This document shows, one piece after another, positions 1 through 45,530 of a stretch of DNA of 45,530 nt; position 1 is the stretch's first letter, and the number at the start of each line of letters is the position of its first letter. The notes below the pieces were generated by a model that was given only the letters and a program-made list of their open reading frames with translations, made no database searches and was not told where the DNA came from. The DNA lies in the IMG/VR virus record IMGVR_UViG_3300019776_000652, positions 1 to 45,530 of that record; one strand, given 5' to 3'. A program made the position numbers and the translations under genes. The stretch is from a virus.

Positions 1-60
1 GCTCTGTCGTATGCCGGATTCTGGCGCTCCGGCGGGCGCGTTTAGGTATGCAGTGCTCAT
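1..60 (-). CDS. 5'-partial ORF running off the left edge
   Basis: An ATG at 60 opens a minus-strand frame that has no stop before base 1, giving 20 visible residues that begin MSTAYLNAPAGAPESG. It follows the 59-codon gene by about 40 bases and keeps the direction of all its neighbours. The visible peptide is rich in Ala, Pro and Gly and matches no family I recognise. It may be the start of another small early gene or a chance open stretch. Confidence 0.35.
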   Translation of the reverse strand, partial: MSTAYLNAPAGAPESGIRQS

Positions 61-99
61 AGTGGTTATGCCCCAGAGGTCGGCTGATCCGAGACGTTC

Positions 100-279
100 T
101 CATTCCTTCGGGCGCTTCTTGGCCTTCGGAGCTTCCTTGCATCGCACCTCGCCGCGAGCGATGCGCAGGACGAGCCTACGCCACGACGGAGCACCGCTGT
201 AGATGGAAGACGTGGCAGCGGCCACTTCCGTGAGCCGCTGCCAATCGTCTTCCGGCATTTTAAGGCTTTCACGCTTCAT
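100..279 (-). CDS. Small basic protein (59 aa), unknown
   Basis: The product starts MKRESLKMPEDDWQRL and ends in a Lys/Arg-rich tail (KEAPKAKKRPKE), which suggests nucleic-acid binding, but no family is recognised. I place the start at 279 because this ATG overlaps the stop of the upstream 45-codon gene (ATGA), the same coupling seen along this cluster. The frame stays open upstream to an ATG at 531, which itself overlaps a stop. However, the intervening translation is Arg/His-rich and looks like a shadow of the 45-codon gene, so I reject the longer version. Confidence 0.55.
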   Translation of the reverse strand: MKRESLKMPEDDWQRLTEVAAATSSIYSGAPSWRRLVLRIARGEVRCKEAPKAKKRPKE

Positions 280-413
280 ATAAGGGTGATGAGCCTTTCC
301 ATGATTAGTGGGATCATGGCTTTGATGTCTCCTGGGTCGAGTTCTGCGAGAGCGTCCCAGTCGATAAGCTCCTCGATGTCGGGAGCGTAGAGTTTGGCGG
401 TTTCTTGGTCCAT
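276..413 (-). CDS. Small acidic protein (45 aa), unknown
   Basis: This 45-residue product begins MDQETAKLYAPDIEELIDW and has an acidic, helix-forming composition with a hydrophobic C-terminal third (PLIMERLITLI). Its TGA overlaps the ATG of the next gene as ATGA, which implies translational coupling. The regular amphipathic pattern and the exact overlap are the reasons for calling it. It resembles the small acidic early proteins many phages use to bind a host protein, but that role is only a guess. Confidence 0.5.
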   Translation of the reverse strand: MDQETAKLYAPDIEELIDWDALAELDPGDIKAMIPLIMERLITLI

Positions 414-427
414 GTCGTATAGTGCAA

Positions 428-441
428 AAGGTAGCTACCTT
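428..441. promoter_or_regulatory. Perfect 14-bp palindrome, operator-like
   Basis: AAGGTAGCTACCTT is a perfect 14-bp palindrome 15 bases upstream of the 45-codon gene. A consensus -35 hexamer (TTGACA, minus strand, 441-446) abuts it. A regulator dimer bound here would control the leftmost small genes. A matching -10 exists only with a 19-base spacer (416-421) and would put the transcript start inside the coding sequence, so I claim the palindrome and not a full promoter. Confidence 0.45.
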
Positions 442-527
442 GTCAAGCGGACTTTCGCACGGAATGAGAACCAGCGGCAGCAGGCGACCAGAGACCGCCG
501 CGGGAGTAGTTTGAGGATTCGAAGTCT

Positions 528-764
528 TCATACGGCGGTCTCAGTCGCCTGAGCCTTATCGTTAGCCAAGGCATTCAAGTAACCTAGGGCCATCGCCACA
601 TCCTTAGCTCTCGGAGGTGAATATGCGGTTAGTCTTTCTACCAGTTCCTTGAGGTGGTCGCGCTCATCCTCCATTCGGGCCGCGTGAGCTTCCATAATTT
701 CGAGCTGTATGCCCACTGGCAGATTTAGTTCTTGGTGATGTTTCTTGAGTTCGGTGACTTTCAT
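528..764 (-). CDS. Small helical protein (78 aa), unknown
   Basis: The product begins MKVTELKKHHQELNLPVG. Its middle is a charged helical stretch (MEDERDHLKELVERL) likely to form a short coiled coil, followed by PPRAKDVAMALGYLNAL. No family is recognised. The stop overlaps an ATG at 531. Between this gene and the next convincing start at 413 lie about 110 bases in which I find only the palindrome and the -35-like hexamer. Confidence 0.6.
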   Translation of the reverse strand: MKVTELKKHHQELNLPVGIQLEIMEAHAARMEDERDHLKELVERLTAYSPPRAKDVAMALGYLNALANDKAQATETAV

Positions 765-807
765 AAAAAGGAGATTGAGGCTAACAAGTAGATGGAGCCA
801 ACGCCCG

Positions 808-1179
808 TTACTCAGGGCGCGTATGTGGCCCGGTTCGGGCGTGGCTCATCTTGGTGTTCTGCGAAAGGAATCGGCGCGCCATGTCCCGCAGTCGGTGCGC
901 GTCGTCTTGATCGTATTCGGGCATCGTGGCGATGGCTTGAAGTCTCGCGATGATCGGCCCGACCACTTGCAGGCAGACAGCTTGCATCAGTTGCCCGTTG
1001 GGGGACTCGGGATCGAAGTCTTTCGTGTCCTCGCGTGTCTTGTAGCCGTAGAGGGGGGCAATTCCCTCGTAGCGGTCATGGAACTGGCGAGCCAACGCAG
1101 AACAAAACGCTGCTCGCGAACGAGCCTCAGCCTCTTGCTCCGCCGTGGGCTCATTGGGTTCTTGGTAGTCGTCTGGCAT
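808..1179 (-). CDS. Uncharacterised phage protein (123 aa)
   Basis: The start at 1179 gives MPDDYQEPNEPTAEQEAEAR; an in-frame extension to 1314 is Arg/Ala-rich and unlike real protein, so the shorter form is used. The core contains YGYKTREDTKDFDPES followed by PNGQLM. I recognise this as typical of a widespread but functionally unknown phage early protein, in which a Y-x-T-R-x-D-T-x-x-F-D-P-x-S-P-N-G signature is common. The C-terminus is basic. It sits among other small early genes. The function is unknown. Confidence 0.65.
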   Translation of the reverse strand: MPDDYQEPNEPTAEQEAEARSRAAFCSALARQFHDRYEGIAPLYGYKTREDTKDFDPESPNGQLMQAVCLQVVGPIIARLQAIATMPEYDQDDAHRLRDMARRFLSQNTKMSHARTGPHTRPE

Positions 1180-1225
1180 ATTGGTGCTTGTTGGTGGTTT
1201 GTCGGCTCGTCGGAGAGCTAGGCGT

Positions 1226-1777
1226 TCAGCCAATAGTCGGCTTGCGATGGCGGCAGTGTTCCTTGTTGCCCTCGGCTCCGCCCCATTCTTGGCATCTCTC
1301 GCACCAGAATACATGCTGGCACACGTCGTCTTCTGGCAGATGATCGCGACATTTCATGCAGTATATCACTTCGCCTTCGGAGCCATAGAGGAAGGGGTTC
1401 TTTTCGTTGTCGCCGAGGTCAATTGGATCGGACACGAGTTGCAAGCCTAGCCCTGCCAAGTCTGCGGCTTCCACCTCGTCACCTCCGCCGGTCTTCAGTT
1501 TTGGAGCCGCTACTTGATCCCACCAGAGTTTTGCGTGCGTGCGCTTTGCTCCCGGCCAGCCGTTGATATACGGACCACCCCCAGAACCCGATTCGTGATA
1601 GTAAAGTCCGCACGTTGTCTTGGACCAATAGAAGTCGAAGGTTGAACAGTAGAGCGGATGGTCGTCTGGGGCATGAGACACGAAGACAGAATGAGGCATC
1701 CATAGCTTGCCGTGTTGCTCATACTTGATGAGCACAATTGGGCGTCGGTCGTGATCTTCAAAAGAGTCAGGTTTCAT
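1226..1777 (-). CDS. Protein with C-terminal zinc-binding cluster (183 aa)
   Basis: The start MKPDSFEDHDRRPIVLIKYE at 1777 is preferred over an ATG at 1858 because the extension is a basic shadow of the upstream small gene. The N-terminal two thirds are rich in aromatic residues. The last 45 residues hold a Cys/His cluster (YCMKCRDHL, then CQHVFWCERCQEW and HCRH), which looks like one or two treble-clef or zinc-ribbon knuckles. Zinc binding is a pattern-based inference. The start overlaps the end of the upstream 53-codon gene by 11 bases, so the two are probably coupled. Confidence 0.6.
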   Translation of the reverse strand: MKPDSFEDHDRRPIVLIKYEQHGKLWMPHSVFVSHAPDDHPLYCSTFDFYWSKTTCGLYYHESGSGGGPYINGWPGAKRTHAKLWWDQVAAPKLKTGGGDEVEAADLAGLGLQLVSDPIDLGDNEKNPFLYGSEGEVIYCMKCRDHLPEDDVCQHVFWCERCQEWGGAEGNKEHCRHRKPTIG

Positions 1778-1928
1778 AGTCGTGGGTAAAAATCGGGCTG
1801 AACAATTGCGTGGAGCTAACCGCCGATGGCGTCTTGGGTGGATGGCGGTTCGCCTCAAGATATTCAGCCTCTAGCTTCTTAACGCGGTCAATGATGTCCT
1901 CAATCACGTAGCGGCATTCATCGTGCAT
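1767..1928 (-). CDS. Small helical protein (53 aa), unknown
   Basis: The 53-residue product starts MHDECRYVIEDIIDRVKKLE. It is predicted helical with heptad-like hydrophobics over the first 25 residues, then a Pro/Ser-rich tail. The start overlaps the stop of the upstream 48-codon gene, and the stop lies 11 bases inside the downstream gene. Interlocking at both ends and the clean amphipathic helix support it as real. No family is recognised. Confidence 0.5.
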   Translation of the reverse strand: MHDECRYVIEDIIDRVKKLEAEYLEANRHPPKTPSAVSSTQLFSPIFTHDYET

Positions 1929-2064
1929 TTATGCCATGAGTTGAGAGTCCGAGCTTCGACCGCACGGCCTTAATGCCTGGCGCGTAATCCATCACGTCTC
2001 CGTCATCGCCAAGGATGACAGGGACGCCGTAGCTGCTGCTGGAGTGGTTGCAGGTGATTTTCAT
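1918..2064 (-). CDS. Small protein (48 aa), unknown
   Basis: The product begins MKITCNHSSSSYGVPVILGD and continues with an acidic turn and a basic helix (IKAVRSKLGLSTHG). It is packed six bases after the upstream gene and overlaps the next by 11 bases. The compact beta-then-helix pattern resembles small DNA-binding or antitoxin-like phage proteins, but there is not enough sequence to assign a family. Confidence 0.5.
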   Translation of the reverse strand: MKITCNHSSSSYGVPVILGDDGDVMDYAPGIKAVRSKLGLSTHGINAR

Positions 2065-2069
2065 GGCCT

Positions 2070-2390
2070 TTACAAAGTTTCTCCGCGTTTGATGATTTTA
2101 GTCAGGCGCTTCATTTCGGCGCTTGGCGGTGGTGATTCGGCGAGCGGCATGGACGCGCAATGATCGCACCAGCGGCACCAGCGATCTACGTTTTTACCAC
2201 CTCCATAACCCCATTCGGTGTTGCTCCATTCGTGGCCTGTGATTTTTGCGCACAGCCACTTTTTGAGTCGATCCACCCATCTAATGCGTTTGGTCCAGTG
2301 CGGCCAGCAATACCAAAGTTGAGGATACTCAATGCGATCGGTGCGGTGATTTTTGGGGTGTAGTCGGGCGATGTGTTCGAAAATTTTCAT
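2070..2390 (-). CDS. Trp/Cys-rich small phage protein (106 aa)
   Basis: The product starts MKIFEHIARLHPKNHRTD. It carries the block LCAKITGHEWSNTEW, followed by GYGGGKNVDRWCRWCDHC, a Cys-plus-C-x2-C arrangement typical of small prophage zinc proteins of the DUF1660 kind. The match to that family is by eye and tentative. Tryptophan content is unusually high. The start overlaps the stop of the upstream gene (ATGA). Confidence 0.65.
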   Translation of the reverse strand: MKIFEHIARLHPKNHRTDRIEYPQLWYCWPHWTKRIRWVDRLKKWLCAKITGHEWSNTEWGYGGGKNVDRWCRWCDHCASMPLAESPPPSAEMKRLTKIIKRGETL

Positions 2391-2848
2391 GGCTTAAATT
2401 TTGGATGGTTGAGGATTTCGGCAATGTTGCCAATCCACTGGCAAGTTGCGCTGTGTTTTTGAGTTGCGACGGCACAGCGCCGCGTCGTTTGGTGGTAAGT
2501 AGCATGGCCGTCTGTTTGTTGACTGGAGTTTTGTCGGCAGAGGGGTGCATGGTGATTAAAATCGGATTGGGTGGATGCGCCAAGCGTTATCAACCACGGG
2601 TGCCAGTAGCTCCGAGGTGCTAGCCAGTTCTTTGCATAGACCACATAGCGAGCGAGCCTGAAACGGTCGATGACGAGATGTGTCAGCCAGATCACGAGCC
2701 ACGCATTCACGGACGCAATCGCGAGGAATGGTAGCGCATAGACGGTAGCGTGGCAGAAAGCTGCCCAGCTGGACTTGGTTTTGTTCTGCGCCATCCAGTC
2801 TGACTGGGTGACGTAATCGCCGACGAGGTGAAGGATGAGTTGAATCAT
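2387..2848 (-). CDS. DUF3307-like membrane protein with atypical C-terminus (153 aa)
   Basis: Residues 1-85 fit phage DUF3307 proteins: MIQLILHLVGDYVTQSDWMA, then a hydrophobic segment (YALPFLAIASVNAWLVIWL), then HLVIDRFRLARYVVYAKN. After about residue 90 the usual C-terminal transmembrane helix (a W-L-x-x-W-L-L-I-I-x-D-N-T pattern) is absent in every frame, and a polar Cys/His-containing tail follows instead, ending WIGNIAEILNHPKFKP. The stop overlaps the next ATG. A gene-junction element sits inside this ORF at 2551, so the 3' part may be a separate or frameshifted gene. Function of the family is unknown; membrane location is inferred. Confidence 0.6.
   Translation of the reverse strand: MIQLILHLVGDYVTQSDWMAQNKTKSSWAAFCHATVYALPFLAIASVNAWLVIWLTHLVIDRFRLARYVVYAKNWLAPRSYWHPWLITLGASTQSDFNHHAPLCRQNSSQQTDGHATYHQTTRRCAVATQKHSATCQWIGNIAEILNHPKFKP
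2551..2558 (-). promoter_or_regulatory. Junction element TAATCACC inside the DUF3307 ORF
   Basis: An exact TAATCACC followed directly by ATG (2550) lies within the 153-codon ORF. The ATG opens a frame, MHPSADKTPVNKQTAML, that runs to 2329. A stop in a third frame coincides with the TAA. All three frames are plausible here. Confidence 0.4.
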
Positions 2849-2991
2849 TGTGTGATCTTCTTGAGTTCTTCGCGGTAGATTTCAGCCGTGGCATTGGCCG
2901 CGTTGCCAATGAAAGGATAGAGCTTCTCAAAGTCAGCGATGGCTGATTCGATGATCTCGATTGCTTGCTTGAGTTTGTCTTCGGGTGTCAT
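2845..2991 (-). CDS. Small helical protein (48 aa), unknown
   Basis: The 48-residue product starts MTPEDKLKQAIEIIESAIAD and is almost entirely amphipathic helix, ending REELKKITQ. Both ends use the ATGA overlap, with the 177-codon gene upstream and the DUF3307-like gene downstream, so it is a link in a coupled chain. It could be a small helical-bundle regulator. No family is recognised. Confidence 0.6.
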   Translation of the reverse strand: MTPEDKLKQAIEIIESAIADFEKLYPFIGNAANATAEIYREELKKITQ

Positions 2992-3521
2992 GGGTAAAAT
3001 CGGGCAGAACTAGGCGCTGGTGCAAGCTCGTGCCTCGCTGGCACAGCTTGGACGTTCTGCCTACTTGGTGGCGCGGCAGTCCAGCCGTATTCGGTCCATT
3101 GCGTCTGTGCGGCGAAAAGCACTTCGCTTACAGTCTCGAAGCCATATTTCGCCACAGCGTTTCTCAAATGCTTGAGCCGCGTTCCGGCAAGTTCTTGCGA
3201 ATGCCATCCGCTGCAAATGCGGATTACGAACGCCGTTCCTGTGAGTCTGATCACATAGGTTCCTCTATTGCTGTCATCGGCATCATCTGGCGGCGCGATC
3301 CATTCCAGAGTTATCATGTCGCCACCCTTGGTGTTCCAAGCCGTGACCGCTGCCCTTGCTTCCTCTTCGTCCTCAAACTCGCCAGCGAAGTGTTTGTTTT
3401 TGTCGTGAGCAATCCAGCGTTTGGGATTCAGATAGTCACCGGCAGCCATGCACGTAAACGAGGCAGAACCAGCGCATGCAGGCAACGGCTCGAAGGTAGT
3501 CTGTTGTGTATTCATAGTCAT
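2988..3521 (-). CDS. Uncharacterised early protein (177 aa), duplicated N-terminus
   Basis: The first residues, MTMNTQQTTFEPLPACAGS, are identical to those of the upstream 95-residue protein because both starts lie in an exact 80-bp direct repeat. After residue 19 the two diverge. This one continues with FTCMAAGDYLNPKRWIA and an acidic helix (FEDEEEARAAVTAW) typical of small phage proteins that handle an environmental or host signal, but no family is assigned. The start could also be the second ATG at 3515. The stop overlaps the next gene by ATGA. Confidence 0.6.
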   Translation of the reverse strand: MTMNTQQTTFEPLPACAGSASFTCMAAGDYLNPKRWIAHDKNKHFAGEFEDEEEARAAVTAWNTKGGDMITLEWIAPPDDADDSNRGTYVIRLTGTAFVIRICSGWHSQELAGTRLKHLRNAVAKYGFETVSEVLFAAQTQWTEYGWTAAPPSRQNVQAVPARHELAPAPSSARFYP

Positions 3522-3548
3522 TTGCTCGCCGTCGCCTGATGCTGGTCG
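3469..3548. repeat. 80-bp direct repeat, copy 1
   Basis: Bases 3469-3548 are identical to 3753-3832. The repeat covers the last codons of one gene, the ATGA junction, and the first 19 codons of the next. Short matches interrupted by single mismatches extend it slightly on both sides. Confidence 0.9.
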
Positions 3549-3805
3549 TTCTGGCAATCCATCGGCGGCAGTTGTTGCGCGTCCATCATGCCTTGGATGT
3601 AGGCGGACATGCACAGGTCGTCGATGCTCACGCTGCCCAGCCTATGCCAGTAGTAGCGAGCCAGCGGGCCGATGCGTTGTTTGACGACCCGCGCGTGTGC
3701 TGGATCGACGCCATAGTGCAGCAATCGGTCGCTGCGAGGTTTGCGGCCAGAGCCAGCGCATGCAGGCAACGGCTCGAAGGTAGTCTGTTGTGTATTCATA
3801 GTCAT
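3518..3805 (-). CDS. Uncharacterised early protein (95 aa), duplicated N-terminus
   Basis: The product begins with the same 19 residues as the 177-residue protein downstream, then diverges at RKPRSDRLLHYGVD. The remainder is basic with an aromatic block (IGPLARYYWHRLGS), then a helix (DDLCMSAYIQGMMD). The last residues, DQHQATASK, are encoded by the other end of the 80-bp repeat. A relic of the same peptide can be read upstream of this gene's own start. It is the first gene after the glycosyltransferase fusion. Function unknown. Confidence 0.6.
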   Translation of the reverse strand: MTMNTQQTTFEPLPACAGSGRKPRSDRLLHYGVDPAHARVVKQRIGPLARYYWHRLGSVSIDDLCMSAYIQGMMDAQQLPPMDCQNDQHQATASK

Positions 3806-3832
3806 TTGCTCGCCGTCGCCTGATGCTGGTCG
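3753..3832. repeat. 80-bp direct repeat, copy 2
   Basis: This is the second exact copy of the 80-bp unit at 3469-3548, 284 bp away start to start. The interval between the copies is filled by the 95-codon gene. Confidence 0.9.
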
Positions 3833-3864
3833 CTCTGAACGGAATCGGAAAGGTTGCCTCGCGT

Positions 3865-5820
3865 TTATTTGGAGCTCGAGGCTTTCGCTGCTTTGGCTTT
3901 AAACTCGGCAGAAATCGCAGCGAGGTGGTCGCTGTGCTCTTTGGCGGTGGCTTTGCGCTCGCCGTCGGCAGAGCAGGGACGTTCGCCCTGAATCCGCCGC
4001 TGCATCACCGTCATCCCCCGCGGCGTCGGCAGGTGAATCACCTGAAACCCGCTGGCGTAGAGCTGGGCCAGCAATTCCGTCTCGCCTCGGCAGGGATGCA
4101 GGGGGGAGGTGTCGTGGACCACCACGACGGCGTGCGGGCTCAGGTGCGGAGTGAGCAGGGCCAGCTCCTCGGCGCGCAGCTCGATGTGGGTGTCCAGCAG
4201 GGCAAAGTCGATCTTGGGCGGGTCGGGAAATAGAACCAGCCCACCCAGATACTCCAGCGAGCTTTGGACACTCACCGTCACCCGCTTCTCCACCCCCCAT
4301 TTTTGCAGGTTCGCCCGTGCTTCGGCAGCGCTGGCGGGATCGGTCTCCAGGGTGATCAGCTTGCCGTGCTTGTTTTGCTCCAAAGCCAGGGCGATGTGCG
4401 CGGCTGTGAAGCCGGTTTCCGTCCCCGTTTCCAGGCACTGAGCAGGCTTCAGCGCCACCACGAGGCCATAGAGACACAGTGCCTCCTCCACGGTGGCTGC
4501 ACCTTTGCCCCAGTCGCCCTGGTGATACTCGCCGGCACGAGGTAGCTCGGGGTGGACGTCGCCAAGCTTGATGCCGCCAAAGAAGGATTGCAGGCCAAAC
4601 TGGAAGGCGGGCAGATCGGCGGTTTTTTCTACCTTGCCGCGCAGCATCGCCACCACCTCGCGGGCGATCCGTTCCGGCGTGATCTTCGCCATCGCCACGC
4701 AATACCCGGCGGCATTGCAGGGGGCGGGCGTCTCTGTGCCGGGCATGTAGCGCGGCCAAGGGCCCGCACGCCCTTTGTAATGGCAGGGGGCGCAGGGGGC
4801 ATGGCCGGTGAGCCAGCGCATGTTCTTCGGCTGTTCGCCGGCATGAATCACCCGCTGCTTGCCGGAGTAAGCGGCGAAGAGTCCCAGCGTGGGCAGTCCG
4901 AGCGCGCCCGCAGCGTGCATGAGCCCGCTGTCCGGGCCGATCACCACGTCCATGGTCGCCAGCAGGGCTAGGGTCTCCGCCAGCGGGGGCGGCACGGGCT
5001 CGTTGCCGGTGATCACCACGCGCGGGTGATCCACCTCCACGCGGCCGCCATGGGCAAAGATGAAGATCCGGGCCGTGGGGATGCGCTGCATGATCAGGTC
5101 CATGGCTTGGTTCAGAAGCTCCACAGGGTAGTCGCGACACTTCGCACTGCTCTGGAGCTGCACACCCACGCGCACCTCGCCATCCACGATCTTCGGCCAC
5201 TTCGCCCAGGCTTCATCCACCTGGAGAGGAGGGATGAGCAGTTGCGGGTGAGGTGGCAGCACCGTCAAAGCGCCGTCTTTTTCAGCATAAATATCAATCG
5301 TCAGCCCCAGCGCCTCGGTGAAGATGGTCACGGCGTCCTGCTCGTCATTGCGCTCGATCTTGTCCTCCAGCGGGATGATGACCTCAAACTCTTCCGCCAC
5401 CTCCGCCAGCACGGGCGCGGCGATTTTTTGCAGCCTTTCCAGCCCCGGCGCGCTGAGCACGGGGAAATACTCTTCATGGCAGGCAAAGGTGAACTCGATC
5501 TGCGGATACGTCGCCAGCAGATGCACCAGAGCCGGCAGGCAGAAGAGAATGTCACCGATGCCGCCCTGGCGGATGATCAGGACGCGGAAGGGCAAATCCC
5601 TGGCGTTCACATTCTCCAAAATCTTGGGAAGCGGCCAATCGGTTTCCACCGCTTTATACTGGAGTTGAACCGGGATAGGCACAAATGCTTCATCATCCGC
5701 CAGCACATCGTGGATGCCGAGCTGGTGGAAGTTCAGTTCATCGAAGAGGTAGCGTTGACCGGCTTGGAGATGAGGCCAGAGGGAGAGGCCAGCGGTGTGG
5801 GTGAGGGTGGCAAAGCGCAT
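3865..5820 (-). CDS. GT9 glycosyltransferase - class I methyltransferase fusion (651 aa)
   Basis: Residues about 78-395 look like an ADP-heptose:LPS heptosyltransferase (GT9, GT-B fold): an N-terminal GGIGD motif (LIIRQGGIGDILFCLPAL, 81-98) and the donor-site signature VVIGPDSGLMHAAGALGLP (292-310). Cysteines at 343, 346, 368 and 374 may bind a metal. Residues about 440-600 look like a class I SAM-dependent methyltransferase, with CLETGTETGFTAAHIALAL (462-480) as the SAM-binding loop and an acidic strand end (LITLETDP). The tail is basic and Ala/Ser-rich. I start at 5820 (MRFATLTHTAG) because the in-frame extension to 5898 is low-complexity. A role in altering host surface sugars, or a virion glycan, is inferred from family. 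Confidence 0.8.
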   Translation of the reverse strand: MRFATLTHTAGLSLWPHLQAGQRYLFDELNFHQLGIHDVLADDEAFVPIPVQLQYKAVETDWPLPKILENVNARDLPFRVLIIRQGGIGDILFCLPALVHLLATYPQIEFTFACHEEYFPVLSAPGLERLQKIAAPVLAEVAEEFEVIIPLEDKIERNDEQDAVTIFTEALGLTIDIYAEKDGALTVLPPHPQLLIPPLQVDEAWAKWPKIVDGEVRVGVQLQSSAKCRDYPVELLNQAMDLIMQRIPTARIFIFAHGGRVEVDHPRVVITGNEPVPPPLAETLALLATMDVVIGPDSGLMHAAGALGLPTLGLFAAYSGKQRVIHAGEQPKNMRWLTGHAPCAPCHYKGRAGPWPRYMPGTETPAPCNAAGYCVAMAKITPERIAREVVAMLRGKVEKTADLPAFQFGLQSFFGGIKLGDVHPELPRAGEYHQGDWGKGAATVEEALCLYGLVVALKPAQCLETGTETGFTAAHIALALEQNKHGKLITLETDPASAAEARANLQKWGVEKRVTVSVQSSLEYLGGLVLFPDPPKIDFALLDTHIELRAEELALLTPHLSPHAVVVVHDTSPLHPCRGETELLAQLYASGFQVIHLPTPRGMTVMQRRIQGERPCSADGERKATAKEHSDHLAAISAEFKAKAAKASSSK

Positions 5821-5860
5821 GGGATTTGTAACAGGAGATTTGGAGAATGGGAGATGGTGA

Positions 5861-6049
5861 TCACTGGCGCTTGAAGGCGAAGCGGTCACCGGCGGCATAG
5901 CGTGCGCGGCGGGCTTTGCGGGCTTTGCGCTGGTTGCGGGTGGGACTGCCCAGGAAAGGGCGGTTCAGCACGCCAAAGTTCAGCGTGGGCATGAAACCGG
6001 AGGCGGCGGCAGCCGCTCCGAGGGCAATGAGGGTGGATGGGGATTTCAT
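5861..6049 (-). CDS. Small protein with hydrophobic N-terminus and basic tail (62 aa)
   Basis: The N-terminus MKSPSTLIALGAAAAASGF resembles a signal or membrane-insertion segment. The C-terminal half is strongly basic (NQRKARKARRARYAAGDRF). The architecture suggests a small membrane-associated or nucleic-acid-binding virion protein, but no family is recognised. The stop is followed by a variant of the junction element (TGATCACC). Confidence 0.5.
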   Translation of the reverse strand: MKSPSTLIALGAAAAASGFMPTLNFGVLNRPFLGSPTRNQRKARKARRARYAAGDRFAFKRQ

Positions 6050-6059
6050 GGGGGTAAGT

Positions 6060-6320
6060 TTACAGCGTGCAGTTCAGGCACTGGTTGAGTTCGTCTTGTT
6101 TGGGATGGGGATGCCGTTTGGGCTGGCATTTCTGGCGCATGAGATCGGCCCGGCGCTGGCGTTCCTCGGGGCTGAAGTTCTTGCGCTTGCCTTTGGCTCG
6201 CTTCCCCAGGTCAGAGGCAGCGGCCGCCAGATCCGCGCCGGCAGGTCCGCCATGCCGGACCCGCGCCAGCGTCTGCGCCTCCGGCAGGGGTTCAGGTTTG
6301 AGACGGGGCTTTTTCGGCAT
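6060..6320 (-). CDS. Small basic protein (86 aa), unknown
   Basis: The product begins MPKKPRLKPEPLPEAQTLAR and carries a basic helix (FSPEERQRRADLMRQKCQP) and two C-terminal cysteines (CLNC). The start overlaps the end of the upstream 350-codon gene by 29 bases, which is long for this region, so a later start is possible. It may be a nucleic-acid-binding or virion accessory protein. Function unknown. Confidence 0.55.
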   Translation of the reverse strand: MPKKPRLKPEPLPEAQTLARVRHGGPAGADLAAAASDLGKRAKGKRKNFSPEERQRRADLMRQKCQPKRHPHPKQDELNQCLNCTL

Positions 6321-7344
6321 GAGGGGTGGGGTTTACGAGCTTGTAACAGGGCTTCCAGTCTTCGGTGCCGGGCAGGCGGTATTCTGCTTCGTCGTTCATG
6401 AGTTGCTTGAGGAACAGCCCTTTGGGACCATGCCCCGCCAGCCAGACAAGTTCAGAGGACCGGCCCAGAATCATGGCTTCCTTGGTGGGTTCTTGAGGAA
6501 AGCGAATCGCGGTGCCTAGTGGCAGGTCGGAGGCTTTCAAAGGCACCTTCTCCAGCCGTGCGCGCGCGGCTTCTAAAGCGATGGTCGTGTCTGGAAGGGG
6601 GGTGGTAAAAACCTGCCCACCCACACAGTAAACCTCGACGTGGCTAAACAACGGATTGTTCGCGCCTTCAATCAGGCTTCTTTCGAGTTCATTGGCACGC
6701 TGCTTTTCATGCTCAGCCAAAATGTTTTGCTGGCTGATGGACAGTTCACCGACACCCATGTCCACGCCGACGGTGTAAACGGTGCCTGACCATTTCTTCA
6801 CTGGCTCCCCATCGGGTCCCCAGTAGCCTTCTGACTTCGGTGATCCCTGATCAATCAGCCGCAGGCAGGAGCCCAGCGGGGTTTCGTTGACTTGCTGGGG
6901 AAGCTGACCATACCCGCGCTTCCACAATTCATCACAGACCTGATGCCAGTCGGCAAGCTGGGCTTGCAGTTTGTCGGCGCGTTCCGTTTGCTGCTTGGCC
7001 GCTTCCTGGCTTTGCAGCGCCACTTGTTTCAGCGCCTCAATCTCGGCGTTCTGAGGCAGCCGCAGCGTCTTCCCCTTCAGCGACTCGGGGTCAACCGTCA
7101 CTTCGCACTCGGGGTGCATGGCCTGCATGGCGGCTTTAATCCATTTAAACTGCTTATCACAGCAGTCCCGCAGACTCCGCAATTGCTTCGCTTGTTCGAC
7201 AATCAGCGCCTCCGATTCCTGGACGATTTGCTCATTAGTATAAGGACCGGTGCATTGTCTTTGCCTGCACAGTTCGCCGAACAGGCTGATCAAGGCGCGA
7301 TCCAAAGATGTCAGCAGTGCGATGGATTCAGAGAGTGTACTCAT
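6292..7344 (-). CDS. Uncharacterised phage protein (350 aa)
   Basis: The N-terminal half is helical and coiled-coil-like, with a Cys-containing segment (LRSLRDCCDKQFKWIKAAM) and a long heptad stretch (EALKQVALQSQEAAKQQTER). The C-terminal half is mixed alpha/beta with short turns typical of a globular domain. No catalytic motif is visible. It follows the nozzle-like gene and precedes small basic genes, so it may be a virion or late accessory protein; this is positional inference only. Confidence 0.6.
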   Translation of the reverse strand: MSTLSESIALLTSLDRALISLFGELCRQRQCTGPYTNEQIVQESEALIVEQAKQLRSLRDCCDKQFKWIKAAMQAMHPECEVTVDPESLKGKTLRLPQNAEIEALKQVALQSQEAAKQQTERADKLQAQLADWHQVCDELWKRGYGQLPQQVNETPLGSCLRLIDQGSPKSEGYWGPDGEPVKKWSGTVYTVGVDMGVGELSISQQNILAEHEKQRANELERSLIEGANNPLFSHVEVYCVGGQVFTTPLPDTTIALEAARARLEKVPLKASDLPLGTAIRFPQEPTKEAMILGRSSELVWLAGHGPKGLFLKQLMNDEAEYRLPGTEDWKPCYKLVNPTPHAEKAPSQT

Positions 7345-7346
7345 GA

Positions 7347-7369
7347 GCGGGTATGTGATGATTACCCGC
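7347..7369 (-). promoter_or_regulatory. Hairpin in the leader of the 350-codon gene
   Basis: GCGGGTA and TACCCGC form a perfect 7-bp stem around a 9-base loop, ending three bases before the start codon at 7344. The loop holds most of a junction-element variant, TAATCATCAC. Such a hairpin could gate initiation. It lacks a following T-run on either strand, so it is not a terminator. The rest of 7345-7456 contains only a short duplicated word, GTTCTTGGTT. Confidence 0.45.
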
Positions 7370-7456
7370 CCATAATCTCAGATAAGCGCACATTCTCCAA
7401 GGGATTTCTTCACCTTTTTTTAACCAGAAACCAAGAACAGCGAACCAAGAACTTTT

Positions 7457-10400
7457 TCAGATCACCCCCTGCCCACGCCACAGCGCGGAGATGTCCCGCA
7501 AGATCCACGGCTTCTGCTCGGCTCCGATCACGCGAAACTTCACGGCAATGGCGCTGTCGGTGAGCATCAAATCCGCGCGATGATCGGCGCGTGGCACGTC
7601 GCCCACATCGCCATAGGTGAAGGTCACTTCATCGCCGCCAAGTCCGATCAAGGTCGCCTCCACAAACCCGCGCGAGTTCCGCACGGTGCGGAAGATCAGC
7701 GCCTGAAAGGACTTCCGCCGCTCGGGGCTGCCCATGTCGAAGTAACCCGTCTGGATGATGGTGTCACTGGCCTGATAAAAGCGGCTGGCGGTGCCGTCGC
7801 CATCGTGGTCGTAGTCCACATACCCGTAGCCGCGATACTGCACCGGGATGGGGTCCGTGGTGCTGTGTGGGGTGAAAGCATCGACCGCAGGAAAAGCATT
7901 GCCGCTATCATTCTGCTCGGCGGTGTCCCAGACAAAGAGGTTGCCCGCTTCATCAGCAAACACGAGCTCCGGCCTGCTGCTCTCCATGCGGGCAAGATCG
8001 AACACCTTGGGAAAATCAAACTCACCCGTCAGCCCATCGCGCAGGAAGTCGTAGGCGAAGCCCTTCAGGGTGCCGTCCGTGGCAGGCAGGTAAAACCAGA
8101 GCATCTTGGCGCTGGTATCGCTGAAAAGGTAAGCCCGATGGGGATTGCGCCCCAGTTCGGTCAGGTCCACCCGATCCCGCAGATACTGCTGCGTGGCATC
8201 ATCCACGCTGCTGGCCTGGAGCTTGGTGTAAAGATTGTCATCTGCTTGGCGGTTGATGCGTAAATCACTGCCAAGGTAAAAAAGTTGGTTCTTCTCCCAG
8301 GTCGCCACACAGTTGCCATTCTGTGCGCCAGCCAGCACGGGCGGGTCGCTTTGGTCCGTGGGGTCCGTGTTCGGCTGGTTCAGGATCTTGATGCCGCCAG
8401 CGGTGTGGATGTGCAGCTTCGTGCCATCGGTGTGCTGAGCGGTGATGTTCTGGCTGCCGGGGTCGGTGTCATTGAGCTGCACCTCCTCGTAGCTGTCCAC
8501 GTTTGCGCCCTCGGGCACGAGCTCGTCATCCGCCGCATTCTTGCTGATCTGGAGCCTCGTGGGATAGCCGGTGGTGCCGCCGCGCCAGAGCTTGGTGCCG
8601 ACAAGGGTATGGTAAAGGTGCGGCAGCGGTCGATTCTGATCTGCGGACATGCTGCCGCCTTCGGCAGCGCTGAGGATGGGCGTGTTCGTGCCGATCTGGA
8701 TCGTCTTGAAACTTTGCTGGAAACCCTGCGCACCACTGCCTGCCGTGGTGAGATTGATCGCCGCTCCGCCCAAAGTCAGCGCCAGTTTCGTGCGCCAGGT
8801 GTCCGTGCTCACACAAAAGTAATCCGTCCCTGTCGCCAGCGGAGAGGGCAGACTGCCCGTGGTGGTCACGCGCGTCACATCGCCCGTGCGCAGCAGATGC
8901 GGCGTGGCGACATGGAGGGTATGCGTGCCCGTGCCGAGCGTGGTGATATTGATAGCGGTGCCGCCGGCGGTCAGGCTCACCTTGATAAATTGCTGCGTGC
9001 TCTGCGCCGCACTCACTACGTAATACGGCACTGCTGGCGAAAGACCACCCGGCAGCGTGCCCGTGGTGGTAAACATGACCACCTGCCCCACGGCGGTGGT
9101 GTTGTTCGGGATGAAAATAAGGTCTGTCGAGGCCTGGGCCACCGCTCCCACACTGGCGCTCACGCTCAGCAGGTAGTCCGTGCCGGTGTCCACCTTGAAA
9201 TTTGCGCTGCTGAGTTCATTCGGCACCGGGTTGTCAGGGTCCACCAGCAGATAATCCTCCTCCGGGCTCTCACCCACCTGGAGATAGATGCGGATGAAGG
9301 GGAATCGACCGCCCTCGGCGTCCGGGTTCACCGGCACACGCACCACGAGGTCGTTGTTGGCATCGGCGGTGATGATCACCTCGTTGCTGGCATCGCTGCT
9401 GATGCCTTCATATCCCAGATTGTCCTGCCCTGGGTCCCAGTAGCGGGTGTAAACCTTGCGTGTCGAGTTCGTGAAGCCATCGCTCGTGCCCGTGCCTGTG
9501 CCGCCGCTGAGATCCGTGGGGCCGTAGCTGCCGGTGTCTGCCGTGGCATCGCTACTGGCCGTGCTAGCGCTCAGGATGCTCAGCACGCGGCTGTCCGTGT
9601 TCACATAGCTGACGATGGCGTTGTTGCTGCTATGCACCGCCGCCGTGCCGGTATTCAGCGTGTAGTAATACGGGCTGCTCGTGGTGCCATCGCCGGCCAG
9701 ACTGCTCACCAGGGCGGCCGCACCGGGCACGATGCGCACGCGGATCTTGCCATTGCCGGCAGCGCCGGGGAAGTTCGTGCTGTCGGCGGTGAAGGTCAGC
9801 ACCACGCCACCCGTTCTGCCAGCCACCGGCCAGGAGGCCTGGGCATTCGTGCTGCTGGCGGGCTGGGTCAAAGAGATGCTCGGCGTGCCAGGCTTGGCAT
9901 TGCTGCCCGCCTTGCGCCACTTGCCCGGCGTGGCCGTGCGCGCGAGCTGCACGATCACGTTGTCATCCACCCCATTGCCCAGCAGCACCTCGGTAAAGGC
10001 GCGGGTGCCATACCACCGAGCATCTGCATCTAGCCCCACGGCCAGAACCTCAAAAGTGGGCGTGTCGGCGGTGAAGTCATAATCCCCCGAGGTGAAGCTG
10101 TCGTCATCGCCCAGGTAAAACAAACCTTTGCAGGCCTGAAGCTCCGGTGCGGTGAGGCTGTAGAAAAGCAGAAAGTTCTTCCCCTGCTGCTTCACCAGGA
10201 TGGCGCAGGTCTTGTTTGCCGTGCGGGCCGCGCTGTCTACGCCGATCCCCGAGGCATACCCTGTGAAAGGCAGGGCGCGATACGTCGCCTGCACGGTCTC
10301 CGTGCTGCCGATGGCCCACAGCCGATCATACTTCGGCGGACCCTTGCAGCCCCCTGGTGGCCGCAGCATGAGATTCCGCGCCTCCAGCAGCGACATCCCC

Positions 10401-10474
10401 GCATCCGTCCCCTCCTGGAGCGATGTCACTGCTCCAAGCTGCCGCAGGGGAAAGACGTTGGGAGGTCGGGGCAT
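7457..10474 (-). CDS. Large tail nozzle / stabilisation-like protein (1005 aa)
   Basis: This product resembles the podovirus tail nozzle or hub proteins (T7 gp12 and P22 gp10 type). Its N-terminus (MPRPPNVFPLRQLGAVTSLQ) and ARNLMLRPPGG match the way such proteins open. The C-terminal third has FYLGSDLRINRQADDNLYT, KMLWFYLPATDGTLKGFAYD, and the DMGSPERRKSFQALIFR block. The central part is Gly/Ser/Thr-rich beta sequence with repeats that include several near-identical TTTGSLPSP-type strands. I start at 10474 because that ATG directly follows the junction element TAATCACC; an ATG seven codons earlier is the alternative. The function in the tail is inferred from the pattern and from the adjacent adaptor gene. 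Confidence 0.7.
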   Translation of the reverse strand: MPRPPNVFPLRQLGAVTSLQEGTDAGMSLLEARNLMLRPPGGCKGPPKYDRLWAIGSTETVQATYRALPFTGYASGIGVDSAARTANKTCAILVKQQGKNFLLFYSLTAPELQACKGLFYLGDDDSFTSGDYDFTADTPTFEVLAVGLDADARWYGTRAFTEVLLGNGVDDNVIVQLARTATPGKWRKAGSNAKPGTPSISLTQPASSTNAQASWPVAGRTGGVVLTFTADSTNFPGAAGNGKIRVRIVPGAAALVSSLAGDGTTSSPYYYTLNTGTAAVHSSNNAIVSYVNTDSRVLSILSASTASSDATADTGSYGPTDLSGGTGTGTSDGFTNSTRKVYTRYWDPGQDNLGYEGISSDASNEVIITADANNDLVVRVPVNPDAEGGRFPFIRIYLQVGESPEEDYLLVDPDNPVPNELSSANFKVDTGTDYLLSVSASVGAVAQASTDLIFIPNNTTAVGQVVMFTTTGTLPGGLSPAVPYYVVSAAQSTQQFIKVSLTAGGTAINITTLGTGTHTLHVATPHLLRTGDVTRVTTTGSLPSPLATGTDYFCVSTDTWRTKLALTLGGAAINLTTAGSGAQGFQQSFKTIQIGTNTPILSAAEGGSMSADQNRPLPHLYHTLVGTKLWRGGTTGYPTRLQISKNAADDELVPEGANVDSYEEVQLNDTDPGSQNITAQHTDGTKLHIHTAGGIKILNQPNTDPTDQSDPPVLAGAQNGNCVATWEKNQLFYLGSDLRINRQADDNLYTKLQASSVDDATQQYLRDRVDLTELGRNPHRAYLFSDTSAKMLWFYLPATDGTLKGFAYDFLRDGLTGEFDFPKVFDLARMESSRPELVFADEAGNLFVWDTAEQNDSGNAFPAVDAFTPHSTTDPIPVQYRGYGYVDYDHDGDGTASRFYQASDTIIQTGYFDMGSPERRKSFQALIFRTVRNSRGFVEATLIGLGGDEVTFTYGDVGDVPRADHRADLMLTDSAIAVKFRVIGAEQKPWILRDISALWRGQGVI

Positions 10475-10482
10475 GGTGATTA
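10475..10482 (-). promoter_or_regulatory. Junction element TAATCACC before the nozzle gene
   Basis: The element touches the ATG at 10474. Its TAA is also the stop codon of the 18-codon ORF upstream. Confidence 0.5.
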
Positions 10483-10536
10483 CTGGTGGAGACAACCATT
10501 GTCATGGCAGCGCGTGATGTCGTGAAGTAACTGCAT
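10480..10536 (-). CDS. Possible 18-codon microprotein ORF
   Basis: The ATG at 10536 directly follows a near-copy of the junction element (TAATCCCC, 10537-10544), and the ORF's TAA begins an exact copy. The peptide is MQLLHDITRCHDNGCLHQ, with two cysteines and three histidines. It may be a leader peptide that couples exonuclease and nozzle translation, or a chance frame. The placement between two elements is the only evidence. Confidence 0.3.
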   Translation of the reverse strand: MQLLHDITRCHDNGCLHQ

Positions 10537-10541
10537 GGGGA

Positions 10542-11102
10542 TTAGTCGGAGGTGAAGGATCGCAGCCACAAATACCCGTGGAGAGTGGCAAGGGAATCTT
10601 GCAGGGCGTTATGCTCCGCATCGCGGGAGCAATTCCATCCGCTCAATTCAATCAACCGATCCAGCGAAGATGAACCTTTGGGCAGCCGTGCATCGTCCAT
10701 GAGTTCGCCGAATTTGACCTGACTGCAACGCCAGTCCCCTCGGTATGGAAACTCGGCCAATGTCACACGTTCTGCCTCCATAAAAAAACTGCGATCAAAC
10801 GCCAGATTGTGACAGACAATTTTAGCCTCGGGCTTTTCCTCTTTCCGAGCTTTGAGCCAAGCCAGAAACTCCTGAACCACTGTATCAATATCTCGGGCAC
10901 CTAAATCGGCCCATTTTTCACGAGAATAGCCATTTTTTACAGCAGCTTCGGCGCACACAGTTTTCCCAAATTGGGACGCTTCGGTAATGTAAGCCAGATA
11001 AGATTCTCCAGACCAACTACAGCATGCTCCGATGGAAAGCAGGGCATGGGTAGTGGGGTAAATACCCCCAGTCTCTGTATCTGTGACAATGTAATCCGGC
11101 AT
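10542..11102 (-). CDS. DEDDh 3'-5' exonuclease (186 aa)
   Basis: All three exonuclease motifs of the DnaQ/RNase T superfamily are visible: Exo I TDTETGG (D8, E10), Exo II CHNLAFDRSF (D103) and Exo III EHNALQDSLAT (H164, D169), which places it in the DEDDh group. It would remove nucleotides from 3' ends using two metal ions. It lies between the head-tail adaptor and the nozzle-like gene, an odd place for a nuclease in a structural operon, and no polymerase is encoded nearby. It might process genome ends or degrade host DNA or RNA. Confidence 0.85.
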   Translation of the reverse strand: MPDYIVTDTETGGIYPTTHALLSIGACCSWSGESYLAYITEASQFGKTVCAEAAVKNGYSREKWADLGARDIDTVVQEFLAWLKARKEEKPEAKIVCHNLAFDRSFFMEAERVTLAEFPYRGDWRCSQVKFGELMDDARLPKGSSSLDRLIELSGWNCSRDAEHNALQDSLATLHGYLWLRSFTSD

Positions 11103-11117
11103 AAGTCGTGTGATTGT

Positions 11118-12008
11118 TCACTCCATTCCCACGCCATACAGGTCAATGAACTCCAGCGCCCCAGCGCGTGGATTGTAGGCATCCCAGGCTTGTTTGGCGA
11201 GCAAGTAACCCGCTTGGGCTTGTCCGGCATCGCCCGTGAAATCGGGGTCACTGCTCAGCTTGAAGAGTGCCCAGGGCTTGAGCACGTTTTCGTCCAGGCT
11301 ACCGGGCAGGTAGGCGGGGCGGGCGTCATCCCAGCTCGTGATCTGCGGCGGATGCAGCACAGCGGTGAAGTCCAGCACGGCCTGCGCCATGGGCCGAGTG
11401 TCAAACTGCACCCTCGTCAGCGGCTGCTGCCCATAGGTCAGCGCATCCCGCAGGATGCAGTAGGTCGGCACGGTCATCTCCGTGGGGTTCACCGTCAGCC
11501 CAGTGCCCAGGGGCTGGCGCACACGCACAAGATCCGCCGGCGTGGAGAGCAGCGTGAGCACGCGGCCGCCGCAAGTGATGGGCCCCAGGGTGCTTTGCAC
11601 ACGAACGTTGAGGTTCACCACGTCGTGATACACCACGGCGGACACGTTGGTGCCCGATGTGCCGAGGAAAGGTTTCTCCAGGGCCAGTGTGGCGCTGTCA
11701 TTCTTCACCAGACGGTTTACCTGCACATCGCCATCGATCACGATGGCGCAGCCAAGCTGATCATTGGTAAAGCCGCTGAAGGTGATGGCCTTGCTCCCCG
11801 CCGTCACCGCGCTCAGGGTCACGCTTTCGGGCGCTTTCACCAATTCTGAAACCGTCTGCTGCTGCCGCCCAGTGAAAATGTCGGTCAGGGCCTGATTCAC
11901 CGCCGTCATCACCGCCGCATTCTTGCCAGCATTCGCTGTCAAATGCGTGGCCACCTGCACGCCGACATAGCGCATCAGGAAAGTTCGGAGATCGGAGGCG
12001 GTCGCCAT
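11118..12008 (-). CDS. Head-tail adaptor / tail tubular A-like candidate (296 aa)
   Basis: The product starts MATASDLRTFLMRYVGVQVA, and the C-terminal half contains TRVQFDTRPMAQAVLDFTAV and PRAGALEFIDLYGVGME. Size, a helical N- and C-terminus around a beta-rich centre, and the location between the capsid gene and the nozzle-like gene fit a podovirus adaptor (T7 gp11-like). Sequence similarity at this level cannot be proven by eye. The central beta region (TLSAVTAGSKAITFSGF) could be a decoration-type domain. Confidence 0.5.
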   Translation of the reverse strand: MATASDLRTFLMRYVGVQVATHLTANAGKNAAVMTAVNQALTDIFTGRQQQTVSELVKAPESVTLSAVTAGSKAITFSGFTNDQLGCAIVIDGDVQVNRLVKNDSATLALEKPFLGTSGTNVSAVVYHDVVNLNVRVQSTLGPITCGGRVLTLLSTPADLVRVRQPLGTGLTVNPTEMTVPTYCILRDALTYGQQPLTRVQFDTRPMAQAVLDFTAVLHPPQITSWDDARPAYLPGSLDENVLKPWALFKLSSDPDFTGDAGQAQAGYLLAKQAWDAYNPRAGALEFIDLYGVGME

Positions 12009-12033
12009 GGGTTAGTTGATTTTACTGACCAGT

Positions 12034-12156
12034 TTAAGAAACGACGCCTTTACTTGTGACAACAAACGAGACTCCACCCCAAACCATGTTGATAGTGGCT
12101 TTGATGGCCGTGGTTCCGGGCGGATCACAATGGCGGTCACTTTCATAGTAGGTCAC
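12034..12156 (-). CDS. Small ORF (40 aa) with GTG start, or overlapping 44-aa ORF
   Basis: A GTG at 12156 overlaps the upstream TGA (GTGA, as also seen for TerL) and encodes a product starting VTYYESDRHCDPPGTTAIKA and ending with a hydrophobic beta-like stretch (VWGGVSFVVTSKGVVS). This composition looks protein-like. A second frame on the same strand, ATG 12146 to stop 12012, encodes 44 residues beginning MKVTAIVIRPEPRPSKPLS. At most one is likely to be real; I favour the GTG version because of the overlap. Confidence 0.4.
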   Translation of the reverse strand: MTYYESDRHCDPPGTTAIKATINMVWGGVSFVVTSKGVVS

Positions 12157-12785
12157 TCCTTGATCTTCACCCAGCCGCCCGTGGTTTGCAGGTGTTCCTG
12201 GCCTTTGACGGCTTCTTTCACGTCCGCCACTTCCACACCCAGCTCCTCCGCCAGCGCGGCATACGGCTTGGCCTTCGCCGCCACCGCCGCCTCAATGCGC
12301 TCGAGCAAGGTTGGAGCGCCTTCGGTTTCGGGTGCCTGGCTCTCTGCCCCCTGCTCACTGCTCCCTGCCTCAATTTCCCCAGCGTCCCCGGTGAGGTTGC
12401 CCCCATTCGCGACGGGCTGTAATAGAGGATTCGCCTCCACGGGGCCGCTGGCAGTCACCGGATGAACCGGCGCGGAAGTTCCCTCTGCCTCAATGACAGG
12501 GGCCGCCTCGGCGGTGGCTGAAAGGGTAAACACCTCGCCCTCCTTCACGGCTCGGCGCTCTTTTGTCTCGGTGTCATAGACTTCCACCATGCCCCAGAGG
12601 CGACCCTCCGAACGGGGGATGTCGGTCTTCATGTAGCCGTTGAACTCCGCGGCACCGCCTTCACAAACAAAGGTGCGGCAGCCATGCACGTCATCGCGCT
12701 GGGTGATGTTGTTTCGGCGTGGGCCAAAGGCCTTGCTGCCAGCGGCCAGAGAGGAAACGATGAGGAAGCGGAGGATCTGGGCCAT
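12153..12785 (-). CDS. Capsid-adjacent protein, possible head fibre or decoration protein (210 aa)
   Basis: The start at 12785 (MAQILRFLIVSSLAAGSKAF) is chosen because the in-frame extension to 12830 reads through the terminator hairpin. The N-terminal domain has CRTFVCEGGAAEFNGYMKTD. A Pro/Ala/Glu-rich linker follows and contains a repeat-like word region (GSSEQGAESQAPE). The C-terminal 50 residues form a compact helical domain (LAEELGVEVADVKEAVKGQE) resembling a small winged-helix or LysM-sized module. Position just after the capsid gene suggests a head protein. Function inferred only from context. Confidence 0.5.
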   Translation of the reverse strand: MAQILRFLIVSSLAAGSKAFGPRRNNITQRDDVHGCRTFVCEGGAAEFNGYMKTDIPRSEGRLWGMVEVYDTETKERRAVKEGEVFTLSATAEAAPVIEAEGTSAPVHPVTASGPVEANPLLQPVANGGNLTGDAGEIEAGSSEQGAESQAPETEGAPTLLERIEAAVAAKAKPYAALAEELGVEVADVKEAVKGQEHLQTTGGWVKIKE

Positions 12786-12790
12786 AAGGG

Positions 12791-12827
12791 TAAAAAGGAA
12801 AGCGGGCTCAGGATGCCCTGAGCCCGC
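12791..12827 (-). terminator. Rho-independent terminator after the capsid gene
   Basis: On the minus strand, a perfect 11-bp GC-rich stem (GCGGGCTCAGG with its complement, 12802-12827) closes a 4-base loop and is followed by TTTCCTTTTT. It lies 43 bases after the stop of the capsid candidate. It would end or reduce transcription after the most highly needed structural gene, lowering expression of the genes to the left. It is the clearest terminator in the window. Confidence 0.85.
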
Positions 12828-12869
12828 CATGGTGTCAACCGTTTCGGGTTGTGCTGATTACTCGTAGGC

Positions 12870-14441
12870 CTATGCCGTGCCGGAGGCGATGATGGGCAGC
12901 CCGCGTGGGTTCCAAGCAGCGCGCAGACGCACGATGCCTTTGGGGATGCCATTGGCATCGAGCACCGGAGTGGCACCGTAGGACATTTCAAAGCCCCACT
13001 CGAACTTGCTCTGGTGGTCGTCGTTTTTGTTGATGGTTCGGCGACCCAGGGCGGTCTCCTGGTCCAGCATCCCGTAGCCATCCACGATCATGTGTTTCGA
13101 CATGCCGTAGAAGTCGGTGAAGGTCTGGCCCTTGTCATTGCAAGGCCATACTTCGGAGCCAATCGGAATGGCTCCATCCACCGCCCAGTTGTGGTGTTTG
13201 CCCTCCCAGACGCCCGTGTTGTAGGTCACGCGGCCCAGGGTGGTGACTCCGTAGCCAGCAGCGCCGAGACGGTTGTTTCCATCGGCTCCCGCAGCCGTGA
13301 TGATTGGGATGGTGATGGTGTTGGCATCCGCCACCGTGCTGCCGTTCCCGTTCGGGATGGTGGTGTAGCTGAACATGGCAAACTTGCCCGTGTTCTTGTT
13401 CTTGATAAGCAGATACTTCCTGTTGGTGGTTTCCTGCGCGATGACTTCCTGCTGGAAGACATTCCAGCGAGCGCCGGGGAAGTGGATGAAGTAAGGGCGG
13501 TCCGTGAGAGCACCGCCGGCGGCATTGCGACCGCCTTTCATGCTGAAGGCAGCCGTGCCCGCAGCGATGGCCTCGCCGAGGAAGGCGTGGGCATAGCAGA
13601 AAGCACCCTGCGGACCATCAGCGGAGGTGTTCTGCACCGTCCACTTGAAGATTTCCGTGCCACCCACAAGCGGCAAACCGCCGCCAAAGATGTGGTTGGA
13701 CTCGCCGCGGGTGTCGGCATACTTCAGCAGGCCTTGCCAGTCGGCATCCATCTCCAGCGCACGCACGCCCACATGGGGCCCCATGATCAGGTAGCGCAGC
13801 ACGTCGGTGGCTCCCTTCTGGGCGATGGCGAACGGCTCGGCCTGATTGGCGGCAAGCTGATCTTCGATGTAGTAAGCATCGTTGATGTTGAAGGTGTCGG
13901 CACTGCCCAAGTCGTTGGTGCTCACGCGCTCATTGGCGTAAAGCACGCAGGCGCTTGGATCGGTGTCAGCACCAGCCCGGAGAGTAGCCTCAAGGTGGTT
14001 GCCGGTGAACCAGCCAAACAAGCCGCGAAGCTGCTGGTTGATCTGGATGTCCGTCACAGAGCCGAGCTGGGTCTGGCTGGCGGCGATCTTGTCGCGCTTC
14101 ACGCCGGCCCAGTGGACCCCGGTCTGCATCTGATACATGCGGAATTTCTGCTGCTCGCCCATGTTCGAGCGGGTGCCGCTGCCGCTGATACCAAAGCCGC
14201 CGAGAGGGGCGAAGGTGGTCAGGTTGACCTTGGTGCCTCCACGGAACGTGGTGTCTCGCGTGGTGATGATGGGTGAACCAGGGAGTCTCTTGTTGAGGTC
14301 CGTGGAACCTTCTTTGAGTTTGGAGAGCGGATGGAACGACTGCGCGCCGATGGCGACGGCTGCGGCCCATTTTTGCTGCTCGGAGGTGGCTCCGAAAGTG
14401 CTGATCACTTCGGACGTAGTGCGTGATACGGGAATGCTCAT
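12870..14441 (-). CDS. Major capsid protein candidate (523 aa)
   Basis: The start MSIPVSRTTSEVISTFGATS at 14441 is preferred to an ATG ten codons upstream. The protein is mixed alpha/beta with a long N-terminal arm and a segment, DRPYFIHFPGARWNVFQQEV, then KYLLIKNKNTGKFAMFSY, that fits HK97-fold capsid domains of large podovirus families (N4 gp56-like). The assignment rests mainly on size, on the scaffold-like gene upstream and on the strong terminator downstream. A few Cys residues (ACVLYANE, FCYAHAF) are buried-looking. The homology itself needs a profile search. Confidence 0.65.
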   Translation of the reverse strand: MSIPVSRTTSEVISTFGATSEQQKWAAAVAIGAQSFHPLSKLKEGSTDLNKRLPGSPIITTRDTTFRGGTKVNLTTFAPLGGFGISGSGTRSNMGEQQKFRMYQMQTGVHWAGVKRDKIAASQTQLGSVTDIQINQQLRGLFGWFTGNHLEATLRAGADTDPSACVLYANERVSTNDLGSADTFNINDAYYIEDQLAANQAEPFAIAQKGATDVLRYLIMGPHVGVRALEMDADWQGLLKYADTRGESNHIFGGGLPLVGGTEIFKWTVQNTSADGPQGAFCYAHAFLGEAIAAGTAAFSMKGGRNAAGGALTDRPYFIHFPGARWNVFQQEVIAQETTNRKYLLIKNKNTGKFAMFSYTTIPNGNGSTVADANTITIPIITAAGADGNNRLGAAGYGVTTLGRVTYNTGVWEGKHHNWAVDGAIPIGSEVWPCNDKGQTFTDFYGMSKHMIVDGYGMLDQETALGRRTINKNDDHQSKFEWGFEMSYGATPVLDANGIPKGIVRLRAAWNPRGLPIIASGTA

Positions 14442-14543
14442 GATCGTGAGGATTGGCGGGTTCGCTGGCAAGGCGGCCCGGCTGAGGCATGAGCGTGTTC
14501 CAGCCCGTAGGTGGGCATGGCATCATCACGGCACGCGGTCAGC

Positions 14544-14584
14544 TTGGGCTGCCGGTGGGTGTGTTGATTATTGGGCTGCCGGTG
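14544..14584. repeat. 14-bp direct repeat in the scaffold-capsid gap
   Basis: TTGGGCTGCCGGTG occurs at 14544-14557 and 14571-14584, with a 27-base period. A junction-element variant (TAATCAACAC, minus strand, 14561-14570) lies between them. The whole gap, 14442-14625, holds no ORF I can support; it may be the leader that controls capsid gene translation. Confidence 0.5.
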
Positions 14585-14625
14585 TCATCGTGGACACGGG
14601 CGTCTCAGCGTGGATCAGGGGGTGA

Positions 14626-15828
14626 TCAGCTTATGAAAAACGGCGCACCTGATCGGGGGCCTTGGCCTCCCGTGATGCTGTCCATAAGCATATCAGCCTC
14701 TTCAAGCGGGTTCCGGGCCGCTGCCAGACGAGTCTGGAGGTCGGCATTCGGGTCCGGCTGGCGGAGGCCTGCTAGCTGAGTGTGATCTCCACCGGCAAAG
14801 CCGGGCACCACAGGAAGCACAGGCCGAGGCGGGGCCGTCGGCAGAAGTGACTGAGGCGCGGGAGATCCCGTCAAGGGTGCGTGAGCGCTACCGGGCTGGG
14901 CCACGGCGGCAGGAGCGAATGCGCCGGCACCCAAACGGGCAGCGCATTGGCTGGCAACGATGAACTCGCAGTTCGGATGATCCAGAATGGCGAGGTCAGC
15001 GGGATTGTTGCTCTGGCGCAGCTCTTCCATGGCGTCCTCATAGGACTCGCGCAGGGGGCTGTTTTCTTGGGCCAGGGTGGGGAAAGTGGTGGTGGCAGTC
15101 TGCCAGGCCTGCTCAATGGCAGCCTGAGCGGCCTGCTGTTCGGCTGTCAGGGTGGCCTGATCCTGCATAAGTTGCTGGATCTGGAGAGCGGCCTGCTCGC
15201 GCACGGCCTGCGGTTGCAGACTCATGGCTTCAAGCTGAAGCGCTTCATACTGCTCGCGGTCAATGATGGAATTGAGTCCCTTCATCTCGGCGGCAATGGC
15301 TTCCATGCGAGCCAGGGCAGGGGAAAGCTCGACCGCAGGAGTTTCTGGGGCGGCAGGTGTAGGAGCAGCAACGGGGGCCGCTGGGGCAGTCGGCGCGGCA
15401 GGGGTCGCTGGATGGATGCCCAGTTTCTGTCGTGCCTGATCCACGGCTTCGTGCAGTGGCATCCCAGGGTTACTCTTCTTGAGCTCCGCCGCCAGCACAT
15501 CCACGTTGTCCGTGGGGATCAACCGCACCGACTTGCCAACGGCAATGCCCGGTGTGGTAGGAGCGGGCGCTGGTTCAGTCTTGGGAGCTTCCGGGGCAGG
15601 TGCCGCCGCCGGAGGTGAAAGTGGAGCAGGGGCTGGGACTTCAGGAGCCGCTTGGACACCGGGAGCGGCGTTTCCCCCAGGCTGTCCTTCAGGCACAGCC
15701 CCTGCATTGGGAGCCGCTGTTTCCGGCGCAGGAGTCACTACCGGCAAAGAGCCTTCACCCCCAAGCCCGACCCCTGCAAGCAGGTTGTCGGCTTCGGCGT
15801 TGAACTCTGGGGCGGCGATGTCACTCAT
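14626..15828 (-). CDS. Scaffolding protein candidate (400 aa)
   Basis: The N-terminal 120 residues are Pro/Ala-rich and disordered. A central helical block (VELSPALARMEAIAAEMKGL, then many Gln- and Ala-rich heptads) is followed by a Pro/Gly-rich tail. Acidic charge, coiled-coil middle and location directly upstream of the capsid candidate are the usual hallmarks of a phage scaffold that is removed during head maturation. No protease motif is present, so it is not a fused prohead protease. The role is inferred. Confidence 0.6.
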   Translation of the reverse strand: MSDIAAPEFNAEADNLLAGVGLGGEGSLPVVTPAPETAAPNAGAVPEGQPGGNAAPGVQAAPEVPAPAPLSPPAAAPAPEAPKTEPAPAPTTPGIAVGKSVRLIPTDNVDVLAAELKKSNPGMPLHEAVDQARQKLGIHPATPAAPTAPAAPVAAPTPAAPETPAVELSPALARMEAIAAEMKGLNSIIDREQYEALQLEAMSLQPQAVREQAALQIQQLMQDQATLTAEQQAAQAAIEQAWQTATTTFPTLAQENSPLRESYEDAMEELRQSNNPADLAILDHPNCEFIVASQCAARLGAGAFAPAAVAQPGSAHAPLTGSPAPQSLLPTAPPRPVLPVVPGFAGGDHTQLAGLRQPDPNADLQTRLAAARNPLEEADMLMDSITGGQGPRSGAPFFIS

Positions 15829-15894
15829 GGGTCTGGATAAATGCGGCTATGGGATGTGATGATTACTCACCGACAAGGGCAAGCAAGGGATTTG

Positions 15895-16437
15895 TCAGGC
15901 TTCATTCACGGAAAGCCCGCCTTCAGCCTTCACCAGATAGGGTTTCACACTGGCGGGAGGCTTGTTGTAAACCGGGCGTCTCACGGCAATGCAACGGTCT
16001 TTTTGGATGCGCGTGATGCACACTTTGTTTGACTGGTTTCCTCCCAGCACATGGTAGGCGGCGGCATCCTCCGCCACATACCAGCCCACATGCCCGCCAT
16101 TGCCACGGGCGAAGACAAGGCAGTCGCCCAGGCCTGCTTTGGGCGATTTCTCGCCAAACAGTGCCCAGTTTCGCGCCCAAAGCGGGTCTTTGACCACCAC
16201 TTTGCCGGATCGATGCGCCACAATGGCGGCAAAGAGTCCACACCAGGGAATGTCATCATCCCCATAGCCGATGATCTTCACGCCGGCGGCATTCAGTTCA
16301 TCCCGCCACTCAATGATCGTTTTGTTGCTCCCCTTGCCGACGACTTCGGCGGTGCCGTAAAGGCGTAGAGCCTCTTGAATGGTGCGGGGAAGCTGTCCGA
16401 GGGTGTCCAGCCAGGCGTAAAGTTTGGGGGCGTTCAT
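15895..16437 (-). CDS. Endolysin, C40/CHAP-like (TIGR02594 family) (180 aa)
   Basis: The catalytic layout of an NlpC/P60-CHAP peptidase is visible: PWCGLFAAIV places the nucleophile at C66, GGHVGWYV places the histidine at H116, and a polar residue follows near LGGNQSNKV (N134). TIGR02594 proteins share the PWC...GHVG...LGGNQ signature. It would cut peptide bonds of the cell wall during lysis. No signal peptide is present, so it needs a holin, and two small membrane proteins are encoded just upstream. Its ATG overlaps the stop of the 33-codon membrane gene. Confidence 0.8.
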   Translation of the reverse strand: MNAPKLYAWLDTLGQLPRTIQEALRLYGTAEVVGKGSNKTIIEWRDELNAAGVKIIGYGDDDIPWCGLFAAIVAHRSGKVVVKDPLWARNWALFGEKSPKAGLGDCLVFARGNGGHVGWYVAEDAAAYHVLGGNQSNKVCITRIQKDRCIAVRRPVYNKPPASVKPYLVKAEGGLSVNEA

Positions 16438-16535
16438 GGTTTATTCGTTCGGTTGGGGTCCACCAGCCAGAAAGTCAGGCCGATGATCAGCAGAATGCCT
16501 GCACAAATGAAAAGAAAAGCGGCGAGTGGGTGCAT
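16434..16535 (-). CDS. Tiny single-pass membrane protein (33 aa)
   Basis: The product is MHPLAAFLFICAGILLIIGL followed by TFWLVDPNRTNKP: one hydrophobic helix of about 22 residues and a short polar tail. Start ATG at 16535 directly follows a TAATCACC element, and the stop overlaps the endolysin ATG (ATGA). Its position inside the lysis group suggests a pinholin, holin modulator or spanin fragment; none can be proven. Confidence 0.65.
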   Translation of the reverse strand: MHPLAAFLFICAGILLIIGLTFWLVDPNRTNKP

Positions 16536-16543
16536 GGTGATTA
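16536..16543 (-). promoter_or_regulatory. Junction element TAATCACC before the 33-codon membrane gene
   Basis: The TAA is the stop of the DUF1353-like gene, and the element touches the next ATG. Confidence 0.5.
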
Positions 16544-17011
16544 CCAGCGCAGTTTACCTTTTGGACCGACCAAAGCCACGGCGGCGTGCCAGGCATTGGC
16601 CTTGCTCGGGCGGACCCCGTAGCGCAGCATTTGCAGTCGAAAATGCTCATGCACCACTTCGGGCGGTGGGCACTTGGGCAGGTAGCCGTTGAGCTGGGCT
16701 TTCAGCCACGGACTGGCTCCCGTCAGCAGATCACATAGAAAATCATGCTCCAGCGATGGCACACGCGCCAGCCCATCCGGCAGGTAATTGAAAGGTGGAC
16801 CCCAAAGCAGGGCAGGGGTGCTGGCTTTGTTGTAGCGATACCCCACCGGGATGCGATAGCCCAGGTGATCATAGCTCGGCACGAGCAGCTTGAATGAATG
16901 CTCTTCCTCCATCTCCCACTCCGGCCCCTTTGCCCAAGGCCAAAGGCCAAATCCTAACCCAGGATCACGAATGCTGCGGTCCCGTGGGTTGGGGAGTGAA
17001 GTAGGAATCAT
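16541..17011 (-). CDS. DUF1353-like protein in the lysis region (156 aa)
   Basis: The pattern IPVGYRYNKASTPALLWGPP followed by LARVPSLEHDFLCDL matches the DUF1353 arrangement (a G-x3-D/N-x-A-S-x-P motif, then an acidic or His-Asp block such as EHD). The family is common next to lysis genes in tailed phages; its biochemical role is unknown. Near the N-terminus, GLGFGLWPWAKGP is encoded by a repeat-like word, GGATTTGGCCTTTGGCCTTG. The start ATG at 17011 is 20 bases after a TAATCACC element. Confidence 0.65.
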   Translation of the reverse strand: MIPTSLPNPRDRSIRDPGLGFGLWPWAKGPEWEMEEEHSFKLLVPSYDHLGYRIPVGYRYNKASTPALLWGPPFNYLPDGLARVPSLEHDFLCDLLTGASPWLKAQLNGYLPKCPPPEVVHEHFRLQMLRYGVRPSKANAWHAAVALVGPKGKLRW

Positions 17012-17030
17012 AAGAAGCGGTTGTTGAAGT

Positions 17031-17038
17031 GGTGATTA
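17031..17038 (-). promoter_or_regulatory. Junction element TAATCACC after the holin-like gene
   Basis: The TAA is the holin-like stop codon, and CACTTC follows before the DUF1353-like start. Confidence 0.5.
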
Positions 17039-17476
17039 CTCATCCTGAACGATTCTGCCACGCATGGCGCGAGATCCTAAATGTTCAGGCGTGTGAAGGT
17101 CCTCGGCGTCCATGCTGCGAGTGATGGCCGTGATGCCCGCCCGTTCCCAAAACATATTCTGACGCTCAATCGTGGCCGCCAGATTGGTCAGCACCTTGGT
17201 CTGCTGGTCCATGCTGGCCTTTACTTGCTCGTTGCTCGTGGACTGTGTGATGGCTGCATAGCGGGCCAAAGTCAGGCAGGCCCAGGCCAACGCAATGACC
17301 ACCAGCGCCCCAAACGCCAGGAACCAGGTCGGAGCCTCAGTCACCACTCCGCCAGCAGCCGCCGGCAGTTGCCCCAGCAGCGACGCCACAGCAGCAGTGA
17401 TACCTCCGAGCAGCACCCCGATGGCAGCCATCACCTGCACGGGCAGGTCCAAAAGTTCGAGGAATCGGTGGATCAT
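17036..17476 (-). CDS. Holin-like two-TM protein with a C-terminal RAMRG tag (146 aa)
   Basis: Two hydrophobic helices (about 13-38, VMAAIGVLLGGITAAVASLL, and 50-70, FLAFGALVVIALAWACLTLA) are followed by a helical, charged domain with TERQN-like heptads. It lies just upstream of the DUF1353-like, tiny membrane and endolysin genes, so holin is the best fit. The C-terminus, EHLGSRAMRGRIVQDE, carries the same motif (residues 133-140) that separates domains in the 5605-residue protein. A holin would not need such a tag, which raises the alternative that this is an ejected or processed membrane protein. Confidence 0.55.
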   Translation of the reverse strand: MIHRFLELLDLPVQVMAAIGVLLGGITAAVASLLGQLPAAAGGVVTEAPTWFLAFGALVVIALAWACLTLARYAAITQSTSNEQVKASMDQQTKVLTNLAATIERQNMFWERAGITAITRSMDAEDLHTPEHLGSRAMRGRIVQDE

Positions 17477-17955
17477 AGGTGCGTAGCTTCTGTGATGTCT
17501 TGTTCTTTGGCGGCAGCGAACAGCGCATCCATGCCAGCCGAATTAAGGCCAATCAGAGTGGCAAAAAATGACGCCATGGGATGTGCGCGAGATACGGTGG
17601 TGCTGTTATTGTAATAGATCAGCGCGTTGCTTTTGTCTTGGCCCTCGGGCATGGAGGCAATGCCAGCAGCAATCGCCTGCCGCTGGGTTGCCGTCATTTT
17701 GAGAAGCAGGCTGCGCTTGGTAACGATGACAGGCGGTAGCGGCACAAGATCAAATCCTCGCGTGACCGTTTTGGCCTGCGTGTCGATATTTTGGGTGGCG
17801 CTGAGTGAGTGTGTGGCAGGGTTGTAATCCTCCGGCACGGGTTCTTGCACAATCTCAAAAATTTCATAATCCGCGGACAAACCGACAACTGGCTCGTTGT
17901 CGGAGCGTGGGTATGTCTTGAGGCTGGCCGTGGGCGTATGGTAAAGGATTTTCAT
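17473..17955 (-). CDS. Uncharacterised tail-region protein (160 aa)
   Basis: The product starts MKILYHTPTASLKTYPRSDN. A segment, ATHSLSATQNIDTQAKTVTR, is of a type often seen in small proteins encoded next to phage tail fibres. The C-terminal half is helical (LLLKMTATQRQAIAAGI). It overlaps the next gene by ATGA and abuts the LamG-like gene. A chaperone or cap for the adhesins is plausible but not shown. Confidence 0.55.
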   Translation of the reverse strand: MKILYHTPTASLKTYPRSDNEPVVGLSADYEIFEIVQEPVPEDYNPATHSLSATQNIDTQAKTVTRGFDLVPLPPVIVTKRSLLLKMTATQRQAIAAGIASMPEGQDKSNALIYYNNSTTVSRAHPMASFFATLIGLNSAGMDALFAAAKEQDITEATHL

Positions 17956-18647
17956 TAGGAATCTGGGAAGGCGGCAGTTGGCAGGCTGGCAGCACGCGCC
18001 ACACCTTTGGTAATGCGGAAATCGTCAATTCGGCCGTTGGTGGCAGAACCCATGTTGCCAGCAATGCCGATGTAAAAGGCTAGTGAAGACGAGCCAAACG
18101 TGCGTGAGCTTTGGCCGGTGGCTTGCGCATACTGCACGCCGTCGCGGTAAATGGTCCAAGTGCCACCTGAGCGGATGAGTTGTATGAAATACCATTGGCC
18201 CGTGCTGAAAGCGGTCGAGCCTGCGTTGATGCAAAATGAGCCTTGGCTATACACCCACACCTGTCCGTTGCTTGGCGTGATGGCAATGATGGACGTATTC
18301 GCCGTTGCGTAGTCCATGATGTATTGCGTGCCCGTGCCGGTAAAGTTCACCCAAAATTCAATGGAGAACGGCGCAGTGCCGAAATCAAATGCAGCGCTGG
18401 CCGGGCAAGATACATAATCGCCATTGCCGTCTAAAAGCAGAGAGGCGGTGCCAAACTTTGGGTTAGAAGTGCTGAGTTGCGCGTTGCCGTTGCCAGTGAA
18501 TGTCCTGGCGGCGGGGCCGTTGTCGGTAAAGCTTGTGGAGCCGTTTGTTCCATCGAAATGCAGCAAGGCGGAGACGGAGGCGTAATCTGGATCACCCCCA
18601 CCGCTGGCGGCAAAGTTGAATGGAGAATTTAGACAGGCAGCGATCAT
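17955..18647 (-). CDS. LamG/concanavalin-like adhesin (230 aa)
   Basis: From about residue 25 the sequence matches a laminin-G-like/concanavalin fold: ALLHFDGTNGSTSFTDN, then GTASLLLDGNGDYVSC, then FSIEFWVNFTGTGTQYIMDY, and WYFIQLIRSGGTWTIYRDG. It ends GRIDDFRITKGVARA, the typical last strand of this fold. Such domains bind sugars on cell surfaces, so a receptor-binding role is likely. It is coupled to the fibre gene upstream by an ATGA overlap. Confidence 0.75.
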   Translation of the reverse strand: MIAACLNSPFNFAASGGGDPDYASVSALLHFDGTNGSTSFTDNGPAARTFTGNGNAQLSTSNPKFGTASLLLDGNGDYVSCPASAAFDFGTAPFSIEFWVNFTGTGTQYIMDYATANTSIIAITPSNGQVWVYSQGSFCINAGSTAFSTGQWYFIQLIRSGGTWTIYRDGVQYAQATGQSSRTFGSSSLAFYIGIAGNMGSATNGRIDDFRITKGVARAASLPTAAFPDS

Positions 18648-19729
18648 GGGATAGTAGTGCCTACAAACGTGATGACGCCGCCTTTGCCTTTGTTGGTGCT
18701 GCCGACTTGGTCGATGGCAATCGCTATAATGTCGCCATTCGCGAGCGTGGTGGTGCTGAGGACTGCGGGTATGGAGGCGGTGTCAGTGCTCGTTTCGCCA
18801 GCGTCGATGGTGGGCTTGGTCGAGTAGATCGTTGTGCCGTTTTTCGTGACGTTAAACTGTGCGGCTGATCCCGTTGGAGCGGTCGTGCAATCCACTGGCG
18901 TGCTGGACAGGGTGGTTGCTCCGAAGCGCCACGTAAACGTGACCTTGGTGCCTGTCGTCCAGTCAGTCGTTTGGTCGCTGAAATACACCTGCAACCGCAG
19001 GGCTTCGTTTTGAAAGGTGGGGGCTGCTCCTGCACCATTGGAAGTGAGTTTTTGGCCTGCGGTTCCTGTTGGCACCAGTCCTGAAATGGGCAGCCCTGTG
19101 CAATTAGTGAGTGTGCCGCTTGATGGCGTTCCGAGGGGTCCGCCATTAACTACGGGAGAGCCAGCAGTTCCAATATTAACAGCCAGTGCCGTGCCTACAC
19201 CTGTGCCAAGTCCAGTGATAGTGCCGACGGCGGGCGCGACTGTGTTCGTAGTCACACCCGTAATTCGGCCTTTGGCATCGACCGTGATGGCCGGAATTGC
19301 GGTTGAGCTGCCAAAACTGCCAACGTTGCTATTCACGCTAGCCAACGTCACTGCTCCAGTGCTAGCGAGCGTGGCGTCTCCTGATGCCGTTACCGGCGCA
19401 TAGGCTGTCCCGCCTGCATTCCCAACAAGCATTTGACCGGCTGCTGGAGCTGTATTTGGGACAACCGAGGCTTTAGTTTGCGCGTCGTTTGTTACGTCCG
19501 AAAGTCCTACTTGAGCCTTGGTAACGCTGTGAGGATTGCTGGTGTTGCCTACATGGGAAGATAGTCCGCTGGCGGTAGTATCTGCGGTAGCGCCCTGGGC
19601 CGCCGTGGCAAAGGCGGAGGATGCTTCATTAGCGGCAGTGCCGAGGTTGTTTACGGCGTTGATGACTGCGTTTAAGGAAACGCGCACATCGTCTGCGCCT
19701 TCACCATCAATAATGTTGGAAATTGGCAT
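18644..19729 (-). CDS. Tail fibre (361 aa)
   Basis: A helical N-terminus is followed by the phage fibre signature HVGNTSNPHSVTKAQVGLSD and NVTNDAQ-like turns. Then come many Gly/Thr/Ala-rich repeats typical of a fibrous shaft (GTVGTITGLGTGVGT-like), and a C-terminal globular beta domain (about 240-361) that begins LRLQVYFSDQTTDWTTGTKV. The start at 19729 is a good ATG with no Shine-Dalgarno sequence. It probably carries the receptor-contact tip or presents the LamG protein. Confidence 0.75.
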   Translation of the reverse strand: MPISNIIDGEGADDVRVSLNAVINAVNNLGTAANEASSAFATAAQGATADTTASGLSSHVGNTSNPHSVTKAQVGLSDVTNDAQTKASVVPNTAPAAGQMLVGNAGGTAYAPVTASGDATLASTGAVTLASVNSNVGSFGSSTAIPAITVDAKGRITGVTTNTVAPAVGTITGLGTGVGTALAVNIGTAGSPVVNGGPLGTPSSGTLTNCTGLPISGLVPTGTAGQKLTSNGAGAAPTFQNEALRLQVYFSDQTTDWTTGTKVTFTWRFGATTLSSTPVDCTTAPTGSAAQFNVTKNGTTIYSTKPTIDAGETSTDTASIPAVLSTTTLANGDIIAIAIDQVGSTNKGKGGVITFVGTTIP

Positions 19730-19739
19730 GGTGGTTTAA

Positions 19740-20822
19740 TTATGAAGGCCAGAAAGCGGTGTCATCCCAAACGCCAGCGTCATTCCAAAAGCCCGTGGCG
19801 AGCAACCACCCAGCCGGCGGAGGAAGCGGCAGAGCGCTAAAAATAAGTTCATCACTGGCAGGAGTGGAAAAAGCGCCGTTTGTGGCGATGACTTTGTAGC
19901 CGTAATACGGGCCAAATCCGCCCGCCCAATCAACGGTGGAATCCCTGTAGGTAAGCAGGGTCTCGGAATCCAAAACCGAGTAAGTTCCTGAGCCATACGG
20001 CGGCGGATTTTCAGCGCGATAAAGGTCATAGTTTGTTGCTCCAGGTGTTTCGGTCCATTCCAGATTCACAGCCGATACATAGAACTCGCCTATGTCGGCT
20101 CCGTCTGCCGCTTCGCCCCAGCCCGTTAAAGCCGGGGCCTCAGACTCCCCCGGCAGGTTAATACTAGCCGTATTGCTAACTGGCCCCTCCCCTGCGTCGT
20201 TGAGCGGAGTAACACGGAAATAGTAGGTTTCTCCGCCTGCATCCGCAAAGCTGGCGGCGTAAGTGGTTGAGTTAGTTTGCGTAAGTTCGTTCCAGCCATC
20301 GGCACGGCCAGCGGTTTCAGAAACGATAGAGCCTACGTCACAACTGGCGGCGGTAAGCGGTGCGTTTTCGGTGGAGGTAAATCTCGCAACTCCGGCCCCC
20401 ATATTTGACCAGCCAGCTTTTATTACCAATGCCGTCGCAACTTCAGCCGCAGTGTTGCTATTGCCGATATTGACTTCAAATTTGCTTGTAACAGAGTTTT
20501 CTGGCTCGGTTTCTGTCCCGGTATTAAACCAATACAGGTAACTGACTCCTGTTGAGGCATAAACAATGATGTATTTTCCTTCTGCCCCAGTGACACATTC
20601 CGCTCCCGTTGGGCAACTATAGACCGTCTTTTGCGGCCTTGGGCTGCGCCAATCGGCTCGGTAAGTGAATCCTGGGCTGCTGGTCTTGTTACTGGGCGAC
20701 CAAGCAAGGTCAGCGGTTGTTGAGCCTAAATCCGCTGTCACTGCCAGCACGGGAGCCACGGTTGGCGGTGTGAGCACGGACTCTCCGGTAGCTGAGGAAC
20801 CAGTGCCGGAAAGGGTGATCAT
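19740..20822 (-). CDS. FN3-like tail or fibre protein (360 aa)
   Basis: Two fibronectin-type-III-like regions are visible: one near residues 20-60 and 195-225 (AASFADAGGETYYFRVTPLN), another near 245-330 (AVNLEWTETPGATNYDLYRA). The C-terminus, WLLATGFWNDAGVWDDTAFW, is a small Trp-rich tip often found at the end of phage tail proteins. It probably forms an outer tail appendage. The gene ends a few bases before the fibre start. Confidence 0.7.
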   Translation of the reverse strand: MITLSGTGSSATGESVLTPPTVAPVLAVTADLGSTTADLAWSPSNKTSSPGFTYRADWRSPRPQKTVYSCPTGAECVTGAEGKYIIVYASTGVSYLYWFNTGTETEPENSVTSKFEVNIGNSNTAAEVATALVIKAGWSNMGAGVARFTSTENAPLTAASCDVGSIVSETAGRADGWNELTQTNSTTYAASFADAGGETYYFRVTPLNDAGEGPVSNTASINLPGESEAPALTGWGEAADGADIGEFYVSAVNLEWTETPGATNYDLYRAENPPPYGSGTYSVLDSETLLTYRDSTVDWAGGFGPYYGYKVIATNGAFSTPASDELIFSALPLPPPAGWLLATGFWNDAGVWDDTAFWPS

Positions 20823-20833
20823 GACGCGCTCAG

Positions 20834-21214
20834 TTAGTTGTCAATGACGAGGTAGATCACCGCCACGCCAATGGCGCTGCCGGCTCCCGTGGTCACGCTT
20901 AGGCCCTCGCCTGGCTTGGTGATGAAAAGCGGTTCGGCACTTGGGTTGATGTTGTGCCCCATCAGCGCATTCGCCGCGCAGGAATGCAGGAAATCAATGG
21001 CGGTATTGCTGCCACTCGTGGGATCGCTTTCAAACGTCAGTGTGGTGTCTGTGTCACCGGCATTCAGCCGATACCCCAGCACGGCGATCTTTTTCAGCGC
21101 CACGGCCGCCACTACGACGGTGGTCGTGCCAGCCGCCGCATTTACGAACGCGCGCTGCGGGGTGTAAACGCGCCCCTGAAGGTCTTGAACTCGTCCGAAT
21201 CGTGGCATGCTCAT
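20834..21214 (-). CDS. Small beta-rich structural protein (126 aa)
   Basis: The product starts MSMPRFGRVQDLQGRVYTPQ and is dominated by beta strands with Gly/Ala/Thr turns (VNAAAGTTTVVVAAVALKKI, then LNAGDTDTTLTFESD). Size and composition suit a capsid decoration or tail-tip protein. No family is recognised. Two closely spaced ATGs (21214 and 21208) are possible starts. Confidence 0.55.
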   Translation of the reverse strand: MSMPRFGRVQDLQGRVYTPQRAFVNAAAGTTTVVVAAVALKKIAVLGYRLNAGDTDTTLTFESDPTSGSNTAIDFLHSCAANALMGHNINPSAEPLFITKPGEGLSVTTGAGSAIGVAVIYLVIDN

Positions 21215-21250
21215 GGTGTTTCAGAATAAAGGCTGGAGGGTATGTGTCAA

Positions 21251-21646
21251 TTACTCGTATTGGTCCGGCTTGGTGGCCATCACGGCGTCCGTTTCCTGCT
21301 GGATCTGTGCCAGTTCGGCCCGCAGGCTTTCCAGCTTCTCGCTGCCGCTGTTCATTTCCGTCTCAATTCGGTCCCGCAGTCGCCGCACCATTTTGCGCTG
21401 CGCCCGCAGGTTGGGTAGGTCAATCAGCTCGCAGGTGTCAATCAGTGCATCCACCTCGGCGTAAAGATCGCCAAGCAAACCTTTCGGCAACACGCTTTCA
21501 AAATCTGGGTCCGCCTTCATGCGCGCCCAGAATCCCGCCGCCCGTAGCTGCTCATTCACGCCATCCCGTCGGGCGGCGAGACTGTTCAGGATCTCGTCTT
21601 TCTGTTCGGCGGTGGTGCCAGTGGATTGGGGGATGTTCAGGGACAT
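21251..21646 (-). CDS. Helical structural accessory protein (131 aa)
   Basis: The product is nearly all helix, with MSLNIPQSTGTTAEQKDEIL at the N-terminus and a coiled coil near the C-terminus (EKLESLRAELAQIQQETDAV). Placement right after the portal gene suggests a head-tail or ejection accessory protein. The leader, 21647-21677, is made of TTGACC/TTTGACC words. Confidence 0.55.
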   Translation of the reverse strand: MSLNIPQSTGTTAEQKDEILNSLAARRDGVNEQLRAAGFWARMKADPDFESVLPKGLLGDLYAEVDALIDTCELIDLPNLRAQRKMVRRLRDRIETEMNSGSEKLESLRAELAQIQQETDAVMATKPDQYE

Positions 21647-21677
21647 GACAGGTCAAAAGGGTCAAAGGTCAATAAAG

Positions 21678-23951
21678 TCAAAGCGCTGGCGTTTGATCGC
21701 TCGGCTCAGGCCGTCCGGTGGGGATGCTGTCGGCGCTGGCGCTGCTGGGGGCGGCGCTGCCGCTGGGCATGGGACCGCCGGCGCTGCCATCCATCGGCAT
21801 GGGTGCCATGGGCGTGATCGGCAGGAAGCGTCCAGGGTCGGAGACATCCAGCGCGGCCAGCATCTCGGTGAACACAGGTTTCAGCACTTCCTGGAGGTAG
21901 GGTGGATACGTCACCCACTTCTCCACGAGCTTCAGGATGTTGTCATTCGTCCGCACCACTTGGGTGCTGCGGCTGCGACTCAGCACCAGGCGCACGGCGT
22001 TTTGCAGTTCGTCCTTCTGCACGGTCGCCAGCCATTCCTTCAGCAGGTCAACCGCCGGCACCATCACCGGCACCATGATGGGCTGGCCGAGTTCGTCCAC
22101 CATCGGCTCCATTTGCAAACCACCACCAGGAACGATTTGCACATCCCCCTCGGCGTTCTCCGCCGGAAAAGTGCCGGGCTCCATGGCTCCGCTTTCCACC
22201 ATCGGCTCCTCGTCTTGCAGCTCGGGCGGCATTTCCACCATCCGCCTCTTGAACAATCGCCGGGCAAAGGGCTCGTCAAAGGCATCCGCCTCGATCTGGG
22301 CATAAAGCTGCATGATGGCGAGCACGCCTTTGTTGATCTCGTCTTGTCTCTTTCCGATTTTTTGATTCTTCCCTTCCTGGAGGATTTGCAGCCCGGTGGC
22401 CGTGTTCGCGCCTTCCAGCCCTGCGCCTTCCGTCTCGCCAGGCGTCACACCGCCGCCCTCGCTCATGAGGGTTTGCAGGGTCAGGTTCAAACTGGCCTGG
22501 ATGCCTTCCAGTTCGGGCTTGATCACGGAGACGCCCACGGCTTCCTCCATGGTGTTCTGGCCGTCCAGATGATACAGCACCGGCCCGCGCAGAGTCATGC
22601 GCCGGCCTGCCTTGGTTTCTTCAAAGGCATCCCGCTTCACGGCTACGATCTTGCCACTGCTCAGCTTCTCCACCTCGATCCGGTTCAGGTCACGGTCCAC
22701 CGACTCACTCAGGTCATTGTGCCGCTCGTAAAGGCCCATGCCATACCAGCGATAATTCACCGGATACACACGGTCTTCCAGGTAGGGATGAGAACGCTCT
22801 TCGCTCTCCAGCACTTCCTGGGCGATCTCATACCGCACCGGGCAGCGGCTGGTGTAGTCAAAGGTGGCGCAGATGTCTTCCCGGCGTCCATCGCCATTGA
22901 TGTCATACCGGAACCATAGCTCGCACAGTTTCCGCCGTGGCAGCGCGCCCTGATCCGGCAGGCGACTCGGCGGCGCTTCGCCATTGACGGGTTGCAGCGC
23001 GTCCGTGGTGTCGGGCAGTTCAGCCATGCCTGCGCCGTTCTGGCGTCCGTATTCCTCGCCGGCAGGGGTGAGCTTGCTGCCTTGTCCGTAGAGGTCCATG
23101 AGGTCATCCCAGGCCATAGCGAAGCACTGCCCTTTCAGCACGCTGGCATCGATGCTCGGCGCGGTGAGATCGCACACCCAGTCCGCAAAATACACCGGCT
23201 GCACGTCCGCGCCCGTGATGTCGCTCGTGATGGCGAGCACCTTGTGCTTCTTCGGACTGCGCGGCAGTTCCACGCCGGTCATCTTCCACACCGCATGATC
23301 ACGCACCAGCCGATCCATGCCTGGGTGCATTGGGTCAGGCTCCCAGGTGTCCAGCACGGTCACGGGGTTGCCGGCGCTGTCCTTCAAAGGTTTGCCGTCC
23401 ACCATCAGGATTTCCGTCTCCACCCAGCGCTTGGTGATCTTCCGATTCTTGATCACCTTCACGATCTGCTCCCCCTGGATCAGCGCCCGCAGTTCCACGC
23501 CATCCTTCAGCGTGTCCGCCAGCTTGCAGCGCTGCGCCTTGGCTTGCAGATACTCCTCGAAAAGCTTGATCCCCGGATGCGCATCCTCCTCGGTGTCCGG
23601 CACCATGGCAAAGTAGCCCTTGCTCTCCAGGTCCGCCGCGATGCGTGCGTGATGGTCCTCGATGAACCGCCTCGGCATGTTCAAAGAGAGATTGCTCAGC
23701 CGATAAAGTTCACCGCCGAGTTCCTTCGGCAGGAACAGGCGATCACTGAAGTCATTGCGAAACCGCGCATTGGCCGCCGCCCGCTTCCACAGCCACGAGC
23801 CCGGGATGTAACTGCCCGCCGCCCCCCAGCCCATGTCCCGCCGATACTGGTCAAACACCAGCAGCGCATACTGCGTCATCCGCTCCTCAATCTCCGGCGT
23901 GATGTCCGCCATGGTGGCGGACTGGAGGAGGCATTTTTTTTCGGTGCTCAT
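21678..23951 (-). CDS. Portal protein (757 aa)
   Basis: The pattern LCELWFRYDINGDGRREDIC followed by ATFDYTSRCPVRYE, with GMGLYERHNDLSESVDRDLN, is characteristic of podovirus portals, which form the dodecameric DNA gate and motor platform. A Pro/Met/Gly-rich C-terminal tail (PMAPMPMDGSAGG) is disordered. Its size is typical. The first ATG at 23951 gives MSTEKKCLLQSATMADITPE; MADITPE (23912) is the alternative start. The gene lies directly downstream of the 5605-codon gene, 16 bases apart. Confidence 0.85.
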   Translation of the reverse strand: MSTEKKCLLQSATMADITPEIEERMTQYALLVFDQYRRDMGWGAAGSYIPGSWLWKRAAANARFRNDFSDRLFLPKELGGELYRLSNLSLNMPRRFIEDHHARIAADLESKGYFAMVPDTEEDAHPGIKLFEEYLQAKAQRCKLADTLKDGVELRALIQGEQIVKVIKNRKITKRWVETEILMVDGKPLKDSAGNPVTVLDTWEPDPMHPGMDRLVRDHAVWKMTGVELPRSPKKHKVLAITSDITGADVQPVYFADWVCDLTAPSIDASVLKGQCFAMAWDDLMDLYGQGSKLTPAGEEYGRQNGAGMAELPDTTDALQPVNGEAPPSRLPDQGALPRRKLCELWFRYDINGDGRREDICATFDYTSRCPVRYEIAQEVLESEERSHPYLEDRVYPVNYRWYGMGLYERHNDLSESVDRDLNRIEVEKLSSGKIVAVKRDAFEETKAGRRMTLRGPVLYHLDGQNTMEEAVGVSVIKPELEGIQASLNLTLQTLMSEGGGVTPGETEGAGLEGANTATGLQILQEGKNQKIGKRQDEINKGVLAIMQLYAQIEADAFDEPFARRLFKRRMVEMPPELQDEEPMVESGAMEPGTFPAENAEGDVQIVPGGGLQMEPMVDELGQPIMVPVMVPAVDLLKEWLATVQKDELQNAVRLVLSRSRSTQVVRTNDNILKLVEKWVTYPPYLQEVLKPVFTEMLAALDVSDPGRFLPITPMAPMPMDGSAGGPMPSGSAAPSSASADSIPTGRPEPSDQTPAL

Positions 23952-23962
23952 GAAAGGGTTGT

Positions 23963-23970
23963 GGTGATTA
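23963..23970 (-). promoter_or_regulatory. Junction element TAATCACC between the giant gene and portal
   Basis: The TAA is the stop of the 5605-codon gene; CACAACCCTTTC follows to the portal ATG, with no Shine-Dalgarno sequence. Confidence 0.5.
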
Positions 23971-26900
23971 TTCCTTGGCCTTCGCCTGCTGTCTCCTGAT
24001 TTCTGCCAGGATGCCGGGCGCTTTGGCCTGCGACTTCTTGAACTCGGTCTGGCGGGTGTTGAACACGCGCTTGGCCTCGGGGCTGAAGCTGGCGATCAGG
24101 CGGGCGCGAAACTCCTTCTTGATCAGCTTGGTGGGGTCCAGGCTGTCGAGCAGATCGGTCATCTGCTTGGCGGTCTTCACAGGGTTGCCGCTGGCTTCGA
24201 GCCGGGCCATGGCTTCGGCGATCTTGTCCAGATCAGGTTCATCCTGGATCAGTTCGCCCTTGATGTCGGCAGCCAGGCGCGACTTCAGCGGCGTGGTGTA
24301 GGTGTTGCTGTTGCCCACTACCGGCAAGTTGTTCTTTTGCCGGAAAAAGGCGGTCTCCTTGCGCAGATCCGGGTCCGCGCTGCGCACGTCCATCCCCAAA
24401 AGAGCGCGAATCCAGGACTGATACTTGTTCCTCATGTCGAGGCTGTTGGTTCTCCGGCCTGCATTGCTTAGGGTGGCGGCATGGACGCCTACGCCAGGGG
24501 TCAAGGGTGGCAAGATGTCACCGGCCAGGTTCTTCAGTCGCTCGCCCGCGCTCTCGATCACGCCCATGTCATCCTGCACGATCTTCCGCCCAGTGAAGGC
24601 ATCGGTGTTTGTGCTGGCACTCCACGCGGCCGCCAGCAAAGGACTCGAGGTAAAGCGTGCGCGCCACCATTTGGTGAACTCGTCCTCATCCTCCATCATC
24701 TCCACTCGCGTGCCGATCAAATCCGCAAAGGGCATGACGCTGGAAAGGTCCCACTGCTGAAGCTGACCCTCGCTTGTGCGCATCGGCAGCAACATGGAAA
24801 ACACTGGCGCATCCACCACGCCACCGACCAGCTTGCCACGCATGGCGCGGAAGACCGCTTCCTCATCGTCATCCCCCAGGCCAAGGGCCATGAGGCTGTA
24901 GCGGGTCACTGCCGAGGCAAAGAGCATGACGGCACTCAGCGCCATCGGGCGCTCCATGGCCGCCCGGCCCATGATGCGTGTGCTCTCGCGGAAGAAACTG
25001 CCAAAGGGATTCAGGAACCTGCCGCTCACCTTCCAGTAGGCGCTCGTGCCCAGCCTGTCATAATACGGGAACCACTTCCGCACCTCGGCAGCGGCTTCGC
25101 GTGGATCCATGCCCTGCGCCCGGTATTTGTTAAAGGCGGCCGTCTTGTAAAAGTCATCCGGCAGACTGCGCAAGGCGCTGAGGTATTCATAGGTGCCGCG
25201 GGCTCCTGCTCCCAGTCCCATGACCATGCGCATGAGCGCGCCGGCGTCGGCGTTCTCCACGGTCTTCTGATCGGGCAGCAGTCCGCGCAGAGCGGTCTTC
25301 ACCTGCGTGGTGTAGGCATCCCCGCCCAGCACCTGCATCTCAATCAGCTCGGCAAACTTCGGCCCTCCATCGCGCAGGATGGCGATGGCATCGCGATAAT
25401 ACGGCCAGTTCCCAGGGTTCCAGAGGCTGTTCCCGCCCAGGTAGGCAAAGGCGGTATTGCCCACGGCATCGCGGATGTGTGAGCCGGGATTCAGCACCAG
25501 CTTGCCGCCTTTCCACTTCCGCAGCATGGAGTCGTAGAACTTCATTGCCGCGCCGTCCACGTTCACGACATCGAGCACCTGCGTGGCGATGTCATCCCGC
25601 ACCCAGCGCCCCGACAAAGGCCCAAAGCGTGGGTTCTCGGGAATCTCGGTGTAGCCTGGAGGCGGCGCTTCTTTGGCGTTGCCGACCTTTTTTGGCGGCT
25701 CAATCGTCCATGCCTTCACCTTAGCCGTCTCCTTCATCAGCTCCATGGTGGCCGCGTTGTGGGTCTGCGCCATCACATAGCGAGCCACGGCATACACGGG
25801 ATCTTTGATCAGCTTGTCCGGCTCGAAAGGCTTCTCTTTCTTGTAGCGCACCCGCTGCAGTTCAATGGCGCGACGCACGATGTTGCGCATCGGCTCGGTC
25901 ATCTGGGCGGGCAGGTCAATGCTCGCGCGAGTCAGGCCGGCGATCTCCTCGCGGATGCTCTTCTTGTCATCGATCTTCAGCGCGGCCAGCAGGTTCGTCA
26001 CGTTTGACCCCTGCTCTTGCAGGAAGCGCACCGCCTCCGAGCGGATGAAGTCCTCATAGAATCCATCCCGCTGCCGCTCATCGCGGAACCTCCAGCGATT
26101 CCGCTTGGCTCCCTCGGTGCGGTTCACGGTGACGTATTGGCCCGTGGCATCTTTTTTGGTGGTGTCCACGATGTGCCAGGCCGTCGAGCGCTGTTGTTTC
26201 AGGTCTTTGACCCCCAGCTTGAAGGCCTTCAGCCACGAGCCCGCCGCTTCGCCGGCCTCGTCTTCGGTGAAGCGCGGCATCCAGCCGGTATCCCGCAGTT
26301 CCTCGAAAGTGTCCAGGTTCATGAGTTCCTGTTTCACCAGTTCGCGCCCGGTCGTTTCCAGCATCCCGCGCAAGCGGGCCGCCAGTTCCTGGAGCGGTTT
26401 CGGCAGCGAAGTCATCGGCACCTTGCCCTCCATGGCATCAAACATCTGCACCCGGTAAGCCGGGTTCTCCACGAACTCCTTGGGGTAAGCCAGATCGCTG
26501 ACCTTGGCCGAGTGCGAGAGCGCTCGCACCACGTCCATAGCCTTCTCACGACCCCAGGCGGATTTGCGCTGGCTTTCGTGCATCATCGCCAGCCACTCAC
26601 GCGGCACGCTCCACAGCGGCAGCGCATTGTCAGCGATGGCCTTACCCACGCCATTCAGCGCGCCCGGTTTTTGCAGCCAGGCTTTCACCGCCTCCTTGCC
26701 CGTGCGCGCCCGTGCCCACAGCCACTTGTTCGTCCAGTTCTCATACACCCACTTGTCCAAGCGATTCGATCCCAGCCAAGCCAGCGGCTTCTGCACCCCC
26801 GTCTTCTCCACCGCCGCACTGCCCATCTTCGCAGCGGTCGATGCCGTCCACACCGGCAGCGTCACAAACATGGCATTGCCTGTTTTGGCGATGATCTCGC

Positions 26901-29900
26901 CCACCTTGTCGAGCGAATCCGCCGTGGTTTCTGGGTCCGTGCCGCGTTGGGCGCGGGTGTAGAGGATGCTGTCTGACTCATGATTGAAGCGCTGGCTGAG
27001 CGGGATCACCTTGCCCGACTCGTCACGAGTCACGGGATCGGCGGATTTGATTTGTGATGGCAACATTGCCAAAAACACCGCATCCTCTTTAACTTGCCCG
27101 TCTTCGACTAGCGTCTCTTTTTGTTTCAGTAATCCAATCCCAGACTGATAAAATGCTGAAGGTGATTTCTGCTGAATCTGACGGGTCCAGCGCCAAACGG
27201 GAGCTTTGCTTTCTCCTGTCACATCCAGCATAGACTGCATGTATTCAACACTACGAATCAAGGTTTCATACAATGGCCCGACCTGCTTTTGAAGCTCATC
27301 AAGATATTGTTTTCCTGTGATGGGGTCAGTTCCAAAGCGCGTAAGATCGGCGGTCTTACCTGGCTTTAGTTTAACTCTCATGGTTGGCTCAACACCATCT
27401 TTTGCACGACGAAACCAGTCAGCGTATTCTTGGGTGGTGCTAAAGTAGGAAGGAGTGGCAAAGCGCGTAAAGCTGGTTCGAGCGCCATGATGGGCATCAA
27501 TATCATACCCCGCGGCCTTCGCCGCCTCATCCACCATGCGCTGAGCCTTCACCATGTCCCCAGCCTCCACAGCGGCCAGATACTCGGCATCCATCGCCCG
27601 GCTTCCCAGCAATCCATGCGCCTCCCGGTAGTTCGCTTCACTGCCGCTGGTCTGCTTGTGACCGATCACTGTCTGGCCGTCGCCTTCCAGCCAGTCGGCC
27701 ACCTTTTGCCGCTCGGCCTCGGTCACGGAGGCTAGCCTGCCCCAATAGACCGTTTGAGTCTCGGGGTTGAATCGGAAATCCTTGGCCCCGTCCTCATGGC
27801 TGGCGCTGGCGATCTCACGCAGGTCACCATGCCGGGCTTTTTCCAGGTCAGGCACTTTGACCGCGATCACCTCGCCATCCGCCACGGTGCCAAGGTAGCC
27901 CTTGCCCCCTCGCATCGCCCGCGCTGCCAGCACCTTGTCGCCCTCCCGCACCGGACCCGGCACGGTGAACACCTGATCCTTGATCACCTGAAACTCCGCC
28001 TGGGTGTGGCTGGTCAGCTTGTCCAGTCCCTGCCAGCCTTTGGCGTAGTTGCGCAGGTAGGCGGCACGAGCTTCCTCAGCGGTCGGATAGCCCAGCATGA
28101 CCTTGTATTCATCGAACTGTTTTGGTGGGTCCGAGGTTTCGGGTTTCAGGTTTAAAGTTTCAAGTTTCCCCGATCCAGTCTTGGAACTTGAAACTTGAGA
28201 CTTAGAACTCCCTACCTTCACCTGCCTGATCACATGCACCGGCCCGCTGTAGTCCGCCGGCGTGCCTGCTTTCACAAACACGTCCACATGATCCCCGTCC
28301 TTGGCGTTCGTGCCTTTGAAGTAGCCGTAATGGTCCTGCATCGTGACCGACCACGCCTTGCCGCTCGGGTCCGTGCCCTTGCGCTCACTGCCCGCCGGGT
28401 TCTCAATGCTGATCTCATGCCCAGAGATGCGCACATGACCTAGCTTGTAATTGCCCGCCTCCTTCTGCGCCTGCGTCGGCTCCGGCAGCGGATTGTTCGG
28501 CGATGTCGCCGCCTCATGCGCGGCTTGATCCACGGGGGCCGTGCTCGTGGCAGAGGTGTCGGCGGGACGCATGGCGCGTGATCCCAGCATCTGCTGCTGC
28601 AAATTCTCCCGCAGCTTGCCCTGCGGCTGCATCACGATCACGTCAAAGGGCACCAAGTCTGGCCCCGTGGCACTGTCCACCCACATCACGTTGTAAAGGT
28701 GCGCGTCAAAGACGGCGGTGTTGTCGCTGGCACGGTAAAAGGTGCTCGGATTCACGCGCGAAGGAGCAAAGCCATACTCAGCCATGGCCTTTGCAATGGC
28801 CCGCTGCTGGCGCTCGCGTTCCACATCCTGCTCCTCCTCGGGGGTATCGTCCACAAGACTGCCGGGCAGTTCGCCATCATAGGCGGGCTGGCTGGTCAGC
28901 AGTTGCACTTGCCCCTGGCGATTCACCAGCACGCCATGCAGCACCCAGTCATCGCCAAAAACCTGGTTTGCCATCTCCAGCCGCTCTAGATAGCGCAGCG
29001 GACTCGATGCCGCAGCGCGCATGTCCAAGCCGATGTTTTGCGCCACGGGATACAGCCCATACTGGCCCGGCTTGGTCAGCTTCACCACCCGCCGCTTGTC
29101 TGACGTGCGCCAGACACTGTGCTCCATCTGCCCAAAATCGCGGTCACTGCCTGGCTGGTAATCTGCCGGCAGTTGGGTGATCAGGAGCCCGTTGTCCCGC
29201 GCCCAGTTGGCGAGGATCGCGGCTTGGATTCGGATGTCGCTTGGGTTGAGAGTTTCCGACGCCCGGCTTGGCGCTCCCATTTCTCGTCGGAGATCCCGTG
29301 CCGCGAGGCGTGCAAAACTTCGGGCATCGTTTCGGGAGTGACGAGTCGCGGTTTCTTTTCCATAGAGGGATTCAAAGATACCACGGATGGCAGCACTTTG
29401 CACCTCGTTTGTTGCCGGGTTTCCGCGCATTGCGCGTGATCCCAGCACCTGCGCCCCATACCCCGCCACAAAGGCATCCCGCACCGCCGCACTCGGGAAC
29501 TGGAAGCCGGGAATGGCTCCGCTGCCCTTAAACGCGCTGTAATACCCGCCGGCAGACTTCGCCCGGCTCAGCTCGCTGCGGTATTCCGTGTCACTCAGAC
29601 GGCGATCCATCTTTGCCACATAGGTCATCGTGCCCTTCTTCGCGTGCAGCGTCTCCGCTACGCTGTAGGGGCTGCCGCTGGCAGGTGAAGCGGGCACTCC
29701 TGCCCGCTGGGAGCTTTCTGAGTCCAGCTTTTGGTAGGCCTGATCAATCTTAGCCACCGCTTTAGCCATGGCGTCTGAATCGGCCTCTTGAGTCTTTGGA
29801 TCATCCGCTTCCACTTTCTCCGTCGCTACATCCCGCACGATCCTCCCAGGCGGGCTCAGGTCTTCGAGCTGGTCAAACAGCTCGCCAATCGTCTCCGCGC

Positions 29901-32900
29901 TGAGTTCCCGCGGGCTGCGCTGTTGCAGATCCACCTCACCCTGGAAGCCGATGAAGTCATTCATGTGCTTCGCCATCGCACGCAGCGTGGCCTCATCGCC
30001 CTGGCGGGAAATGCGTTTGGTGCCAAAGCTGTCGTAGGCGGTCCACGAGTATTCCCCCTCCTTGCGAATCTCCCAAAGGTCCGCCTTGTCCAGCACCACG
30101 ATCCGCGTCTTCACGCTGGTGCCTGCCCGCTCAAACGTCACCGTCGGCAGGCCATAGCTGGCGCGCAGGTGCATGTCCTTACCCTCGCCCTCGTAAAGCC
30201 ACTGCTCAAAGCGCTTCTCCATCGCAGATCCCTCGGGGATCAGCGCCACAAGCCTGCCACCCTGGCGCAGGTGCTTCGCGGCCTTCGCCACATGCTCCAT
30301 CGCCATCTTGCCCGCCGTGCCAAAGGGTGGATTCATCGCCACGCCGTCGAATTTGTTCACGATGTGCAGATCCTCGAAGGGCATGACCTCCACCTTGCCA
30401 GCCGCCACCTTGATGCGCAGCTCATCGCTCAGGCCTCGGCTTGGCTCCACATACTTGTTCGTCGTGAACTCAGGGAAGAAGCGACCAATCGCCCCATGCC
30501 CCGCGCTCGGCTCCAGCAGGTCCATGCCTGCCTTGGCATCCAGGAAGCGCACCATCGTCAGCCCCACGGGCTCCGGCGTGGCAAAATAGTCGATGCCCTC
30601 TGCAGCCTTGGTCTTGCTGGTTTTTTTCTGCCTGCCGAAGTAATACGACTTCGCCCGATCCATGTCAGACCCAAGCAGCTCGGCGGTGTCCTGCTTCTTG
30701 CCGCCCAGCCCCTGCTCAGCGCTTGGGGCCTCGCCATGCGCGTTCAGGTAGCCCGATTTGAAGCTATCCTTCAGCGTGCGCGCCATCTTGCCCAGGGCCA
30801 TGTTTTCCACCGTGCCCGTGCGCTCGCTGATCTTGCTGCCAAAGGCACTGCGCTCCATGGCGGTGTGCAGCACCAGATACTCCTGGATGGCGTTCGACTT
30901 CACGCCGATACGGTAGATGCGTCCCTCGCTCTGGATGGCATCCGTGGGCTTCACGGGGAGCGCGGCATTCATCAGCACGCGCTGCCGGCCGTTGCCCGTC
31001 ACGTCATGCAGGGAGATGCCTTCTTTCCCGGCCTCCATCTGGATCATGATCACGTCCACGCCGCTGTCGTCGGCATTGAAGGCTTTCACCCCGGCCATGC
31101 GCTCTTTGGGCGATACCTCACCATTGAAGAACCGCGCCCGATCTCCAAACTCATCCGCCACCAGCGAGCGAGGATTAAACAAGCGCTTGAAGTCCATGCC
31201 TACGAGGTCCGGGTGCAGATCCCGCCACTCTCGAGCCAGCTTCGATGCCTCAGCCGTCGGCAAAGGCAGGTAGTTCAGCGTGAAGGGATGCACCGGGTCG
31301 GCGTTGTTGTAGCTGTGAAACAGCACGATCTTCCGCCCCATGTCGAGGTGCTGGTTCATGCGCTCCAGCGCGCCGGCCACCTTGATGCTTTCCAAGAGCT
31401 GCATCCGCTTCGAGTAACCGCCACTGGTGCCATACCAGTAATTTCTGAAGGCACGGCGAAGCGGCTCCCAGTAAGTGCCTTGTTCGCGACTCTCCCCGCG
31501 CGGGCCCCAGGCCAGATCTTGGAAACCTTCATCGAGCTGCTTGCCCAGTTGGGAGTCCAGCAGGATGAACTCGCGGCTGTAGTCATACGGCACATCGATC
31601 ATGCGGCCACTCATGGACCCGTTCTGGAACTGCCTCTCCGACCACTCACGCTCCATCAGCCCCACATCCACCTCGGGCGGTGGACTGGTGAGCCGATTCG
31701 TCTTCATGCTGTAGCCAAAATTCTCCACGAGGTAACGGTCCATGCCCTGCGGCACGTTGTAGCCCGTGCTCTCAGAGCGAGGGCTCGCAAAAAGGTAGCC
31801 GTCGGCATAGCCCAGGCTCTTGTGGTAGTTGAACGGCGTGGCGCTCAGGAACACGGCTTTCGTGTCCGGGAAAGTCTTCCGCTTGGCTTCGATCTCGGCC
31901 GCCTTGGCTTCCCGGCGCTCGTTGTAGGCCTGCATGGCCTCGCGATCTTCCGGGTTTGGTGCGGCACCGATCACTGCATACTCCGCTTTCTGCTGCGCGT
32001 AGAAGCCGGGCTTGTTCGTGGCGCGATAGTGCGCGCTCATGTTCTCCGTCTGCGTGCCCTGCGCATTGCCGCCCAGGTAGTGGCTTTCGTCATAGACGAT
32101 CAGATCCCAGGGCTCGGCTTGCAGTGCGGCATTCGCGCGGAAGTTGGCATAGGTCGTCACCACCACGCCACTGCCGACATCGGTCGTGTTGTTCAGCGGT
32201 GAGGCCTTCACCATCACGCGCAGGCCTTCGTTCTGCCAGTCCGTGACTTTTGGCTGGCTCGGCACCACGATCAGCACGCGACCCCGCCCCATCATCTCGA
32301 AGCGCTTAATGATACCCAACCCCGTAAACGTCTTGCCCGTGCCGGTGCCGTTGGTGAAGAGCATCCCCTTCTTCGGGTCGTCCTTCGTCGGCTCCTGGTT
32401 GAACCATCGATCTTCCGTCTTCTTCACGTCGTCATGCTGCTGCGGCAGCAGGATGGGCAGGGTCTTGGCAATGTTCTCGCGGTCCCCCGGCACGATGTCA
32501 TCCCAACCCTCCGCCGTGTTTTGCACGGTGGCCTGCTCAATCAGGCGCTGGGATGGAGTGCTTGCGCGATCTTGAGCCACCTCATCTGCGGCTGGCCGCT
32601 CTGGAGCAGTGCCAAAAAGATCGAGCTCTGCGCCGGACTCCACTGCCGCTCTCGGCTCATCAATGCCGCTGCTTCCTCCGGGCTCAGCACTTCCGGCAGG
32701 GCTGCCAGAAACTCGGGATGCCTCTCCTTGAACGCGCTCAGCGCCTGCTGCTCCTCCAGCAGGGGCATCACCTCTTGCAGGGGCACGATCATTTCCTTCG
32801 GCGTCTTCGCCCGCGTTTCCGCCTGCGCCCACAGCGTCAGCATCTGCTCTAAAGAGTCCGGTGCCAGCCGAAACGCCAGCTTCCCGGCCTCCGACTGCGG

Positions 32901-35900
32901 CGGTGCCTCGCGGGCGATCTGATTCCAGAGTTCTGGGGGTAGCTGGTGCATCTTGGGTCGGAGTATCCACCCTCGGCGCGGGGGATGCAAACAAATCCCC
33001 ACCCCCCAGCATGTCCATCTGCCCGATGTCCCCCTGCGTCCCCACCAGCGGCGCACTCTGCCGCTGCTTGATCTTCTCCGCATTCTCCCGCCGAGTCGCC
33101 TCCGCTCGTAGCTGCTCAGGGCTGGCGGATTCGAGGTTGAAGTCCAAGCTTGGAACTTGAGACTTGGAACTTGGCACATTCGCCTGGGGAGCTTGGAACA
33201 AATCCGCCTTGCCGCCTTGAGTCGTCCCCGGAAACAGCGGCCCCGCGCCGAACATGCTCAGGTCATCCCCACCAAACAGCGACCCCTGCCCACGCATCGA
33301 CCGCGAGAACAGCACCTGCCCACCTTCCACCCCCGCCCGCATCGCCGGCGTGATGTCCACCCGCCAGATGGGGGTTTTAACGGGTGGGTAAAGTGTCTGG
33401 AATGTTTCGGTGTCCAAAGGGTGGACATCTGTGAGCCAAGACAGTTCTTTTTGCCTATGGTGCTCCGCAAGTTCCCCCTTCACCACCCCAGCGCCCCACT
33501 GCTTCACATACTTGCCGATCTCCTTCGGCAGGATGCTGTCATAGAAGCCCTTCATGCCCTCGCCGCCGACTTTGAGGTTGTCGCCCTCATAGGTCATCTC
33601 TTCTGGTGCATCCAGTGCATCACGTTCTTTTTGAAGAGATTTATATCGGTCGTAGGCGGCATCTTGCTCTGACTCCGTGCCGGTGTTCATCCCTCGACGA
33701 GCCGCTTCCATGTCGCGGCGCAATTCTTCTCTTTTTGCGTCGTTGGTTTCAAAATCGCCAATGATCTTGTTTGCCAAGTCTTTCCCGACAACATCCGCTA
33801 GTTCGTTGCGTGGCACGCCTTTGTCTTGAATGGCATCGTTACCATTGATGTCGTAGGCATTGAGAATGTATCTATCCCCATCTCGTTTTACTTCGAGAGA
33901 ACTGATCTGCTTGCTCAGATCATACCGCTCCGCCTGCGTGTCCCCCGTCGTCCAGCCGATCCACTCCTTGCCCGTCGCCACCGCATCCCGCAGCCCCCGC
34001 TTGAACATTTGCAGCGCCCAGTCCTTGCGGAAAGGCGCGTCTGGGATGGCGTCGTTTTTGCGGTCGTGGAACACCTCGTTGAGGTCAATCTTGCTGACAT
34101 ACCTGCCCAGGTATTGCCAGCCTTCTGAGGCGGCATCTCCGGTCGGGCGCTCCATGAGACGCTTGATGTGCCCACGAGCCACGGACTCACTGGCTCCGTT
34201 GCTGATGGCTTCCTCAAGGACATCGGTCGGGAACTCGCCCTGATACCCCTTCTCCCTTCCCGCCTGATGCCGGTCACTCTGGATCTCCTCCAGGAACGTC
34301 CCCGGCCTGCCCTCGGCATCCACCCGGTCATTCACCCGCATGTGCGCCACGTAGTTCGGCACGTCGGGGAAGTGGCTGGAAGTGTAATCTGACTGAGGTC
34401 CAATTAGCTTAGCTTCTTCGTCTGGAGAAACCGCTTCAATGTAACGATCTACCCAGTTTTGATCTTGTTCAGACAAGCCATTAATGAACTGAAACCACCC
34501 ATATTCTTGAGAACGGGCTTCATCTGTTTTTTCTGCCAAGATTGGATTAAAAGCACGCAGCCGAGCAACTTCTTGTGAGTCACTCTTTTGTCTTTTATCC
34601 GGCAGCGCCAGCACCACCTCCCGGTAGTTCTCCCCGCCGGGGAGCTGGTATTGGGCGAATTTGGTGTTGGTCTGAGGATTCTCGCGTTGGCCGCGATAGT
34701 CAGAAATGACCTCTTGAACCAAGTCGTTGATTTGCTCATCCCTGCCAGTGTAAATGTTTTCAGTGCGCTCGGCTGCTTGAATAACAGAGTCGGCTTCTGA
34801 GGCATTGAATCCCTTTTCACGCATGACTCGGCGCAAACGCTCCGCCGAACGGGGCGCGGTCATTCGGTCTACTCCACCCATTTGCACCTCCTCCAAGCGC
34901 ACCGCCCCATCGGCTGCCAGATACTCCAGCACGGCCTGCTTGGTGATTTTCCCTCCGCTCTCCGCTCTCTGCCCTTCGCTCTCCAGCCAAGGCATGATCC
35001 CACTCCACTTCAGTTCCTCGGCTTTGATGCCCGTCTGCGGATTGCTGATGATGCCCTTGATCGTCGCCACATCCGCCCGATTCGGCATCTTCTGCTCAAT
35101 CACCTGGCTCAGCCGCGAGTAAAACCCGCTTGGGTCCGTGCCATCGCCACGCATCGCCCGTGCCCCCAGCCCCTGCTCAAACAGCCCCTTGGTGCCCTTG
35201 TCGCCAAGCATGTTCAGGGTGTCCTCATTAAACAGCGCGCTGTCCTTGCCCGGTGCTACGGTCAAAGCATCCACATAGATCCGCTCGTCGCCGTCAATCG
35301 TCTGCACGCCAAACGTGGTGCCATCCTTCAGCGTCACACTTGCCAGCTTCACCGGCTTGCCAACGGCATCCCGCCACACATTCGGCAGTTGCTCGGCCAG
35401 CTCCGCCTCGGTGGCAGGCTCCAGGTCCAGCTTGATCACCTCGACACGATGCGGCTTCCCGTCGTCACCCTTCAGCAGCATGACGTCGCCGACTTGCAGG
35501 CTGGCGGCATGGACATCCACCGGGCCGCTTTCCGTGGCACGCTCAAACCTCAGTGCCTGCTCTTCCAGCCCGTCCCAGTATCGCTGCTCCTGGCTGTCTT
35601 GATCATTGCCCGACTTCTTCGCGTTGTAGCGGTCGATCACATCCAGGATCTTCGCGGCTACCATGTCGCCCGTGACATCCTCCACGGCCACACCGGGGAA
35701 GAAGCCCTTGCCATGCAGCTCGATGATGGCGCGGTCCATCGTGCTGCCATTGCCAGCCCGGAACACCAGATTGCTAAAAGGGAAGGGGACCGGCGATCTC
35801 TCCATCCAATCCCAGTCCGCTTTCGACACGCTTTTGCCCTCGGCCTTCATGCGCTCGAGGTAGGCCTTCGAGGGCCGCAGGATCTTCCCGCTGCGCGCAA

Positions 35901-38900
35901 TCGCCACCAGGATGTTGTCTTTTCCCGTGTCAGGATCAGGAATCTCCGCCAGCCGCTGCCGCAGATTCGATGCCGCGATGGCTCCGCCCGTGGCTTTCTT
36001 GACCTCTTGACCCTTTGACTTGCCTTGACCATCCAAATACGCATCCGCCGCCTCTGCCAGGTCTTCCTCTTCGACCAATCTCCCCGTCTCCGCCGCAGGC
36101 GTCTCCACGTCTTTCATCATCGCCGCCTTTTCCGCCGCGATGCGCGCCTTCTCCGCCCCACGAGCGGCTTCCTTCTGCCAGTAAACGAGGTCACTGATCT
36201 TCTCCCCAGACGCCACCGCCCGCTGATACAGGTCCGCGATGTCCTCGATCACGCGCTGCATCGATGCCCTCTCCTTCGGCTCCAGCTTGCCCAGCGCCTG
36301 CTTCAGCGTCTGCCCCATCGTTTTGAGCGCCTGCTTGAGCCACTCCACGATGCCCGCCAGCGCCTCCACGGTCTCCGTGGTCACGCTGTCCGCGCCCGGT
36401 GTCAGCGACTCGAAGACTTTCCCGGCAAACACCGCATCCTGCACCATCATGCGCAGGATCTCGTGCCCGGCATGGAAAGCCTCTTCATCACTCAGCTTCG
36501 CCGGCGGATTCGCGGGCATGTTTCCGTCCTGAATCGCCGGCGCATAATAGGTCTGCCACCACACCCGGATCATCTCCGGCGCGTGCTGCTCCATCTGCCG
36601 CACCTTGCCCACCACCTCGGCGCGGCTCAGCTTGGCCTGGGCAAAGGCATGGATAACCTCCTCACTCAGCGCCAGTTCCAGCCCGCCATCGGTCCGAGCC
36701 CCAAAGCGAATGAAAGCCGCCGGGCTGATCACCAGCACCGTCTGCCCATCCCGGCCCATCATCGCCCCCAGCCCGCCGCCATCCTGCGCCTCACCGATCA
36801 CGATCTGATCAAAGAGCCGCCCAAACTTCTCATCCACCAGCCGCTCCAGCGCCTGCATGGACTTCACCGCGGTGGCAGTCGCCTGGGCTTTCCCCTTGGC
36901 AAAGCTACGACTGAACCCATCAATGGCCTTAATCTTCGCCTCCCGCCACACCTTCGACTCAATCAGCTCCGGCACCTCAATGGCCGTCAGCTTACCCGTC
37001 TCATAGCCCACCTTGGCAGGCGGTTCTTGATTGATTGGTTCCGCCGTTTTTGCAGCCTGACTTTGTGGAACGCCCGTGGAACCGGCTGGTTTTAATTGAT
37101 TGGAATCCGGTGCTGCCTGTCTCCCAGTCTCCGCCGCAGGCGTCTCCAAGTCTTTCTTCGCTGCCTCCCACCTCTCCGGCGATGCCAGCACCCACTTCTT
37201 GCCCGTGCCACGCACCCAGCCCATGGCCGTCATCGCGTCATCAAAGTCCGTGCCCGCCATCTGCACGGCATAGCCCTCCGGGGTCACCCCCAGCCTCTTC
37301 ACCACCAGCCGCGCCGCGATGCCCGCCTGCTGCTCATCCAGCCCTCGGCGACCCAGTTCAAAAGCCAGTTGCTCGGCCCGTTCTTCTTCCGGCAAGCTCA
37401 GAGTCTCCAAGTCTCCCCCTCTCCCAGTCTCCAAGTCTTCCGCCCTGACGCCAGCAGGAGGGGCAGCCGAATCCCCTCCCACTGGCGTGCCCACCGCACG
37501 AGGCGGCCCGGACTCGGTGACACCTGCGGCACCCTGCGCTGCCACAGCACCCACCTGGGGCGATGCTCCACGGTCAGGACTGGCCCCCGCCACGTCCATC
37601 TTGGGGGAAATGGTTTTGGCCTCTTGACCTCCGGCTTGCCCTTTGATCTGCGCCACTCTTGCCGCCTCATCCAGCTTGATGGCATCCGCCACCGCCGGCA
37701 GCACCTCGCGCAGCTTGTCCAGCGCCCGCTGATTGATCACCAGTTGCGGCTTGCCCTTCGAGTCCGGCACCGAATACACATGCCGATGATTCGGCGGCGT
37801 CTCGCCCGCCTTCCACTCCAGCGCGCCGGTCTTCGGGTCATTTGTGTAGCGCCCCGGCTTCATCTCGCCGGTCTGCGGATCACGAGCATAGCCTACCCCA
37901 TTCAGCTCCGCCTCACTCAGATCCTCCAGCTTCGCGCCCTGGCCGATCTTCAGCAGCGCTGAGGCCCGCGCCTTCGTCACCGCCACCGCATCCGGGCTTT
38001 TCTTCGGGTCTGCATAGCCTTCAATGGCAAGCTGCGCATCACTCTTCACCGGCTCCTTAGTTTCCGTAGAGGCAGGCGTGAGCATGCCTTGCTCCGTCGG
38101 TGTCTGGTCTTTCCCCGAGATTGCCCCAGCAAAGCCACCCAGCACGCCACCCACCAGCCCCGCCTCGATGGCCTCGGACAAAATCTGTCCTACCCCCTTC
38201 TCGGGTGCATAAGTCGCCTGGGCGATCACGCCTTGCAGCGCCTGATCGGTAAACTCCTCGACCGCCTCCGATCCCACTTCCTGAGCCACGTTCGCGATGA
38301 AGCCTTTCAGTCCGCCCTTCAGAGCTTCCTGCCCCTCACGAGTCAGGAGCGATTCCACACCTTTGCTGCCGATGCTTGTCGCCAGCGCCGTCACAGCCGC
38401 CGAGGCCATCGCTGGAGCCAGCGCCTTGGCCTTGGCTTCGTCCTGGCTCATGCCTTTGCGCATGTAAGCATCCACGGCATCCACAAAGGTGCTGCCGCCG
38501 CTCTGGGCCCCAGCATCCAGGGCCGCAGCCCCCAGCGCCACCTTGCCGCTGCCGCTCAGCCTGCCCGCCACGGTGCCAATCGCCATGCTTTCCAGCACAC
38601 TCGGCGCACCACCAGCCACACTGCCAGCAAATCGACCCACCGCATTGGTGCCCTTGCCCGCTGCCGCTGCCGCCGTTTCCCAGGCGGCACTGCGATCCTT
38701 CCAATACCGGGCATAGTCCAGCATGGAGTCACTACCCGTCATGCCAGCCAGCGCCCCCAGCCATCCCGCCGGCAGATTGGAAGCACCACCTTGAAACTTC
38801 ATCACGGCTGCATTCACCCAGCCACCTTTTTTCATCTCCGCCGTGAACTGCTCCATTCGTTCCACGGGTGTTCCACGGGTGTTCTTTGCCAGCCATTCAG

Positions 38901-40785
38901 CAAAAGCCGCATTTTTTTCGAGCGACTGAATCGCCCGCGCCGCCAGCGGTGCTGCCAGTTCCCGGCGCTTTGCCTTGGCTCGTGCCTTGGCCTCGGGCTT
39001 GCCCACGGAGGCATCCACCGCCGCGTCATGCGCCTCGGCATCGAGCAGCAAGTCAGGGTTGACCGTCAGCTCACCGTCAGGCAGCGCTCGCACGGTTTCA
39101 TTCAAAGGCAGGCCTGTCTGCGCGTCTCGGTGCGCATTACTCCAGTCAAACTGCCGAATCTCCTGCAACCCTTTCCTGGCTTGCTCTTCGGTGAGTCCAC
39201 GAGCCTGGGCCTCCTGCTGGAGTCGGGGAGTCATGCTGGAATCACTGATCCAGTCATCCGTGCCGATGTCCTTGCCCCAGTTTTGGTAAAGGTCCACCAC
39301 GGCGGCCCTTTCCACTTGCTTGGCCTCCGTAGCCTTGGCGTAGGAGTCCCGCCGCACCAGCTCCGCCTGCGCTGCCTGCGCCTTCGCCGCTTCCAGATTG
39401 TGCTCTTCCACGTCCTGCATCAGGTCATCATACCCCGCCAGTTGCAGATCATGGACATGTTGACGCTGCGCAGACAAGTAAGTCTCCGCCAGCTTCGCCG
39501 GCCACATCTCGGTCGTGCCATCCGGCAGCGTCAACGTGGCGCTGTCCGCCATGCTCACCCCGCTGTGCACGATTTGATCACGAGCCTCCCGCAGTCGCTC
39601 CACCCGCGCTTTAAACTGAGCTTCTAGCCCTTCCACAATGGCTCCCTTGGTCTGGATGCCCACCAGGGTATTGCTCACTTCGTAATCCAGACTTTCCACC
39701 ATTTGCGCCAGTTCCTTGTCGCTGAGCTTTTGCACGCTCGCCACGATCTCCTGCTCATACGCCTTTGGATCACGAAACCGCTTCTCCACCGTCGCCAGCG
39801 CTTCCTTCTTTTGCTCAGGGGTCAAAGTCGCGCTCATCTCAATGTCACGCACGCTCTGCTCATACCGACGTTCCCGCGCCTTTGTCCGCGCCTCCGGCGA
39901 CCCCGGCACGATCACCTCGGGCCGCGCCCCCACGCCAGCCTCTTGCACTGGCTTGACCTCTTGACCAGTTTTGACGCCTTGACCTTCCGGGCTCTTCATC
40001 AGCGGAATCCCCGCCTCGAACTGCTGCACCTCGCGCTGCATTCGCTGCCGTTCCTTTTCCCAGCCAAGTTCCTGCTTCTTGCGGTCGATCACCTGCGTCT
40101 CCGCTTCGTCCAGAGCGGCCTGCAAAGCGGCGGCCTGCTGCCTGATCGCGGCCAAGCCCTGCTCAGCGTTTGCCCGCTGAGCTTCGGTCAGGTTGATGTC
40201 ATTCTCCAGCCGGTCTTCGAGTTCTTTGGCCTGCCGATCCGCGCGTTGCTTCGCCTGCCGCTTCTCCAGCGCCTTCAGCTCTGCCTCACTTGTGGACGTC
40301 TTGATCTGATCATCCACCGTGCCAATCGCGGCCCGGCTGGCGGCCGTGCCTGCATTCATTTGCTGCCGGTGCTTCGAGTCTGCTGCGCGTTGCTCAGCTT
40401 GCATCTGCTTGGCCTTGACCTCTTGACTCTTGACCAGTTTTTCCTGCTTTTGCTGTTCCCAGACTGCATCCGGCTGCACCGGCTGGATCACGCCATCAGA
40501 ATCGACATACATTGGCCGCCCTTCGGCGCGCCATGCCGCTTCCTTCACATTGTTTTGCTGCCGCTTAGCCTCATCGGCAGCTTTCTTCTCCAAGTCTCCC
40601 TGTCTCTTGGTCTCCTTGTCTAATTCAGCCTGCGCTTCCTCACGGCCCTCCTGCATCAGTTCCTCATCCGTCTTCCGCCGGCGAGTCGTCGCGCGCGGTT
40701 GAGTCAGGGTAGAAGAGGCTTGTTGGCGGAGAGTGCGGAGAAAATTCTGAATGGGGTCCATGAATGTCGTGAGGTATGGCGGCAT
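23968..40785 (-). CDS. Giant polyvalent protein with DarB-like helicase-methyltransferase (5605 aa)
   Basis: One uninterrupted frame fills 37% of the window. In order it has coiled coil (1-480), a Gly/Ala-rich region (about 600-900), a degenerate metallopeptidase-like segment (near 1376), a polyvalent-associated segment (1877-2495), an SF2 helicase plus adenine methyltransferase (2496-3784), a kinase-like domain, a pyrophosphatase-like domain, a short unknown domain, an ADP-ribosyltransferase-like domain and a C-terminal LPD38-like domain. Seven copies of an [SAT]-R-[AS]-[MQ]-R-G motif (Arg at 1876, 2495, 3784, 4070, 4289, 4396 and 4611) mark the borders. The gene sits between TerL and portal, where ejection proteins are common. 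It is probably packaged and injected with DNA to protect it. Start 40785 (MPPYLTTF) or 40761 (MDPIQNF). Confidence 0.9.
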   Translation of the reverse strand: MPPYLTTFMDPIQNFLRTLRQQASSTLTQPRATTRRRKTDEELMQEGREEAQAELDKETKRQGDLEKKAADEAKRQQNNVKEAAWRAEGRPMYVDSDGVIQPVQPDAVWEQQKQEKLVKSQEVKAKQMQAEQRAADSKHRQQMNAGTAASRAAIGTVDDQIKTSTSEAELKALEKRQAKQRADRQAKELEDRLENDINLTEAQRANAEQGLAAIRQQAAALQAALDEAETQVIDRKKQELGWEKERQRMQREVQQFEAGIPLMKSPEGQGVKTGQEVKPVQEAGVGARPEVIVPGSPEARTKARERRYEQSVRDIEMSATLTPEQKKEALATVEKRFRDPKAYEQEIVASVQKLSDKELAQMVESLDYEVSNTLVGIQTKGAIVEGLEAQFKARVERLREARDQIVHSGVSMADSATLTLPDGTTEMWPAKLAETYLSAQRQHVHDLQLAGYDDLMQDVEEHNLEAAKAQAAQAELVRRDSYAKATEAKQVERAAVVDLYQNWGKDIGTDDWISDSSMTPRLQQEAQARGLTEEQARKGLQEIRQFDWSNAHRDAQTGLPLNETVRALPDGELTVNPDLLLDAEAHDAAVDASVGKPEAKARAKAKRRELAAPLAARAIQSLEKNAAFAEWLAKNTRGTPVERMEQFTAEMKKGGWVNAAVMKFQGGASNLPAGWLGALAGMTGSDSMLDYARYWKDRSAAWETAAAAAGKGTNAVGRFAGSVAGGAPSVLESMAIGTVAGRLSGSGKVALGAAALDAGAQSGGSTFVDAVDAYMRKGMSQDEAKAKALAPAMASAAVTALATSIGSKGVESLLTREGQEALKGGLKGFIANVAQEVGSEAVEEFTDQALQGVIAQATYAPEKGVGQILSEAIEAGLVGGVLGGFAGAISGKDQTPTEQGMLTPASTETKEPVKSDAQLAIEGYADPKKSPDAVAVTKARASALLKIGQGAKLEDLSEAELNGVGYARDPQTGEMKPGRYTNDPKTGALEWKAGETPPNHRHVYSVPDSKGKPQLVINQRALDKLREVLPAVADAIKLDEAARVAQIKGQAGGQEAKTISPKMDVAGASPDRGASPQVGAVAAQGAAGVTESGPPRAVGTPVGGDSAAPPAGVRAEDLETGRGGDLETLSLPEEERAEQLAFELGRRGLDEQQAGIAARLVVKRLGVTPEGYAVQMAGTDFDDAMTAMGWVRGTGKKWVLASPERWEAAKKDLETPAAETGRQAAPDSNQLKPAGSTGVPQSQAAKTAEPINQEPPAKVGYETGKLTAIEVPELIESKVWREAKIKAIDGFSRSFAKGKAQATATAVKSMQALERLVDEKFGRLFDQIVIGEAQDGGGLGAMMGRDGQTVLVISPAAFIRFGARTDGGLELALSEEVIHAFAQAKLSRAEVVGKVRQMEQHAPEMIRVWWQTYYAPAIQDGNMPANPPAKLSDEEAFHAGHEILRMMVQDAVFAGKVFESLTPGADSVTTETVEALAGIVEWLKQALKTMGQTLKQALGKLEPKERASMQRVIEDIADLYQRAVASGEKISDLVYWQKEAARGAEKARIAAEKAAMMKDVETPAAETGRLVEEEDLAEAADAYLDGQGKSKGQEVKKATGGAIAASNLRQRLAEIPDPDTGKDNILVAIARSGKILRPSKAYLERMKAEGKSVSKADWDWMERSPVPFPFSNLVFRAGNGSTMDRAIIELHGKGFFPGVAVEDVTGDMVAAKILDVIDRYNAKKSGNDQDSQEQRYWDGLEEQALRFERATESGPVDVHAASLQVGDVMLLKGDDGKPHRVEVIKLDLEPATEAELAEQLPNVWRDAVGKPVKLASVTLKDGTTFGVQTIDGDERIYVDALTVAPGKDSALFNEDTLNMLGDKGTKGLFEQGLGARAMRGDGTDPSGFYSRLSQVIEQKMPNRADVATIKGIISNPQTGIKAEELKWSGIMPWLESEGQRAESGGKITKQAVLEYLAADGAVRLEEVQMGGVDRMTAPRSAERLRRVMREKGFNASEADSVIQAAERTENIYTGRDEQINDLVQEVISDYRGQRENPQTNTKFAQYQLPGGENYREVVLALPDKRQKSDSQEVARLRAFNPILAEKTDEARSQEYGWFQFINGLSEQDQNWVDRYIEAVSPDEEAKLIGPQSDYTSSHFPDVPNYVAHMRVNDRVDAEGRPGTFLEEIQSDRHQAGREKGYQGEFPTDVLEEAISNGASESVARGHIKRLMERPTGDAASEGWQYLGRYVSKIDLNEVFHDRKNDAIPDAPFRKDWALQMFKRGLRDAVATGKEWIGWTTGDTQAERYDLSKQISSLEVKRDGDRYILNAYDINGNDAIQDKGVPRNELADVVGKDLANKIIGDFETNDAKREELRRDMEAARRGMNTGTESEQDAAYDRYKSLQKERDALDAPEEMTYEGDNLKVGGEGMKGFYDSILPKEIGKYVKQWGAGVVKGELAEHHRQKELSWLTDVHPLDTETFQTLYPPVKTPIWRVDITPAMRAGVEGGQVLFSRSMRGQGSLFGGDDLSMFGAGPLFPGTTQGGKADLFQAPQANVPSSKSQVPSLDFNLESASPEQLRAEATRRENAEKIKQRQSAPLVGTQGDIGQMDMLGGGDLFASPAPRVDTPTQDAPATPRTLESDRPRGTAAVGGREAGVSAGTGLFRADADAVGAGGNAGEDAEGNDRAPARGDAPAGGAAGAERVQGEASRVSGSPAGSAEPGGSSGIDEPRAAVESGAELDLFGTAPERPAADEVAQDRASTPSQRLIEQATVQNTAEGWDDIVPGDRENIAKTLPILLPQQHDDVKKTEDRWFNQEPTKDDPKKGMLFTNGTGTGKTFTGLGIIKRFEMMGRGRVLIVVPSQPKVTDWQNEGLRVMVKASPLNNTTDVGSGVVVTTYANFRANAALQAEPWDLIVYDESHYLGGNAQGTQTENMSAHYRATNKPGFYAQQKAEYAVIGAAPNPEDREAMQAYNERREAKAAEIEAKRKTFPDTKAVFLSATPFNYHKSLGYADGYLFASPRSESTGYNVPQGMDRYLVENFGYSMKTNRLTSPPPEVDVGLMEREWSERQFQNGSMSGRMIDVPYDYSREFILLDSQLGKQLDEGFQDLAWGPRGESREQGTYWEPLRRAFRNYWYGTSGGYSKRMQLLESIKVAGALERMNQHLDMGRKIVLFHSYNNADPVHPFTLNYLPLPTAEASKLAREWRDLHPDLVGMDFKRLFNPRSLVADEFGDRARFFNGEVSPKERMAGVKAFNADDSGVDVIMIQMEAGKEGISLHDVTGNGRQRVLMNAALPVKPTDAIQSEGRIYRIGVKSNAIQEYLVLHTAMERSAFGSKISERTGTVENMALGKMARTLKDSFKSGYLNAHGEAPSAEQGLGGKKQDTAELLGSDMDRAKSYYFGRQKKTSKTKAAEGIDYFATPEPVGLTMVRFLDAKAGMDLLEPSAGHGAIGRFFPEFTTNKYVEPSRGLSDELRIKVAAGKVEVMPFEDLHIVNKFDGVAMNPPFGTAGKMAMEHVAKAAKHLRQGGRLVALIPEGSAMEKRFEQWLYEGEGKDMHLRASYGLPTVTFERAGTSVKTRIVVLDKADLWEIRKEGEYSWTAYDSFGTKRISRQGDEATLRAMAKHMNDFIGFQGEVDLQQRSPRELSAETIGELFDQLEDLSPPGRIVRDVATEKVEADDPKTQEADSDAMAKAVAKIDQAYQKLDSESSQRAGVPASPASGSPYSVAETLHAKKGTMTYVAKMDRRLSDTEYRSELSRAKSAGGYYSAFKGSGAIPGFQFPSAAVRDAFVAGYGAQVLGSRAMRGNPATNEVQSAAIRGIFESLYGKETATRHSRNDARSFARLAARDLRREMGAPSRASETLNPSDIRIQAAILANWARDNGLLITQLPADYQPGSDRDFGQMEHSVWRTSDKRRVVKLTKPGQYGLYPVAQNIGLDMRAAASSPLRYLERLEMANQVFGDDWVLHGVLVNRQGQVQLLTSQPAYDGELPGSLVDDTPEEEQDVERERQQRAIAKAMAEYGFAPSRVNPSTFYRASDNTAVFDAHLYNVMWVDSATGPDLVPFDVIVMQPQGKLRENLQQQMLGSRAMRPADTSATSTAPVDQAAHEAATSPNNPLPEPTQAQKEAGNYKLGHVRISGHEISIENPAGSERKGTDPSGKAWSVTMQDHYGYFKGTNAKDGDHVDVFVKAGTPADYSGPVHVIRQVKVGSSKSQVSSSKTGSGKLETLNLKPETSDPPKQFDEYKVMLGYPTAEEARAAYLRNYAKGWQGLDKLTSHTQAEFQVIKDQVFTVPGPVREGDKVLAARAMRGGKGYLGTVADGEVIAVKVPDLEKARHGDLREIASASHEDGAKDFRFNPETQTVYWGRLASVTEAERQKVADWLEGDGQTVIGHKQTSGSEANYREAHGLLGSRAMDAEYLAAVEAGDMVKAQRMVDEAAKAAGYDIDAHHGARTSFTRFATPSYFSTTQEYADWFRRAKDGVEPTMRVKLKPGKTADLTRFGTDPITGKQYLDELQKQVGPLYETLIRSVEYMQSMLDVTGESKAPVWRWTRQIQQKSPSAFYQSGIGLLKQKETLVEDGQVKEDAVFLAMLPSQIKSADPVTRDESGKVIPLSQRFNHESDSILYTRAQRGTDPETTADSLDKVGEIIAKTGNAMFVTLPVWTASTAAKMGSAAVEKTGVQKPLAWLGSNRLDKWVYENWTNKWLWARARTGKEAVKAWLQKPGALNGVGKAIADNALPLWSVPREWLAMMHESQRKSAWGREKAMDVVRALSHSAKVSDLAYPKEFVENPAYRVQMFDAMEGKVPMTSLPKPLQELAARLRGMLETTGRELVKQELMNLDTFEELRDTGWMPRFTEDEAGEAAGSWLKAFKLGVKDLKQQRSTAWHIVDTTKKDATGQYVTVNRTEGAKRNRWRFRDERQRDGFYEDFIRSEAVRFLQEQGSNVTNLLAALKIDDKKSIREEIAGLTRASIDLPAQMTEPMRNIVRRAIELQRVRYKKEKPFEPDKLIKDPVYAVARYVMAQTHNAATMELMKETAKVKAWTIEPPKKVGNAKEAPPPGYTEIPENPRFGPLSGRWVRDDIATQVLDVVNVDGAAMKFYDSMLRKWKGGKLVLNPGSHIRDAVGNTAFAYLGGNSLWNPGNWPYYRDAIAILRDGGPKFAELIEMQVLGGDAYTTQVKTALRGLLPDQKTVENADAGALMRMVMGLGAGARGTYEYLSALRSLPDDFYKTAAFNKYRAQGMDPREAAAEVRKWFPYYDRLGTSAYWKVSGRFLNPFGSFFRESTRIMGRAAMERPMALSAVMLFASAVTRYSLMALGLGDDDEEAVFRAMRGKLVGGVVDAPVFSMLLPMRTSEGQLQQWDLSSVMPFADLIGTRVEMMEDEDEFTKWWRARFTSSPLLAAAWSASTNTDAFTGRKIVQDDMGVIESAGERLKNLAGDILPPLTPGVGVHAATLSNAGRRTNSLDMRNKYQSWIRALLGMDVRSADPDLRKETAFFRQKNNLPVVGNSNTYTTPLKSRLAADIKGELIQDEPDLDKIAEAMARLEASGNPVKTAKQMTDLLDSLDPTKLIKKEFRARLIASFSPEAKRVFNTRQTEFKKSQAKAPGILAEIRRQQAKAKE
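23971..26952 (-). other. C-terminal LPD38-like region (residues 4612-5605)
   Basis: A long helical region with GKLVLNPGSHIRDAVGN, RFLNPFGSFFRESTRIMGRA and a hydrophobic patch (MALSAVMLFASAVTRYSLMA) has the features of the large-polyvalent-protein-associated domain 38 that ends many such proteins. It may anchor the protein in the virion or the membrane during ejection. The family name is from memory. Confidence 0.5.
26953..27597 (-). other. ADP-ribosyltransferase-like segment (residues 4397-4611)
   Basis: DAHHGARTSFTRF followed by SYFSTTQEYADWF reproduces the H-G...F...(F/Y)(F/S)-x-E-Y-A pattern of ADP-ribosyltransferase domains found in polyvalent proteins (NAD-binding His, then an S-T-x-E strand). 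A catalytic Glu is not certain. It is bounded by tag copies six and seven. A role in modifying host proteins would fit an injected effector. Confidence 0.5.
27598..27918 (-). other. Unassigned 107-residue segment between tags 5 and 6
   Basis: Residues 4290-4396 start GGKGYLGTVADGEVIAVKVP and include DFRFNPETQTVYWGRLASVT and VADWLEGDGQTVIGHK. It is small, well folded by composition, and set off by a tag on each side. I do not recognise it. Confidence 0.55.
27919..28575 (-). other. Pyrophosphatase-like (InPase polyvalent) domain (residues 4071-4289)
   Basis: GNYKLGHVRISGHEISIENP followed by GSERKGTDPSGKAWSVTM and DGDHVDVFVK matches the inorganic-pyrophosphatase-like domain of polyvalent proteins; the DGD-x-x-D acidic cluster resembles the pyrophosphatase metal site. 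Near residues 4192-4218 a Ser/Lys/Thr-rich stretch interrupts the domain (see the repeat entry). Activity is inferred. Confidence 0.6.
28133..28212. repeat. AACTTGA/TTCAAGTTT word-repeat insertion within the pyrophosphatase-like domain
   Basis: The stretch is made of words such as AAGTTTCAAGTTT and GGAACTTGAAACTTGAGAC, which form an imperfect inverted repeat, and it encodes GSSKSQVSSSKTGSGKLETL. It lies between RQVKV and KQFDEYKVMLG, positions that are close together in related domains, so it looks like an in-frame insertion in a loop. Confidence 0.65.
28576..29433 (-). other. Polyvalent-protein kinase-like domain (residues 3785-4070)
   Basis: DKRRVVKLTKPGQYGLYP carries the ATP-binding Lys of a protein-kinase fold, followed by SPLRYLERLEMANQVFGDDW and VQLLTSQPAYDGE, and FDAHLYNVMWVDS with a D-x-H-x-x-N catalytic-loop-like run. 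This is the arrangement of the kinase domain described in polyvalent proteins. It is bounded by tags three and four. Confidence 0.65.
29434..33300 (-). other. DarB-like helicase and N6-adenine methyltransferase segment (residues 2496-3784)
   Basis: Helicase motifs: Walker A TNGTGTGKTFTGLGI (near 2818), Walker B YDESH (near 2898), motif III LSATPFNY (near 2982) and motif VI SEGRIYRIG (near 3289). Methyltransferase motifs: SAM loop LEPSAGHGAIG (near 3427) and catalytic AMNPPFG (near 3485). This pair is the layout of P1 DarB, which protects injected DNA from restriction in cis. Before it lies a Gly/Ala/Pro-rich linker. Confidence 0.8.
33137..33175. repeat. GGAACTTGAGACTTGGAACTTGG word-repeat in a linker
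   Basis: The DNA is a run of near-identical AACTTG/GACTTGG words and encodes VPSSKSQVPSLDFNLE. It lies some 45 residues after tag two, at the start of the linker before the helicase. Confidence 0.6.
33301..35157 (-). other. Polyvalent-associated domain (residues 1877-2495)
   Basis: Segments such as FYSRLSQVIEQKMPNRADVA, HFPDVPNYVAHMRVNDRVDA, FLEEIQSDRHQAG and ERYDLSKQISSLEV occur widely in large phage polyvalent proteins; function unknown. A word-like insertion (34952-34984) encodes SEGQRAESGG within the WLE...KITKQ region. Confidence 0.6.
34952..34984. repeat. GGAGAGC/AGAGAGCGG word-repeat insertion
   Basis: The minus strand reads AGAGCGAAGGGCAGAGAGCG then GAGAGCGGAGGG, and encodes ESEGQRAESGG. 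Related proteins have a short loop at this place (W-L-x-x-x-K-x-T-K), so this is probably an in-frame expansion. Confidence 0.55.
35158..40785 (-). other. N-terminal ejection-like and metallopeptidase-like region (residues 1-1876)
   Basis: Coiled coil with Lys/Glu/Gln-rich heptads to about 480, then a small-residue-rich stretch (AAAAAGKGTNAVGRFAGSVA, then GGVLGGFAGAISG) that could cross a membrane, then a helical block with SEEVIHAFAQAK near 1376. The last resembles an H-E-x-x-H metallopeptidase helix that has lost its first His. Other parts are unassigned. Confidence 0.5.
37401..37440. repeat. GAGACTTGGAGACTGGGAGAG word-repeat in an inter-domain linker
   Basis: Words of GGAGACTTGGAGACT type encode EDLETGRGGDLETL at residues about 1116-1129. 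Further copies of the class encode TETKRQGDLEKK-like residues at 40588-40621. Confidence 0.55.
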
Positions 40786-40865
40786 GAGATGGCCGTCCGG
40801 TCATCCCCTCCGCGCTCGCGACATCGGCCTGCTTGCTTGGTGGGCTTGTTGTTCTTTGAAAATCG

Positions 40866-41426
40866 CTACCAATTGCCTCGAATCACCTGCCCACTGCTGC
40901 TGTAGCTGGGCCGTTGCTCGTTGCGATTGATCTTTCTGCGTAGCTTCCGCAGCGCCTCAGCGCTCGGAGTGCCCGTGTTGTAGTTCACACGCGGCTTGGC
41001 GGGTTGCAGCGGGCTCGGGCGGCGATCAAACCCCACTTTGCCCATGCCTGGAATGTCCACGCCATCGCTCCACTTTTCCCCCATGCTTGGAGCCTGGGGC
41101 TTGTTCTGCGCGGCTTTCTGCGGTGGCCGTGGCACGCTTGGTGCCGCGCTCTTCGTCACCGGCTTCACATACTGCGGCTGACGATTCAGCACCTCCTCGC
41201 GCCCGGCTTTCTTTAGCCGTTCTTCACGGGCTACATCACTCTCGCTGTCTGACCGACTCACCGCCGCCTCTGCGGCTTTCTGAAAATTCTTTTGCGATCC
41301 ATACGCCCCGCGCTGCTGACTGCTCAGGCGTCCATACGCAAAACCACGCGCCCGTGCCAAAGCGCCTGCGCCCTGAATCTTGCTGCCTTGCATCGGTTCG
41401 CCAAAGGCGTTGGTGGATCGTGCCAT
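40866..41426 (-). CDS. Basic virion-type protein, unknown (186 aa)
   Basis: The product starts MARSTNAFGEPMQGSKIQGA and is rich in Lys, Arg, Ser, Pro and Gln with little predicted fold, ending RKINRNEQRPSYSSSGQVIR. It sits immediately upstream of the giant gene and downstream of the 156-residue protein, where ejection or virion accessory proteins are expected. No family is recognised. The gap 40786-40865 to the giant gene contains only an ATG-TGA micro-frame (MSRARRG). Confidence 0.5.
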   Translation of the reverse strand: MARSTNAFGEPMQGSKIQGAGALARARGFAYGRLSSQQRGAYGSQKNFQKAAEAAVSRSDSESDVAREERLKKAGREEVLNRQPQYVKPVTKSAAPSVPRPPQKAAQNKPQAPSMGEKWSDGVDIPGMGKVGFDRRPSPLQPAKPRVNYNTGTPSAEALRKLRRKINRNEQRPSYSSSGQVIRGNW

Positions 41427-41431
41427 AGATT

Positions 41432-41902
41432 TTAGATTGCGGTGAAAGTGGCTGGAGTGAAACTGCTTGGCAGTCTCCTGGCTTGTCGAAGGGGCGTGCC
41501 TTGATTGTTAAGGCCATACTCCTGATTGACCAGCGTGCGCGCTCCTTCGGCCTGGGTGTCGATTTGCTTCTGCCTTGCAGCACGCAAGGTCCCACGATTC
41601 GCAGCCCCAAGCCCGCTCATCTGGATACCCTTTGGCCCCAGTTTACGCCGGCGCAGCTCTGCATAAGTGCCACCGCCCACGGGCCGCGGGCCGCGATTCA
41701 GCAGCGCAGCATTTTGAGCCGCGGTGAAAGCATTCTTTTCAGCCAGATTTTCCTCGGCATCCTGCGTGTTCAGCGCCGCCTCGGCATTGTTTTTCTCCAC
41801 GCCGATCTGCGTCACCCTCGGGTCCATCGCCGCTTTTTGCTGCTGAATGGGTGCCATCATCCGCGTGATTGGACTCTTGACATTGATTTTCGGAAAGGCC
41901 AT
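41432..41902 (-). CDS. Small virion-type protein, unknown (156 aa)
   Basis: The product starts MAFPKINVKSPITRMMAPIQ and has an Ala/Asn/Glu helical middle (NNAEAALNTQDAEENLAEKN). It lies just downstream of TerL and is separated from the 186-residue gene by five bases. It may be a head protein. The start ATG is 17 bases from a TAATCACC element. Confidence 0.5.
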   Translation of the reverse strand: MAFPKINVKSPITRMMAPIQQQKAAMDPRVTQIGVEKNNAEAALNTQDAEENLAEKNAFTAAQNAALLNRGPRPVGGGTYAELRRRKLGPKGIQMSGLGAANRGTLRAARQKQIDTQAEGARTLVNQEYGLNNQGTPLRQARRLPSSFTPATFTAI

Positions 41903-41918
41903 GGTCGTCGGGGGTGAT

Positions 41919-41926
41919 GGTGATTA
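41919..41926 (-). promoter_or_regulatory. Junction element TAATCACC between TerL and the 156-codon gene
   Basis: It begins ten bases after the TerL stop and lies 17 bases before the next ATG. No Shine-Dalgarno sequence is seen. Confidence 0.5.
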
Positions 41927-41935
41927 CTCAGAATT

Positions 41936-43777
41936 TCACCCCCAAGTCATACCACCGTCGCTCCCATCGTCCACTCTAAAATTGCCCATGCCCTGATGCA
42001 GCAGCGCCTGCGTCTTGGCATGTTCCTCCTCCGGTGAATCCGTGTGATCCCCCGGCGTTCGTCCCACCACGGTCATCCTTGGCAGATACCGGCTTGCCGA
42101 GTTCAGGCAAAACAGCCCAATGGCATCGCACATGACCCAGTCATCATGATGACCAGCCGCTGCTTCTTTTCGCCCATTGCTCTTGGTGATGAAATTCCGC
42201 ATCTCCTCCAGCCACCTCGGGCATCTCACATCGATGCCCTGCTCCCTCACCAGCCGCTGCATATTCGCCACGATCTGCTCCCGTGTTTGCTCCGTGGTCT
42301 TCCACCCTCGTTTCCGGTTTTTCTTCCCCTCGCCCACGCGCTTATTCTCCGTCGGCTCCGTCCGCATCCACACATTCGTCACCCCACGCATTGCCAGCCC
42401 ATCCACCAGCCCAAACGCTGAATTGACCTCCGGCACCACGAGACACTGGCCCCAGTAGCCATACATGGCCGCGATCCAGTCGAGCACGATGTCCAAATTC
42501 ACCCGGCACTCCGCCTTAATGGCCGCCACCTTTTTGGGCAGTTGCAACACCCCAGTCTCGTCCACATACGCCGCTCGCCACACACTCACGGCATGACAGT
42601 CAGGATCTCGCGTGCCGTCCGCTTCCTCGCCCTCCATGAAGTCCGCGCAGATCAAATAGGCGCACCCAGGCTTGCGATCCTCCCACATTCGCAGCCATGC
42701 CTCGCCCATCCCCGTCTCAATCCAAACCCCATTCTCGATCTTGCCCCACTTCGGGCGACTCACGTTCACAAGCTGCTCCAGCACATTGAGACCATCGTCA
42801 TCAAACACCTGAGTGCCTGACGAGATAAACATCGAATCCTCATCGCTTGGATACTCCTGCTCCAGCTTCTGTTCATCGCCGCTGATCTTCGGGCTCGCCA
42901 GCATCCGCCGACGCCATGCCAGCCGGGCCGGTGTGATCTTGTCCGGTCCAAACCTTTCAATCAGCCGGATCTCACTCTCCGTCAGCGTCTGCAAGATCTC
43001 TTTCCCCTCGTCTGGCGTGATCACATCCACATAATCATCACTCTCAAACCAAGCCGCAAAGGCCCGGAAATACCCGTTCCGCTTGATCCCATTCCGCAGC
43101 TCCGCCAGCGTCGCCGATCCGCGATAAGTGAAGTAATACACCCCTTGCTTCCCGTTTGCGGTGCTTTCGAGCGCGATCCATGTCCCCGGCAAATCCGGCA
43201 CCGTGTTGGCTATGGACTGAAACACCGCCTCCCCCGTCGAGTGCCCCGAGCTGCGATAATGCGCCGTCTCCGATGAAATCAGCACCTGCAAGGTCGCGCC
43301 CTGGCCTGCGCGTGGGTCATTCGCCGTTTCCTCCCAGAGCTGCGTGCCATGCGTGAACTTGCGCGGGAAGCCCACACTTGCAGGTTCATTCCCCCAGCGT
43401 TTGTCACCAAAAAAGTCGTGCTTGTAAGCCGCTTCCCACATCGCCAGCAACCTCGGCGTCGTGTTTTTGTCATCCGCAATCACGCCCACCTGAAGCGGCC
43501 AGTTTCTCCCCATCCAGTAAGCCCGGTTCATGTGATAGCGAGAACTGCCACCCTGCCGATACTTTCCCACAATCGAGCGCTGCGGCATCCCTGCCTGCAT
43601 CTGATACTCCAGCCCCTCATCAATGCGCTGCTGTAGGATGTTCATGACCGGGTTGCGATAAATCTCATCCTTGAAAGGGATTTCCGCGCAGCCCTGAAAC
43701 CAGGTCGCAAACGAATGCCGCACCAGCAGCCTGAATGCCCGCTCCTCCTCCCCGATGGCCTCATGAATCGCGCTCAC
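41936..43777 (-). CDS. Terminase large subunit (613 aa)
   Basis: Two-domain TerL. The ATPase has a deviant Walker A (GKYRQGGSSR, 71-80) and a Walker B-type strand (LQVLISSETA, 163-172, Glu170). The RNase H-fold nuclease has D379 (YLICADFMEG), E450 (LVVPEVNSAFG) and D545/D546 (GHHDDWVMC). It packages and cuts DNA at the portal. It begins with GTG at 43777 overlapping the TerS stop (GTGA), so the two are coupled. The Walker A replaces the usual K-x-R-x-x-G-x-T pattern with KYRQGGSS, as in some podoviruses. Confidence 0.9.
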   Translation of the reverse strand: MSAIHEAIGEEERAFRLLVRHSFATWFQGCAEIPFKDEIYRNPVMNILQQRIDEGLEYQMQAGMPQRSIVGKYRQGGSSRYHMNRAYWMGRNWPLQVGVIADDKNTTPRLLAMWEAAYKHDFFGDKRWGNEPASVGFPRKFTHGTQLWEETANDPRAGQGATLQVLISSETAHYRSSGHSTGEAVFQSIANTVPDLPGTWIALESTANGKQGVYYFTYRGSATLAELRNGIKRNGYFRAFAAWFESDDYVDVITPDEGKEILQTLTESEIRLIERFGPDKITPARLAWRRRMLASPKISGDEQKLEQEYPSDEDSMFISSGTQVFDDDGLNVLEQLVNVSRPKWGKIENGVWIETGMGEAWLRMWEDRKPGCAYLICADFMEGEEADGTRDPDCHAVSVWRAAYVDETGVLQLPKKVAAIKAECRVNLDIVLDWIAAMYGYWGQCLVVPEVNSAFGLVDGLAMRGVTNVWMRTEPTENKRVGEGKKNRKRGWKTTEQTREQIVANMQRLVREQGIDVRCPRWLEEMRNFITKSNGRKEAAAGHHDDWVMCDAIGLFCLNSASRYLPRMTVVGRTPGDHTDSPEEEHAKTQALLHQGMGNFRVDDGSDGGMTWG

Positions 43778-44529
43778 TTCCCACCACCCCCCAGCAGCTT
43801 GCCCAGCAGCGCTTTCACATTTACCCCCGCACCCATCGCCTTTTGCAGCGCCTCCTCGGGCCGTGTGTAGTTCACGGTCAAATCCACCTCCTGCGGTTTC
43901 TTCCAGCCTTTGATCTCCGTCAGCAACTTTGCCGCCTCCAGCTTGCCGGGGATTTTGACCTTCACTTTCATGATCGTGGGCGTCACCTCTTCATTGCCAC
44001 TGTCGGCATTGCCACGTTTCAGTTGTCCATTTGGTCCACCCATCTCCTCGCGCGTCACCTCCTGAGCCAGCGGCGATTCCTCATCCACATACCCCACTGG
44101 TGTGCGCATGATGTTCAGGCACAGCCGAATCACTTCCCCCACGTCCGCCTCCGCATTTTTCGCTCCTTCGCGCTTCAAATGCTCCACACGAGCCGCCACG
44201 TTAGCATTTGCTAGCAAGCGGCTCGCATTGGTCCGTGCCGTATCGCCCTTCAGATCATCGCCATACGCCTGCATGTAGCAGCTCGTGTTCGAGTAGCAGC
44301 ACATCGCCACCCGCTGCGCAAACAGCTCATGCTGTCCATCTGGCAGCACCTGATCCGGCGTCCACGCTGGCGCAGACTTAAAAACCTTGAGACCCGTCTT
44401 TTTAGACGATTGCCCTCTCTTCGTGCTTTTCTTGCCTACCTTTTTCCCTTTCAACGGCAAACCTGAAACACCGCGTTTAGCGGCCTTCTTCGCAGTCTTC
44501 CGAGTTCGAGAATGTGGCGGAGGGGGCAT
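43774..44529 (-). CDS. Terminase small subunit (251 aa)
   Basis: The first 45 residues are Lys/Arg-rich (GLPLKGKKVGKKSTKRG) and could be a non-specific DNA contact. The middle has a Terminase_2-like helix-turn-helix pattern (ELFAQRVAMCCYSNTSCYMQ, then NASRLLANANVAARVEHLKR), followed by an acidic helix and a C-terminal region rich in Val and Lys. It would recognise the packaging site and hand DNA to TerL. The ATG directly follows TAATCACC. Confidence 0.85.
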   Translation of the reverse strand: MPPPPHSRTRKTAKKAAKRGVSGLPLKGKKVGKKSTKRGQSSKKTGLKVFKSAPAWTPDQVLPDGQHELFAQRVAMCCYSNTSCYMQAYGDDLKGDTARTNASRLLANANVAARVEHLKREGAKNAEADVGEVIRLCLNIMRTPVGYVDEESPLAQEVTREEMGGPNGQLKRGNADSGNEEVTPTIMKVKVKIPGKLEAAKLLTEIKGWKKPQEVDLTVNYTRPEEALQKAMGAGVNVKALLGKLLGGGGK

Positions 44530-44537
44530 GGTGATTA
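44530..44537 (-). promoter_or_regulatory. Junction element TAATCACC before TerS
   Basis: It touches the ATG at 44529. There is no preceding stop codon here, so the element exists independent of a stop. Confidence 0.5.
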
Positions 44538-44573
44538 CCCAACCACCATCCCCTCAACCACCCACCCTTCAAG

Positions 44574-44587
44574 GGTTTTGCAAAACC
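44574..44587. promoter_or_regulatory. Perfect 14-bp palindrome between repressor and terminase
   Basis: GGTTTTGCAAAACC is a perfect palindrome 45 bases upstream of the TerS start in a 152-bp gene-free gap (44530-44681). A regulator such as the XRE-type protein encoded next door could bind here. The gap also holds poly-T/A tracts but no clear promoter I can support. Confidence 0.5.
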
Positions 44588-44681
44588 ACAACGCCCGCAA
44601 ACGCAACTCAATATACGAACACCAAAAAAACCAACTCGCTCACTCCCAGCGTTTTAAACACCTGCACCCAACGCCTTAATA

Positions 44682-44906
44682 TCAGCTTTTCGTTGTATAA
44701 TCATCGTTCTGGCCCTTGCGTGATCGACGCGCTTTGGCCAGCGGTAGCGAGCAAATCGCCCGCCATGACTCGACGGTTATAGGGTATCTCGGGTGTCCAG
44801 CCTCGCGGTAGTTGATGCAACCACGAGACACGCCCACCAACGCGGCAAGCGCGGCCTGCGAGAGACCGCGCTTGATGCGCTCGGATTTGTAGTCGGCGGG
44901 AGTCAT
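44682..44906 (-). CDS. XRE-family HTH regulator (74 aa)
   Basis: Residues 7-35 form a Cro/cI-type helix-turn-helix (SERIKRGLSQAALAALVGVS, then RGCINYREAG); the remainder has a third helix and a basic tail. It would bind an operator such as one of the nearby inverted repeats and control the terminase-structural operon. This is one of few starts with a Shine-Dalgarno sequence (GAGGAG nine bases upstream). Confidence 0.75.
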   Translation of the reverse strand: MTPADYKSERIKRGLSQAALAALVGVSRGCINYREAGHPRYPITVESWRAICSLPLAKARRSRKGQNDDYTTKS

Positions 44907-44909
44907 GCG

Positions 44910-45197
44910 TTAAAGCTCCTCGGTCAGGCTTTCGTTAAAATCACCATCCTCATCGACAGCGAGTTTACGGATGCAGGCGACCGTGATTTCATAGCCGCAT
45001 TCGTCAGCGGCAAGGCGGGCTTCCTGCTCGGTTTCGGTGAGGTAGGTTTTTGCCTCCAGAAGGTCGTCAAACCACGCGAACGACGAATCGTTGTGGTCCC
45101 CGATTTCCACCTCAAACACTAAGCCGCTTTCAGCGGCTTCGCGTTGTTGCCGGACAAAACTGATTTCGGAGCGCATCGTGCAGGGAAGGGAGTTCAT
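44910..45197 (-). CDS. Small acidic protein, unknown (95 aa)
   Basis: The product starts MNSLPCTMRSEISFVRQQRE; MRSEISF (45176) is the alternative start. A beta-hairpin (GLVFEVEIGDHNDSSFAWFD) is followed by an acidic helix (LTETEQEARLAADECGY) and an acidic C-terminus. It lies next to the XRE gene and may be a partner or antirepressor. No family is recognised. Confidence 0.6.
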   Translation of the reverse strand: MNSLPCTMRSEISFVRQQREAAESGLVFEVEIGDHNDSSFAWFDDLLEAKTYLTETEQEARLAADECGYEITVACIRKLAVDEDGDFNESLTEEL

Positions 45198-45224
45198 AAT
45201 TTATTGAGTTGAGTTGTTTAACTG

Positions 45225-45262
45225 CGCTCTCTTGAGCGTGATTGATAGTAATGCAGCATTAC
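45225..45262. promoter_or_regulatory. Two inverted repeats upstream of the regulator genes
   Basis: GTAATGCAGCATTAC (45248-45262) has perfect 7-bp arms around one base. CGCTC and GAGCG (45225-45238) form a 5-bp stem. Both lie 28-65 bases upstream of the 95-codon gene, in the only gap longer than 150 bases on the right side. They are suitable operator sites. A minus-strand TTGACT with TATTTC 17 bases away (around 45280-45310) is a weak promoter candidate. Confidence 0.4.
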
Positions 45263-45359
45263 ACAAGCGCAAGCGGAAATATGAAAATCTTTTTCGGGAG
45301 TCAAAACGGGCCGGAACAAGCCGCTGCTCGCAACGTGCAGGGCGGCAGTGTCCCATGTG

Positions 45360-45416
45360 CTAGCGCTGCTCGCTCTCGCCCTGCCCGTGCGAGAGCTTAT
45401 CGTTCTGATGATTCAT
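45360..45416 (-). CDS. Possible 18-codon ORF
   Basis: ATG at 45416 overlaps the stop of the truncated gene upstream (ATGA) and encodes MNHQNDKLSHGQGESEQR. It is polar and has no recognised family. Coupled overlap is the sole support. Confidence 0.25.
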   Translation of the reverse strand: MNHQNDKLSHGQGESEQR

Positions 45417-45529
45417 GGCGCGGAGTCTTCGAGGGTTACTTTCGCCTTCCCGACCGCTTCCGCGATACGTCGGCAGTCACCGATGGAAAGGATGTGATCC
45501 ACGTCCTCCCAATCTTCCGCACCAGAATC
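45413..45529 (-). CDS. 3' end of a gene cut by the right edge (38 residues visible)
   Basis: A frame open from the edge reads DSGAEDWEDVDHILSIGDCR and ends VTLEDSAP followed by TGA. It has natural-protein composition. The remainder lies beyond the window, so the product is unknown. Confidence 0.5.
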   Translation of the reverse strand, partial: DSGAEDWEDVDHILSIGDCRRIAEAVGKAKVTLEDSAP

Positions 45530-45530
45530 C

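Follow-up and report, generated by a model that had tools for sequence, protein, structure and literature searches.

The two copies of a repeat found in a viral contig (IMG/VR record IMGVR_UViG_3300019776_000652, whose full 45,530 nucleotides are called the window below) are very probably attC copies in a phage cassette array, in which each cassette would consist of an attC and a small gene, with the genes lying on the bottom strand, i.e., the one that folds, and an integrase cutting at AA^C. In the sequences compared here, the copies belong to a dispersed family of hairpins with covariation in their stems, the boundaries of the cassettes fall at AAC triplets, and an integron integrase gene stands beside members of the family.

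The repeat pair and its hairpin family

The copies, e1 (3464-3553) and e2 (3748-3837), both on the minus strand, have 90 nt each, are 98% identical, and lie 284 bp apart from start to start. The exact 80-bp repeat reported in the first-pass annotation is their core (3469-3548 and 3753-3832), so that the full extent of the copies had been slightly understated, and a 29-nt stretch of the repeat, present twice in the window, had a mean count of 0 over 100 shuffles. Both copies encode, on the minus strand, the same 19 residues, MTMNTQQTTFEPLPACAGS, which open an ORF of 177 aa (2988-3521, minus strand) that starts inside e1, and one of 95 aa (3518-3805, minus strand) that starts inside e2 and ends inside e1. 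The annotation was also right that two adjacent proteins share these residues and are unlike beyond the repeat, given that BLAST aligns only their first 20 residues. The repeated unit was described there as a gene end, an ATGA junction, and the next N-terminus; in e1, the ATGA at 3518-3521 is the overlap of the end of the 95-aa gene with the start of the 177-aa ORF, and e2 lies directly after a 677-aa ORF and has no upstream ORF ending inside it. This 677-aa ORF (3865-5898, minus strand), directly upstream of the array, joins glycosyltransferase-9-like and methyltransferase domains. No relatives were found at useful E-values for the 95-aa protein in viral contigs, genomes, phages, Pfam, and PHROGs, or for the 177-aa protein in viral contigs, phages, Pfam, and PHROGs; a likeness of the latter to Lar zinc fingers was dropped, as no family match was obtained.

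Both copies are imperfect palindromes, flanked by the inverted repeats CAGAAC..GTTCTG in e1 and CAGAGC..GCTCTG in e2, and their only two mismatches fall on opposite sides of a single base pair, changed from A-T to G-C, so that the palindrome is kept. On the gene (minus) strand, these outer R-boxes are followed by a mostly unpaired spacer and then by an inner stem with about 15 pairs, whose 3' arm has a single extrahelical C; the loop, about 38 nt long, contains ATGA and a start codon, which in e1 is the junction with the start of the 177-aa ORF and in e2 the start of the 95-aa ORF. The fold z-scores of e1 and e2 are -4.65 and -5.08 as RNA, and -2.56 and -2.30 as DNA. No part of the window matched Rfam at the gathering threshold, and the surroundings of the elements gave no credible match.

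Elements of the same kind are dispersed over other contigs, one of which carries a copy with 94.5% identity over 73 bp. A first pattern, built from the arms of e1 and e2 and scanned over IMG/VR, returned 18 contigs with eight clear members, the other ten being set aside as chance matches, with none at E below 1 in the covariance model R1. A second pattern returned 12 contigs, all with members (12/12), and five bacterial matches, one of which, from a 27-kb contig in a Flavobacteriaceae MAG bin, is a member, while the remaining four were set aside as chance. In total, the pattern scans found members in 15 other contigs, 14 viral and one from a MAG. The MAG contig L083 (JAIXYI010000019.1), which has two elements and a weak match to a terminase small subunit, is probably a phage contig in a MAG bin; an integron-integrase-like gene (237.6 bits, under the cut-off) lies on another contig of this MAG.

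The model R1 was trained on ten members and recovered 32 from 17 sources at E<=0.001, including the ten of the training alignment; among the latter, e1 scores 111.1 bits and e2 107.5 bits. In the alignment of the 32 members, 96.5% of the cells are paired, changes on both sides are found in 14 of the 17 pairs, with none of 500 shuffles coming near, and the cells with both-sided changes number 69 against 14.6 expected, counts which, given related members and an alignment fitted to the model, lean towards the model and are not probabilities; the gap is very large. When the partner was slid by one to three columns as a control, the covariation signal collapsed every time. In several of the contigs, elements alternate with small ORFs in rows, for example in L045, with four, and in L106, with four in a row and three more.

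The window has other sites. The diverged third member, e3 (461-566, minus strand), spans the ATGA at which a 78-aa and a 143-aa ORF meet, and its similarity to e1 and e2 alone is weak (a score of 45, matched in 4 of 30 simulated genomes), so that its membership rests on the R1 match (70.7 bits, as part of the training set) and on a cassette in common with the viral contig L043. A shorter attC-like site (3003-3061, minus strand) sits within the 3' end of the 177-aa ORF, with a perfect 8-bp R-box, GGCAGAAC/GTTCTGCC, a DNA fold z of -3.95, and no R1 match. Another (CAGAAC..GTTAGCC; 778-863, minus strand) lies between the 168-aa and 78-aa ORFs, with a z of -4.67 and no R1 match, and in both of these sites the next ATG is just past the hairpin, outside the loop. 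At the other end of the contig, a probable site, CAGAACGATAAGC..GGCTTGTTC (about 45307-45409, minus strand), has a weak R1 score (14.8 bits, E 0.14) and a z of -3.17. A possible further site, GAGAACGTCTCGG (1-101, minus strand), is cut by the contig end, and no complete hairpin was seen there or on joining the contig ends. A search for circularity of the genome found neither a clear hairpin over the joined ends nor a direct repeat of at least 9 bases at the termini.

A free AAC/GTT fold scan of the window gave at least 44 matches on the minus strand and at least 39 on the plus strand, and does not discriminate by itself, which is why only sites with further support are listed. The stretch 1101-1231 was rejected as an attC-like site (fold z +0.27), and places at 12.8, 34.2, and 44.2 kb resemble the repeat no more than expected by chance. 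A DUF3307/phrog_6676 gene of 153 aa (2387-2848, minus strand) lies in the same stretch as the cassettes. Four relatives of the window, found through the terminase, have the structural genes in common and lack this region, and two of the four have one weak element. Elsewhere in this 45.5-kb phage contig, a single ORF of 5605 codons occupies 23968-40785 on the minus strand, and an ORF of 2419 aa is found in a comparable phage setting, the contig G032.

Cassette boundaries and the integron integrase

In homologous cassettes from unrelated contigs, the similarity ends at the AAC that opens each hairpin. For example, the viral contigs L042 (5084-5399) and L051 (2894-3209), from different metagenomes, have 316 bp in common at 99.7% identity, running from TAAAG to CAGAACG between unrelated flanks, a case of recent transfer. 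The window and L043 have about 485 bp in common, from AACG up to GAGAAC, i.e., the cassette formed by e3 and its body (79-563, minus strand; 81.6% identity), in which AAC triplets mark both ends of the similarity; a shifted TTGGC shortly upstream is probably due to chance. The block of 198 bp common to L045 and L083 also ends at GAGAAC, and its gene is presumably HTH-like. In L051, L042, and L080, a common body ending in TTTCACAGAAC has three different continuations, while L038 and L078, two contigs with one phage backbone, differ in their last cassettes and rejoin at CGAAC. Finally, L079 and L080 have the element alone in common (125 bp, from AACG to GTTC), with both flanks different, and as this pair, like e1 and e2, shares the element and not the bodies, breakpoints also occur at the 3' GTT end.

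The shared blocks are made up of an element and the body that follows it, and run up to the AAC with which the next element opens, and no pair made up of a body and the element that follows it, ending at GTT, was found among the comparisons made. In five cassette comparisons, the boundary agrees, within about 2 nt, with the AA^C / G^TT cassette boundary of attC sites. Coding on the gene strand is supported by the substitutions between L051 and L080, 17 of 21 of which are at third codon positions, and this bias is weak between L045 and L083 (10, 10, and 13).

These comparisons bear out the earlier suggestion of recombination, or of a fixed start module joined to different bodies. A DNA methyltransferase body, with 75% identity over 227 residues, follows different start modules in L043 (5593 onward) and L106 (8334 onward). 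The further suggestion that the shared N-terminus is a targeting or expression tag is not supported, given that what is conserved is the DNA/RNA palindrome, and the N-termini of the elements of L050, of the window at 461-566, and of L043 are read in another frame, a difference among members that makes a targeting signal unlikely.

The profiles PF00589 and TIGR02249 were each run against 13 records, and the two sets of records partly overlap. None of the 13 exceeded the PF00589 cut-off, the window included, and TIGR02249 was over its cut-off in two, G031 and G032 (L075/L076, from the same phage), and negative in the 45.5 kb of the window. Given that no integrase was found in it, the window would be an integrase-less cluster, which agrees with the definition of a CALIN (two or more attC and no integrase), with three R1 members and three weaker sites whose R-boxes depart from the consensus. 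The integrase of G031 and G032 scores 352 bits with TIGR02249 (cut-off 265), its closest solved structure is IntI4 (E 8e-64), and each of the two contigs holds seven members of the family. In G032, which also encodes major head, virion structural, and DnaB helicase genes, an element and an ORF (8334-9196) lie upstream of intI (9718-10752), in the same direction. The parts of a complete integron (intI, attI, and cassettes) were not found together in the window and are present in part in G031 and G032, where the attI is putative. A 420-aa frame in the contig that holds L051 (G029:C1:1184-1405) reaches 23.4 bits with PF00589, under the cut-off.

attC features and the polarity of the cassettes

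The attC features were scored in 35 elements, i.e., the 32 R1 members and the window sites at 778-863, 3003-3061, and 45307-45407. Their architecture is that of an attC, an imperfect palindrome with an outer R-box, an unpaired spacer, an inner stem, and a variable loop. AAC opens 30 of the 35 and GTT is found in 31 (by a pattern reading, with two misreads corrected by eye), and the base after AAC on the gene strand is G in 30, which are not the same 30. The exceptions with paired changes, e2 (AGC/GCT) and L079 (CAC/GTG), may be dead sites. The full consensus RYYYAAC / GTTRRRY is absent, as G precedes AAC in 28 of the 35 and GTTC is found in 27, and this departure makes the elements variant, rather than typical, attC sites.

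In an ordinary cassette, the gene is on the top strand of the attC and precedes it, and the bottom strand has its extrahelical bases on the 3' arm. In the minimum-energy folds of the elements, whose members are not independent, the bulges are more numerous on the 3' arm in 25 of the 35, on the 5' arm in two, and equal in eight, which agrees with the arm expected of a bottom strand. The 3'-arm rule was checked on the phage Rctr41k, in which the bottom strand of two long attC-like hairpins is on the minus strand and every listed CDS on the plus strand, i.e., the usual polarity. According to PMC2727003, the choice of strand is set by the extrahelical bases, the recombination point is in the R' box, and the base after its AAC is G in most sites.

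Taken together, the bulge side, the AAC-G box, the cassette boundaries, and the position of the integrase suggest that the genes of these arrays are on the attC bottom strand, in which case one gene would end in the site and the next would take its start codon and N-terminus from it. It is the gene that appears to be turned, because the shared blocks consist of an element and the following body, and because the cassette genes of G032 point to the downstream integrase. The flipped polarity, taken by itself, is probable. In a soft test, ORF starts were found in 27 of the 32 elements on the gene strand versus 15 of the 32 on the other strand.

An array of ordinary polarity, with each gene followed by its attC and the start codon in the loop as a by-product of the dense packing of phage genes, is rather unlikely. 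It would explain why e1/e2 and L079/L080 share the element and not the downstream body, like similar attC of different cassettes, and why small ORFs end inside the element in 26 of the 32 members; however, the blocks shared between contigs extend from an element through the following body up to the next AAC, with no pair of a body and its following element, and the bulge side, the AAC-G, and the integrase position point the opposite way. A palindromic start-associated or REP-like phage regulatory element, unrelated to integrons and copied by homologous recombination, is improbable, given that, while the members do lie at gene junctions, most of them with a start codon inside, and the mRNA would fold into the same hairpin, it does not account for AAC-exact cassette boundaries across unrelated contigs, for an unpaired spacer, an extrahelical base, and AAC-G as in attC, or for an integron integrase in a contig with seven members. 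A simple recent tandem duplication or an assembly artefact, which the 98% identity and the 284-bp spacing might evoke, is highly improbable for a repeat that is palindromic with a paired change and has members in the 14 viral contigs and the MAG contig, the copy with 94.5% identity over 73 bp speaking in particular against an artefact. The e1/e2 repeat is therefore best read as a recombination site rather than an accidental duplication.

Relation to known integrons and biological meaning

Integrons and CALINs in phages have already been published (Qi et al. 2023, PMC9892861), and that study describes phage genomes with attC arrays made up of small genes, some of the arrays without an integrase, much like those found here, and reports that five of the six phage sites tested recombined with IntI1. 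Those sites differ in their box, G|TTRRRY, and in that their bottom strands recombined best, and the available text of the study describes no start codon inside an attC and no array with bottom-strand genes. The reverse integrons of Treponema (PMC7691350, PMC4909258) resemble the surroundings of the G032 integrase in having integrase and cassette genes in the same direction, but there the integrase itself is turned and the ddl cassette, downstream of intI with its stop codon in R'', has the ordinary polarity, whereas G032 has its array upstream of intI, and there it is the cassette genes that appear turned, so that G032 is not a reverse integron of the Treponema type.

Rctr41k (KX853513.1, with its integrase annotated as xerD) resembles a phage integron: its IntI-like integrase is 38.7% identical to that of G032, and it has attC-like hairpins (L108 8414-8546 and 9304-9435), but the boxes of these two long hairpins are of, or near to, the TAAC/GTTA type, and their polarity is the usual one. 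ORF-11 in attI1, where, according to PMC8876359, a translation restart at the cassette junction aids cassettes that have no ribosome site, is similar in principle, although this helper serves the first cassette from within attI1, whereas the junctions of the window are within the attC sites. Arrays with genes on the attC bottom strand and a start codon in the site were not found in the literature searched, which lay mostly outside subscription papers and preprints. The flipped cassettes with a start codon inside the attC would be what sets these arrays apart from the known phage integrons, CALINs, and reverse integrons.

In the favored reading, that of attC copies in an array of turned cassettes, the unit that moves would be an attC with its small gene, and the strand that carries the gene would also be the one that folds into the recombining hairpin, i.e., the attC bottom strand, opposite to that of ordinary cassettes. 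An integron integrase from a phage with similar sites would cut at AA^C and move cassettes between phages, and with a cut at this point each cassette would carry its own start codon and N-terminus, while the last residues of each protein (NDKAQATAS.., NDQHQATA..) would come from the site of the next cassette and translation could restart at the ATGA or at a close stop-start junction. We infer from the comparisons that the sites recombine, that their polarity is functionally flipped, and that they have a role in translation.

The broader proposal, towards which we lean slightly, is that of a phage integron lineage with turned cassettes, in which the recombinogenic strand is the coding strand and the site encodes the end of one protein together with the next start codon and its first 15-20 residues, yielding a translationally coupled operon in whatever order the cassettes are joined. 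The R-boxes, of the form GAAC/GTTC, would have shifted along with the lineage's own phage integrase; this enzyme would act in trans for phages that lack one and allow the exchange of accessory genes, including DNA methyltransferases.

If this is true, such arrays would be a gene-shuffling platform fitted to compact phage genomes, in which each join doubles as a translation start, and they would account for the N-termini shared among small, unrelated phage genes. Searches for attC that are tuned to bacterial R-boxes may overlook these phage arrays, and the exchange of cassettes among environmental phages would become directly testable.
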